Assembly (NCBI GenBank): GCA_021234155.1
Contig: JAJEKV010000064.1
Location: 2,914,001-2,978,000 of the forward strand
DNA length: 64,000 nucleotides
DNA from: Isoetes taiwanensis
Taxonomy: Eukaryota > Streptophyta > Lycopodiopsida > Isoetales > Isoetaceae
Direction of reading: 5' to 3'
Of the stretch, positions 1-64,000 are shown piece by piece. A program made the translations under genes and the position numbers. The notes beneath the pieces were generated by a model. The model saw only the letters and a list, made by a program, of their open reading frames with translations, was not told the DNA's origin and ran no database searches. Every line of letters starts with the position of its first letter. Within the stretch, counting starts at the first letter, position 1.

Positions 1-191
1 GAAACTGGAAGAAAGCTTGGATGCACACTAATAGACAAAAATTCCAATTATGGCCAGTTTTGGGGTCGGGGTGCTTCTTTTTATGTAAATTGACAGGGTT
101 CCGAAAAAAAATGGGAATGGAATGAGTCCCACTTTAATTAAATACGACTTCATTCTTAGAATTTTCCAGAAATCTTAAAAAATTTCTCCTT

Positions 192-850
192 CTAAGACGC
201 ATGGAAAAGAAACTTTGCCTTCTGAGACGTCTTCTTCCTTCTGAGATGCACGAAAAATCTGCTGAACATCTGGTCTATTTGATCATGAGTGTGCCCTACA
301 AGTAAAAATCCGAGCTTTACTTTTCTGAAGATCCCTAGCTCCACTAGCATGGCACAGTAACCAAAGAGTGTTTGATTTTTGTTCTCTCTGGTAGTGTTGC
401 CAAGTTGCAAGTAGAACATTAGTGGTAATTGCTCTTGATCACGAAGCACCTTGTTAAGTTGTGAGGTTCGGATCACCATGCAAGTTAGGATATATCAAAA
501 AGACTTTGCACTTTAGACATCCTTTGAAGACCATAGCTCCATCAATTCCAATAGACATATATTGCAGTGGGCATTCAAGAGCTTTTTTCCTGTGCTTAGC
601 AAGCTTTCTTCTCTCGGCTGCTTATTGATCACAGTGTCTAGAAAGCTTCTGTTGCACAATATCTGTTAAAGAAATCAGGTCAAAACAATTCTATGAAACA
701 AGTATGAGAATGAAGAACTTCAACTTACTTTTTTTGACCTCTGTCCTTGCAGTTTCTCTTTGACTCTTCAATTCTGCACACATTGAGCACATAGAAAGTC
801 TATGTCTCAAGAGAATTTTCACAAGACCAGATTCACTTTTCCACTAGTAA
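192..850 (-). pseudogene. DUF7869-domain protein fragment (transposon-associated), decayed
   Basis: The 192-479 frame contains the block NTTRENKNQTLFGYCAMLVE followed by LLVGHTHDQIDQMFSRF. This is the pattern of the DUF7869 family, a domain common in mobile or repeated genes of plants and animals; its biochemical role is not established. The frame continues upstream on the minus strand to about 590 (CPLQYMSIGIDGA), interrupted by a stop codon. A further piece at about 720-850 has a CAQCAEL cysteine motif followed by a GTAAGT donor, so at least one intron is likely. No intact start or full-length frame is present. I read this as a relic. The family call rests on remembered motif similarity, not on a search. 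Confidence 0.6.
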
Positions 851-859
851 AGTGTGAGT

Positions 860-1872
860 AAGAGATGTGATGAGACTGAATGCATGTCTCTTTGTATTAT
901 TAGAAGACATCTTTTTTTTTTGTGATGTTGTCTGTCAAATGATAAATGTTGCTACTAGACAACTTTTCATATGTTTCTCTAAAATATATTATGAAAATGT
1001 ATGCAACTCATTACATTTGAAAATGCTTTTTTACATTCTTTTTATTGGGGAAAAAAGCCTTAAATTTAAAATAAAAGGTCTTTTTAACCATATCTAAGTA
1101 ATTAAAATTGAAGAAAGTTTTTCTCTGCTTTTAAAAAGCTCTCACAGATCCGTGAATTCAGAGGCTGAACACCTTTGATCCATGGCTTTTCGTAGCCATG
1201 CCCGATGCAAGAAGCCGGAAAGAAAAGGCTGGAACCTATGGCCAGAGAAAACTTCCATGGTTTTTCTTAGCGGGAAGATGCAAGAAGCTGGTAGCCTGAC
1301 CGTTTTTTGAGCAACTGGCCGGACTTCCTCTCTACATAAGCTTCACGTTATGGAACTTGGATCGTTCAAGCTGCAAGAAAACACAGGAAAATCTTGAGAA
1401 TTCATTGCCCTTTTGTGCAGATTTCGGCCATCCGGAATCAATATCAGGTACCGTAGATGCTTTTTCAGATATGAATTGGAACCGGTTAGGGACTGGATTA
1501 GTTAAACATCTGAAGTTTTGCCTTATGTAGGCTGGCAGAGTTATAAGCTCCTCCAGACTTTTGATCCAGAAACGGATGCTTTAGGCCAACGAGTGGCTTA
1601 TAGGTTTAAATACAAAAGTAAAATTGGTTCGAATCATAGTAATAACCAACTCATCGATGAGCTCAAATCAACAGTGGTGCTTGGAACATCCTGACTACAA
1701 AAATCAACTCAAAGTAAAGTTGCTTAAGATAGAGAAACAGATATGTCTCATGTTGAGTAGTGCTTTGAGTAGAGCTTTCACTAGGCGCCAGAAACCTATC
1801 CAGGAGTGTGCCCTTGCCCTTTTCATTGAACATGATATGGTTGAGAACTTGAGGAACAACTGAAGCCTAACC
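860..1872. other. Spacer with no recognised gene
   Basis: AT-rich sequence with scattered short open frames but no recognisable domain. A motif close to 'gatgcaagaagc' occurs twice (about 1203 and 1277). A 79-codon frame at 1624-1863 on the plus strand has no resemblance I recognise and no supporting splice or promoter signals. Confidence 0.5.
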
Positions 1873-1988
1873 GAAGCTGGAACATTGTACAAACTGAAGC
1901 TGGAACATTGTACAAACTGTTCTGAAAACTGTTCTGAAATTTGACGCAATGTTTTTCAACTGTTCTGAAATTTCACGCAATGTTTTTC
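1873..1988. repeat. Two adjacent short tandem repeats (23 bp x2, 31 bp x2)
   Basis: A 23-bp unit starting gaagctggaacattg is repeated exactly at 1873-1895 and 1896-1918. It is followed by a 31-bp unit (aactgttctgaaattt...) at 1927-1957 and 1958-1988 that differs at one base. These look like replication-slippage duplications. Confidence 0.9.
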
Positions 1989-3373
1989 CTTATAATACTC
2001 TCTGCTGAGCAGATCATTCTGGCCATGTCCTTTATCCTGCATTATTGTAGTGCATCAAGTTTTTACAAGGATATTGAAACTAAGACAGGTAGCAATCCAT
2101 TTTCTTGGCCTCTTTAATTCCTTACTTTGGGCATTATGTTATGGTGGCTACGTGATGTCATCCGCATTTTGTATCAAAAAAAAAAATTTGAAAATTTTTG
2201 TTTTTGTGTATTATGGGAGATGTTTTTTTTGGTTTAGGAAAAAAATAAAAAATCAAAAAGCATTGGCAAGTTCATCAATAACATAAAAATTAAAAATAGC
2301 ACTCATAAGGCTTGACTTGCCAAAAGGACTTTTAACAGCCAGAATGTTCAAAGACTAAATAGAATGCTTAGGAAAGCAGCCGAACATCTCTACACTAAAG
2401 TTTCATCACTATAGAACTGAATAGAATTGAAATGAATTGACCTTTATCATTCATAATGACCAAAATCATTTTCTTGAACATAGTAGAATAGCACAAATGC
2501 ATATGTCCATATGGGTCACACAACCTAGACTTAACATCAAGGATCACCTCTACAACACAGTGTTCATCTTAGATTCTTAAACCTATTCTACTAGCACTAA
2601 AACACGAGATTGCACACTATGTATTCTATGGGCATCAGGAAGCTACAATCATAGATCCAATTACAAGGCATTCCTCCTTTCTTTATAAGTTAGAGGATCT
2701 ACCTCTTTTTTTTTAGAAAGTTTCTAAGAATGTCCTCGGTCTTCGTGGATGTAAGATTATCCATCTATTCATTGTTAAACTCGGGTCCTTGAAGGTTATA
2801 AGAATTCTACCGTTCTTTTTGTTGGATCTTGATTAGTTATGTTTCACAATTCCTCGAATATTCCACTTTGCCGAATATTTTATAGGTTATCCCCAATAAT
2901 ATTTCGAGCATTCTATATGCTCTTTGTTGGTATTTCTAAGCTCTGACCGGTGGCCAAGAGCTCTTAAGTGATTTTATTCTTGCTTGTTCTTCATGAGAAC
3001 TGCTATAAAGGGTTTGATTCTATATATTTCCACATTCTTTCATCACAATCTGACAGTGTTTCATTGATTGCATTTTAAAAGCCTTCGTTTGATTCATGGT
3101 TCACCCAATCTCAGTATTTGAAGCCTTAGATTGATTGAACACACTGCTTTAGACTTGGGAATATTTTTTTCATTTATGTTGAAGCAAACCATGAAAAGCC
3201 ATAGTTGGAGCTCTGTTCTTTCTCTGATTCTCAAGCTCTGTTTCTTCCAGGAAAAAAAACTCCATTGCATGCAACCTTCTCAATCTTGGGTTGTAAGGGA
3301 GGTCACTCTCCTCTCTCAATGATTATGCCAATAACCCACTTGGCCCCAAGGGTTATTTTGCATCCTCGTGTAT
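1989..3373. other. Spacer with no recognised gene
   Basis: Low-complexity A/T runs (for example around 2178-2260) and short frames only. I see no protein motif, RNA gene or transposon end that I can support. Confidence 0.5.
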
Positions 3374-3514
3374 CTATCTTGTATTTGTTGAAAAGCACCA
3401 AAATATTATAGCAAATTGTCGAAATACAAACCACCACTCGTACTCTATCTTGTATTTGTTGAAAAGCACCAAAATATTATAGCAAATTGTCGAAATACAA
3501 ACCACCACTCGTAC
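3374..3514. repeat. 71-bp tandem duplication
   Basis: The segment starting ctatcttgtatttgttg and ending ccaccactcgta occurs twice in a row (about 3374-3444 and 3445-3514) with almost no differences, so the duplication is recent. The stretch from 3515 to 3960 has no recognisable content and includes the 3' flank of the aldo-keto reductase gene. Confidence 0.9.
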
Positions 3515-3960
3515 GAATCTTGAGTTCAAACACCGCTAGTGACTGAAGTAAAAGATATAACACACGTCCTTCAACTTTATTGAAAATAATCAAGATGTGA
3601 TTCTTCAAAAACAACTCTTTTAAGAAAAAGATAATCTTGTTTGTACAGAACAATGTCCTTAACTTTTTCTCTTGTGCCATATCATTGACAGAGAGCAAGC
3701 AACGTACAAGAGTTCAGCTTTCAGATGCAATGTCAGAGATGTCACCAAGGTTCTTTTTAGTTTAAGTCAAATTAATGAATGGCACTGTCGTATTAGCTCC
3801 AATTGATTAATTCAAAGTGCTTGCATGTGCTACTTGAAGAGAAGAATTGGAAAAGGCTTGTAGTGTGGAGTACTAAGGTCAATTTGAGATCATCAAATTT
3901 GCCTCATCGTGCACAAATGCATTTATTTATTGCACATGCCCAGGAAAACACAAGCAATGT

Positions 3961-5286
3961 TCACGCTGCTGTTGTAGGATCCCAAGCCACACAAAAGCCT
4001 TCATCCAAGGAGTCTAACTTCAACATGTCATCAGGTGATAATATAAAATCGAAAACCTGTATACATTGATTAATACCAGACAATTTTCAGAGCAAAAATT
4101 CGAGTAAAACCCATTTACCTCAGAATTTTCTTTTATTCTTGCTGGGTTGCTAGACTTTGGAATGACAACAAATTCTTTTTGGAGACACCAACGGATGAGA
4201 ACTTGTGCTGGGGTTTTGTTGTAATGCTTTGCAACCTGTCTTTTACATCACATTAGTCTCTTTATTAAAGCAAATTATTTATAGGACTCTTCTTTGAAAA
4301 CAAGAGATAAAATTTTACCTCTACCACTACTTTGTCAGTGAGGCGCCTCCCTCTAGTCAATGGAGAATATGCTTCAAGAGCAATATTCTGTGACCGACAA
4401 AATTCAACTAACTTCTTCCTTGAGTTGAAAGGATGAAGTTCTAACTGCCATGAAATGCAGAATGTTAGCAGTGAAAGTTTTACATAATAAAGGGCTCTAG
4501 CTCTGTTACACACATTTGACAAATATCAAAAAGCCAACCTGATTAACTGAGGGCCGAATTGTGCAGTGAGCAAAAAGCTCCTCTAAATGTTTTATTCCAT
4601 AATTGCTTACTCCAATAGACCTTGCCTTTCCACTTTTAAGGATAGTTTCCATGGCTCTCCATGTCTCTAATCTCTTCTCAGACATGGGCGAGTGCACCAG
4701 ATACAAGTCCACTATCATAAATCATATAAAGAAAACTTAATATGACGCAGGAAATGCACCAGATACAAGTCCACTATCACAAATCATATATAGAAAGCTT
4801 AACATGATGCAGGATATGGTACATATGCCATAAATCTGAGTGTTTTAAGATACTAATCCACATAAATCTTGTTATACATACATACCATAGTCCATATCCA
4901 ATTCCTTAAGGCTGCGCTCGAAAGCCCTCAGCGTCTCATCGTAACCATGATCTGAATTCCAAAGCTTGGTTACAACAAACACCTCCTTCCTAGGAATGCC
5001 ACTTTCCCTCACAGCCTTGCCTGACCAATCAAAAACCTAATTGAAACTACAACACACACAAGCATAAGGAAAAAATTAAGGGGAAAAAACTCATACCTAC
5101 AGCGGCCTCGTTTCCGTATAAATGGGCGGTGTCGATATGACGATATCCAAGCTTGAGAGCTGCCGGAACCGCCTGCATGACCTCTTTGGGACTCATCTGC
5201 CATACTCCAAGTCCGAGCTTAGGGATTTGAATGTCCACACCTGCTCCTACGTTTACAAGCTCCAGACATCCGCACTCCATCGCCAT
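3961..5286 (-). CDS. Aldo-keto reductase, NADPH-dependent, 6 exons
   Basis: Six exons splice into a 278-codon frame: 5286-5097, 5020-4886, 4711-4539, 4444-4319, 4235-4119 and 4056-3961 (stop TGA). All introns are GT-AG and phases agree throughout. The catalytic tetrad is complete: D52 and Y57 ([11 protein letters not shown]), K82 (VVTKLW) and H115 (DLYLVHSP). GVSNY and the SVNQLELHP region follow. The NADPH-phosphate site is K235, S236 and R241 in [13 protein letters not shown]. The fold is a cytosolic TIM barrel that reduces carbonyl compounds; the substrate cannot be read from sequence. The length matches the short AKR5/2,5-diketogluconate-reductase-like group better than the longer plant AKR4 enzymes. 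I chose the ATG at 5286 because it is close to the barrel start. An in-frame ATG at 5412 would add 42 unfamiliar residues. Intron 2 carries a duplicated splice acceptor. Confidence 0.93.
4693..4816. repeat. 62-bp duplication of the exon 3 boundary inside intron 2
   Basis: The block starting tgcaccagatacaagtcc occurs at 4693 and again at 4755. The copy nearest exon 3 contains the real acceptor and the first codons of exon 3. The other lies inside intron 2 and repeats that acceptor and the start of exon 3 (VDLYLVH) almost exactly. Confidence 0.88.
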
Positions 5287-5454
5287 TATTTCTGTTTGTG
5301 ATTGTGTTAGTCCGATGCCAGCATGTTTTCCTTTGATCGTGAAAATCGGCACATGGCAGTCATAAACTTTATAGCCTATTAACAAGTGCCATTTCTTTAC
5401 ATGCTTTCCCATTGCATTTTTGAAATTGGGCCCAGCTTACAAACATTCTAACTA

Positions 5455-5512
5455 GGAAGGAAGGAAGGAGGTTCTTTTATCGTCCGTGGAGGCCAATCGG
5501 CCTATGGGACCC
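5455..5512 (-). mobile_element. 3' terminus of a non-LTR retrotransposon with (CCTT)n tail
   Basis: Read on the minus strand, the motif CCCATAGGCC...GGACGATAAAA ends in a run of CCTT units. The same terminal motif occurs at 57428-57505 with a (TATTC)n tail and, more diverged, at about 48880-48935 with an (ATT)n tail. This is the signature of 5'-truncated LINE insertions with microsatellite-like tails. No coding sequence remains here. Confidence 0.65.
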
Positions 5513-6439
5513 AAATTAACACGGGTGCAGCAAGCCCGTTGCTACCCGGATTAGGGGAAATGCAACCTTGGGGAATGGGTTAGGTTGGTTGTAGGATTGT
5601 TGGATACAACGATTTGTAGATCATGAAAATGAGGCCTAGCTATACCTCTTGCATCATGTGTCTGAAGTAGCAAATAAGTACATTGGACAATTGTTGGATC
5701 CTTGAAAATGTGTGAAGCACCACATGTTGAGGCCTAGTCGAAAATGGCTAGAGATATTAGGAAGTACGGTCTTTTGCAAGAGGACATACTAGATGTCTTA
5801 CATATGAATCATTCCAATCCTTTTGAATCAAACATTATTCAAAGTTCAAACTTCAAATTAAATATAACCATCCACTAGGATTTAATCTCATTGTTTGCGC
5901 TACATGTGGAAGCTAAATTGTGGAGGATATTGCCTATCTCACTTGGATATTGCCTATCTCACTTTGCTTTCTAACGTTAACATCGTTATTGGTCCTCATA
6001 GCATTTGACATCATTATTGGCCTTTACAGCATTTGACATCATTGTTTATCATCTACTATATGTCAAAGCTAGGTCAAGAGACCTATTTTTACACCAAGAT
6101 CTTGAGCTATAGTCCACCAACATGGGTTTACCATAGAGGAGCTTACCTATTGGTGTTATTATGTCTTTAGCCCAATGTTCATTTAGTACCAAGTCACGAT
6201 CATAAGAAGTTTAAGCATGAATCTGAAGCAATTGCTTGAGATGATGCCAACAAAATAATAGTTTCAAAGCATGAATATAAATTCGAAATGTCGCTTCAAA
6301 TGTTGCCATTTGAGTCATATGGACCACCAAACATTGCAAAGGCAACTACCAAGGTGCCAAGGTGCAAAGGCAACTACAGTGCCAACTCATTCTACCAATT
6401 GTAGGTGCATGACCAACTTTCCAAACATGGTAATAGATG

Positions 6440-8285
6440 TGGCATTGTCTGCTTTTTTCCTTTCTGTGGACAAACTTGAAGGTCTCTGTTTATGACCATG
6501 GAACACGTGCACTCAGATATGACAGTAAAAGTTTTACGTGCCTTAATATCATTGCAAGGGCAATATAATAGCTATGTTCTAAAATGTACACTTGTTAATG
6601 GAACTGCTTGAATCACCCTAATCAGCATTCTTGCATGGCATGGATTTATTGGGTACATATCTATAACCTTGGTTTGGGAATTTTTTTGCCTATGATCGGC
6701 AGTTTTTCTACTGGAATTAGAGCAGCCTACTAGCTATGAACTCCCTCGCTATTTTTGCCGGAAGTACCAAGAAAAATGCCTGTTTTAGCAGGAAATTTTC
6801 CTATTGTTTCTAAACTGTACTGCCAATTTTCATTTCCACATGGTAGCTTACAAGGCTTCCGAGGAATTTCTCAAACCAAGTCCATAACCCATCCAATTGG
6901 GGTTGGTAAACCTATTGACGGATTTAGTACTGATAGTGCCTTCAGACATTTTTCGCCTTGCAATAATGAATCAGGTTCAGGTGGAGTTGGGAAAGGAAAG
7001 TTGACTACCTGAAGCAAAAAATCAATGCATTGTCAGAGATACCAATGGACCATTTTACAATACCAATATTTTATTGCCATTAATAACTTTCTGAATCGCA
7101 ATGTTGAAAACTAAAATAACTTCGGAATCATAAATAATGAAAAGATATAGCTTTGCAAAAATCCATGCTATAAGTCTAGATCTTAATCTTAGTAAAGTGT
7201 TCATCCTCAAGGTACATTTTGCAGGAAACCATTTCAATTCTCACCTTGCTAATCCCCATGCATTTCAGAAAAACTATAACTCCCTTCGGGAAATGTATCA
7301 TTAAAAATTGCAAATGAATAGACGATAACAATGACCTAGACCTGTCCAACCAGCTCTGCTTGAACAATGAGAAGCCAAAGCTTTGTTAATCCAATGGCAC
7401 ACTCTTTCTTTTGTGTGCCCACAATCAACAAGCATATCGTATTCTGAGAATATTACATTTCAGCGACATTTGTAGCAATGACAACTAGCCACATTTCATA
7501 TGGAACCTGACCAAATACTTGTAACTGAGAACATGTACGAAGCATGGCATAGAGTGGCAACACGTACAATTGTCCTGACTTCCTTCGCCTTTTGCCAGGC
7601 AGGCATAACTACATAAACAATAGCTTGCCCTGAAGTCAAAGAAGGTTCATCGTCTTAAGTTATGCTATCATCATCAGATGTTCCATAGCACTACGTAAAC
7701 TCTGAAAGTTCATTTTCACTTCAAGGGTCAATAAGTGCTTCAAAGAAATCTAAATCTGCAGTCTCTTCGCCATCAACTGCATAAATAAAAGTCCCTAAAT
7801 CAAGTCCACTAAGTACTTGCTTTTCTCGAACAGATGCCTTATCATTGATGATTGTCCGGCCCTAAGATTTTGAATATGTGGCATAAGTTTTAGGCTTTGC
7901 AAAAGCCTGTCTCAGTTTTGTACAAAGGCATTCAACTTCCCCTTGACCAGTCAAAAATTCCATACCAAAATGCGACTAGGAAGAAACTTCTTATAAAATG
8001 GCACAAACTTTTTTGGATGCAGCATCTTGATAATCTAAGAGTTCTGTTTGCACTAAAATGGTTAGTTATCGAAAGCTGCCTACTAGACATCCTAATTACT
8101 GGCAGTGGGACTGGAAACATCCTGCTATTAGAAGTAAAATCATCAACACGTAATGTCGCACCCATTACAATCAGTTTTAGGGGAGCCACTGAACTCGAAC
8201 TTTTATTGAGTTCATGACCATGACCATGCCCATCAAATCTGAGCCTCGACAGACGAAATGCTCCATTGGTGGTAGGATTCATTGA
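6440..8285 (-). pseudogene. DEAH-box RNA helicase (DHX37/DEAH13-like) relic, copy 1
   Basis: Minus-strand exon remnants keep the order expected of a ribosome-biogenesis DEAH helicase. Around 8180-8060 is APLKLIVMGATLRVDDFTSN, which corresponds to helicase motif III (SAT, here GAT) and its flank. About 7450-7560 matches the exon that in copy 2 reads IIVATNVAETSLTIP (motif V). Around 7011-6890 is VVNFPFPTPPEPDSL followed by LPTPIGWVMD, the start of the winged-helix/ratchet part. Stops and frameshifts occur between and within exons and the N-terminal half is missing. An intact relative would act in the nucleolus on 18S rRNA maturation; this copy cannot encode a working enzyme. The assignment to DHX37/DEAH13 is by motif memory. 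Confidence 0.7.
6660..6888. mobile_element. 213-bp MITE with 8-bp target duplication (hAT-type size)
   Basis: An insertion at 6668-6880 is absent from the duplicated copy at about 42700. Its ends are CTTGGTTTGGGAATTT and, inverted, CTTGGTTTGAGAAATT. It is flanked by tctataac (6660-6667) and tccataac (6881-6888), an 8-bp duplication with one mismatch. The paralogue shows the unoccupied site as a single tccatgac. The internal sequence has no coding capacity. An 8-bp duplication is typical of the hAT superfamily, but the terminal bases are not a classic hAT end. Confidence 0.82.
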
Positions 8286-8290
8286 TCAGC

Positions 8291-8831
8291 CTCATAGGCT
8301 CATTTCAAGTCTACATATTGAATCTCTCATATTAGACAACTCTTGCAAAGATCTATAATCAAAATAACAAAGAATGAATCTTCCTATTCTATATCGCTGG
8401 CAGTGCAAGCAAATAGAAAAATTGTTGACCTGCTTTTGCTTGCCCTTATCACAAAGCCAACTCAAATTAAATTTTATCTAATATACTTAATTCAAGTAGA
8501 GTGCAGCTCATCATTGAAGAACAGTAGTTCTGTTGCAATTTAGGGTTTAGGAACGACCACCGTATAAGATGCACCATAAAAATCTGCCACAAAAATGTAG
8601 AAACCCATTAATTATCACAACGATCTCTATTGTACCATCACATTGAGGGATTAGCAGCAAACGCTGGCGAAAACATTTTGCCCTAAAAACACAGTGACTT
8701 TTCTTGGAAAAAGGGACCAAGAAAAACACTATTATGGCTAGGAATTCAAAAAATGGCATAAGGACCTGCTGGCAAAAATGTACTCTAACGTCGAAAAACA
8801 TGTTAGCAACTGCCCCCTAAGACTTCTTAAG
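8291..8831. other. Spacer with no recognised gene
   Basis: No match to the second copy of the duplicated block and no domain in any frame. An 84-codon minus-strand frame (8547-8801) has no recognisable features. Confidence 0.5.
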
Positions 8832-10336
8832 TGTGACGTTCCAGCATAACATACGATCCGAATACGTATATTATACTGACACGGCACACGTACATGTCAC
8901 CACGACAAGTACTTGAGAGCCGTAAAGGGTTGCACCTAGGGGGCAAGATGCAATTAAAACCCCTTGCCAAGTGGCAATACCCCATTTGGCCCCTTCTGAC
9001 CTAACCCTAAAAATTCATATATAAGGAACCAAAGGGGAAACCCTAAACCTTTCCCCTTTCGCATTTTGGGTTCCCTGAGCCATTCCGGCCAAGGCAAGCT
9101 GCCATTCCGCATTGCCAAGCGCCGCTGAGCTGCCTTTGCACATTAGATTCATCAAGAGCAGCTGTCTTCAGCAAGAACGAGAGCGTGGACGCGATCCGGG
9201 GAGCTGGAGCAAGTCAAGGATCAGGTAACTTGCGATTCTATTGTGCAAAGCCGCCTCTTAGCCCGGCAATGAGTTAGGATAATATGTTAGATCAGTCCTA
9301 TCAGCCTTGTAGATCCCAAGATCACCAGCCGTAATGAAAGAACCTAACCTTGTATGTTAGGTAAGATAAATTAGATCTTATTCAGTATTTCAGTTCTGGA
9401 TGATGATGATGTTCCATTCTATGCTCTCCCGTGTATGTGGGAAGGGGGGTAGAGACCCTGAAACCTTCAGTAGCAAATGATCCTAGATAACCTCATTAAT
9501 TCCCAATTAATACGGCCCGTGTACAAGAGCCCGCCTGGTTGTGGGCGGCGGGGCTAGACCGATGGAACAAGGGGGACTTGTCCCATCACTGATTGACCCC
9601 TCTGGTGTGTAAAGCCTACCAGGGATCTAAGCTGGCTAGGCTTAATGGTTTGCCACTGCGTGTGGGCAAGGCATGAACTCGACACCTCTTGGGTGATCCG
9701 TCGCCTTCAATGAGGTTCAAGTCGAATACGGGCAGTGGCCCTCTAGCCTGTGATGGGCATGCATGCCTCTGGAGGAGAGGAGACTCTCCTCCTGCCTCAT
9801 TGGGACTGGGAAGATGCAACCCAGTAGTAGCCCTTTGGCTACGCACTCGACAGGCTACGGTCCAGTCCCAAGAGTCTTCAACCAACTCTACAAAGTGTGC
9901 ACGGGAGGGGCGGACGGAGTGGACTACCCAACAGCCATGTTCTTATGCCAGTCCAATCCAATTGCCATGAATTCTGTCTGCATTGACTTCTGGAGACCCA
10001 AGCCGTCAGTCGATCCCCCATGAGTCTGAGCCTTGGGTAGGATTCCCCTTATGTTGATGTTACTGATGTTGTTATTACATATGTTATGTTGTGGTGTATT
10101 CATCCTTCGAGGTCACTTGTTGCTATATTGATGTCATGTGCTTATGTTTATTCACGTTTCTGCAGCTAGGACGGTCCCGAGGGAAGACGGGGCAAATGAC
10201 CCATCCATTCTTCCCCATTGATCCAGTGTCAAGGATTGGTGTCAAGTGGATGGCCCCTATCAGTTTGGCTGCCAGGGGGATGAACTCCACCTTCTGATAT
10301 GATGGGAGCATTGTAGAAGAAGTAGGGGACGTCACA
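8832..10336 (+). mobile_element. Long terminal repeat of an LTR retrotransposon (about 1.5 kb)
   Basis: The block begins TGTGACGTTCC and ends GGGACGTCACA, giving matched TG...CA termini with an 8-base inverted repeat. It is followed one base later by TGGTATCAGAGC, the usual primer-binding site complementary to initiator methionine tRNA. A TATA-like catatataagg lies at about 9015 near the LTR start. No gag or pol follows and no second LTR is visible in the window, so the element is truncated. Short open frames at 9616-10023 lie inside the LTR and are not genes. Confidence 0.8.
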
Positions 10337-10337
10337 G

Positions 10338-10700
10338 TGGTATCAGAGCATGATCTTGGTAGACCAAGATCGGGCACTGACCATTCCCTGTTAGAACTAA
10401 CAGTAGAGTTCCAGTCTTAAGAATAGCAACCCAAGCATGAACCTCAAAAATTTGGAAAAAAAAAGAAAAAATTCAAATCCTTAGAGTAGCAAGTAGAATA
10501 ATGCTAAGTTAGGAAGAATTATGGGAAACCCCTGAAAAATTAGGGCCATTAGGAAGTGACCCCTCACAGAGTGCGCCCTGGGCATTTCTAAACTTTTTGA
10601 GAATGCTTCTCGCACACTGTGTGAGCAGTGGACCCATGTTGACCTAGCCAGATGCATAATTAGAGCAATCTGAGAGTAGCTTAAACCTTGAATTTGAGCT
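10338..10700 (+). mobile_element. Primer-binding site and leader of the truncated LTR element
   Basis: TGGTATCAGAGC at 10338-10349 is the tRNA(iMet)-type primer-binding site. The following leader is non-coding and carries the first copy of an imperfect hairpin motif. At about 10700 it is broken by a short interspersed repeat. Confidence 0.75.
10560..10626. repeat. Hairpin motif copy 1
   Basis: cccctcacagagtgcgccc, then a spacer containing catttctaaactttttgagaatg, then cttctcgcacactgtgtgag. The two arms are imperfect inverses (ctcacagagtgcgcc against ctcacacagtgcgag), giving a stem with a loop of about 30 bases. This copy is in the LTR element's leader. Confidence 0.8.
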
Positions 10701-10703
10701 AGG

Positions 10704-10878
10704 AATATGTAGCATAATAACAGGGGGTTACTTTTTGTTTTTTATACGTTTTTTCACATGGTTTTTCTATGATTTCGTTGTTGTATTCATTGAGGTGTAC
10801 TAAATAGTATTTCTAGAGTGCACCCTTTATGGGCCGTTAATTTTCGTTGGCTGAAACAATCCGAGGGTTGTTGTCTTT
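10704..10878 (+). repeat. Interspersed repeat R1, copy 1 (about 175 bp)
   Basis: The repeat starts AATATGTAGCATAATAACAG and ends near GGGTTGTTGTCTTTC. It matches 33698-33868 on the opposite strand nearly end to end and 12735-12878 over most of its length. It is non-coding. The copy inside the LTR at 33.7 kb has an unoccupied counterpart, so R1 is mobile. Confidence 0.8.
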
Positions 10879-10899
10879 CTCTGCATGTTTGTGCATGAA

Positions 10900-11075
10900 C
10901 ACTGCGCATGTGTATGCATGTGCATGTGCACGTGCATGTGCACGTGTGTGCATGTGCATGTGCATGTGCACGTGTGTGCATGTGCATGTGCATGTGCATG
11001 TGCATGTGCATGTGCATGTGCATGTGTATTCTGCTTGTGCATGTGCATGTGCATGTGCATGCGCATGTGCATGTG
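10900..11075. repeat. (CATGTG)n microsatellite
   Basis: A run of CATGTG and CACGTG hexamers in two blocks separated by a short ttctgcttgtg spacer. It reads as apparent His/Met/Cys/Val-rich frames on both strands, which are artefacts of the repeat. Confidence 0.95.
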
Positions 11076-11782
11076 TACTTGCCCTCTTGGATTCTTGTTG
11101 CCGGAGTGGATGTTTGCTGATGGAAGGTTATCACGAGATGGATTTTTTGCTCACATTTACAAAGGTATTTGTTTTTTTAATGTTTCTTCAGTTAATATAA
11201 TGGTATTTTTTACAAGATATTGGTTTTCTGATTCTACAATGCAATGCTGCAAAACCCGCCTTTGTTTCCTTCACTTTGTCTATTCTAAGATTTGTTGCAG
11301 ATTCTAAAAGAGTTTAGAGTTTTAGGCCCTCTGTTTGCTTCCAACTTCTTGGATATTCCTGGCCTGCTGGATTATTCATAGTAACCAGCCTTTAGCTTCA
11401 ATCAACAAATGGATTCTTGTGCACACAACAGGCGGATTATTCCATGCCGCTTTCTGAGTCGTGCAGATCAGTCAAACAGTGGCCATATGGAGCATCCAAA
11501 ATCATATGGATTGATAAACAATGGTTTCATTGTGAAAGAGAAATAGCTGTAGCTGAAGTAACACGTGGAATGCTAACAGAGCAAGCTTGCTTCAAAACCT
11601 CTATCCTTGATCTCGCTTCACTGACTGTTACAGGAAACCTACTCCACATCACCAAACTGGCCGATTCTCTTCACTTGTTAAACCAAAGCCAGGCAACCCG
11701 TGAGAAAGTGTCACTAAGTTCTTTATGAACCTCACCAATTGTTACTGCAGAGTAACGTTGATGTTGTTGTCTTTCATGCAAT
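11076..11782. other. Spacer; possible exon at 11417-11728 (+) of unknown function
   Basis: A 103-codon plus-strand frame (11417-11728) is richer in coding-like composition than its surroundings and is preceded by pyrimidine-rich sequence with AG (ttgttgcag at about 11300). I recognise no family in it (segments such as IIWIDKQWFHCEREIAVAEV). It could be a remnant exon or chance. Confidence 0.25.
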
Positions 11783-11938
11783 GGTTTGTGAATAAAACAT
11801 TATTGTCAAGCATATCAATGTCTAAAGCTTTTATTTGATTCAATTTTATTTTGTTACTAAAGGTTTGTGAATAAAACATTATTGTAGAGCATATCAGTGT
11901 CAAAAGCTTTTATTGATTCAATTTTATTTCACTAGTAA
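11783..11938. repeat. 79-bp tandem duplication
   Basis: The unit starting ggtttgtgaataaaacatt occurs at 11783 and 11862 with about ten differences. The following sequence to 12400 has no recognisable content. Confidence 0.85.
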
Positions 11939-12734
11939 AATTCTATTTTCTAAATTAATATCAATCTAACCAATTTCTTTCCTTTACGTTCATGCAGACT
12001 ATAGAATCTCTCAATCCATCAATTCCACATGACATTTCTTCGATGCCTGAAGTCAACATGATGTTGATCCAACATTACTGTACTAGAGAATCCAATAAAT
12101 GAAGATCAAGTTCAATTAGTCCCCGCCACCATCAAGCAACAACCACCACCAAGCATGGCTAAGACCCTATTGATGTGTTGTTATTATAGTTGGTTGGTTG
12201 GTTGGGTTTACGCGGCGCAAGTAAATAGGCTAACCGCCCTCGTAAGATTTGTTTGATAGGCAAATCAACGAAGATGTATATCGTATCTTAAGCCGCTATC
12301 TATTTTGAGTGCTTCAAAATTGCTATAATACTCTTGCTGTCTTCAATGGCTTAATAAATTTTTAAATAATATGCTTTTAAAGCGTATGTAATTAAGTTAC
12401 ATTATGCTATAATATTATAGTTACTCAGGCTTCATATTAGTTTTTTTTTTTTTTTTTTTTTTTTTGTTATAATGCTAGATATTACATATTACATATTGCT
12501 ACATGTTTTGCATGTTTACATGTTTTTACATATGTTTGGTTTTTCTTATTCCTTAATCTACACCGTACGTAAAATTCCTCGTTTGTGGGGTATGCAAGTA
12601 CAAAATTTGCTATACTGTATAACAAGATTTGCAAAATACTATAAGATTTGAAGCAAAATACTATATGGTGTTGATTTTGTACGTGCAAAATATAATTATA
12701 AGGGCTCTCGCTGCCCTACGTCACCCCCCGTATG

Positions 12735-12878
12735 AATATGTAGCATAATAACAGGGGGTTTTCTTTGTGTTTTTGTACGCTTTTCACTAAGGTTTTCCTA
12801 TGATTTCGTGATGTATTCAAATGGATGTACTAATGCGTACATCTAGAGTGCACCATTTCTGAGCCATTGATTTTAGCC
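12735..12878 (+). repeat. Interspersed repeat R1, copy 2
   Basis: The copy starts AATATGTAGCATAATAACAG and follows copy 1 through ctagagtgcacca, then diverges near gagccattgatttt. It lies inside the large inverted repeat, next to tcaccccccgtatg. Confidence 0.75.
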
Positions 12879-12891
12879 CTTTTTTTTTCAA

Positions 12892-13063
12892 TGGTCAACA
12901 ACCAATGGCTCACAACAAAAGCCCTTTTTTTGTGCGTGTGGTGCATAATGGTCAACAACCAATGGTCGACAACAAAAGTCCCTTTTTGTGCGTGTGGTGC
13001 ATATTGGTCAACAACCAATGGCTCACAACAAAAAGCCCTCTTTTTTGTGTGTGTGGTGCATAA
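12892..13063. repeat. Minisatellite, three units of 56-59 bp
   Basis: Units start tggtcaacaaccaatggctc at 12892, 12949 and 13005, and each ends with a gtgcgtgtggtgcata-like segment. Both strands read as repeating peptides, which is a by-product. The sequence from 13064 to 13700 is unique, with no gene I can support. Confidence 0.9.
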
Positions 13064-14486
13064 TGGGCACATGAAGGGCTTGAAGGGCGCATGTAGTGCG
13101 GTTTCCCGGCAACACATTTCTTATCATAACTTTTGATCGAGCTCTTTGCTTCGGATGATTTTTATTGCGTTGGAAAGCTCTCTCAGAGATCTTTTTGATA
13201 GTGTATGATATGGATATGTTTGGTTAAATTATCTATGCTAAAACAGCAATTTTTCGGCCGGGTTTGGTAGGTTTTCACATCCTACCCGGTGATTATCTGA
13301 TTGCGCTATTGGATATTGTTTTATGGCTCATTCGAATGAAGCTTGCAAACAATTACCATGCATTTTAGATTTTGAGGCAGTTATTAAGCAAATTCCAAGG
13401 CTTCTAGATCCTTGTGCTAACAAGCGAGAAAAGTTCCCCACTTTGGTTTCTCACCACAAGAATCCATGGAGGCCAAGCCGGCTCTTTGTTAAATTCGGTT
13501 GAAAAATGTTTGTGTATGGGTGTTGCAAACTTTGACTTTTGAGAATAATGGGATCAATCTGCTCTATCTTTATGGTAACTTTTACTTATGTTCTATTTGT
13601 TTTATTGTGATGAAATTCAAAAGCTCTGATGCAATGTGATGAAAGCCTCAAATGAATTCTAGTTTTTTCGATTTGAATTCTAAAATTTTTGTCACACCTG
13701 GGGAGGGGTGACGTCCTAAGGCCCCGAAGGGCCAAAATTTTTTTTTTGCAACACAAACCATTAACATCCAACATATAAAAATTAAATCCCCAACATATAA
13801 CGACCAACACACATAACAACCATTGACATCAACAACCAACACATAACTACCATTGACATTAATTAACACAACCATTGGGTCCAACACATTTAAATTAAAA
13901 TCCCCTTAAACCCCCTTTGGTTTGAGTGCATATTCACCGCGAGGGCCCTCATAATTGTATTTTGCACGTACGAAATCAACACCATATAGTATTCCGCTTG
14001 AAATCTTATAGTATTTTGCGAATCTTGTTATACAGTATAGCAAATTTTGTACTTGAATACCCCACAAACGAGGAACTTTACGTACGGTGTAGATTAAGGA
14101 ATAAGGGGTGAATATGCCTATCCAACAGCTCTCGTTGCCCGGAGTCACCCCCCGTGTGAATATGCACCCAAACCAAAGGGGGTTTAAGGGGGATTTTAAT
14201 TTAAATGTGTTGGATCCAATGGTTGTGATAATTAATGTTAATGGTAGTTATGTGTTGGTTGTTATATTAAAAAAAAATTTGGGCCCTTTGGGCCCTTAAA
14301 AAACCAAACATATGTAAAAACATGTAAACATGCAAAACATGTAGCAATATGTAATATGTAATATCTAGCATTATAACAAAAAAAAAAAAAAAACTAATAT
14401 GAAGCCTGAGAAACTATAATATTATAGCATAATGTAACACTAAGAAACTACTAATAAAACGAAAATTTGAGTCAAAAAAGGTGTGA

Positions 14487-14548
14487 CCCCTCACAGAGTG
14501 TGCCCTGGGCATTTCCAAAACTTTTGACAATGCTTCTCGCACACTGCA
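14487..14548. repeat. Hairpin motif copy 2, upstream of the H3-like frame
   Basis: cccctcacagagtgtgccctg and cttctcgcacactgc match copy 1 closely, including the ccctgggc variant. It lies about 115 bp upstream of the TATA box of the H3-like unit. Confidence 0.8.
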
Positions 14549-14661
14549 TTGGTGGGTACTTTTTGCCTAAAGGAACCCAATGTATCAATCCAGCAGACAC
14601 TAATGCTTTACAGAATGGTACGACATAAAATTGCAGGTCCAAACCCTAAAATCCCCAGACC

Positions 14662-14773
14662 TATAAATAGACATTTAGGGTTCTTCAATTTCACTTTCCT
14701 TCTCCAGCTAGCTGCTCTCCGTCCAAGAAGGCAATTTTTAGGCGCTCCGAAGGCGATCATCATATTTCAAAAC
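14662..14773 (+). promoter_or_regulatory. TATA box and 5' leader of the H3-like unit
   Basis: TATAAATA at 14662-14669 is followed by a C/T-rich leader (cactttccttctccagctag) of about 100 bases up to the ATG at 14774. A similar arrangement at 16509-16630 supports this being a real promoter module. Confidence 0.6.
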
Positions 14774-15915
14774 ATGGCCCGCACCAAACAAACCACTCGA
14801 ATGGTTGTACCAGACGATTACGTCAGCGCCCAGGTTCTTGCAGCCCAACAGAAGGTCAGAGAGGCTCAGGAGCGAGCCAGGCAAGAAGAGAACCCTGACC
14901 CAAATCCTGATGCTGAGGAGGAGGATCAGGAGCAGCAGGACGAGGAAGAATATCCCCAAAACCCTGAAGAGTAGGAAAACCCCAAAAATCAGGGCAATGG
15001 AGGAGGGGACGAGGATGACGAGGACGAACCACTGCCAGAGGAGCTGGTACGTAAGCTGAAGAAAATGGCAAAGAGGAAGAGGGCGGCGAAGAGAAAGAGA
15101 ATTGCGGAGAAGGAGGAGCGGGAAAGCTTGAGGAAGGAACGACAGAAATTGAAGGAGGACAAAGGAAAGGACCCCGAAGTGCCCAAGAATCCCCGGCAGA
15201 AAACCAAGTCAACACCAACAAAAGGGGTGAGCATAAGGGAGCAGGATCCCGACAGGCCGTCGTCATCGTCATCAGACACCGAGTCGGATGAAGATGAGTC
15301 AAGGGTTCCCCACCCAGCAGAAGGCTCGGGACCTTCAAATGTAGATGCTAAGGAGGAAGAATCTGCCGCAGCACCCCCATACCCCAAGTGGCCGAATCCA
15401 AAGAAGGGCAGGCCGGCACGGGAGTCGTATGTACTCAAACACGACCGAGAGTACAGGAAGAAGCTAAAGAAGTAAAACGAGTACATGAAAATGTACGAGG
15501 AGTACTCGAAATGTTACGAAGAACATAAGGTAACGTACGTGGAGGGAGGAAGGCCATCTAAGAAGAACACTTTGAAGCCGTCCCCGGAGAGACCCGTACC
15601 CCCGAAGAAGCCAAGGAAGAGAAAGGCGGACTCCTATTTTGCAAGAGCTGCTCGGGAGATCCGACATTTTCAGAGGAGCTACGGACTGCTGATACCAAGA
15701 GCTGCTTTCGCAAGATTGACCCGCGAGATCTTGCAAGAATTTGGCAAAACCAAGAGAGTGACCGATGATATGTTACTCGCATTACAGGAAGCAGTAGACA
15801 AAAGCTAGTTCAACACTTCGAAGACTCACTAGCATGTGCTCTCCATGCAAAAATGGTCACTTGTATGCCTAGAGATATGAAATTAGCTAGATTTATTAAG
15901 AAGGAAGATTGTTAA
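14774..15915 (+). pseudogene. Histone H3-like protein with a very long charged N-terminal region; two stops, one frameshift
   Basis: One reading frame runs from ATG 14774 to 15804, interrupted by TAG (14972-14974) and TAA (15473-15475). After a one-base shift it continues at 15805 to the TAA at 15913-15915. That is about 380 codons against 136 for H3. The start is MARTKQTTRM, against ARTKQTARK in H3. Residues about 10-285 are acidic blocks (EEEDQEQQDEEE), a lysine/arginine-rich coiled-coil-like stretch (KRKRAAKRKR), a serine/acidic tract (SSSSSDTESDEDES) and two AT-hook-like GRP cores (residues 212-214 and 259-261). The end matches the H3 fold in order: REIRHFQRS..LLI (alpha N to alpha 1), F.RLTREILQEF (alpha 1), LLALQEA (alpha 2) and, after the shift, HFEDSLACALHAK (alpha 2) and VTCMPRDMKLARFI (loop 2, alpha 3). 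Loop 1 has the H3 length, not the longer CENH3 length. An intact version would be a nuclear nucleosomal histone. As written, it is broken. Confidence 0.82.
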
Positions 15916-16062
15916 CTTATTGTAATTACAAAACTTTTTGTAAATATAAAAATATATTTTGATCAAGTTTGAAGTGCAAAAGTGTAAATAATAAGGTTGT
16001 AATAATGATATGTGCATTTGGAATTAGCTAATTTGGACAAAAAGCCAGTATTTTTGACCCCA

Positions 16063-16130
16063 CCCCTCACAGAGTGCGCCAGGAGCATTTCCAAACTTTT
16101 TTAGAATGGCTCTCGCGCACTGTGTGAGTG
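16063..16130. repeat. Hairpin motif copy 3
   Basis: cccctcacagagtgcgccaggagc ... ggctctcgcgcactgtgtgag (given in two arms). It has the best-paired arms of the four copies and carries the caggagc variant shared with copy 4. It lies 3' of the H3-like frame. Confidence 0.85.
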
Positions 16131-16265
16131 GTCGGCCACTGATCTATGTCCAGACTTGCCCAAATGTAGAAAGTAAGGGCGCAGACTGCCCTAACTCAAC
16201 GAGATAAGTAGGATTCTACCCTTAGATTGTAAAATTTGAGCCATCTTGGATCCAAACAAGAGCCC

Positions 16266-16334
16266 ACCCCTCACAAAATGCACCAGGAGCATTTCCAAAC
16301 TTTTTGAGAATGGCTCTCGCGCATTGTGTGAGTG
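16266..16334. repeat. Hairpin motif copy 4
   Basis: cccctcacaaaatgcaccagg ... ggctctcgcgcattgtgtgag. It lies about 200 bp after copy 3, with diverged flanking sequence also shared (aaatttgagcc), suggesting a local tandem repeat. Confidence 0.82.
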
Positions 16335-16508
16335 GTTAGACCAAAATGGCCCAACCTCATTCCAGCCACCTCCAAATTAGATGAAATTTGTTGCAATAGG
16401 ATCCTTAGGATGCACTCTTTTACTTACATTACCTATGAATTGCATAGCAGCACCTCAAAGTGATAGATATCCCCAAACCCTAAAAAAAATTTAAATTAGG
16501 GTTTTGCC

Positions 16509-16690
16509 TATAAATAGGACAACAACCCTTATTTGCACCTTACTCTGTTGCTCCTCACTCCAAGGCGATTTCTCAGCTCCCAGAGGCGCTTCCATATCTG
16601 TTTGATAACCCCAGCAACACTAGCATCATGGCACAGAAGAAAATGATTACACATATGCAAAGATCATCTACTCCACAATAATATGACACC
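16509..16690 (+). promoter_or_regulatory. Second TATA/leader unit, frame immediately broken
   Basis: TATAAATA at 16509-16516 is followed by a leader resembling the one before the H3-like frame (ctccaaggcgattt, gaggcgctt) and an ATG at 16628. The frame stops after 17 codons. This looks like a truncated duplicate of the H3-like unit's promoter. Confidence 0.5.
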
Positions 16691-16804
16691 CAGTATAGTT
16701 AATAGAAGTTATAGGATAAATCAAAATGATCACGCATGGTGATTACAACTAATTTAGATGCCCGAAGGCTTACACAATGATACAAAAAACATATAAAACT
16801 AAGA

Positions 16805-17240
16805 ACTTGGGCCAGCGTCGTCTTGCTTTGGAGTAGGAGGTTGGGGTGGGCGCCGATATCGAAGTATAGTGTGATGCCTGGGCTGACTAATACGGCAGTT
16901 GTTGATGGTACCTCCGGTGGAAATGCGATGGCCAATGGAGCGGCCACGAGCAACTTCATGCTCGTCCAGGCCACAATGTCTTGACCCAGGACGGCAAGGG
17001 CAAGGTTGCGATGTACCAACACAAGGGTAACCGTGCAGTAATTGACCTTCTTATGGCCCGCCAGGGTGGATAAAGCACGCAGTGCCCACCATGATGCTTC
17101 CGCCTCAGGGCCAAGGTCCTTGGCAAAGAAGAGAACATGTTCTTGCCTAAAGGCAGAGAGGAAGAACCGCGTGAGCTGATTCCCCTTATCTAGATTTATG
17201 GTGACCTATTTATCCTTGTCCTCATGTGTCTCCTCTTTGA
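16805..17240 (-). pseudogene. Unidentified minus-strand coding remnant
   Basis: One frame (about 17240 down to 16750) has a coding-like composition and includes QEHVLFFAKDLGPEAEASW and LVHRNLALAVLGQDIVAWTS, with a stop near its upstream end. I do not recognise the family. The higher GC content than its flanks suggests a former gene piece or mobile-element ORF. Confidence 0.3.
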
Positions 17241-17249
17241 GGTGTTCCT

Positions 17250-19391
17250 TATTGTCAAAAGGGTCTTTCCCTTCCTCACCTTTGGACCATACTATAATCT
17301 GCTTGATTATTGTATGGAATGATAGCTAGTAGGCTTGTTGCCTAGGCTAGTAATCTCTAGTTTTTTTTTTTTTTAAGTTATTATTCGTAAGTCTATTACA
17401 GGATCCCAATAGCTGTTGCGCTATTGCAAGGTGCCAGAAGTAGTTATATGCTCGTCCTTTGCATCGCCATAGTTCTATTTTGGTCTTTTGCATCTTCATA
17501 GTTTGTCTGCACATATGAGTGTGTTTTGTGTATTTTGAGTTTAGCTTGTTTGCTTGGCTGGCTTTTGACCTTAAACGACTGATGTATGGTGCGCTTTTCT
17601 GAAGGGAAATAGATGACCTTTGTAAGCGGCCTGATGCATATAGCTTCTGGAACCATGAGGTGATTTCAAGATAGGAAAAAGTAAGTTATTTTTTGAAAAG
17701 TGCAAGAGCTACAAGTTCATTTCAATGCTGCTTACTTTCATTTAATACAGATGGATTGCTTGCTTTGTTTGCTTGTTGGGCACTATCTAAAATAGGGCCA
17801 TCATCTTGAGATGAAGCTTGCAGAGCATTATAAAAGATCGTTGACATATGTGCTTCTGGTACAAGGGGTTTGTTGATGGTTCTAATATACAAAATAGGTG
17901 CTACGTGATCTTTGGTGATCGTCCTGCCTTCATGTGGAATTATTTGTCCTCCCTTTTCTTCCTCTTTCTCGTTGTCTTTCTTGAGTTATTTTGCTCTTAT
18001 ACATTGTCAAGGTTCAGCCCTTATGATATGCCTGCAAGCGCAAGGGGTTCCTGGCCTAGTTTCTATTTAAGATGTCTTTTATGCACAGCTTACTTGTGTT
18101 GCGCACAGAGTGTGATGTTCAACTTGTATTTTGGCCCCATACTGGTATATGTGGGGTCAACAATGTATTTAGCTTGTTTTCTAATGTATAATTGACAGAA
18201 TAGAGCCACATAAGCATAAACCCTTGGATAGATGTCGAGGGTTGCACATCGTAAGATGTTCCATGGAATAACCTAGGATCCTACGGCCCAAAAGCCATGA
18301 CACAAGAGAGTTCAACGTAATAGTACTAAGTAGTAGTATATGCTTCCTTCATATAGAGTAAGCAAGGCTAGATATACTTTCACATTTTCTTTTGGCTATG
18401 ATTAAGCTTGCTATATAAATGGAGTTGAGAGTTCCAATATATACAATTATTCTAGGGTTGTTAGTTAAGAATGCGACAGAATCTAAAAGGCCAGAAGCAG
18501 CTAGAAGCTTGACATTCACCAAGGTCCGACTAGCTCTAATCAGTCTACACTGATTGATCTCCCTCAAATCCAATATGTTACAAATCCTTTTAGGTTATAA
18601 AAAAAAAAGCCTGCATCTCCTACGTGAAAACGGCAGTAAAAAACACATAAGGCAAACTATCCAATTTACTGATCCAATCTGTAGGCTAACCCAATCTGTT
18701 ACTTCTAGGTAAAAATCGTAAAAACATGCTCTTTCTCCTTCTCCAGGTGAAGGAAGATTTAGTTAATGCCTATAACTTGGCTTAATAAAGCAAACATTTT
18801 GCCATAAGACGTCCATAAGTCAGAAGAATGAAATGGCCAAGGCGATAAGGATTTTATGGTACGAACTGGGAAATTCCAGCCTTCCTTGCCCTTCATTAAT
18901 ACAGGACACCACTGCCCTTCATTAAAGCAGCCACAAGAGAATGCCACCACATCAAGTGGCTGCCCAGCATAATCTGACGTGCAACTCAATTTTAGCATTT
19001 ACACTTAGCATTAAGCACTTCCTTTGATAATCTACTTTCCAATACATTCGGGTCAATAAAGAAACTCCAGGCTTAACCTGAGTGGTTAACAATTCAGACG
19101 GAAATTTCTTGCATCAAAGCTGTCATAATAATGTACATAAGAAAATCTTCTTGCATCATATAATATGAGAGACCCACATACTGTACAATTTGGGAAGGAA
19201 ATAATGTACACTTTATTGACACCTCACGCAGATGTCCCACTCCTTAGGACCTTTTGAGAGCCACCCTTTAGGCATCAAAATTGCTGTAAATAAGCAGTGC
19301 TAAGAATTTCTTGATCGTTATGGTACCTTGCTCGAACCTGTTTAAGCTGAACACTTCTTGCTGACTTTTCCTGAATCAAGCAAAGCTGGAA
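17250..19391. other. Spacer, including the 3' flank of the splicing-factor gene
   Basis: No domain recognised in any frame. A 115-codon plus-strand frame at 17848-18195 is hydrophobic but has no known match and no gene signals. The part nearest 19392 is presumably 3' untranslated sequence. Confidence 0.45.
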
Positions 19392-22102
19392 CTAATCAAC
19401 ATTGCCTTCCACCTTTTGCTTTTTCCACTTGTAAGCAGCTTCTAAAATTTTCAAGGTCGGGGCCGCTCCTAATTCTTCAGGGAATATGTAATCGATATAC
19501 TCCTCATATCTGATGATGCATAAGAACAGATTAGATTAATAAAGAATGTATTGTTGCTCACCATAAGAAAACATTTCTCCATTTCGTAGCTTAAATTAGA
19601 ATTTGGAAAGCTGAAGGTACATACCCAGAAGGAGTTCCATCCTCTGACATGATTGGCCTTTTCCGTTTGACCCGCCGTGGCATCTTTCGTTGAACCAAAG
19701 CCACATCCCCAAAATCGCCAAAGCTCCTCTCCATTTCCTTCCATTCATCAAGAAGCATTGCTCTTTCCTCTTTTTGTTCTGGTGCAGATGATCTAAGCGA
19801 TTCAAATGCCCTTTCAAAAACACCTGAAACATTTTGCCGGGATGAGAAGCCTGACACAACTTTTAATGTAAATTTACCAGGCAAGACATATTAATACCTC
19901 TTGAACGAAGTGCCCTCTGCATGCTTTGCTCCTGCAGTAGACTTTCATCAGGTTCTCTACCTTCTTCTTGTGCTGACAGCTCTTCCTCAAGTGCAATGCC
20001 AGCTTCAAACTTCGCATAGCTCAACCACACCTTCAAGTGCTTCGTTCTGTCAAGGAGCCTCTCATATAACTGTCTTGTTCGTTCATGCTCTCCTTCTGAA
20101 ATTTCAAATTCTATGTATGCCTGCAGAAAATAACAAACAGTTTAGCACTGGTCATCAAGGAGAAAGTCATGAAGGGAGGAAGAGCATAGATGGCTGCTGA
20201 CTGAAAACTACACGAACCTTCCATAAAAGTTCTGGCATATCTAAGACAGGCTGCATAATTGCTAGCTCGAAAATTGATCTCCCTCTGTCTGTTTCCCCGA
20301 GGGACCTTTCAAGCTCTGCGTATTTACTCCATGCATAACAATTTGCAGGAGCCCATTCCAAGTACTTTTCATATAAAACTCGACAGCGGTCTATATTTCC
20401 CAGCTGTAATTCAATCTCGATGTAGGTTTTGAAAATCTGAACATACAAACCAAGTTATATTCATTGCTTAAAGGTACTTATTGGTCCCAAACGCACTACT
20501 CAGAATATAAAGCTTGCTCTCAATTAAAAAAGCCCAAAAAGGAGGCCTCAAAGACCTCGTAAGGCACGCACCTTGTCCTTTGGAGCCACACCAATTGCAT
20601 TGCCTAATACAAGACGTGCAGCTTTTAAGTTTTTCTGCCTGATCTCAAACTGCGCAGCCATTATCCAGATTTTTGCAAATGAAAACTTTTTATGCGGAAT
20701 TAACTTTAAGCACTCCCTGAAACAGGAATAACTTAAATATAAGCATAATTAAGCTTGAAATGAAAATGCATACAAATTATGCCAATATCAGGTCATTACC
20801 GGTAAACTTCTTGGGTACGCTCCATATCCTCCGCTTCCAGCTCCTCATATAGAGCATAAAATATCCTATAAAAAAGGTGTGCAAATGAAACATTGAAGTG
20901 GGTTCAAAGGTGCCAGGACATGAATTTTGAAACAAGGCTGCTACATACCATATGTAAATATAGCGTTGCCAGTATCTTTTTTCTTCTGCAGGAGGAACAT
21001 TAGCAATGGCTCTTTCATAAACTTCCCTAATACGATCTTTGTTGCCTACACTTTCCTCGAGCCTTATATAATCAAACCAGACATCATAATTGCGCGAGTT
21101 TTTTTTTATTTCCTCTTCATACTGAAACCTTCTCTTCCCTACAATGACATCTTCAATCCCCTCCCTATCGCCGTACTTTTTTTCAAATGCAACGAATTTT
21201 TTGTACAAGTCCTCAGCTTGTCCTTTGGGAATGTGATCCAACGCATATTTGTAGATGCATCGAGACCTTTCAAGTTCCTTGCATCGTTCTTCAAATTCTG
21301 CGAAGGCAACAAACAACTCCTCTGTTTGCCCATCCTCTTCGAGCTGTGCAACTGCTCGTTCGTAGCAACTTCTGGCCCTAGTTACTTCCCCATTCTTGAA
21401 CTCAAACTTGGCAAATTTCACCCATGCCTTCACAGTAGGCAGGCATTGCACATACCTTTCATAGATCGCCCTTGCTCGATCAACTTCGTTATATCTCAGC
21501 TCAAACTTAATATAAGCAGACCATCCATGGTGATCTGGTTCCCACGCCATCCATCTTTCAAAAATCTGTCTAGCACCTGCAACATTTCCCAGCATTTCCT
21601 CCATGTGAATGTATTTATACCATAATTGATCAATGCGAGGCAATAAGGATACAGCCCTGTCCCATACATTTCTGGCATGATTTATGAACTTATTTTTCAT
21701 CTCCATTTCCGCATACTTGAGCCATAACGTGGTGTTTCTGTACTCAACCTCCAGCGCTCTCTCCCAAACCGAACGAGCCCTCGCAAAATCTTTCTGGGTT
21801 TCTTCCCATTGAGCATATTTAACCCAAACACTGACATTCCACCTTACCCGTCTTATAAGATCCTCGAACTCCTTTCTCCGGCGAAGACGGTACTCAGAAA
21901 GCTCATCATAGTCAGTGATCTTCTGTTTAGGAGGACGGATTTCTGCTTCCTGTCGTTCACGAGCTTCCCGAAGGATCTGCTCTGCTGTGATTTGAATAGG
22001 GGCAGGTGTCTTATTCTTAACCCTAGTGGGACGAGGTAATTTTACCTCTGTCTCTTTACGAGTGAGGTACCCGAGGGTGGGTTCCCCTTCTCTGGACGCC
22101 AT
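19392..22102 (-). CDS. Crooked neck-like pre-mRNA splicing factor (CLF1/CRNKL1 family), 7 exons
   Basis: Seven exons join with GT-AG sites and matching phases into 707 codons: 22102-20949, 20865-20800, 20716-20572, 20436-20218, 20120-19898, 19823-19625 and 19509-19392 (stop TAG). The N-terminus has the conserved [19 protein letters not shown] segment, then HAT (half-a-TPR) repeats with the usual W..YA..E and RAR..WERAL patterns. The length matches the plant orthologues of about 700 residues. The family is a scaffold of the Prp19/NineTeen complex in the nuclear spliceosome, needed for catalytic activation; it is normally essential and single-copy. All repeats seem intact. The native upstream region is only about 130 bp before a nested retrotransposon complex begins, so its promoter may be altered. 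Confidence 0.95.
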
Positions 22103-22235
22103 AGCCGGAACAAGCTTCTGAGCTTGGAGCTCAAAGGGTAAAATTTTAGGGTTTTCCCCCTCTGATATATCTCTATGGCCCTTTCTGCGCCTTTTTAACT
22201 ACTAGTTTGTCCCTATTTTGGCCTTCTGAACTACT
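22103..22235 (-). promoter_or_regulatory. Short proximal 5' region of the splicing-factor gene, and target-site copy
   Basis: Only 133 bases separate the ATG from the LTR. They contain agggtttt and gggttttcccc elements common in plant 5' regions. The last five bases, ctact at 22231-22235, are the target duplication that recurs at 38734-38738. Confidence 0.6.
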
Positions 22236-22768
22236 TTTTACGAATAAGGGCAAAAAGCAATTGATAGAAAGATATATTTGGCAAACACAAGCGCTAAAAT
22301 GGATTGTTTATTCAATAAAGGAAATACAGAGAACAACATAAGTAAAGAAATAGTCCAACCGCTCGACCACGAAACTAGCACTTCAAAACAATGAAGTAAA
22401 CCGCTAGGAGCCTCCAAGACTCCGCCGCTAGTTCCTCCCCTGAACTATGATGTAATCTCTCTCAGAGCCAATCTCTCTCGAGACAACCAATGATGCCACA
22501 TTATTCCACAACATGTTCTTATAAACCATAAGGATCTATTCTCGTCCTCTCATCCATTATTGGCTCTGGCTCCTGTAATACACCAGACTAAGATTAGCAT
22601 CATCTATTCTTTAATCTCCTCCAATCATAGATAACCAATAATAGAGTAGCTAATTCTATGGTGCACTATGATTGGCATGACAATTAGAATAGCTAATTCT
22701 AATGCCATGGTTGTATAAAAGTCTGGACTTTCTCATAACATTCTAACCTTTAGAATGTGTTCGTAACA
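22236..22768 (-). repeat. LTR-A (533 bp)
   Basis: Reads TGTTACGAACAC... on the minus strand. A TTTATAAG TATA-like box at about 22520 and an AATAAA signal (GAATAAAC) toward the end fit U3-R order. Its transcription direction is toward the splicing-factor ATG at 22102. It is nearly identical to LTR-B and LTR-C. Confidence 0.85.
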
Positions 22769-23808
22769 GCCCGTCGGGGTAAAGAATCAACTGTCCTCAG
22801 TTGGCAAAGTAGATGAACCCCCTGGAAATAATATAGGCCTGTTACATTCACTGCGCAGATAGACTTCCCTGTAAGCTTCCAACAGAGGTAAGTAATGCTC
22901 GAAATAATCTTCTGATTTCCATCCTGCTTCAGTATATGGCACCTCCTTATACTTTACCAAATATCTGCGTTTAATACCACGACCCTTATGCCTCATAATC
23001 ATCTCAGGTTGATACACTGTATTATCATCCACTAACACTGGTTCTGATGCTTGCGGCACTAATTGTGGGTTAACTCATTTAAATGACCTGAGATATTCCA
23101 CATTAAAAGAATTATGCATCTTCCAAATATCGGGCAATTCCAACCTGTAAACATTATCATTTATCTTTTCAGTGATCCTAAAAGGTCCATAAAACCTGGT
23201 AAGAAGCTTGTGCTTTTTCTGTTCGGAAGGAGCACGTCTTTCCTTAATGATTTTAATGAATACCCAGTCATCCACCTGATATAGAACCTGTCTGCGTTTC
23301 CTGTTCGCTTGACGAGTGTACCTTTCATGTGCAACAGTGAGTGCTGCGCTGGTGGATTCCAAAACAGCATCCATATCCTTAGCAACTCGATCTGCCTCTA
23401 TCACACCTGCCACTTTAATAACCGGATTTGGAGGTAAACGTCCCTGTATAATATAAAAAGGTGATAAACCTGTGGCTGAGTGTGTGGCCATATTATAAGC
23501 AAATTGAACCACTGGAAGATACCGCTTTCAATCAAAAACATGCTCATGTACAAAACTGCGTAGCATGCTTAGAAGAGTTCTATAAGTAACTTCTGTCTGC
23601 CCATCCGTCTGAGGATGGAAAGCTGTGGAGAAATGCATCCTTGTACCTAAATTTGTAAACAATGCTCTCCAAAACTTGCTGCAAAACTTTGAATCTCTGT
23701 CAGAAATTATTACCTCCGGCAATCCATGGTTCTTAAATACTTCTTTCAAAAATAATCGTGCAGCATCATGAGCTTTTAACGTCTTTTTGCAAGGAATAAA
23801 GATTGCAT
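22769..23808 (-). pseudogene. Gypsy pol sense arm 1: integrase C-terminal half plus chromodomain
   Basis: Minus-strand frames give the integrase core (HFSTAFHPQTDGQTEV, with the preceding ISDRDSKF), the VQFAYNMATHSATGLSPF segment and a C-terminal chromodomain (PEMIMRHKGRGIKRRYLVKY). The chromodomain directs chromoviral integration to heterochromatin in known relatives. Frameshifts and stops break the frame at about 23060 and 23520. The reverse transcriptase and RNase H expected upstream are absent. Confidence 0.85.
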
Positions 23809-23810
23809 AT

Positions 23811-25048
23811 GGGTAGTGATTTTCACATTAAAACAGACCAACAAAGTATTCAGTTTTTATTGACACAAGCTTCTGCAAACCCACGCCAGGTTAAATGGGC
23901 AGAGTTGTTATAGTGTTTTGGGATTGATACTAATGCTATTCATTATAAGCCAGGTCCACAGAATAAAGTTGCTGATGCTCTTAGTCGCGTGCGTCATTCA
24001 GATGACATTATTCAGATGAATAATTTTTCCCTTTGGCGGGAAAGCACATTTGAGGCAATGAAGGGTATGTATGAGCAAGATGATGAATTTGGTAGTGTTT
24101 GGATTGATTTGCATGAAAGCCAGCAACGTATTATTGACAATTTCTATTTACGCAAAGGATATTTGTTTTTCAAAGATTGTCTTTGTGTTACTCCACAATT
24201 CAGGGAAACGGTTCTACGGGAATGCCATGAGGTAGCAATAGCAGGTCATAGGGGTATTTTTAATACTCATGATTTGGTTTGAAAGTATTTCTATTGGAAA
24301 ACTATAAGAAAAGATATTGTTGCTTTTGTGGAAAGATGTCTTGTGTGTCAGAAAACCAAAGATTCTCATGCCAAAGTATGACACTAAGTATCCCGAAAAA
24401 ACCTTTTCAGCATATCAGTATGGACTTTGTTAGTGTTCCACGGAGCAGACAAGGTAATGATCAGGTTTGGACCATTGTGGACCGTCTGAGTAAGTATGCA
24501 ATCTTTATTCCTTGCAAAAAGACATTAAAAGCTCATGATGATGCACGATTATTTTTGAAAGAAGTATTTAAGAACCATTGATTGCCAGAGGTAATAATTT
24601 CTGACAGAGATTCAAAGTTTTACAGCAAGTTTTGGAGAGCATTGTTTACAAATTTAGGTACGCAGTTTTGTACATGCGCATGTTTTTGATTGGGAGCGGT
24701 ATCTGCCAGTGGTTCGGTTTGCTTATAATATGGCCACACACTCAGCCACAGATTTATCACTTTTTTATATTATACAGGGACGTTTACCTCTAAATCCAGT
24801 TATTAAAGTGGCAGAAGATGTGATGGAGGCAGGTCGAGTTGCTAAGGATATGGATGTTGTTTTGGAATCCACCAGGGCAGCACTCTCCGTTGCACATGAA
24901 AGGTACACTTGTCAAGCGAACAGGAAACGCAGATAGGTTCTATATCAGGTGGATGACTGGGTATTCACTAAAATCATTAAGGAAATACGTGCTCCTTCCG
25001 AACAGAAAAAACACAAGCTTCTTACCAGGTTTTATGGACATTTTCCAC
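23811..25048 (+). pseudogene. Gypsy pol antisense arm 1: RNase H to integrase, opposite orientation
   Basis: Starting at GGTAGTGATTTTCACATT, plus-strand frames read the end of RNase H (IKTDQQSIQFLLTQAS, NKVADALSR), the integrase zinc finger (RCLVCQKTKDSH) and the core (SMDFVSVPRSRQGNDQVWTI), then the C-terminal part up to LLTRFYG. There it fuses directly to the LTR. It is inverted relative to sense arm 1. It carries several stops and a deletion at about 24660. The chromodomain is missing. Confidence 0.85.
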
Positions 25049-25534
25049 TTTTACGAATAAGGGCAAAAAGGCAATTGAAAGAAAGATATATTTGGCAAAC
25101 ACAAGCGCTAAAATGGATTGTTTATTCAATAAAGGAAATACAGAGAACAACATGAGTAATGAAATAGTCCAACCGCCTGACCACGGAACTAGCACTTCAA
25201 AACAATGAAGTAAACCACTAGGAGCCTCCAAGACTCCGCCGCTAGTTCCTCCCCTGAACTATGATGTAATCTCTCTCAGAGCCAATCTCTCTCGAGACAA
25301 CCAATGATGCCACATTATTCCACAACATGTTCTTATAAACCATAAGGATCTATTCTCGTCCTCTCATCTATTATTGGCTCTGGCTCCTGTAATACATCAG
25401 ACTAAGATTAGCATCATCTATTCTTTAATCTCCTCCAATCATAGATAACCAATAATAGAGTAGCTAATTCTATGGTGCACTATGATTGGCATGACAATTA
25501 GAATAGCTAATTCTAATGCCATGGTTGTATAAAA
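25049..25534 (-). repeat. LTR-B, left part (continues at 35250)
   Basis: Identical in order to LTR-A from ttttacgaataaggg to ggttgtataaaa, where it is cut by an insertion. The remaining 48 bases (tctggactttctcataac...) resume at 35254 after a 4-bp repeat, aaaa. Confidence 0.88.
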
Positions 25535-25841
25535 GGGTGAAAGCATTCTAGGGTGTACCATCTAAAGTTCTTTTTAGGGAGTGCAAAACTACCCAAAAAA
25601 GTACCCAACACTGGGTACTGGGAACTTGCATAAAGGTCTCAATAAACAATAAGTTTGAGAGTTGATTCATTAATTTTAATCTCTAATAGTGTTGTTATCC
25701 TCTGATACTATAGATTGACATGTTATTGACCTTCAATTCAAAAGTTTTGAATTGATTTTAATGGGAAGAAACAACAGAAAGTACTAGTTTTAAAAGTACC
25801 CAGTAAAGGTACTTTTGAGGGTTCCAAAAGTGGTACACCGT
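25535..25841. mobile_element. Terminal-inverted-repeat element, main part (rest at 35230-35249)
   Basis: The left end is GGGTGAAAGCATTCTAGG followed by GTGTACCA. The right end, read inverted from 35249, is GGGTGAAATCATGCTATGG and then GTGTACCA at 25838-25831. After removal of the inner retrotransposon the two ends form a terminal inverted repeat of about 27 bp with three mismatches. It is flanked by aaaa (25531-25534 and 35250-35253). Total size is about 320 bp with no coding sequence, so it is a MITE-like element. The superfamily is unclear from the A-rich target. Confidence 0.8.
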
Positions 25842-27740
25842 TATTGACCCTAAACCTGGCTTAAAGGTCAACCACAAGGAAATTGGGGTTAGAACCTCCA
25901 GATCACTTAAGGTGATCAGTCTATGCAAGATAAATTTAAATACAAGTTCAAAAATGTGAAGTTCTATACCTTTCACATTTCCAAAAACTGGCACCTTTGC
26001 CAAAACAGATGTGGTGATGAGATGTAAATTGATTTTTTGAGTCAAGCACTATAGACTTGGTCAAAAAAGTTGTAGGTACCCAACAGTAAAGCCTCTGACC
26101 AAGTCAGAGACTAAATTTATGAGTTATTCGAGCTCAAAGTGTGGTTAAAATTTGGTCAATAGAGGTCAAATATGGGAAACAATGATCAGAAAATGAGATT
26201 TGAAGTTGCTAAGCTTGTTTTTGAGAATTTCCAAAGCAAATATATTGCAGTGGTGATAAGGAAGAGAGGCAAGTGGTCAAATTCTCATTTAGATGTGTAA
26301 AAGTATTTTTTGTGGCTGGATTTGGCAAAATACAGTCAAAACTGTTCAAAACATAGAGCAATTTTCTTGAAGTTGAGCTAGACGTGATGTTTTTGGATGA
26401 TTTCAACTCCTTTGGCTTCCACAAGTCCTAAGAATAGTTGGCAAGTGGGCCAAAAGAACTAGAAAACACACGAGAATTTTCTGGAGAATATTTTGTGGCA
26501 AGAATTGTTAAGAAAAATATCAGAGATTAATTTGACAACTTGGCAATCAATTTGAATTGATATGAAGGTAAATATATCATGATAACAATAGATAAGGATG
26601 CTTCATAGCTTTAATCACAGGAAAATAATCATCACAAGTAATGTCAACTAGATCTTGTAAATCCAATTGAGGAGAGCTCAGGAACTTCAAGGATCGTTCA
26701 GATCTTGCTCAGCAATGATCAATGTAGGATCTGAGTACTTCTGGGCCTTCAAAAATGTTGAGGTTGTGTTTCCCCTGTATATAGTTTCGAATCTCGGTTT
26801 CAGTGATTTTAGGTAATAAATTTAGGCTTAATCTATTGCTTAAGTTCCGGAATCCAAGAATAGGGTGGTCTCAGAGAAAATGGAACGCGGGAAGGCATGA
26901 TTCGAGCTGGATTTCCAGTTCTAGGGTTCTTCAGCTGTATTTTCGCATAATTTGCGCGATACGGTTTCGTATTTTTGTAGGAATATACCCTGTATATGTT
27001 GTATTCAACCCTTTTTAAAAGCTTGGCCAATGATTCAAAGACCTTTACCCATAAAATACTTAAAGGAGATTATAGCCCAATGACCATAGGGATGATTGCT
27101 CACACGTGCAAGAGGATAGGGAATCTTTGAGGCATTTTTTGACAAGGTTGGGAATATACCACTGAAGATATGATGGAATAAGAATGAAGGTAAAAGAAAT
27201 TATGAGGGACATTTGAGGGGGCAAGGAAAAAATAAGGAGAAAGGAATGATATTTTTTGAGACAAAGGCTTAAGTTGGTTTTGAAATAGGCAAGGTGATGG
27301 CACATTGAAGGAATCAATAGGGAATTTGATGAAGATGGCAATTATGGCAAAGCAATCATGGCAAGTGAATGAATCAATGGATATGAAAACAAAGTTGAGC
27401 CAAAAAGTGCTAAAATGGGAGTAGTGAGGTGGAGCAAAGGGAAAGATTAGAAACTATACACCATGGGGTCTTCCAAACTCTAAACTTCCAATCTTCAAAA
27501 TATGTCTTCCAAACTTCATAACCCAGATTCTTCTAGAGCATACCCTTTAACTAAGCCAAAAAATACCTCTTATGAACTTTAACCTTGAGCTCTTGTTGAC
27601 TTGAAGAATGAACATCCTTTGACCTCCATATCAATGTTGAGTACCAAGAATCTTCCAAACTTTGACCTAGTATTCCAAGATAAGTTGGCCTAGTTTGAAT
27701 GCATAGATCACAATTAGCATGTTGCCCTTTGGGGGCAACA
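25842..27740 (-). repeat. 3' LTR of the inner retrotransposon
   Basis: It aligns along its length with 33118-35229. The low-coordinate end is tattgaccctaaacc, altered from tgttgaccc. The other end is gggggcaaca. It lacks the 171-bp R1 insertion and a segment of about 27 bases found in the partner. Small open frames within it recur in both LTRs and are not genes. Confidence 0.88.
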
Positions 27741-28640
27741 TCTCGCCAAAACAAGAAAAAGGCTGGTCCCCTCAGCCATATGATGTCAAAAATAAATAAC
27801 TAGAGGTGTCTTCAGCTTTGTACCAAGATGTCTAAGTGGGAATCATGATAGAATAAGAGTGTGAAGTGCAAACGTTGATGAGATGAGTGTGAATGTGGTG
27901 ATGAAATGATGTGAATGGAATATAATGAGTGAGAAAAGGCAAAAGTGAGTGTGAATATGATAGGATGATGGTGCAATGGAGATGAAGTGATTGTGCAAAT
28001 GTTTGAGATCTCGCCAAAACAAGAAAATGCATGTCTTCTACTTGATCTTCAAAAAGTTGCAACTCTGCTATGGTGGTAGAGATGAATTGCAGAGTGCTTT
28101 TCTTCTCTTGGGAATGAAAGCAAGAATAAAAAGTCTAAATGGAAGGTAGGGCTACTTATGACAGATGAAAAAGAATGGAGGAAGAGTGCACCTGTCATGG
28201 AAACACACAAACCAATTAGTCTCAAATCCTTGCAACTCTGCTATGATGGTAAAGGTGACTTTGCAGAGTGCTGTTAAGGTATGAAAAAAAAGAATAGGAG
28301 GTTGAATGGATGGTAGGAATATTCTAAGACAGATGAGAAAATGGAAGAAGGATGCTCCTGCATATGACACTTGGTAATCATTAGTATCAATCCTGTTCTT
28401 GAGATCATGTGTACTCTTATCTGGTAAGATCAACCTAAAACATGACCAATTCTATTAGAGTATGTGCTCAAAGTCAAGCTAATCTAACTGCTGGAATAAT
28501 GTACTCAAAAGTCAAACTGATTTAACTACTTTAAACCTACTATAAATCTCTAAGCTTTTAATGTAAAAAGAGGGACAAGCAAGCATGCTGGTCCCAATAC
28601 CTTTTCAGGTGCAGGATGTTGATAGGATTTGGCAGTGGCA
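27741..28640. other. Non-coding 3' internal region of the inner retrotransposon
   Basis: Lies between the integrase end and the 3' LTR. It contains a diverged direct repeat of about 180 bp (tgcaactctgctatg at about 28058 and 28237) and two copies of atctcgccaaaacaagaaaa (27740 and 28011). Confidence 0.7.
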
Positions 28641-28644
28641 TTCC

Positions 28645-29480
28645 TTAAGCAACCTCTTGTAACCAATAAGAATTAGTACCTGCAGGTTCCAGCACTACAA
28701 AGGGTCCTTCCCAAATATTATCAAATTTGCCAGCTGAGTCTTCCTTTGACTTGTTCCATTTGAGAACAAGCTCTCCTTTCTTAAAGGTGCCTTGTATTTT
28801 GTGTGCAGCCTTGAATGCAGCCAGATCTTTGGCCTTTTTCAGCAAATTAGTGTTCTCAGCTTCCATTCTAAATGTAACAGGGCGTCCAATCTTTCCTGTG
28901 CATGTTCAAAAGGTAAGCACAATTTATGAGCTAATCTCAAGGAAGGTAATTCAAGTTCTACTGGTAGAACTGCTTCTATGCCATAGACCAAATTGAAAGG
29001 TGTATGATTTGTAGCTGTTTTGATAGTGACTCTATAAGCCCAAAGTGCATCCACTATTTTGATATGCCAATCCTTTTTGTTAATCTCAACTGTCTTCTGC
29101 AAGATATTTTTCAACACTTTGTTAGTAGCTTCAGCTTGTCCATTACCTTGAGGATAATATGAAGAACTTTTGGTGTGCTTGACCTTCAAAATGCTCAACA
29201 AATTAGCAATGACTTCATTAACAAAGGGGGTACCTCTATCATAATGTATCTGGAAAGGAATACCAAATCTGGAGCAAACAAATTCATGTAAAAACCTTGC
29301 AGTTGTGAAGGCATTAGCTTGCCTCAAAGGTATAGCCTCTGCCCACTTAGTAAAATAATCTGTAGACACAATAATATGCTGATGTTGACCTGTAGAAGAA
29401 GGATTAATGGGACCAATATAATCTAGCCCCCAAATTTGAAAGGGTCCTGGAGATATGATAGGATTCAAGGCAGCTGGCAA
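28645..29480 (-). pseudogene. Integrase segment of the inner retrotransposon
   Basis: Minus-strand frames read IWGLDYIGPI near the start of the core, STDYFTKWAEAIPL, then YYPQGNGQAEATNKVLKNIL, and a C-terminal segment (FDNIWEGPFVVLEPAGTNSYWL). Catalytic D and E positions are recognisable. A frame break at about 28850 splits the C-terminal part. Confidence 0.85.
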
Positions 29481-29693
29481 TAAAATTCTTTTACTAAAAA
29501 TTTGACATTGATGGCAAGTTTTTATGACCTCATAGCAATCTCTAAAAACAGTAGGCCAATAATATCCAGACCTGAGAATTTTTTTGCAGTGGTATCCCCA
29601 GCAAAATGTCCTCCACAGATACCTTTATGCATCTCCCTAATAATTAAGGCATATTCTTCTTCACTTACACACCTCAGCAAGATTCCATCCCTG

Positions 29694-30690
29694 TTAACTT
29701 TGCACGACATTGTCTATCAGCTTGAATTGTTTGCACTTGTCCTTGAGTCGTCTTCTCTGACTTGGAGTGAGGCTTGGAGAGATGATCCCATGTTGTAAAA
29801 AATCTTTAATAGGTTGCTGCCATCCTCCTTTGGCTTGATCTCCTTGAGTTACTTCTAAGTGTGCTACTGCAAGTGAAGTGTCAGTAGTATTCAATTCATC
29901 TTCATGATCAAAAAATATATAAGGCAAGTAGAGGCTAGGATTTCGTGTCAAGTGCAACTCTTTTACAGAAATATCATAACTTTGCAACTTACAAGCCCAT
30001 CTCTGGATCTTTGGTTTATTAGTTGCTTTACCAAATAGCAAGCCCATTGGGTTTTGCTTTATATGAACTTGAACTTGGCTCTTCAGAAGCAAATGTCCTT
30101 GCCTATTAATAAGAAACATGAGAGCAGCTGCACTTTTTTCTATTCTGGTGTATCTTTCTTCAAGAGCAAACCATTGTTTGCTTGCAAAGACTATAGTATG
30201 CTTGTCCTGCAAAATGGCTAAACCTATGGCCTTTTTAGTAACAGTGATATAAACTTCAAATGGCATGCTCAGATCTGGTTTTTTCAAAAGAGTAGCTTCA
30301 CATATAGATGAAATGAGAAAGTCAAAAGCCTCTTGGCATTCTGAAGTCCATATAATAGGTATGTGCTTGCTTTCAGATTTAGAAAATTTACCTACCCTTG
30401 TCAACTTAGAGATGGGACTTAAAATATGAGCAAAATTTGGAATATACATTCTAAGAAAACTCGTCATACCAATAAAACTTTTAACCTGCTTTAGATTCTT
30501 GGGAGGTGCTAGCTTTTTGAGAGCTTCAATCTTATCCTGAGCAACCTGAATACCCTGGCTGGATACTTCATGTCCTAATAGCTGCCCTTTAGATGCAAAA
30601 AAGATACATTTTTTTGGATTTAGATTAACTCCTGAAGTCCTGCATAAAGAGCAAATTTTTGCAAGTAATTCCACATGGTTAGTAGAATGA
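29694..30690 (-). pseudogene. Reverse transcriptase C-terminal part and RNase H of the inner retrotransposon
   Basis: Starts within the RT thumb/connection (GVNLNPKKCIFFASKGQLLG), continues through LKQVKSFIGMTSFLRMYIPNF and the RNase H region (ASKQWFALEERYTRIEKSAA). The RT fingers and palm, with the YVDD-type active site, are absent. Confidence 0.85.
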
Positions 30691-30739
30691 GAACCCAAAC
30701 AATAGTAATTTCCCAAGAAGTAAAGTAAGCGAGCATTCC

Positions 30740-31120
30740 CATTACCTGATTTCTCAGGGACTCCATGTCAGCATTCTTGGCCTGATACTCACCACTAACC
30801 TGTCTGCAAACTAACTGAGAATCTCCATAGATGTGTATGACTGAAATATCCATAGCTTTAGCTTCTTGAAGACCTGCAATCAAAGCCTTGTACTCTGCTA
30901 CATTAGAAGTTATTTGGGAAAAAATCCTTCCTACCTTAGCCAAGAGTTTATTGAAGGTATTCTTTAGTATAGCTGCAGATGAAGCTACATTTAGTTTCTT
31001 TGAAATCCCTCCATCAAACCATAAACACCCTTCTTTTCCATTCTCAGAAGGTAGTGCACACTCTCTAATCAAAGGACTCAGATCAGTTTTCTTTGTGCTA
31101 GGGGTTGCTAGACTATAAAA
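30740..31120 (-). pseudogene. Archaeal-type RNase H domain placed before the RT remnant
   Basis: LWFDGGISKKLNVASSAAIL, ITSNVAEYKALIAGLQEAK and VIHIYGDSQLVCRQVSGEYQ give the four-part pattern of the extra RNase H found in Tat-lineage elements. There it normally follows RT-RNase H, but here it precedes the RT remnant, joined near LLAKICSLCR. Confidence 0.78.
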
Positions 31121-31439
31121 TCCTAGGGGCTCTTCTATAAGCATTTCTTTAATAAAGTGTACCTCTTCCTTGAAGCCATAAGAACCATCCTGGTTGTAAA
31201 TTGTAGCTACTTGAGTGCCATTTGAAATGGTGCATCTCCCTTCAGACCAGATTGGCCTAGCATCAACTGTAGCCATCCACCTTCTCCCTAGCAAGAGATC
31301 ATATATATCTGCATCTTCTCCTAAATCTTCAAAATCAACAATAACAAAATTGGCGGCTACAACAATGCCTTGGTGTTATAGGAACTTTGGTCACAATCCC
31401 AAGCTGGTGCTATTTTAGCATTAGAAAAGGATTTTAACA

Positions 31440-31570
31440 AAGCAGGATGACCTTTTATCTATCTCAAGCCCACATTTTTTCATAACATGATAAGGCATGA
31501 TATTTAGAGGTGAGCCTCCATCAGGCAACACATTGGAAAGAAAGAAACCTCCTAGAGTAATTTGAACACA
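31440..31570 (-). pseudogene. Retroviral-type aspartic protease segment
   Basis: The minus strand reads VQITLGGFFLSNVLPDGGSP, then NIMPYHVMKKCGL. DGGS replaces the common DTG/DSG active site, as in Athila/Tat elements. Frames are broken on both sides. Confidence 0.7.
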
Positions 31571-31952
31571 TAAATGCACCTGGATCTTCTTCATTTTGAG
31601 TCAAAATAAGATTAGTGGCATTTGCAACACCTACACAAAGCCCTTTGCCTCACTAAAAGTAGTTTGTTGCAACAACTTTTTCCTATAACCAGGTGCAATT
31701 TTTAATAAGGTAAATAAATCCACACTTACTTTGGAATTTTTCAGTAAAACATCCAACTCATCTAGATCTTGATAGGTGGAGCTATTTCTTAGGGAGGAGC
31801 TTCCATGACAGGAGGTAGTGGCAATGTTGATTTCCTGGAATGCTCTGGAACAAATTTGTTAGGCTCAACAGGTCTATGGGTATCCCCCATGCTCCTGGTT
31901 TGTACCACCATCACTTCCTCAGTCTTTGGCATCTCTATAACCTGCACAAACC

Positions 31953-33074
31953 TTATAGAACTAGTAGATTCAGCAAACTTACATGTGGAGTTGCCTCAAG
32001 TTTTTTCTCCCTCTCTTGCTTGGCAAAATATTCTTTGACAGAGCACCTAAGGTCAGTATGACCAATCTCCTTGCAAAAAGCACAAACTGGACATTCTCTA
32101 CCAAAATGACCTTTCTTTTTACATTTAGGACATATTTGCCAATAACAAATATCAATTTGGATGTGAAGTTCTATTGCAATGAATACATTAGGGATAAGTT
32201 CTACCACCTACGCTTGCTTTGAGCTCCACAAGTTGCTTGGTCACTTCTGCTAAAGCTTCAGTTACCTTTGTCAAGTCTGCTTTGACCTCTGAAATTTGAG
32301 AATTAGCCTCTTCATCTTTGGTTTATTTCTTTTCTTTATGCACAGCATAGATAGGAACAGAATGGTGAGGTTCATAAGGAACATCAGTGGCATCAGGGTA
32401 AAAGGGATCATGATGAAAACTATGGTGTTTTTCTGGTAGGATAGAAAGCATTTTAGTCAATTCAGTAGTCTTGGTAAAAACTTTGTAGATGGAATCAAAA
32501 CCTTCTGCAGCTTGAATCTTGATAAGTTTTCTATGAATTTCTGGTCTAGAAGATAGGCCTTTGATGAAAGAAAACACCAAAAAAGAGCGTGGGGACAGTA
32601 ACTTGACCTTTATGACATCTATTCATGAAGGTGCTGAATCTTTCCTTGTACTGACTAACACTTTCACCTGCATAAATGGAGAAATTTTGCAATTCATTAA
32701 CAAGGTCCTTAGGAGCAGCAAGCTTTCCACTTGGTGACAAGATCATCCCAAGAAGTGGTTCCCATAAGCTTCTCATAAGTCGGCCAAGCACCAGCTTCAC
32801 TCTCCTCTTTAAAGCACTTCTCAAATTGTGAGAATTTGCATCCTTTCTTGAAGCCATAATCCCTGTAGTAATCTTCAAAAATCCTCAGAAAAGTATTAGC
32901 ACTCATGCCGGAATCAAAAGTAGGTAGTGGAGTAGGCACATTCAATTCAAACTGGTAAGGCAAACTTTGGAGTAATCCAGCTGAAAAATTCGGGGGGAGA
33001 TCTCTGCAGAGTTCTGAAGTCTCATGATCTTCCATTGGTTCTTGCTCTGCTGGAAATTTCTGTTTTGGAGCCAT
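31953..33074 (-). pseudogene. gag of the inner retrotransposon with two zinc knuckles
   Basis: ATG at 33074 (MAPKQKFPAEQEPMED), a capsid-like region broken by a frameshift near 32710-32880 and again near 32560, and a nucleocapsid part with CPKCKKKGHFGREC and CAFCKEIGHTDLRC (CCHC knuckles). Stops and shifts prevent a full-length product. Confidence 0.8.
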
Positions 33075-33094
33075 GAGTTCTCGAAATCCAGGTA

Positions 33095-33117
33095 GAATCT
33101 CGGTAGAACCTCCAAAA
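33095..33117 (-). promoter_or_regulatory. Primer-binding site of the inner retrotransposon
   Basis: Directly after the LTR end (GGGTCAACA) the minus strand reads TTTTGGAGGTTCTACCGAG. TGGAGGTTCTACCG resembles the complement of a plant tRNA-Gln 3' end. The tRNA assignment is from memory and tentative. Confidence 0.5.
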
Positions 33118-35229
33118 TGTTGACCCTAAACCTAGCTTAAAGGTCAACCACAAGGAACCAATTTGAGTTTTCACTCAAATTGGGGTTAGAACCTCCTAAT
33201 CACTTAAGGTGATCAGTCTATGCAAGATAAATTTAAATACAAGTTCAAAAATGTGAAGTTCTATACCTTTCCCATTTCCAAAAACTGGCACCTTTGCCAA
33301 AACAGATGTGGTGATGAGATGTAAATTGATTTTTTAAGTCAAGCACTATAGACTTGGTCAAAAAAGTTGTAGGTATCCAACAGTAAAGCCTCCGACCAAG
33401 TCAGAGACTAAATTTATGAGTTATTCGAGCTCAAAGTGTGGTCAAAATTTGGTCAATAGAGGTCAAGTATGGGAAACAGTGATCAGAAAATGAGATTTGA
33501 AGTTGCCAAGCTTGTTTTTGAGAATTTCCAAAGCAAATATATTGCAGTGGTGATAAGGAAGAGAGGCAAGTGGTCAAATTCTCATTTAGATGTGTAAAAG
33601 TATTTTTTGTGGCTGGATTTGGCAAAATACAGTCAAAATTGTTCAAAACAGAGAGCAATTTTCTTGAAGTTGAGCTAGACGTGATGTTTTTGGATGAAAG
33701 ACAACAACCCTCGGATTGTTTCAGCCAACGAAAATTAACGGCCCATAAAGGGTGCACTCTAGAAATACTATTTAGTACACCTCAATGAATACAACAACGA
33801 AATCATAGAAAAACCATGTGAAAAAACATATAAAAAACAAAAAGTAACCCCTGTTATTATGCTACATATTCAACTCCTTTGGCTTACACAAGTCCTAAGA
33901 ATAGTTGGCAAGTGGGCCAAAAGAACTAGAAAACACACGAGGATTTTCTGGAGAATATTTTGTGGCAAGAATTGTTAAGAAAAATATCAGAGATGAATTT
34001 GACAACTTGGCAATCAATTTGAATTGATATGAAGGTAAATATATCATGATAATAATAGATAAGGATGCTTCATAGCTTTAATCATAGGAAAATAATCATC
34101 ACAAATCATAAGGTAATTTTTGAAAGTAATGTCAACTAGATCTTGTAAATCCAATTGAGGAGAGCTCAGGAACTTCAAGGATCGTTCAGATCTTGCTCAA
34201 CAATGATCAATGTAGGATCTGGGTACTTCTGGGCCTTCAAAAATGTTGAGGTTGTGTTTCCCTTGTATATAGTTTCAAATCTCGGTTTCAATGATTTTAG
34301 GTAATAAATTTAGGCTTAATCTATTGCTTAAGTTCCGGAATCCAAGAATAGGGTGGTCTCAGAGAAAATGGAATGCGGGAAGGCATGATTCGAGCCGGAT
34401 TTCCAGTTCTAGGGTTCTTCAGCTGTATTTTTGCATAATTTGCGCGATACGGTTTCGTATTTTTGTAGGAATATACCCTGTATATGCTGTATTCAACCAT
34501 TTTTAAAAGCTTGGCCAATGATTCAAAGACCTTTACCCATAAAATACTTAAAGGAGATTATAGCCCAATGACCATAGGGATGATTGCTCACACGTGCAAG
34601 AGGATAGGGAATCTTTGAGGCATTTTTTGACAAGGTTGGGAATATACCACTGAAGATATGATGGAATAAGAATGAAGGTAAAAGAAATTATGAGGGACCA
34701 TTGAGAGGGCAAGGAAAAAAATAAGGAGAAAGGAATGATATTTTTTGAGACAAAGGCTTAAGTTGGTTTTGAAATAGGCAAGGTGATGGCACATTGAAGG
34801 AATCAATAGGGAATTTGAGGAAGATGGCAATTATGGCAAAGCAATCATGGCAAGGGAATGAATCAATGGATATGAAAACAAAGTTGAGCCAAAAAGTGCT
34901 AAAATGGGAGTAGTGAGGTGGAGCAAAGGGAAAGATTAGAAACTATACACCATGGGGTCTTCCAAACTCTAAACTTCCAATCTTCAAAATATGTCTTCCA
35001 AACTTCATAACCCAGATTCTTCTAGAGCATACCCTTTAACTAAGCCAAAAAATACCTCTTATGAACTTTAACCTTGAGCTCTTGTTGACTTGAAGAATGA
35101 ACATCCTTTGACCTCCATATCAATGTTGAGTACCAAGAATCTTCCAAACTTTGACCTAGTATTCCAAGATAAGTTGACCTAGTTTGAATGCATAGATCAC
35201 AATTAGCATGTTGCCCTTTGGGGGCAACA
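33118..35229 (-). repeat. 5' LTR of the inner retrotransposon (contains an R1 insertion)
   Basis: The plus-strand ends are tgttgaccctaaacc and gggggcaaca (TG...CA). It matches the other LTR except for the R1 copy at 33698-33868 and small indels. Confidence 0.88.
33698..33868 (-). repeat. Interspersed repeat R1, copy 3, inserted in the LTR
   Basis: The partner LTR reads ggatgatttcaactcc without interruption at about 26395. Here 171 bp of R1 separate ggatga from ttcaactcc. One T is lost and no clear target duplication is seen. Confidence 0.88.
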
Positions 35230-35249
35230 ACCATAGCATGATTTCACCC

Positions 35250-35301
35250 AAAAGTCTGGACTTTCTCATAACATTCTAACTTTTAGAATGTATTCGTAAC
35301 A
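35250..35301 (-). repeat. LTR-B, right part
   Basis: aaaagtctggactttctcat... to gtattcgtaaca completes the LTR begun at 25049. aaaa at 35250-35253 duplicates 25531-25534. Confidence 0.88.
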
Positions 35302-37440
35302 GCCCGTCGGCGTAAAGAATCAACTGTCCTCAGTTGGCAAAGTAGATGAACCCCCTAAAAATAATATAGGCCTGTTACATTCACTGCGCAGATAGACTTC
35401 CCTGTAAGCTTCCAACAGAGGTAAGTAATGCTCGAAATAATCTTCTGATTTTCATTCTGCTTCAGTATATGGCACCTCCTTATATTTTACCAAATATCTG
35501 CGTTTAATACCACGACCCTTATGCCTCATAATCATCTCAGGTTGATACACTGTATTATCATCCACTAACACTGGTCCTGATGCTTGCGGCACTAATTGTG
35601 GGTTAACTCCTTTAAATGGCCTGAGATATTCCACATTAAAAGAATTATGCATCTTCCAAGTATCGGGCAATTCCAACCTGTAAACATTATCATTTATCTT
35701 TTCAGTGATCCTTAAAGGTCCATAAAACCTGGTAAGAAGCTTGTGCTTTTTCTGTTCGGAAGGAGCACGTTTTTCCTTAATGATTTTAATGAATACCCAG
35801 TCATCCACCTGATATAGAACCTGTCTGCGTTTCCTGTTCGCTTGACGAGTGTACCTTTCATGTGCAACGGAGAGTGCTGCCCTGGTGGATTCCAAAACAA
35901 CATCCATATCCTTAGCAACTCGATCTGCCTCCATCACACATTCTGCCACTTTAATAACCGGATTTGGAGGTAAACATCCCTGTATAATATAAAAAGGTGA
36001 TAAACATGTGGCTGAGTGTGTGGCCATATTATAAGCAAACTGAACCACTGGCAGATATCGCTCTCAATAAAAAAAATTGCTCATGTACAAAACTGCGTAG
36101 CATGCTTAGAAGAGTTCTATGAGTAACTTATGTCTGCCCATCCGTCTGAGGATGGAAAGCTGTGGAGAAATGCATCCTTGTACCTAAATTTGTAAACAAT
36201 GCTCTCCAAAACTTGCTGCAAAACTTTGAATCTCTGTCAGAAATTATTACCTCCAGTAATCCATGGTTCTTAAATACTTCTTTCAAAAATAATCGTGCAG
36301 CATCATATGAGCTTTTAATGTCTTTTTGCAAGGAATAAAGATTGCAACTTACTCAGACGGTCCACAATGGTCCAAACCTGATCATTACCTTGTCTGCTCC
36401 GTGGAACACTAACAAAGTCCATACTGATATGCTGAAAAGGTTTTTCCGGGATACTTAGTGCCATCAATAATCCTGGTACTTTGGCATGAGAATCTTTGGT
36501 TTTCTGACACACAAGACATCTTTCCACAAATGCAACAACATCTTTTCTTATAGTTTTCCAATAGAAATACTTTGAAACCAAATCATGAGTATTAAAAATA
36601 CCCCTATGACCTGTATTGGTACCTCATGGCATTCCCGTAGAACCGTTTCCCTGAATTGTGGAGTAACACAAAGACAATCTTTGAAAAACAAATATCCTTT
36701 GCGTAAATAGAAATTGTCAATAATACGTTGCTGGCTTTCATGCAAATCAATCCAAACACTACCAAATTCATCATCTTGCTCATACATACCCTTCATTGCC
36801 TCAAATGTGCTTTCCCGCCAAAGGGAAAAATTATTCACCTGAATAATGTCATCTGAATGACGCACGCGACTAAGAGCATCAGCAACTTTATTCTGTGGAC
36901 CTGGCTTATAATGAATAGCATTAGTATCAATTCCAAAATGCTGTAACACCTCTGTCCATTTAACCTGGCGTGGGCTTGCAGAAGCTTGTGTCAATAAAAA
37001 CTGAATACTTTGCTGGTCTGTTTTAATGTGAAAATCACTACCCATAAGATAATGTTTCCAAATTTTTAAAGCATGCACAATAGCCAATAATTCTTTTTCA
37101 TATACCGTATACTTTAATTCCGCAGAATTAAGCTTGCGGCTCTCAAAAGCAATAGGATGCCCATCCTGTTCTAATACTGCTCCTATAGAAGAACCACTTG
37201 CATCAGTGCAACAAACAAAGTATTGCTTAGAAAAATCTGGCAATCGTAAAACAGGTGTGGTAATAAGGCGTTGCTTCAAAGACTGAAAAGCTTGTGCTTG
37301 AGAGTCGTCCCAATGAAAGGGTGTGTCATGCTTTAACAAACTTGTTAAGGGCAAAGCCAACTGAGCAAAATTACGGACAAACCATTGATAGTAGCTACAA
37401 AGTCCCAAAAAGGAACGTACCTTAGTGAACATTATCTTAT
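35302..37440 (-). pseudogene. Gypsy pol sense arm 2: RT thumb, RNase H, integrase, chromodomain
   Basis: Minus-strand frames read KVRSFLGLCSYYQWFVRNF (RT end), CTDASGSSIGAVL, YEKELLAIVHALK and NKVADALSRV (RNase H), then RCLVCQKTKDSHAKV (integrase zinc finger), SMDFVSVPRSRQGND, HFSTAFHPQTDGQT and the chromodomain PEMIMRHKGRGIKRRYLVKY. Frame breaks lie at about 36580, 36320, 36060 and 35452. It keeps more of pol than arm 1. Confidence 0.87.
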
Positions 37441-38219
37441 CGGTAGTGATTTTCACATTAAAATAGACCAGCAGAGTATTCAGTTTTTATCGACACAAGC
37501 TTCTGCAAGCCCACGCCAGGTTAAATGGGCAGAGTTGTTATAGCGTTTTGGGATTGATACTAATGCTATTTATTATAAGCCAGGTCCACAGAATAAAGTT
37601 GCTGATGCTCTTAGTCGCGTGCGTCATTCAGATGACATTATTCAGGTGAATAATTTTTCCCTTTGGCGGGAAAGCACATTTGAGGCAATGAAGGGTATGT
37701 ATGAGCAAGATGATGAATTTGGTAGTATTTGGATTGATTTGCATGAAAGCCAGCAACATATTATTGACAATTTCTATTTACGCAAAGGATATTTGTTTTT
37801 CAAAGATTGTCTTTGTGTTACTCCACAATTCAGGGAAACGGTTCTACGGGAATGCCATGAGGTACCAATAGCAGGTCATATGGGTATTTTTTATACTCAT
37901 GATTTGGTTTCAAAGTATTTCTATTGGAAAACTATAAGAAAAGATAGTGTTGCATTTGTGGAAAGTCACTAAAGTGGAAGAAGGTGTGATGGAGGCAGAT
38001 CGAGTTGCTAAGGATATGGATGTTGTTTTGGAATCCACCAGGGCAGCACTCACTGTTGCACATGAAAGGTACACTCGAGTGTCAAGCGAACATGAAACGC
38101 AGACAGGTTCTATATCAGGTGGATGACTGGGTATTCATTAAAATCATTAAGGAAAGACGTGCTCCTTCCGAATAGAAAAAACACAAGCTTCTTACCAGGT
38201 TTTATGGACCTTTTCCACC
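37441..38219 (+). pseudogene. Gypsy pol antisense arm 2
   Basis: It begins at the same base of pol as antisense arm 1 (GGTAGTGATTTTCACATT) and ends at the same fusion to the LTR (RFYGPF then ttacgaataaggg). Internally it lacks the integrase core: the frame jumps at about 37970 from the zinc finger to the C-terminal region. It is the inverse of about 37047-36510 and 35930-35690 in the adjacent sense arm. Confidence 0.87.
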
Positions 38220-38733
38220 TTTACGAATAAGGGCAAAAAGGCAATTGAAAGAAAGATATATTTGGCAAACACAAATTCAATAAAGGAGATACAGAGAACA
38301 ACAGGAGTAAAGAAATAGTCCAACCGCCCGACCACGGAACTAGCACTTCAAAACAATGAAGTAAACCGCTAGGAGCCTCCAAGACTCCGCCGCTAGTTCC
38401 TCCCCTAAACTATGATGTAATCTCCCTCAGAGCCAATCTCTCTCGAGACAACCAATGATGCCACATTATTCCACAACATGTTCTTATAAACCATAAGGAT
38501 CTATTCTCGTCCTCTCATCCATTATTGGCACTGGCTCCTGTAATACACCAGACTAAGATTAGCATCATCTATTCTTTAATCTCCTCCAATCATAGATAAC
38601 CAATAATAGAGTAGCTAATTCTATGGTGCACTATGATTGGCATGACAATTAGAATAGCTAATTCTAATGCCATGGTTGTATAAAAGTCTGGACTTTCTCA
38701 TAACACTCTAACTTTTAGAATGTATTCGTAACA
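38220..38733 (-). repeat. LTR-C
   Basis: Complete LTR from tttacgaataaggg to gtattcgtaaca, with about 20 bases missing near 38270 compared with LTR-A. ctact follows at 38734-38738. Confidence 0.87.
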
Positions 38734-38760
38734 CTACTAGTTTATGAAAGGAGTAATTTG

Positions 38761-38913
38761 AAGGACCATAAAATTTCTGAATGAAATCTTGAGCAGACCT
38801 GGCGAACTGACCTGGCAGGTCACAAGCGGCGGAGCTGCGAGTGGCACCGCCAGGTCTGCTCAAAATTGCCGCTAGGTATGCTCAAAATATTGTTCAGAAC
38901 TTTTATGGTCCTT
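38761..38913. repeat. Imperfect inverted repeat with a perfect 13-bp inner pair
   Basis: gagcagacctggc (38791-38803) pairs perfectly with gccaggtctgctc (38849-38861). aaggaccataaaatttctga (38761-38780) pairs with ttcagaacttttatggtcctt (38893-38912) with few mismatches. A GC-rich loop (cacaagcggcggagctgcg) lies between. Confidence 0.85.
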
Positions 38914-41487
38914 TAAATTCTCCGACGAAAATTTAACCATCTTCAAATTTCTGCCCGATCCAGCTTCAAATTTCTGCCAGTTCTTGAGATCTGTAGCATT
39001 TTTTGCCTTTGATTTTGTTTTTTGAAGTTCCTCATTGAATTTTAGTCTCACAAATGCTGCTGAAGTCGTTTCTACCATAAAGGAGTCTGCCGATTCTACC
39101 AGTAGTTTCTACTATAACATCTTCTGCCGATTCTGTGACAGATCAAACTCTGGGGACCCAGTGTTCTTTGTTTCTACAAATCTAGAAACTCCAGGCACTT
39201 TTAACATGGATCTGCCAAGCCCAGCCATATTCAGGCCAAAAATTCTGCCAAACAACTGTGGCACTGAAGGACAAATGAAGCTGCTAAAACCAAGCATTGG
39301 AGAAGCGGATTGTAGGAGTGGAGAAGGGGCAGAAACGCAAAGGAGGCGACGCCGCCCATGAAAATTGACACAAGGTCAACAGAGATTTTCACTATTTAAA
39401 GATAAGGTGAAAGAGGGCGAAATTTGAAGATGGATAAAATTTTGTCTAGCGTATGACTCTTTTCCAAAAAATACGGTTGTCATATATCTTTACCATAGTG
39501 TTTGGCACTGTCGGATTGAACTTGTGATATCTCCTACAATGAATGTTCTCGTCGCATTCTCTTAATCCAACCATGGACCATGATTTTAGGCAGAAATGAA
39601 GATAAATAATTGGTAGATAGTACTTTTTATGTCATATTACTGAACTTGCAACTTTTTGGGTTGCCCGAAGGGCAATCCCTTTGCATGGTTGTGAGGAATG
39701 AGGAATATGCCATGAATATGTGCATGTGTGGCTGAGATAGTTGAATGGGATGGAATATGCGGAGAATATGCACATGTAATGGTTAGAGATAAGCAAAGCA
39801 ACCGAAGATGCCCAAAACACAATACTTTCTAAACCGAGGTGAATGGAATATACGGCCTACTGGGAAAATGCATGCAAGGGAAGGATCGCATGCATTGAAG
39901 AAGAGCATAGCCAAAATCTCTCCCAATCCCTACATACTGCCTATGTTTCCCGGCCTTGGAATAGATCCTTTGTGCTTTGCTTTGCATTCAAAGTTCTTGC
40001 TTCCATTTCTGATGTTGTTGGACTAGTTGAAGCTCAAAGGCGACATGTTTTCTCTGTTTTAACGAATTTTTAGTAGAAATGTGCTACTGCAGGCCTTGGT
40101 GGATGAATGAAATGGTGATGGAAATGCAAGACGGCTTGGATAGAGAAGGTGCCAAGTTTATGATGATCCCCTTCCTACTGGGCAAGCATTTCCTCTTTCT
40201 TTTTCAAATGCAGTATAAAAGCGTGAAGTTATCCACCCAAAACCGTCATAAATTATTGCCAATTTGATCTATGAATATTACAAGAATTTCTTGTAAACAG
40301 ATTTTATCCGTAGAATTTGAGAGATGAGCAAAGTTGGTAGGCCCATCTTATGGATGCTTGCAGGGCATATAATATTGATCATAACATAGAATGCTCTATC
40401 CTAATCAGGTCCATTGCATGCCTAAGCATGTCCATTGCATGTGCATATTTATTGTTTGTAGCTTTAGGCAGAAAATGCTATGGTAATCCTTCTGATAGAA
40501 TAGGACATCAATTATTATGTTCTCTTAATATATGGTGCTAAATTCTACTAGATGAGAATCCATTGCCTCCAAATCTCAGTAGAAATTATTATGATGTTCG
40601 TCCATTGATATTCTGTAGCTACTCTTAGGGTTTCCTGGAGTATCTAAGCAGTGCTCAAGGTACATTCTCTAGTGCTCACGACACATACTCCAGACTACTA
40701 TAGTCTATCTCAGCTAGATCCCTTTGAAGCCAAGATCAGGAAAGGAAAAACGGGCAATAATTTGGGCCGGAATTTGGATTGCAGGAAAATTGCAGTTGTA
40801 AATGCCATTAGCATATCCTTCCTCTTCAAGCCAGTTGATACAATATGATCTATTTAAGTCTTGCATGAATTCCAGTTATAAGGTAGACAAGCCGTCTAAC
40901 CAAACATAAATTTTAGTGCCTTCGCATATTCTTTTGTAATCTCAAGCATGTATATGATTCTCAACATATACATTACTGTAATCTCACTTCTGCAATAAGT
41001 TATTTCGTGATATTTGAAAAATTTGTCAGACATACTTGGATTGAGCATCCCAAGTTCTCGTAGAAAGGCGACAGTATTCACATTTGTGGGGAAATAAGAC
41101 AAATTCAATCACACACTCATTTTCATGCTCTACTCACAACACCATTTCTACCTCCTAACATCTATCTAGGGGGCAACCCACTGTGCGATAGCACCTTGTT
41201 AAGGAAGCAAAGCAGGTTTGATTGATGGAAGAATGGTTTTGATTGATGGAGGAAAATAAGTCTCCTCTTGTTGTACATTACCTCATAAGACATATCTTAA
41301 AAATAGCCATGGAAAAACAATTTTAGTTTAAGACCTTGTGTGGCCACGATCCATTTCCTGATATATAAGACTTGCATCCCGTGGCAAAAGAGCATGAATC
41401 CACATTATCGCTAGATCTAGGCCGTTCCGAATTCACGTAGAATACTCGAGGCATCATGACATGTAGACCCTTGGATTACAACCCTAA
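38914..41487. other. Spacer with no recognised gene
   Basis: Originally adjacent to the splicing-factor 5' region before the complex inserted. It may hold the displaced distal promoter. Short frames (39035-39361, 39843-40073 and others) have no recognisable domain. A gggttgcccgaagggcaatccc hairpin lies at 39658-39679. Confidence 0.45.
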
Positions 41488-44140
41488 CTAGGGGAAATGC
41501 AGGCTTGGGGAATGGGTTAGGTTGGTTGTAGGATTGTTGGATACAACAATTTGTAGATCATAGCTCCATGACAATGAGGCCTAGCTATACATGTTGCATC
41601 ATATGTATGAAGTAGCAAATAAGTACATTGGACTATTGTTGGATCCTTGAAAATGTGTGAAGCAGCATATGTTGAGGCCTAGTCGAAAATGGTTAGAGAT
41701 ATTAGGAAGTACGGTCATTTGCAAGAGGACATACTAGATGTTTTACATATGAATCAGTTCAATCATGTTTGAATCAAACATTATTCCAGTTCAAACTTCA
41801 AATTAAATATAACCATCTACTAGGATTTAATCTCATTGTTTGCGCTACATGTGGAAGCTAAATTGTGGAAGATATTGCCTACTTTGCTTTCTAACATTAA
41901 CATCGTTGTTGCTCTTCATAGCATTTGACAACATTGTTGGCCTTTTATAGCATTTGACATCACTGTTTGTCATCTACTTTATGTCAAAGCTAGTTCAAGA
42001 GAGCTATGTTTATACCAAGATCTTGAGCTATAATCCACCAACATGGGTTTACCATAGAGGAGCTTACCTATTGGTTTTCTAACGCTTGTTATTATGTCTT
42101 TAGCACAATGTCCATTTAGTACCAAGTCATGATCATAAGAAGTTTAAGCATGAAGCAATTGCTTGAGATGAATATAAATGTGAAATGTCGCTTCAAATGG
42201 TTCCATTTGAGTCATATGCATCACCAAACATTGCGTTTTAACTTCTACTAAAGATATAAGGCCAAGAAATAAATTAAAGTTGTTGGGTTGAGAATACTTG
42301 TGGTTGTTGGAAGATGCAGACCTTTCCAATAATTCATGTGAACCGTAGACCTGATATATTGACAGTCTTATGGTATGATATAAACCATCTCAATATGAAG
42401 AAGCCATCTATAGTTACCAGGGTTACCAATTGTAGGTACATGACCAACTTTCCAAACATGGTAATAGATGTGGCATTGTCTGACTTTTTCTTTTTCGTGG
42501 ACAAACTTGAAGATCTCTGTTTATGACCATGGAACACATGCACTCAGATATGGCAGTAAAAGTTTTAAGGGCCTTAATATCATTGCAAGGGCAATAGAAT
42601 ATGCTACCAATAGCTGTGTCTTGAAATGTACACTTGTTAATGGAACCGCTTGAATCACCCTAATCATCATTCTTGCATGGCATGGATTTATTGGGTACAT
42701 ATCCATGACCCATCCAATTGGCGTCGGTAAACCTGTTGAAGGATTTAGTGCTGATAATGCCTTCAGGCATTTTTTTGTCTTCCAATAATGAATCAGGTTC
42801 ATGTGGAGTTGGGAAAGGAAAGTTGACTATCTGAAGCAAAAAAATCAATGCATTGTCAGCGACACAAATGGACCATTTTACAATACCACTATCTTATTGC
42901 CATTGATAACTTTCTGAATCACAATGTTGGAAACTAAAATAACTTGAGAATCATAAATAATAAGCGATAGCTTTGCAAAAACCCACGCTATAAGTCTAGA
43001 TCTTAACCTTAGAAAAGTGTTCATCCTCAAGGTACATTTTGCAGGAAACCACTTCAATTCTCACCTTGCTAATCCCCATGCATTTCAGCAAAACCACAAC
43101 TCCTACAACTGGTGTGGTATTCATTTATGGGGCTGCAAATTCTGGAAATGTATCATTAAAAATTGCATATGAATAGACGATAACAATGACCTGGACCTGT
43201 CCAACCATCTCTGCTTGAACAATGAGCAGCCGAAGTTTTGTTAATCCAATGGATTTCAAACCCAGATGCTCCGCCAAAGCAATGGTACACTATTTCTTTT
43301 GCTCACCCACAACCAACAAATATATCGTATTCTAGGAATAGTAAGAGATGTTTCAGCGACATTTGTAGCAACAATAATTAGTTGCATTCCATCTGGAACC
43401 TGAGCAAATACTTGTAATTGAGAACATGCATGAATCATTAGAGTGGCACTAGATACAATTGTTTTGACTTCCTGTTTATAACTTTCACCTTTTGGTAGGC
43501 AAACATAACTGCATTAACAATAGCTTGATCTGAAGTCAGAAGGTTCATCATCTTCAGTTATGCTATCATGATCAGATGTTTCATTAGCACTATGCAAACT
43601 TTGAAAGATCATTTTCACTTCAAGGGTCAATAATTGCTTCAAGAAAATCTGAATCTGCATTCTCTTTGCCATCAACTGCATCAGTTATAGTCCCTATATC
43701 AAGTTCACTAAGTACTTGCTTTTCTCGAATAGGTGCCTTATCATTGACGATTGTCAGAGCTTGAGATTTTGAATATGTGGCATAAGTTTTAGGCTTTGGA
43801 AAAGCATGTCTCATTTTTGTACAAAGGTATTCAATTTTTTTCTTGTTCAGACAAAAATGCCATATCAAAATGTGACCAGGAAGAAGCTTCTTATAAAATG
43901 GCACAAACTTTCCCGAATGCAGCATCTTGATAATCTAAGAATTCTATCTGCACTAAAATGATCAATTACTGAAAGCTGGCTATTAGAAATTCTAATTACT
44001 GGCTTTGGGACTGGAAATATCCTGCTATTGGAAGTAAAATCATCAATACATAATGTCGCACCCACTATAATCAGTTTTAGGGGAGCCACTGAACTTGAAC
44101 TTTCATTGAGTTTGTGACCATGGTGCCCATCAAATCTGCA
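41488..44140. repeat. Segmental duplication, copy 2 (partner 5534-8290)
   Basis: Aligns with 5534-8290 in the same orientation. It lacks the MITE found in copy 1 and has about 130 additional bases at about 42235-42420. It retains more readable helicase exons than copy 1. Confidence 0.9.
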
Positions 44141-45169
44141 ACTTTGATGGTGTTGTTATTGTAGAAGATGCCAGTCAACAAATCATTTACGATGGGAAGG
44201 GAATGCTGGAAAACATATATGATGCATTAAAAACATAATGAAGACACACTCTACAAGTATCATTCTATATGCAATAACTAATTTATGTGCACCTGGCTTG
44301 AAAATGATTATTAGCGTATACTTTGGATACTTTTTAAAAATGGTAAATTAATGCATTCTAATGAAATTATAACACAAAAAAGTAATGGAACAAACAATGC
44401 AACCTGAGCAGGATGAAGCAACTGCAAAGAGGACTAACGGTAACTCGGATAGGTAATCAAACGAGAAAGTCAAATCCACTTGTATGGCGTATGTGGAAAG
44501 GAGCAAATAATAACAACTGGAGCCAAATAGGTAGATGGAAGAAACAGGAAGTAATATGAAAAAATGGGTGGCTAAACAAGACCAAAGAGGAGGGAATCAA
44601 TAGTAAAACTCAAAGACAATGAAGAATAGAAGCCCCTAGTTGGCCAACCCAACAGCCACAAATATAAAGAAACGTAACTAACTAGCCAACATAACAAAGA
44701 TGTATGTAAAATCTAACCTCGTATGAACACGTGTAACATAACCTCATCACCTATCTCTTAGCATCCTAATCAAAAGCCTCAACCAAACAAATAACTTGCA
44801 ATAGACGCTTATGTGAAGAGACCTCCCTGGCCTAGAGGCTAACATAACCAACAACACGTATGTACTTAATTCATGCGAACAATATCTATAGACAAATGAC
44901 ATCATGAAATGTAGATACAAGAGTTGGACGGACAAAGAAATGATTATGGCAAAATGACCAAAACCTGAACAGATGGCACCCCATGCATATTAATAACCCA
45001 ACCCATGTGCTTTCAAAATTTTCTCTGAGAAAAGGCCAATCGTAGCAAACCATGTGAGGATCCAAGTAAAAACAATGCATCAGGATAACAAACCAAAATG
45101 GATCTAACGGCGCATAAGAAGCCACATGGTGCAAGTCCTAGCACCTTATGTCGAATGAGCGAACATAAT

Positions 45170-45415
45170 AGGATAATGCAGGATCTGAGCTAATGAGAGG
45201 CTACAACATGTAGTATCAGCAAATTTTCACTCTAGGAAACCACTATAGTGAGGTAACGAGAAACCATAACCAATTTGACGACCACATGATGCATAGGATA
45301 ATGCAGGATCTGAGCTAATGAGAGACTCCAACATGTAGTGTCAGCAAATTTTAACTCTAGGAAACCATCACAGTGAGATAACGAGAAACTATAACCAGTT
45401 TGACGGCCACATGAC
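45170..45415. repeat. 125-bp tandem duplication
   Basis: aggataatgcaggatctgag occurs at 45170 and 45295, and the following sequence stays parallel to about 45415 with several substitutions. The stretch 44141-45169 and that from 45416 to 46554 show no gene I can support. Confidence 0.88.
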
Positions 45416-46554
45416 ACAAGCCCTAACACAAGTCCTAAATATTGAATAATGCAACATAACAAGGTTCTAGGAAATGATAAATAGTAAAGTCCATGCAATT
45501 TGTTCGATGTAACCCTCAAGAACTCAAGAAATTCCAATTCTATAATGACAAGAAAAATGCTGATAAAAATGCATCATGATGTCAAGTTGACAAATCTATA
45601 AAATCCAATGCTATCATAGGAAAAGGACAACAAATGCGTTTAATAAGCGAGTCCATGTGAATGACCAACAAATGAAACATGAATAGGGAGATATAATGCA
45701 TGTTTGCAAAGATCATCAAGAAATGAGAATACTGTTTATTTTGGATATAAATGATGAATGAGACGTCATACTGACCAACCAGATTTCCATGAAAACAAAA
45801 TATATAATCTAGCGCATGATTGTGAAGATGATCAATGAGAATATCAAAACACAACATGTAGTGGAAATAGATCAAAGAAAAATATGGTTTTCTGATTGAG
45901 GAGTTGTGTGATCTATGGGCAGACTCGAGCCGATACCAAAAACAAAAAGACAAAAGCAAATGCTAAGGTGTTCAATGAGAGAACATAAAAGGATTAGCTC
46001 ACGTATGGTCTTAAGGTTCCTTAGAATGGTGACAATTTTGGCAATCTTGCTCAAACCCACCTCCTCGAGCTAGCCTTAAACGTTCAATTTTCATCCGTTA
46101 TTGAATAATAAATTAATTTGAAATAATGAAAAATGAAGATCAGAAGGAAGGAATGAAATACCGATAGGCCACACCGCCAAAACAAGGAAGAACTCGATGA
46201 ACCACCAAGACTCCGAAGATACGACCCAACAGCCATCAACTGTTAGACCATCCTGGCTCCAAGCAAGAAGCACAAAAAGTTCACCAAACATTGACAAACT
46301 CCACTTCATACAAGCTCAAAGGAAGACCAAAATCCAAAAGCACCACTTGAAGGGACAAACGACATACGACCCATACAGACCCAGCAAGGAGGAGGGACCA
46401 ACTATTCAAAAAATAAAATGAAGAATCTAGGTTATGCTCTCAAGATCCAAGAAGACAAGACATAAGACCCCAAACCTCTTTTACACAAAAGCAGGCCATA
46501 AACTTTCCTCAACAACAACTTAATACATCACCACAAGAAAACATGGAAATTTCC

Positions 46555-46950
46555 TAGAAAACGACCTAATGCAATACAAACATGAGAGAAATGGGAATTT
46601 TTGTCGGGCCATATACTTTCCAACAAGTTTGTGCAATATAAACAGGAAAGAAATTTGAGAGAAAATGGGAACAAATGTTCAGCCATTGGAGGGAATCGAA
46701 CCATATACTTAAACAACAAGTTTATGCAATATAAACAAGTTTTTCCAGAGAACAACTTAAAAGCAATACAAACGAGAGAATTTTTGGAGAGAAATGGGAA
46801 TTTTTGTCGGGCCATATACTATCCCAACAAGTTTATGATATAAACACGAAAGAAACTCAGAAAAAAGGGAAAAAATATTTGGCCATTGGAGGGAATCAAA
46901 CCAACAATTACAAGTTGCAAACCAAAAAAGCTACCCACAAGGCCAACAAC
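46555..46950 (-). mobile_element. tRNA-headed SINE-like sequence with a partly duplicated body
   Basis: On the minus strand an A-box-like TGGCCTTGTGGGTAG (46945-46931) is followed about 30 bases later by a B box GGTTTGATTCCC (46902-46891) and then a body ending in ATATGGCCCGACAAAAATT. A second body with its own B box (GGTTCGATTCCC, 46702-46691) follows about 200 bp later without an A box. This fits a dimeric or tandemly duplicated SINE. Termini and target duplication were not found. Confidence 0.45.
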
Positions 46951-47091
46951 AAATTCTTAGTAAAATCAAACAAATAATACATTTAAATGAGCTATGCGAT
47001 ATCAGACCCAATATCCCCTAACAAAAACCTCTCAGAAAATGGCGGCTGCCAAAGCTGACGCTAATTGGGCATGTCGTCGGAGAAATGGATG

Positions 47092-47135
47092 GAGGTTTCA
47101 TATAGCTAGACGAGAGGTTTCATATAGCTAGACGA
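47092..47135. repeat. 22-bp tandem repeat
   Basis: gaggtttcatatagctagac is repeated twice in direct succession. A second, weaker direct repeat (ctaccttgt.caagactctgc) lies at 47484-47561. Confidence 0.9.
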
Positions 47136-48207
47136 GAACTTGAAGGATACCTAGACCAAACCGAGCATATCAGCTTGAAAATCAAAGAGCAATGGACGGG
47201 TCATTTCACAATCCCAAGAGCTAGCAGCTCTAGTGCAAAATCAAATTCTAGTACTCAAGAATGCCGGTTCCACCTGTAAAAGAGCCAAAAAACCTCTTAG
47301 ATTGAATTCAAAATGATTCATATCACCACAACCCTTTAAGAAACAGAAATGCAAGAATCGAGTACACATACTACTGATCATGTATGACAAGAATCAGAAG
47401 AAAAAGTAAATCGACAACTATAAGAACGAATATCAAGATAAAAACAAAAAGCATTAATTAAAACAAACTACCACAATATGCTCTACCTTGTACAAGACTC
47501 TGCCTACGACTAAGAATGCATTTCTACCTTGTGCAAGACTCTGCCTAAGACTAAGAAAGCATCTTTAACAACAAGCTAAGAATCCCAACATACTTAGAAT
47601 CACCAAACCATCTAAGAAAGGGAAAAGTAAGAAGACAACAAAACCGATTTCGTCCAGCTGGGCAATGGTGGGGCAGTCGGATAAGCTGAGTGCAGGTCAA
47701 GGAGGGCCTGCGATGGGAAAAAAGAAGGCAAGAGAAAGGCAGAGGTAATCGCAGCCATGGTACAGAAGGAAAGAAAAGGCTGAAAAGACAACAGAGAACA
47801 GGAGGCTAGAAAGTTGAGGCAACTGATAGCAAGGCCGATCTGCAATCAAGACCCAGGATAAGAACAAAAAGGGAATGGGCGGCTAATAGACTGGCAGGAT
47901 GTCCTCAACGGACATACAAGATAAAGAAACACAGAGATAAGCAATCTAGGAAGGAGAAACGCAGAGATAAGAGGCAAGCACAGACAGATTTATTAAGGGA
48001 TCGGCTCATCAGGGCAGTACCATCGACCCATGAGGTGCAGGCGCCACCCTAAGACCAATCCAATAGATGCATGACCAAGCAGCAGTACATGTGCTAGGAA
48101 TTGATGAAGTAGGAATCTCTGCACAATAAAGAATTCAGCTCAGAGGAAACACTGATGAAGGAAAAGGCAAACAACATAGTATATATAGATGACAAAGCCA
48201 AAATGAG

Positions 48208-48325
48208 AGCCTGTGCTATAAAAGGCACAGGCCACAGAAAGAGCGGATCCAAAACTTGCGTGGCGCCAAAACCGACGTCCCCTTTCCTAAAATGATGGTT
48301 CTCTTCTATATAAGAAGAGAACCAT
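48208..48325. repeat. Two small hairpins
   Basis: gcctgtgc-tataaaa-ggcacaggc at about 48211-48234 and atggttctcttc-tatataa-gaagagaaccat at 48293-48323. The second stem is a perfect 12 bp. Both loops are TATA-like. No associated gene is evident. Confidence 0.75.
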
Positions 48326-48879
48326 GACAAAATATCTTGCATGACTTGGAAAGTATTTGACCTGTATTTGTGTGATGAACATGCATCTGACAGAGTGGCA
48401 AACTCCTTGTTAGCATGCCAATGAGAATGTCTGTATTTAGACTTCGTTCATGTGCTTCATCAAGAAGAATTACAGAATATTTCTACAATAAAAAACATGT
48501 CCACAACATGCTAATTGCCACAATAAAAACACCAAGAACAATGTGGGAACATCAAAAACTTGATAATATATGCTCTATTATGTGAGGTGAAAAAAGCAAG
48601 ACCCCGAGCAAGATATTCCCACAAAACAAACATTCTATAGCTCAGTAGGCTTGACACTGAGCTATGACATATTTACACAGACTGCTATTTTCTGGTTTGA
48701 TACCTTCTTGAAAGAACTAAAAAGCTTCAGAAAAAAAACCTTCTAATTGGGAAACACTTCCGCATTTTATTAGTGCCCTCTTGGCTAAAAAAATCAAGAA
48801 AATGGGTGCCCTTTCGCAGAAATAGGCCAAGATACGGTGAAGGCAAAAGTGCAAATAAGTAGCTAGCTATATTTGATTA

Positions 48880-50230
48880 TAATAATAATAATAATTGATA
48901 TTAACGTCCACGGGGGCCTAAGCAGGCCATGGGACAAAATTACATGTTTGCATATCACAGTGAAATTGTCTTTTTTAGATAGTCTCCCTCTTGTCTATGT
49001 TTTCCAAGAGTTCCTTTACAAATGCACTCACTCCACAAATTGTTGAAGGACAACCAAAGAAAACAGGTAAGGTTGAGCTCCAGTTCAAATGGGAAAACTG
49101 TGTCCTGAGGTTAATGTATTTTGGGCAGCGGAAGATCACATGTGCTTCATCTTCTATTTCTTGTAAGTCGCATGTGCATAGGCGCTCTTCCCTTGGGATG
49201 CCTTGCCATCTACCTTTCTCAATTAGCAAGCGATGTGAACTCATACGGATTCTTGCAACAGCCCTAATCATGTTTGGGAACAATTTAAGATGGCTCAGAT
49301 ACAATTGTATTCTATGTTCTCTGGTAGGATTGAAATCTGTGATGTAGTATCTGACTTTCTTCTTGCTGCCCAGCATAACAAATCTTTGAAAAGCCTGTTG
49401 TCTGAACTCTTTATTGTAGTCTTACCAAGCCATGCATTTAACTCCTTAAACCAGCTTTTATCACCTCTGTCGCTCAGATGAATAGAGCTCTTGATTGCTG
49501 AATGTATTAAAGTGGTCTCATTGACTACTTTCTTGTACAAGAAATCCAGTGTTCTGTGCATTGCCAAAACTTCTATGGGGTAGCAGCCGCTTTCAAAGAG
49601 CATAATCTCATAAGGTGTAGAGCATTTGACGCCAAAAGACATATGCATGAATGCTTTCTGTATGCTTTCTAGTTCTTGCCATTTGGATTTAGCAAGGGAG
49701 GGCCCCCAGATTTCACATGCGTATAGCATTACCGGAGTGACCAGTGCATCGAACAACTGTTTTTTAAGAGGCCATGCACAAATGCTTGCCCGTTTACATT
49801 GGTTTACCATACCATAGAATGCTTTATAGGCTGTTGCTATGCGACAGTCCATGCCAGTGGTCCATGGTCTCCGATTTGCATGTACTTCATGGCCTAGATA
49901 TTTGTATGATTCCACCTGCTCAATAATCTGTCCGATTATGGAATGACAAACATCACTATTTGAGCTATGGCAGAAATGGACATGTTTATGTTTGATAGTA
50001 ACCATTACAAGCTCTGTATTTTGGCCAAGATGGCATGGAACTTCAATGCCAAAATATGAGAGTCTGGATGGTGTGTCAATTCTGAAATTAGCAAAAGGAT
50101 ACGTTAATCCCTTCAAACTCTATTTTACCATCTTAAGGACAATTGTAAAGCAAATATTTGTTGTGCTTCACCTTAAGGCAGAATTTTCAGCCTTCCTTAA
50201 GCTCCAACAAGCCATTCTCAGCAGGAAGGG
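48880..50230 (-). pseudogene. 5'-truncated LINE: reverse transcriptase C-terminal part, (ATT)n tail
   Basis: Minus-strand frames read VESYKYLGHEV, then ALVTPVMLYACEIWGPS (typical of the region after the RT palm) and a C-terminal domain with a cysteine pattern (RLCTCDLQEIEDEAHVIFRC). It ends in GTGGACGTTAAT followed by ATT repeats. The RT palm (YADD-type) part is degraded beyond about 50120. Frameshifts lie near 49370. Confidence 0.75.
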
Positions 50231-51309
50231 CTTTGTTAACTAGGTGCCATATTTGTTCCTTTGTTGCACAAATTAGGAAAGGGCATGAGATTAATATCCA
50301 GAACCTGGTTGGCGTAAAACAAGAAAGCTTGGCAAAGGATGAGAGCTAAATATAGAGGCTTTCAAAGTTTGTATGCCCGAATATGCTTGGGTAGATGCCA
50401 CAACCAAACAATTGAGCCTTCTAGATTAGATATCTAACAAAAGGGAACTGCAATATTTTCTTTTAAGATTTGTTAGATCCATCAAAATTTGCATGATGAG
50501 GTACAAGACCTACACAAACAAATGCATTGCTTAAGATAAATCCTAATTGCAAAAACAATACTCACATGAATACGAGATACACAGTTCCAGTGGTCCAGCC
50601 AAACCTTCAATTATTTGTTTTTGCATGAGATTAATCTCCCAAACTCTGGTTGGCCTAAAACTGGAAAGTCTGGCATAAGGGTGGGAGCTAGGCCTAGTAG
50701 TTCTACCAGTTTTTCAAAATTGAGGGCCCGGACTTTATAAAATTTTATGTTGCCATATAGCATCCAGAAACAAATATTATTGTTAAGTATTTGTAGGCCA
50801 GCATATGGTCTATAGAAATAAGCAAGGCTGAATGCATAGTGATAACATTATTTGATCAAGAAGCTACCCTGTTTCACATGCACAATGCCTATCTGGTATT
50901 GTTGGAAATAAAGAGTCTATTTCTGTGTACGTTTTGATGCTTTTCAAAAGAAATGCTTTTCTCTAAAAACACATGAAATCTGCGAAAATGGAATGGAGGA
51001 AGGAAGGTAATTTTAGAGCAAATGATCTCTATCTTTATGAAGATTGACGAGAAGCTTGCACTTATAGATTTTTAAGATCCTATAGCACTCCAGTCATTGT
51101 CCCTTACCGAATTCACTATCCCTTACATAGGTCAGGTAGCGATGAAGAGCGGCCACGCATAGCCTCCTCAAATTACAATTTATTGGCCAACACAATGATA
51201 TTTGTTCTATGGACAAACCTAAGAAATGATGGCATGAATAATCCTGAACCATCATGGCCTAAATACCAAATGAATCCCAGTTAAATTACAGGAAACATAC
51301 TATCTCTGC

Positions 51310-51500
51310 ACCTCTGCCACATCTGTCTTGCTCAAGCTCAACCATGTTAAAATCACCCACCATGATCCATGCAACAGGGGAGCCTAACCTCAGCAATTTG
51401 GAACGCAAAGAAGCCCACAATGCGCCTCTCTGACGTGGTCGATTATGCGCATATACATTAACCAATCCCCATTCTTGCCCTTTATCAAACCACTTGACTC
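51310..51500 (-). pseudogene. LINE endonuclease fragment (APE-type)
   Basis: The minus strand reads WGLVNVYAHNRPRQRGALWA and VAWIMVGDFNMVELEQD. VY.....R..LW and GDFN are landmarks of the apurinic-like endonuclease of plant LINEs. It is isolated, with no RT attached. 50231-51309 shows no other gene. Confidence 0.65.
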
Positions 51501-51984
51501 TTGATAAAGACCCTATAATACTTGGTCAAAATTTTAGAGCTGTAGAATCACATCCTTAATTGGTATCGAAACTGTGATAAAATATTGTATATTTGCCACT
51601 CCACAACCTTCAAGGTTCAAAGTGGGTGTGATTAATACATAATACTGACGACGACGATGATTCTTTTGCAGGTGCATCCATTTCTAGTTCATCTTCCATA
51701 TGTAAAGATACTATCTCATTTATTTCTACCAATTGTTCTCCTCTACTCCCATCTGCAGCTCCAAAAAAACAGCAAACATTATGCAGAGGTAATGCACTAT
51801 CAATGCAATGAAAGTACGATGCCAATATCATGAAGGTAAGGTGTATTATTGAGGCTAATTTATCCTTTAATTTGCTGAAAACTCCATGTTGGAGGAACAT
51901 GGTAGAGTTTTTCTATCATAGAAGAGAAGCATAGTGAAATCACATACAGTCATATGAGAAATAAGGGCTTGAAGGATAAAGTGA

Positions 51985-52370
51985 CATCTTTACAGGAGAA
52001 AACAAGGAAGATCGGGGCATTGTGGCCTAAATATGGTTGATTCATACTAACCGATGAATGGGTTGATATTTGTCATAAGAAATTTGTAAATGTTTTGGCT
52101 GCATATTGCTATGGCATGATGTTTCTTGGATCTATAGATTGTAGCCATGTTGACACCACAGTTGATAGCACCTGGTTGGCTGAGAAAATTACAGAAGCAA
52201 TCAAAGAGGTTGGTAAGGAAAATGTGGTGCAAGTTATTTCAGATAATGCTGCAAATCGCGTGCATATGGGTTATTTACTAGAAGATGAGTTTTTTCATCT
52301 TGTTTGGAGTCTAGAAGAAAGCCATGACTGGGTGAAAGCTAGAATGTCATCAATAAATTTATCTTGAGGT
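51985..52370 (+). pseudogene. hAT-family transposase fragment (DUF659 domain)
   Basis: The plus strand reads TDEWVDICHKKFVNVLAAY, GMMFLGSIDCSHV and IKEVGKENVVQVISDNAANR followed by FFHLVWS. This is the RNase H-like DUF659 part of hAT transposases (D in SDNA). The upstream frame is broken by a stop at about 52035, and the frame ends shortly after with no further transposase parts. Confidence 0.7.
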
Positions 52371-52379
52371 AAGCTTTAT

Positions 52380-54420
52380 AGTTGTGGCACTGGGAAGCTT
52401 TTTCTCTTTCTTTTTTTCTTAATTTCTGGCTGATCCATTATCTAATGTTATAGTGTCTTATGTTACAGATGTGATCAATTCAATTGCATGAGTCATTAGT
52501 GAGCTCTGGGCCAGTCTCCACGTTAACTCAAGCTACATTATTTCCAACTGCCTCTCAAAGATCGTGGCTCCTGCGTTCTCATTCTCAGTTCACCATGTTT
52601 TGTATTTGACAATGGTCATCAACTAGCAAATTCTGTTTTCTGGTGCAGCATCTAACGTGGTGGTATAGACACGCCATCAGAGTTATGGAAATTGTTCTCC
52701 ATATCTCATTATTATTTTGTTAGACATGAATGCGTGGATTAATGTTTTATCACAATGATCTTACACAACCTTCATCATTTGTGAATAGTTTTATTGCAGG
52801 ATCTGCAGGCCTATGGCTATATGCCAATTAAAAATGTTTATTGGATCTTACATATTCTTGATAGTTTGTGAACAATTATTTATTGCAGAATCTATAGTTT
52901 CAATATGCCAACCACAAGGATTGCAATAAGGTAGAAATTGTGGAGTTTTGGGTGTATCTTTTGTTGTATCTAATGCAATATACATGGAAATGAGTTCGAA
53001 GTACATTTTATATGAAGAGATGGAATTTAAATACGCACCTTTTCAAAAATTTTACTCCACGAAGCGCCATCATTTATGTTAATAATAAATTGTAAAGATG
53101 TTAGATATTGTGTGAAAAGCCTTTAACGATACATAAGGTGTTACATTGCATAAGGTGTTTCTTCATGTCCCTTCCATGGCCAACAATTATAAAATAAACC
53201 TCTTCACATATCAATTGCTCACGTAATTGCATACACCCAAGTTTATAATCTTGCAACCACATACACCAATTGGACGTGGCACCGCCTTCTCCACAATGCA
53301 CAACTCCAAGAAGTACCATGACACTACTAAAGCTAGACAAACAATATTGAGTCTAGGGATAATGTAGATAGATTTGAAAAAATATTACCTAACCGGGGAA
53401 GAAGCAAAATGCTCATCATTAAGGAGGCACTTCAAATTTATGAGTATTAACATACCCTGAACCAATGTTAGTATTAACGTCACCATTCACTTTATAACAT
53501 ACTCATTTAAAATTTCGTTACAAAAGAAGATAGTGAACAACTCCAAGAAATACGTTGAGCCTATTAAAGCCAATCAAACAATATTTGAGAGTACTAAACC
53601 TTACCAAACATATTGAGTAAAATCTACAAAGGCCAACCAAGGCTAAGGATAATGAAGATTAAATTTGGAAAGAAATTGCTCAAGAAGCAAATTATACCCG
53701 CAACAAACTACATGTCCATTGCACTAAAATGTGCAAATATCATCTAGACCCGTCCCTTTATCCAAAAGAATCCCTCTCTCCTGACATCACCGCAAAAGGG
53801 GGGGAGAGGAGCTGCTCACGTTGCAGATATAGTGGCAGAAGTATTACAAAGCTTCATATTGTAAGTATGAACATCTATTTATGCTATGAATCAATGTATA
53901 TATCAATCTAGACTATGCATCAGAAAGTGAGCTTTATTCTGATCAAGTAGAAGTTCTTATTATTAAACAACTGTCTCAAAGATGATTATTTCCTGAGCAA
54001 GCTAAAGTTTACATGTCTTCTTCAGAAGGACTATTGAAGGCCTTCTACAATATACCATACGTGGGTAATGATTGTCCCTTGGTAAGTTATTGGTATTGTT
54101 TAGAATTTGGTGGTAATTGTCCCACGGTCTTATTCACATGCATTTGATTAAGATCCACTATTTTATGTTTATTCTAGCCTAATCTCTGTCCATCTTTGCA
54201 ATGGACATTCTATTGCATGCTTAAAATCATTCATCTGACCATATATTATACATCAAACGACCTTATGGATATGACGAATCCTACTTAAGTACATCAGTGG
54301 TTCAGCCTTTGGTTAAATTTTAACCAAAATAAATAGATCTAAGTCTCTAAATCATAATTGTATGAGACCTAGAATTCCCTTTACTATATGGATCTTATGT
54401 CAAGCATACAGTTTTCCTCA
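52380..54420. other. Spacer with no recognised gene
   Basis: AT-rich. A weak direct repeat (tttattgcag.atct at about 52792 and 52882) occurs but no domain-bearing frame. A 79-codon minus frame at 53101-53340 is unrecognised. Confidence 0.45.
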
Positions 54421-54421
54421 T

Positions 54422-54590
54422 TAGTGGCTCTAGATGCATTAGAAAACACATCATGAGCAGCTTATGCAAGGTCTGATAACCTTCCATGCTTTCTTTGGAT
54501 TTAAATATCTTCCATCATTTATTGTACTCTTCTTAGGCCTGTGGTAGGGATTAAAGCATATGCAGACCAACACGTAAAAGCAATGGCTGA
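54422..54590. repeat. Duplicated host segment, intact copy
   Basis: gtggctctagatgcattaga ... aaaagcaatggctga is uninterrupted here. The second copy begins at 54743 and is split by two LINE insertions, resuming at about 57335 and again at 57506. Confidence 0.82.
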
Positions 54591-54790
54591 CATGTTTGAG
54601 AATTGTGCTACATGTGCAAGTTCTAAAACTCATTGTGGCATGCATGCCATTCTAGCTTTAAGCAATATATAAAACGACATATGGCATGCAATCCGAACTA
54701 AGACTTTCTTGATTGTTGGATATACTTAAATGAGGAAGGAAAAGTGGCTCTATATGCATTAGAAACACACCATGAGCACCTTATTCAAGG

Positions 54791-57332
54791 TTTTTTTTTT
54801 TTTGAAGGACGAAAGCCAAAAAGTTTATTAATCAGAGAAAAAGTACAAAATTTACATGTCTCATCTAACTGTGTAAGCACACAGAAATGCTACAGGAGCA
54901 CGAGCCTGAAGCACAATGTACTTACTCTAGAATAGGAGACTAATGATAAGAATCAATTCGAAGATACTGAATCCAGATGCGTTCCACCAGTGCTGAGTCA
55001 AGGGAAGAACACTCATAGGCTGTCAATATCTTTTTCTGGGCCACCGTAATAACACTGTGTGCAGATGAATAAATGCCCTGAAAGATGTGGTGCCTGTGAC
55101 GCTCCCATATCGACCATAGGAGCCAACCGGAACCAAGATGAAATGCCCTTTGTTTAGCTGGAGGCCATGCGTTGGGATAGGACGCCAAAAGGATGCATCG
55201 GCAGTCCAATGTATTTGTTAAACAAACCTTGTAGCGAGGACCACGCTGGTTGAACCTCAGGACAATCAAAGAGACAATGCTCAAGAGTCTCAACGTCCAG
55301 AGACAGGCGGGCATACTGCGGATATGCGAGGATCATAGCGATGTCGAAAGGCATTAACCCCATGAGCTTTTGTGGATAACCCCGCCACCACAAAGATGAG
55401 AGACTTTTGGGGTGGATCAACCTATCCCAAAGCCATCGCCATGTATGCGACACAAAGTGGGTGTGGAACATGTAGGTGCCACCCATGTGGCTAACCGGAG
55501 GGGTTGTGGTGCTAAAAAGAAGGCGATATCGATCGACAAATTGCTTGCCTTTGTGAATATTTTCATGGCAGTCCCATGGCACCCTTTCGGCAACACCAAC
55601 TTGCACTATGAGAGGCAAATTTTTTGCGACCTTCTCCCATAGAGATGCATCCCAACGAGAGAGCGGGAACTTTGCCTGAAATTCAGCCAAGACAAGAGGT
55701 GACCCTCCTCATACCATGCTTGAATAGAGACAACACCGCAAGAACCCATCGTCTCGTGTAAGGGGATGAACTAAGGCTGCCAATGGAGGTCTTGAGGGGT
55801 GCGGAGGCGGTGGTGCCCACCACCATGGAGTCTCCAATAGGGTGTGGATAGAGGGCATGGCGGAAAAAGATGTATGATTGCCTCCCATGCGCCAACAAGC
55901 CCACGCAAAAATGGAGAAGCGCTTGGAAAAGGGCTGCAGAGTCTCGAAATAAAGCCCAAGGTAGGACTGGTTTGTGACCTTCTTGCCTAGAGGGATCAAA
56001 GTGACCAAGAGCTTGTCTAAGAAGGCGTGAAACAGAGAGTCATCCCCACCATTTAGGAGTCTCCAAATGAACTTTGAAATAAGCACTTTGCTCTAAAGAA
56101 GAAGTCCATCATACCCGGACCACCGCCCATTTTGGAAGGATGCACCCGACCAAGCCACCTTAACCACAGTACCTTCCTCATTACACCTTAAAATAAAGTT
56201 CGAACTATTACAACTTGAGCTCACACACTTTGATGCGTGGTGCTCGCAAAGAAGGATGCCATATAAACATGGGTACTACTAAGGACCGACTTGGCCTTTA
56301 TGTCACGACACAAGAGACAACTTAGCGATGGACTACCGTAAGAAGTGCTTCTCCAAACCCCTAATGATCTCCTCCCATGCAGCTCCCATAGTAACATGGA
56401 TGCCAACTGGAATCCCCAACAACTTGATGGCTTTGTCCATGCGCCAAGTAATTTCCATGGATAATCGTGAACATATGACGGAGCCGGATTATCCAATGTC
56501 CACAAAGTCTGTACACCGCCACCCCCCAAGAAGAACAGGAAGCGGTGAAAAAGTGTCTAAAAGCATTTTGGCAAAGCATCAAGATTCTCATCATTAGCGA
56601 CCGGGGAAGAGGAACGTGGTCAATACGATATTGATTGCAAACCTCTTGTGTGCCGTTCTCCATTGCAAGACCATGGAGAAGTCCCTCTGTCGTTGCAATG
56701 GTGAATAATCGCGACAAAGCCTATGCAACAATTGTGAAAAGCAATGGTGCTAAAAAGGGCATCCCTGGCGAATACCACGGCGAAGAGTGAAAAGGCATGT
56801 GACGGCTCACCATGGAGCAGGGGACGGTCGCCCGGCGAGATATGCGGCTTCATAATATCTCGATGTGAATTGTTCCCCAAATCCGGTCTTAGCATACAAC
56901 GGCGATGAATTCCCGGTGACAACTTTGTCATAAGCCTTTGCAAAATCAAGCTTAAGGTATACACGGAAGGTTTTGCCCTACGTGCCCAATAAATTCCCTG
57001 TTAGCGGTAGCAACATTATTCAAAATGCATATTTTTGGAAGAAAAACCTTTGGGGTTGTTGAGATGGACTCTGCCAAGATGTCCTTTACCCGCTCTGCAA
57101 AAGCCTTGGCGAAGATCTTATATACGGATGACAATAAGGTGATGGGCCGCCAATCTGAAATAGTCTGAGGATCCTTGACCTTGAGGATGAGTGAGATAGC
57201 ACCTGTGTTTAGAATTCTATCCAAAGCAGTGGACCGCCGAAAGTCACAGAAAGCATCATACACATCTGGCTCCAGCCATTCCCAATACTCCTGGAAGAAC
57301 TCAATTGGCAAACCATCCAAACCTTCCATGAT
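54791..57332 (-). pseudogene. L1-type LINE, 5'-truncated, 2.5 kb, poly(A) tail
   Basis: Minus-strand reading begins at the RT N-terminal motif GLDGLPIEFFQEYWEWL, continues with ISLILKVKDPQTISDWRPIT and LLSSVYKIFAKAFAERV, passes several shifted frames, then SKFIWRLLNGGDDSLFHAF and the zinc-binding RVT-associated part (LEHCLFDCPEVQPAWSSLQG). It ends with WSIWERHRHHIF...IWIQYLRID and a 13-base A tail (54791-54803). Many frameshifts make it inactive. Confidence 0.82.
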
Positions 57333-57427
57333 AACCTTCCATGATTTATTTGGATTAAAATATCTTCCATCATTTTTTGTACTCTTCTGAGGGCCGTGGT
57401 AGGGATTAAAGCATATGCAGACCAACA

Positions 57428-57505
57428 CGTAAAATAGAATAGAATAGAATAGAATAGAATATGATTTTATCGTCCACGGAGACCAACTGGCCTATGGGAC
57501 CCAAG
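57428..57505 (-). mobile_element. Short LINE 3' end with (TATTC)n tail and target duplication
   Basis: The insert carries CCCATAGGCC...GGACGATAAAATCA and then TATTC repeats. It interrupts acacgtaaaagcaatgg, which is continuous at about 54568-54584. gtaaaa occurs on both sides, giving a target duplication of about 6 bp. Confidence 0.78.
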
Positions 57506-57850
57506 TAAAAGCAATGGCTGATATATGTTCATGTTGGACATCGGGTCCTTTCCAAACATAAGATGTAGATTGATACAAAAATATGTCGATGGAAATTAAG
57601 ACTAGAAATAGAAGAGACTCAATTTGCTCACAATCATCAGGACCTACTCAATCAAAATAAACATATGAGTAATCCTAATTACCACTTCTGCCCTCTAAAT
57701 CAGACATTACTTATATTTGACGCAATCCAAATTACAGCTAATGTTGCTTTCACATTGCAATACAAATTTCTATAGGTTGCTAAAGCCTACCAATGCCTCA
57801 CAATAAAATCATTTCGATAGATGCACTATAAAATTTCCACACTTCTGTGT

Positions 57851-57984
57851 TCTCTGCTTTTCTATGTTATGTATGTGGTGGGTAGTGTTGCTCTAGTGGA
57901 TATCTTCTCCACTGGGTTTTGAGTCCCCCATGTACTCTTTGTTTTCTTCTGAGTAATAAAGATCCACGTTCATCAAAAAAAAAT
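57851..57984 (+). mobile_element. LINE 3' untranslated end with poly(A), plus orientation
   Basis: ctctgcttttctatgttatg ... catcaaaaaaaaa matches the reverse complement of 61765-61647 nearly base for base. AATAAA lies at 57955-57960, before the A tail. It has no coding sequence. Confidence 0.85.
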
Positions 57985-58147
57985 AATAAAAAATGTAAGA
58001 CCAAAATCCATAACTTTTTGCACAATTGTTCTTTATCCTTATCAATGAATCTTAAAAGCTTTCTCTATACCGCCCTTGCCCCCTCCAAGCCAGATCGTTT
58101 GCTCTAAGCAACAGATAAAACAACCATCTCTTCAAATTGCTACTAAA

Positions 58148-58175
58148 GCCCGGCAACGCCGGGCACTATAACTAG
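58148..58175 (+). mobile_element. Helitron-like 3' terminus
   Basis: GCCCGGC-AAC-GCCGGGC (58148-58164) is a perfect 7-bp hairpin followed by ACTATAACTAG and then T. A hairpin 7-12 bases before a CTAG end, inserted before T, is the Helitron 3' signature. The 5' end was not found. Confidence 0.5.
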
Positions 58176-58288
58176 TATGTTATTAATCATGCATAAATTG
58201 AATAATATGATTGATTAGGAATATATGCATTTGATTGAACTTAATAATTTTCTTAATCACATTCACATGCATACTATAATTGATCATC

Positions 58289-58706
58289 TTTTTTTTTTTT
58301 GACGACATTTGAACTCTAAACAATTGGTATTCGCTTCGATGAAGAGAAATGTTCGCGGCGACCTTGGCCGTCACAATAAATTTCCTCTATTACCTAAGTT
58401 ACATCATATATATTCTAAACGAGGTGCACCCTGGACTACCACAGTCGTTGGATTCGTCGATCCTACGACCCAGATCATATGTTGGGGCCTCTGGCCGCCT
58501 CTCGTTTCGCTTATAGTCATTTATGATTGGAGGCACCTATGATTTTGAAATATGAAATACGATTTCCCCTAAGGTTTTGAGGGAATATCGAACCTCTATA
58601 CGTCTTTGCCTAAGATTTTAGAATATGAAATACGAGGGCTCGAACCTCTACCAAAATAACTCTGTGTCCTAATAAGACTACTTTAACCAATATACCCAGT
58701 GAGTTA
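58289..58706 (-). mobile_element. tRNA-derived SINE, about 415 bp, poly(A) tail
   Basis: On the minus strand an A box GGGTATATTGGTTAA (58697-58683), a B box GGTTCGAGCCC (58647-58637), a non-coding body, and a 12-base A tail (58300-58289). Flanks resemble an 8-bp target duplication (gatgatca and aataatca, inverted reading) with two mismatches. Body and tail order fit a pol III-transcribed SINE. Confidence 0.6.
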
Positions 58707-58830
58707 ATGTGATTATTTTTTATCTTGAATCTATGTTTTTTTTTATAACAACTTATTCAATTTTTTGGGGGTGTATGGTCTATGGTTTCAGGAATTGTAA
58801 TGTTTACATCCATATCAAATCCCCCTGGAA

Positions 58831-58854
58831 CCCCCTGTTATTTTGCTACATATT
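58831..58854 (-). repeat. R1 terminal motif, isolated copy
   Basis: The reverse complement reads AATATGTAGCAAAATAACAG and then GGGG. It matches the R1 end with one change; the rest of the element is not recognisable here. Confidence 0.55.
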
Positions 58855-59011
58855 GATACTAATGGTAGTAAATATTTTTACGTGTATAATAATACGACAA
58901 GTGCCATCGTTGCCATGCACTCCCATACTAGCGTATCCTTGTGCAGCCACCACCCATAGGCTCTCCACATGTAGGCTACCTACGTGGTATGCATGTGTCT
59001 GTGACGACCCT

Positions 59012-59056
59012 CTTCATATTATACCCATGCGACGACCATATGGGTATAATATGAAG
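59012..59056. repeat. Hairpin, 17-bp perfect stem, 11-base loop
   Basis: cttcatattatacccat (59012-59028) and atgggtataatatgaag (59040-59056). Pairing extends outward (gacgaccct against atggtcatc) with three mismatches, giving a stem of about 26 bp. Confidence 0.88.
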
Positions 59057-59610
59057 ATGGTCATCATAGTGTCGAGTCACGCATATACTAACCTTGTAGA
59101 TGTCATCTAGGTGACATGTACTGTGATGTGGCAGTATGAGATACGTATTCATGGCATATAATATACTGGAACATCACAATTGCAGGGCTTGGGCACACAT
59201 CCTTCTCTCACGTATGGTTCACCCCACGCGTAGAGGCTCGAGTGTGTTGCACAACCTATGCCCAAGTTGGTAGAAGATTGGCACAAAAGCAGATGTATTG
59301 GTATAAATCCATAGACAACGTTTGTCAGGCAGGAAAATACAGTCATGAACATAGGGAGTGTTTTTGCCTTAATCTGGAATTTATTGTCGAGGAATGTCTT
59401 GCGAGGTTCCTAACTTGGCCTATACAAATAAACTTATACTTAACACATTTACTAAACTATATCCTTTTTTGGCATCTTGATATTTCACCCACAATGAACT
59501 CAACCTTGAAATTGACATCACCGAATGTAAAGCTTCAAATTTACAATAGTCATGCTTTAAATAAAAGCAATAGAGTTTTGGGCCAAATTAATCGGAAGGA
59601 ATATATAGCC

Positions 59611-60700
59611 TTGCTTGATGCAAATGGAGTTATGGCATCACAATCTCTGGTAGCATTTACCGGAAGTGTTAGAAAAACATTTACATGAATGGAGCAATAC
59701 GAAGCTTGCAATAGCCAGAGGCTTGCCAACGTGAATCTGAGACTACCCTAGCCTGCATAGCCTTGCCTATTTTTGCTCCATTAAAAACCCTATTTCTCGT
59801 CATAAGGCATGTTTATGCTCCATGGTGGTCTAGATGCATTTGCCATAGCCACATCTGCACCCCCCAAATGCAGCCCGCAATTACCATCGCTGGAAAATGC
59901 CCAGGAGTGTATTACGTTTTGATATTTTCCGGCCTTCGGATTCTGGTCGGAAAAAATATCTCGACGGAGCCGCCAGCCTCGACAGTGCAACTCGCTGCTC
60001 CAGAACGACGAGTCGACGGGGATGCCGATTTGATGTTGTTGGAAGTAAGTATGCGTATGTGTTCTGAAGGTTTATCAGGTTAATGATTTCTTTTATCATA
60101 TTCGAGCGTTTGATGCAGCCAGATGTTGTTTGGTATATGTTTTGAAGTTTTATTAACGACTTCTTTATTCATACTAGCGTGTTTTTGCAGCAAACCCTTG
60201 GTTTTCGCCTTAAAACGTTTGACAAACTCAAGAATATGCACAACCTTGCTTGATGCAAACGGAGTCTTTGCATCACAACATCTGGTAGCATTTACCAGAA
60301 CTGTCAGAAAAACATTTACATGGATGGAGCAATACGAAGCTTGCCATAGCCAGAGCCTTGCCAACATGAATCTGAGACTACCCTAGCCTGCATAGCCTTG
60401 CATGTTTTTGCTCCATTAAAAACCCTGTTTCTAGTCATAAAGCCTGTTTATGCTCCATGGCGGTCTAGATGCATTCGCCATAACCGCATCTGCATCCCCC
60501 AAATGCAGAGAAAGCCCGCATCCACCATCGCTGTTCAGCGAAAAAAATCTCCAGCTGGAAAATGTTTTCTGTACGTAATTCGCCCACGAGTGTATTACGT
60601 TTTGATATTTTCTGGCCGTCGGATTCTGGTCAAAAAAAATATCTCGACGGAGCCGCCAGCCTCGACAGTGCACTCGCGGCTCCACCGCTCCTGCGCCGCC
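59611..60700. repeat. Tandem duplication with period about 635 bp
   Basis: ttgcttgatgcaaa.ggagt starts at 59611 and at 60246. Both copies continue through agcaatacgaagcttgc and aatatctcgacggagccgcc. Copy 2 has a small insertion near 60513-60580. The open frames in both copies (LLDANGV.ASQ.LVAFT) are unrecognised and broken. Confidence 0.88.
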
Positions 60701-60942
60701 TCGAATTTTTACCGGCCGGAATCTCTTCGGCCAGAAAATTATGTAATACATAATAGCGATTATGAGATTTCATCTCATAATCTTCTGCTTTGAAGATGAT
60801 CTGGAAATTATTCTGTTGCAAGGCTAGATACAATCTTATTTCATTAGTGGATCCTGCATGCTGTCTACGAAAAGGAATAGTTTCGTTAGTTTCTCAGCTT
60901 TCATTCACTTGTGAACACTTTGAAGGTAGAGTTAAACATTAC

Positions 60943-62982
60943 CTTGTCAATGACGTGATTTGCACCAGTCTCGTAGTTCACGGGGCGGTCAACTGTCTGG
61001 CTTGCTTCTACCACCTACAAAATAAATATAAGTCAAGATCTTACAAAATGTGGTGAAAACATATTTTAAAGCTCACCTGAGACATCCAGATCCTGATAAA
61101 ATAGTACTGCAGTCCATGATGTACCTGAGGAAAACAAAATGTTTCAACATAGTTCTATTAAGGGTAGCGTTGCTCAAAAATGGCATTTATGTTACTAACC
61201 TTGGATATGTTATAGAGCCTTTAAATGGCTGTATGCATTCATCAACAGTTATTTCCTGCCATAAAAGTCATAGAAAACTTAGAAGTAGTTCGAAGAACAA
61301 ACCCTTCACCTAAAAATCTGCAATGGTAGACCTTGTGACAATGCTCCCTTATCAGAAACCTACTTTCTGGAAAGATCCACCTACAATTCCAATCTTCCTG
61401 TTTAGCTATCATTGGCATTGCAGGACATGCATGTGATTAAAAAAAAAACATTGCATACCTTGAATACTGTTGCCTGGTTGTCATTGGGTTTGGTGCCTTG
61501 TTTCATTAACTGGAGGTGCTCTTGTTTCCTTAGCTCTAGTGAAAGAAAAAAGGGAATGGTTAAAGCATGATTAAATGACAGACCTGAGCTTATTCTGTAG
61601 GTGGCAGAGAAATAAAATGTCCTCCTGCATTGTTCGTGCCTCTCGTTTTGATGAACGTGGACATTTATTACTCAAAAGAATACAAAGAGTACATGGGGGA
61701 CTCAAAACCCAGTGGAGAAGATATCCACTAGAGCAACACTACCCACCACATACATAACATAGAAAAGCAGAGCATACAGATCACCATGAGCACAACTGTT
61801 TGCTATGAGTAGGTGTGAATCTGAAGATATTGTTCCCAAATGACACTTTTGATGTCATCCTTCAAGGAAGAACATTTGTACGCCTTCACAATGCGACTAC
61901 GGGCATCGCGAAGCACTTGCATATCTGAAAAGAGCTGTCCCTTGAAGATGAGGAGATTTCGTCTCTTCCAGATGGACCAGATGATCCAAGCAGATGCTAA
62001 GTGGAAAGCCCTCTTTGGCATTGTTCGTGCCTCTACATCTGTTCAAAGGATGATTTGGGAAATTAGCATATAACTCGCATCACGGTTAACTATAAGTCAG
62101 GAAAATATTAGAAAAATAAATAGCATAGTATAGATGATTCAATGCGTCAGGAGTTGGTCAAATCGTCAAACTGAACTGCCTAATACTACTCTAGAAAAAA
62201 TATTGTGACGGGCCTTAATTTCCATAAATAGATGGCAATCAAACTGTTGTAAAGGGCAGAAGAAGCAAATGTATTACTTTATTAGAAAGGTCCAGCACTG
62301 CAATGACAGGCAAAAGAAGTAGAAAGTAGATGTAATTGCTTTTAATTCGCAAGAAAAATGGAAAAATAGAAGCTTAAATTTCTGAACAGAGTTCTTCGTG
62401 TCATGGCATAATCAAATCTGAGATGATATAATTCATTATCATGGTTAGTACTACTAATCTGTGTTTGAAGGGCTTCTGAAATAGCTTACTGTCCATGTAA
62501 GCCACTAAAAGGTCCTCTGCAGCTTCTCTATAGGCCACTAAAAGGTCCTCTATAGCTCATCAAATTTACCGTTCTTGACAAAATGTTTAACTGAGAAGAA
62601 CAAAATGTAATAAATGCTAAACAAAGGCATAAAGATGTACAGGTCTTTAGAATAATATAAGTGATGGCAAAATACCTCTTTTCCTGCAAAGAACAGTAGG
62701 CAGACAGGCCATTTTCTTCAAGCAAGTAATCAAGTTAATAATCCCAGATGCCTTAAAGAACGTTTATGCAAGTGAACAAAGAAGAAAAACCTGAGCAAAA
62801 CAGAAGTTAAACGCATGCTTAATGAACATTAAACCCTAGGGCTAGCAGAGAATGCACCTTAGAAGCCAACACAGCAACTCTCGTCCTACAGTTGTGAGAA
62901 ACATCCGCTAGAAAGCGAAATCGGCCATGTACATTCAGATATGAATCATCAAGAGTGTGCAAACCTTGGCATGCTCCGCCAT
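60943..62982 (-). CDS. Possible small spliced gene of unknown function (tentative exons)
   Basis: Three minus-strand pieces look like exons. 62982-62965 is ATGGCGGAGCATGCCAAG before a GT donor. 61535-61459 is bounded by AG and GTATGC and reads LRKQEHLQLMKQGTKPNDNQ then ATVFK. 61014-60943 is bounded by AG and GTAATG and reads EASQTVDRPVNYETGANHVI. A 16-base AG/GT-bounded piece (DLDVS) may lie between the last two at about 61080. Other exons could not be fixed. A LINE fragment sits in the presumed first intron (61644-62017). I do not recognise the family, and phases are not all reconciled. Confidence 0.3.
61627..62034 (-). mobile_element. 374-bp 5'-truncated LINE with 17-bp target duplication
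   Basis: gcattgttcgtgcctct occurs exactly at 61627-61643 and 62018-62034. Between them the minus strand reads a LINE C-terminus (AFHLASAWIIWSIWKRRNLL ... VIWEQYLQIHTYS stop), a 3' untranslated part matching 57851-57975, AATAAA (61669-61664), and only a short A-rich end. Confidence 0.9.
62035..62954. other. Spacer or intron sequence
   Basis: AT-rich. A duplicated ggccactaaaaggtcctct motif (about 62500 and 62532) is the only structure seen. A short frame at 62670-62725 (LEENGLSAYCSLQEK) could be an exon but splice phases do not prove it. Confidence 0.35.
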
Positions 62983-63051
62983 AGCTGCAGAACCCCTAAA
63001 TCGTGTTGCAGATCTTGACCTGCTCTGCCATAGCTGAAGAACCCCTAAATC
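62955..63051. repeat. 48-bp tandem duplication including a start codon
   Basis: gtgtgcaaaccttggcatgc and gtgttgcagatcttgacctg begin two parallel units (62955-63002 and 63003-63051) that share ccatagctg.agaacccctaaatc. Each holds an ATGGC(G/A)GAGCA start on the minus strand. Confidence 0.85.
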
Positions 63052-63591
63052 GCTAGAGCAAGAAGAACAGAGCTACCAATTCAGATTTGCGATTGAATAA
63101 TGGGCTAATCGTTCCTTAGGCCTCCCAGTTTACTCTTGCTTGATTCCTTTGTTTCTGTAACCAGTGGTTTGCCGCTTGTGATATCAACACCTTTCTTATC
63201 GGTGCTATTGAAAAAGTCTAAACCAATATTGATCTTAGGGTTTCGAAGGGACAGAGATTACCTGCACCTTTGAACGTTATCGACCAACATCATCTCGATG
63301 CATTCGCTTGAACCTGGTTTAGCCTGTGGTAGTGATCTTTCAATATTGGGTTACTATCCTCGAATTTATTTGCTGGTAATTCCAGAGTATTGGTCTTACA
63401 TGTTTCCTTTTGCTTCTGAAGGACCGGCCCCATAGTCTTCATCTATGGCCAAACAAAGCAAAAACATTAGCAGACATGGCCGCTCCACTTGCGGCTGCAG
63501 ATATGGTCGCCCGATCCTTGGGATAAAATCTCAACTCTTTGCCTTTGATCGTAGTAAGATAATCTCGGCCGTCTGCATTAAATCATGACTG

Positions 63592-63762
63592 AATCTAAAC
63601 CGCCCAAATTAGGGCTCGATGCACTACACACTTACACCAAAACATTATAATACAAGAAATTTATCGCGGCGGCCGCAAATCTAAACCGCCCAAATTAGGG
63701 CTCGATGCACTACACACTTACACCAAAACATTATAATACAAGAAATTTATCGCGGTGGCCGC
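63592..63762. repeat. 86-bp tandem duplication
   Basis: aatctaaaccgcccaaatta starts at 63592 and 63678. The copies differ by about one base and end in a GC-rich cgcggcggccgc segment. 63052-63591 and 63763-64000 show no gene I can support. Confidence 0.92.
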
Positions 63763-64000
63763 CGCCGCGAACATTTCTCTTCTCCAACCCGCTGCAAAAG
63801 AAGTTTTGTGCTAAGTCGAATAGATCTCAATTCTGGACTATTGCAGGAGTTGAACCTGCTCTATTGCCATCTATTTTGTGCCAGTAATATAGACAGGTGC
63901 TATAACCGACACCATGGGATTCCTATTATTCTCTGTCTCCTCTCTTCTTTTCATAAAAACCTATGTTTATATGGTTTTCCTGACGAAACTTGGGAAGTAA

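Follow-up and report, generated by a model that had tools for sequence, protein, structure and literature searches.

Retrotransposons of the lycophyte Isoetes taiwanensis encode a protein with a histone H3 fold and a giant tail

A gene at positions 14774–15915 of a 64,000-nucleotide stretch of the Isoetes taiwanensis genome (contig JAJEKV010000064.1; the window) encodes an H3-fold protein that starts MARTKQT and carries a tail of ~290 residues. With near certainty this gene is the open reading frame (ORF1) of an LTR retrotransposon, here called F1, and a second retrotransposon family of the same genome, F2, carries an H3 fold behind a different N-terminal domain. Few eukaryotic proteins are as constrained as H3, which is also the substrate of transposon-silencing marks. 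We put at roughly 0.6 the probability that the retrotransposon ORF1 works as an H3-type chromatin protein.

In the window, ORF1 (14774–15915, plus strand) is broken by two in-frame stops (TAG at 14972–14974 and TAA at 15473–15475) and one frame change near 15803–15808. Its N-terminus, MARTKQTTRM (14774–14803, plus strand), equals H3 residues 1–8 with one change, A7T, and has M at the K9 position. About 280 residues, mostly charged and probably disordered, separate this tail motif from the H3 fold (15626–15915, plus strand), whose helices αN to α3 are spread over two frames, with the H3 C-terminus in 15808–15915. Pfam Histone matched 15476–15805 (E = 1.9e-10), and solved H3 chains in the PDB matched with best E-values of 1.6e-7 and 7.9e-8. 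These matches bear out an earlier description made from the letters alone (the sequence-only reading), which had given the coordinates and part order of a frame with a MARTKQT start and an H3 fold at its end. The C-terminal piece, likewise described there as H3, has its own Histone match at 15808–15912 (E = 1e-4), though its 23.0 bits are below the 26.4 cut-off. The position-specific composition score of ORF1, a measure of coding signal, was 56.7 against a maximum of 21.0 in 1,000 dinucleotide shuffles, and two or fewer stops in the best frame occurred in one shuffle of 1,000. In length and tail the protein departs from H3: F1 proteins have ~379–388 residues versus ~136, and of the conserved tail up to K36 only residues 1–8 are kept. 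Fold matches and tail comparison together agree with the proposal that this is an H3-derived protein with a giant tail unlike that of canonical H3.

The sequence around the gene has the parts of an LTR element. A 5′ LTR of 1505 bp (TGTGACG...CGTCACA; 8832–10336, plus strand) has DNA matches in 23 of the 29 other family loci that were read, and it matches a further 39 scored sites elsewhere in the genome at 88–93% identity. Directly behind it lies a tRNA primer-binding site, TGGTATCAGAGC (10338–10349, plus strand), whose exact 12-mer also occurs ~630–765 nt upstream of ORF1 in 15 of the 29 other loci. The first part of the leader (10350–10703, plus strand) contains one hairpin repeat and has matches in 29/29 loci, some perhaps through the hairpin repeat alone. 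Comparison with the family loci places the second part, with another hairpin repeat and a TATA box at 14662, at 14431–14773 (plus strand). Between the two, an insertion of ~3.7 kb with foldback inverted repeats (10704–14430, no strand assigned) splits the leader, which is continuous in locus L053; the insertion yielded a single 72-nt match to the F1 loci. Its foldback has nested inverted repeats at 12396–14438, with arms up to 100% complementary. Behind ORF1 follows a conserved spacer (15916–16633, plus strand) that matches in 29/29 loci and contains two hairpin repeats, a second TATA box near 16509 and, judging from the ORF2 reading in F1 relatives, the ORF2 start codon at 16628. The copy breaks off at this point. 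With its frame broken, its leader split and its end lost at ORF2, the window copy is dead.

Several further observations concern the window itself. The hairpin-like repeat of ~65–77 nt occurs four times, at 10556, 14480, 16056 and 16260, as part of the F1 leader and spacer. The family loci contain it too, and in the window two of its four copies stand ahead of TATA boxes. The sequence near 16507 had been considered as a separate promoter copy. It is weak by itself, 15 of 500 shuffles being equally good, and was later accounted for by the spacer and ORF2 start conserved in F1. Next to the truncated end is a fragment of an F2 ORF2 in opposite orientation (16702–17205, minus strand; 65% identity over 91 residues to loci L019 and L021). 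A crooked-neck (CLF1) splicing-factor gene has an open exon, with 473 codons free of stops, at 20777–22198 (minus strand; best PDB match 8xi2_J, E = 1.3e-198), which provides a small control on assembly quality. Nested, duplicated pieces of Ty3/gypsy elements (RNase H, integrase) fill 22236–38733.

A search of the genome (1,658,258,908 bases, 1,110 contigs) with the window protein gave at least 133 matches in 117 scored stretches, of 16,582 first-look candidates; the host genome thus holds at least 117 F1 relatives. The 29 other loci that were read are 71–87% identical to the window protein over the matched part. Because the arrangement of tail plus fold recurs across the genome, in several cases without stops, chance joining of unrelated parts in the window is excluded. 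Many F1 copies carry stops. Five of the 30 loci, window included, have an unbroken full-length ORF1 of 379–388 residues (L030, L031, L033, L042 and L043), among which L031 is short of a few residues towards the end of α2 and L030 matches Pfam Histone with E = 2.2e-17. The window gene is therefore a decayed copy within a family whose intact members lie elsewhere in the genome. This much of the earlier reading stood; the family itself proved to be ORF1 of an LTR retrotransposon and no ordinary host gene. An early interpretation, that of a solitary H3 variant of the host which had decayed only recently (~3–4% neutral change), was dropped once the genome search revealed a multi-copy family. When the genome was scanned for an exact DNA motif encoding ARTKQTAR, 62 occurrences were counted, against 0 for the reversed control.

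Of the 40 LTR matches that were scored, among them that of the window, eight lie within 6 kb upstream of a same-strand ORF1 start, five of them at 608–760 nt, and on contig C1031, by coordinates alone, LTR matches lie on both sides of an ORF1 start. Pfam Retrotrans_gag was found in locus L101 (E = 1.6e-5, above its cut-off), and locus L059 gave a weak zinc knuckle (0.0072) and a weak protease (0.014). The order of F1, pieced together from several loci up to gag/protease, is LTR, primer site, leader, ORF1, spacer, ORF2 and gag; copies followed further were nested or truncated. F1 ORF2 had no Pfam match. Loci L042, L043 and L048 are close together on contig C907 (46.17–46.75 Mb), where L042 and L043 share 97.3% identity across 4 kb; this cluster may reflect segmental duplication or recent insertion.

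Among 5.77 billion proteins searched, none shared the window tail. The 12 matches returned were mostly ordinary or tandem-fused H3s, together with one CENH3-like protein of Macleaya and two proteins with other tails, and a second protein search gave one match among 11 candidates, without the same tail. Two H3-fold proteins, P0010 and P0012, have a different extended tail containing MARTKW, and are possibly another, separate instance of H3 acquiring a novel tail. A literature search, for which subscription papers were mostly out of reach, found no H3- or histone-encoding retrotransposon in print. The word 'histone' has 0 occurrences in the available text of PMC7264820 and PMC13317346, and is absent from the available main text of the Isoetes taiwanensis genome paper (PMC8566536).

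We also searched the genome with the Histone family, which gave 8,704 first-look candidates, the best 150 of which were scored, all at 144.5 bits or more. Nine loci that were read (L001–L008 and L023) are ordinary H3 genes. In 15 of 16 places from the same list, most chosen for long open frames, a near-canonical H3 fold stands behind a new N-terminal domain of ~330–355 residues (L009–L022 and L024); these make up F2. The F2 protein has at least 93 matches in 88 scored stretches. Two complete elements of ~13 kb, on contigs C1018 and C1034, are bounded by 5-bp target duplications (GGAAA and AAAGT) and by LTRs of 1.6 kb that are 93.9% and 93.7% identical pairwise in the two copies. Between the LTRs lie the H3 gene, ORF2, a further ORF, gag, protease, RT, RNase H, integrase and chromodomain, in that order. 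Pfam recognised RVP_2, RT_RNaseH, Integrase_H2C2 and Chromo, and gag under its cut-off (E = 0.0021); RT was recognised by eye. With two LTRs, a 5-bp target duplication, protease, RNase H and integrase, F2 is an LTR retrotransposon. Pfam had no match for the N-domain, ORF2 or one further ORF of F2.

The ORF1 proteins of F1 and F2 have only the fold in common, and F2 proteins are without the ARTKQT start. A possible remnant of the H3 tail in F2 (STGGK, with P at the place of K9) was suggestive by eye and was rejected, since between 5 and 201 of 300 shuffles did equally well in the 15 copies. Homology between the ORF2 proteins of the two families was likewise dropped (E = 0.02 only).

To gauge selection, we compared intact copies. 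Among four intact F1 copies (6 pairs; L043 was left out as a near-copy of L042), dN/dS was 0.15–0.20 in the tail and 0.08–0.20 in the fold. For F2, nine of 36 possible pairs were tried, L009–L015 having been dropped as saturated, and the eight computable pairs gave 0.07–0.21 in the N-domain and 0.00–0.07 in the H3 fold. The choice of intact copies may bias against nonsense change, but hardly against missense change. Tail and fold of F1, and N-domain and fold of F2, are thus under purifying selection; the element lineages keep these proteins, tails included.

The N-terminus was tabulated in 63 copies, comprising 23 of the 30 F1 loci (window included) and 40 further copies whose match begins at residue 1 or 2. 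H3 residues were kept as follows: A1 in 61, R2 in 51, T3 in 62, K4 in 63, Q5 in 56, T6 in 60, A7 in 54 and R8 in 56, so that only K4 is kept in every copy. At position 9, 30 copies have M, 18 have V, 11 have I and 3 have K; one has A, next to a local change of frame. At position 10, 59 of 63 have V and not S, and beyond it the tails have no H3 resemblance. The three copies bearing K9 (L069, L099 and L100) are distant relatives, 56–58% identical over the match, so K9 may be the older state in F1.

The fold keeps many H3 features and lacks others. In eight aligned F1 fold rows, residues that we take to be H3–H3′ contacts in H3 are kept at C110 (7), H113 (7), R116 (8), D123 (7) and L126 (8), and R69 (8) and R83 (7) are kept as well. 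R63 is replaced by P in all eight rows and the residues before αN are unlike H3, so a normal nucleosome with the F1 protein is not assured. The F1 fold equals host H3 at 44–47 of 91 residues.

For the descent of the fold, we used a CENH3/H3 panel of the best 120 of 7,998 matches (8,000 candidates scored), including the fern CENH3 of Adiantum nelumboides (P0110). No row of the panel is more than 48% identical to the window fold, whose mean identity is 44.5% to CENH3 and 45.1% to H3, and the diagnostic columns divide 6 to 6. A first tree put the window fold on the CENH3 side, with the H3 side not rejected (p = 0.342). In a larger, unrooted tree, into which L031 was not taken, F1 formed a separate clade (100/100) and fell on the CENH3 side (99/98), again with the H3 side not rejected (p = 0.184), and F2 grouped with host H3. 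The sequence-only reading had called the protein unlike CENH3. Its point about loop 1 was right, as the alignment gives this loop H3 length, one residue short of plant CENH3; the rest of that contrast is less secure, given where the best trees place the fold. Joining F1 and F2 in a single clade is weakly rejected (p = 0.037), suggesting that H3 was taken up twice.

The best trees, with the fold on the side of CENH3, would fit an ordinary host gene for an H3 or CENH3 variant that has decayed amid retrotransposons. Loop 1 of H3 length and an H3-side placement that the trees do not reject (p = 0.34 and 0.184) speak against a CENH3 gene, and the LTR, leader and spacer travel with ORF1 in the family loci, which refutes a host gene altogether; we give this account next to no weight. 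A captured host H3 fragment, useless to the element, also seems very improbable to us. Transduction of host genes by plant LTR retrotransposons is known (PMC7264820, in its available part), and stops are common among F1 copies, but in both families dN/dS is much lower than 1, whether in tail, N-domain or fold, and the N-terminal octapeptide is widely kept.

If ORF1 instead serves the element, it could act as an additional nucleocapsid protein, coating RNA or cDNA and using the H3 fold for dimerisation only. A tail that is both very basic and acidic and a position directly in front of ORF2 and gag would suit such a protein; we nevertheless regard it as unlikely, for a mere coat protein would not need the conserved exact start of H3 residues 1–8, and gag has a zinc knuckle of its own. 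The main rival is integration targeting through K4 readers, in which the H3-like protein would tether the pre-integration complex to chosen chromatin by way of H4 or of a K4-type tail, silencing being uninvolved. K4 is the sole N-terminal residue kept in all 63 F1 copies, and F2 has a chromodomain behind its integrase, a kind of domain described as a putative targeting domain (PMC12786077, available part). Targeting leaves the near-constant hydrophobic residue in place of K9 unexplained, and we consider it possible but rather improbable.

The reading that we favour, an H3-type chromatin protein made by the element, predicts that the F1 fold would pair with host H4 and enter or contact nucleosomes on element DNA or at its target, a step that we infer to be probable. 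The tail could be methylated at K4 and engage K4 readers while offering no K9, and might in this way resist or decoy silencing by K9 methylation; for this second step we have considerable doubt. Nucleosomes containing the F1 protein would then not carry K9 methylation, or ORF1 would trap the K9 methyltransferase as K9M does in yeast. About half of the F1 copies have M at position 9, and on H3 of fission yeast K9M dominantly blocks K9 methylation (PMC5030085, available part). In the same system S10D in cis relieved the trapping by K9M (PMC5030085). Taken with V10 in F1, this relief indicates that the S10 context matters, and it counts against a K9 trap. We know of no trap by V at position 9, the residue in 18 of the 63 copies. 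The lack of an ARTKQT-type start in F2 counts against the decoy. That lycophyte LTR retrotransposons evolved their own H3 variant to counter chromatin silencing is offered as a tentative proposal, less likely than not.

If the proposal is true, a selfish element that carries and multiplies its own H3, maintained by selection, would be making a direct move in the arms race, and its copies would offer a natural experiment in which an H3 tail has K4 but lacks K9. Core histones would join the proteins encoded by retrotransposons. The question can be tested in the existing genome and plant.

Extra ORFs in plant LTR elements are already known, and the core-histone ORF is the new part. Ty3/gypsy elements with additional ORFs (PMC7264820 and PMC12786077, available parts) share LTRs, a primer site and a supplementary sense ORF with the Isoetes elements, and gag-pol with F2, which has RNase H, an integrase zinc finger and a chromodomain; one orchid lineage has its own AlkB-type RNA demethylase (PMC12786077); the extra ORF of F1 and F2 differs in encoding a core-histone fold. 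VANC proteins of VANDAL elements are alike in proposed role only, as element proteins that counter host silencing (PMC10398659 and PMC5735166, available parts). VANCs are sequence-specific anti-silencing proteins of other elements, whereas F1 ORF1 has a histone fold and an anti-silencing role that is proposed. The H3K9M of fission yeast resembles F1 in having an H3 tail with M at position 9, but it is an engineered H3, and in F1 S10 and the rest of the tail are changed too, often with V or I instead of M. Plant H3-like variants share the H3 fold behind a diverged N-terminal part, and a K-to-M change occurs among them (K27M, in a rice H3-like gene), but in the available part of PMC4357034 they are host genes of normal size, and F1 is a multi-copy retrotransposon gene of ~385 residues. 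CENH3/CENP-A, like F1, combines a diverged fold with a variable tail, and many plant CENH3s start MARTK. F1 differs from CENH3 in a loop 1 that is one residue shorter, in a tail several times longer than those of the panel CENH3s, and in being the gene of a retrotransposon.
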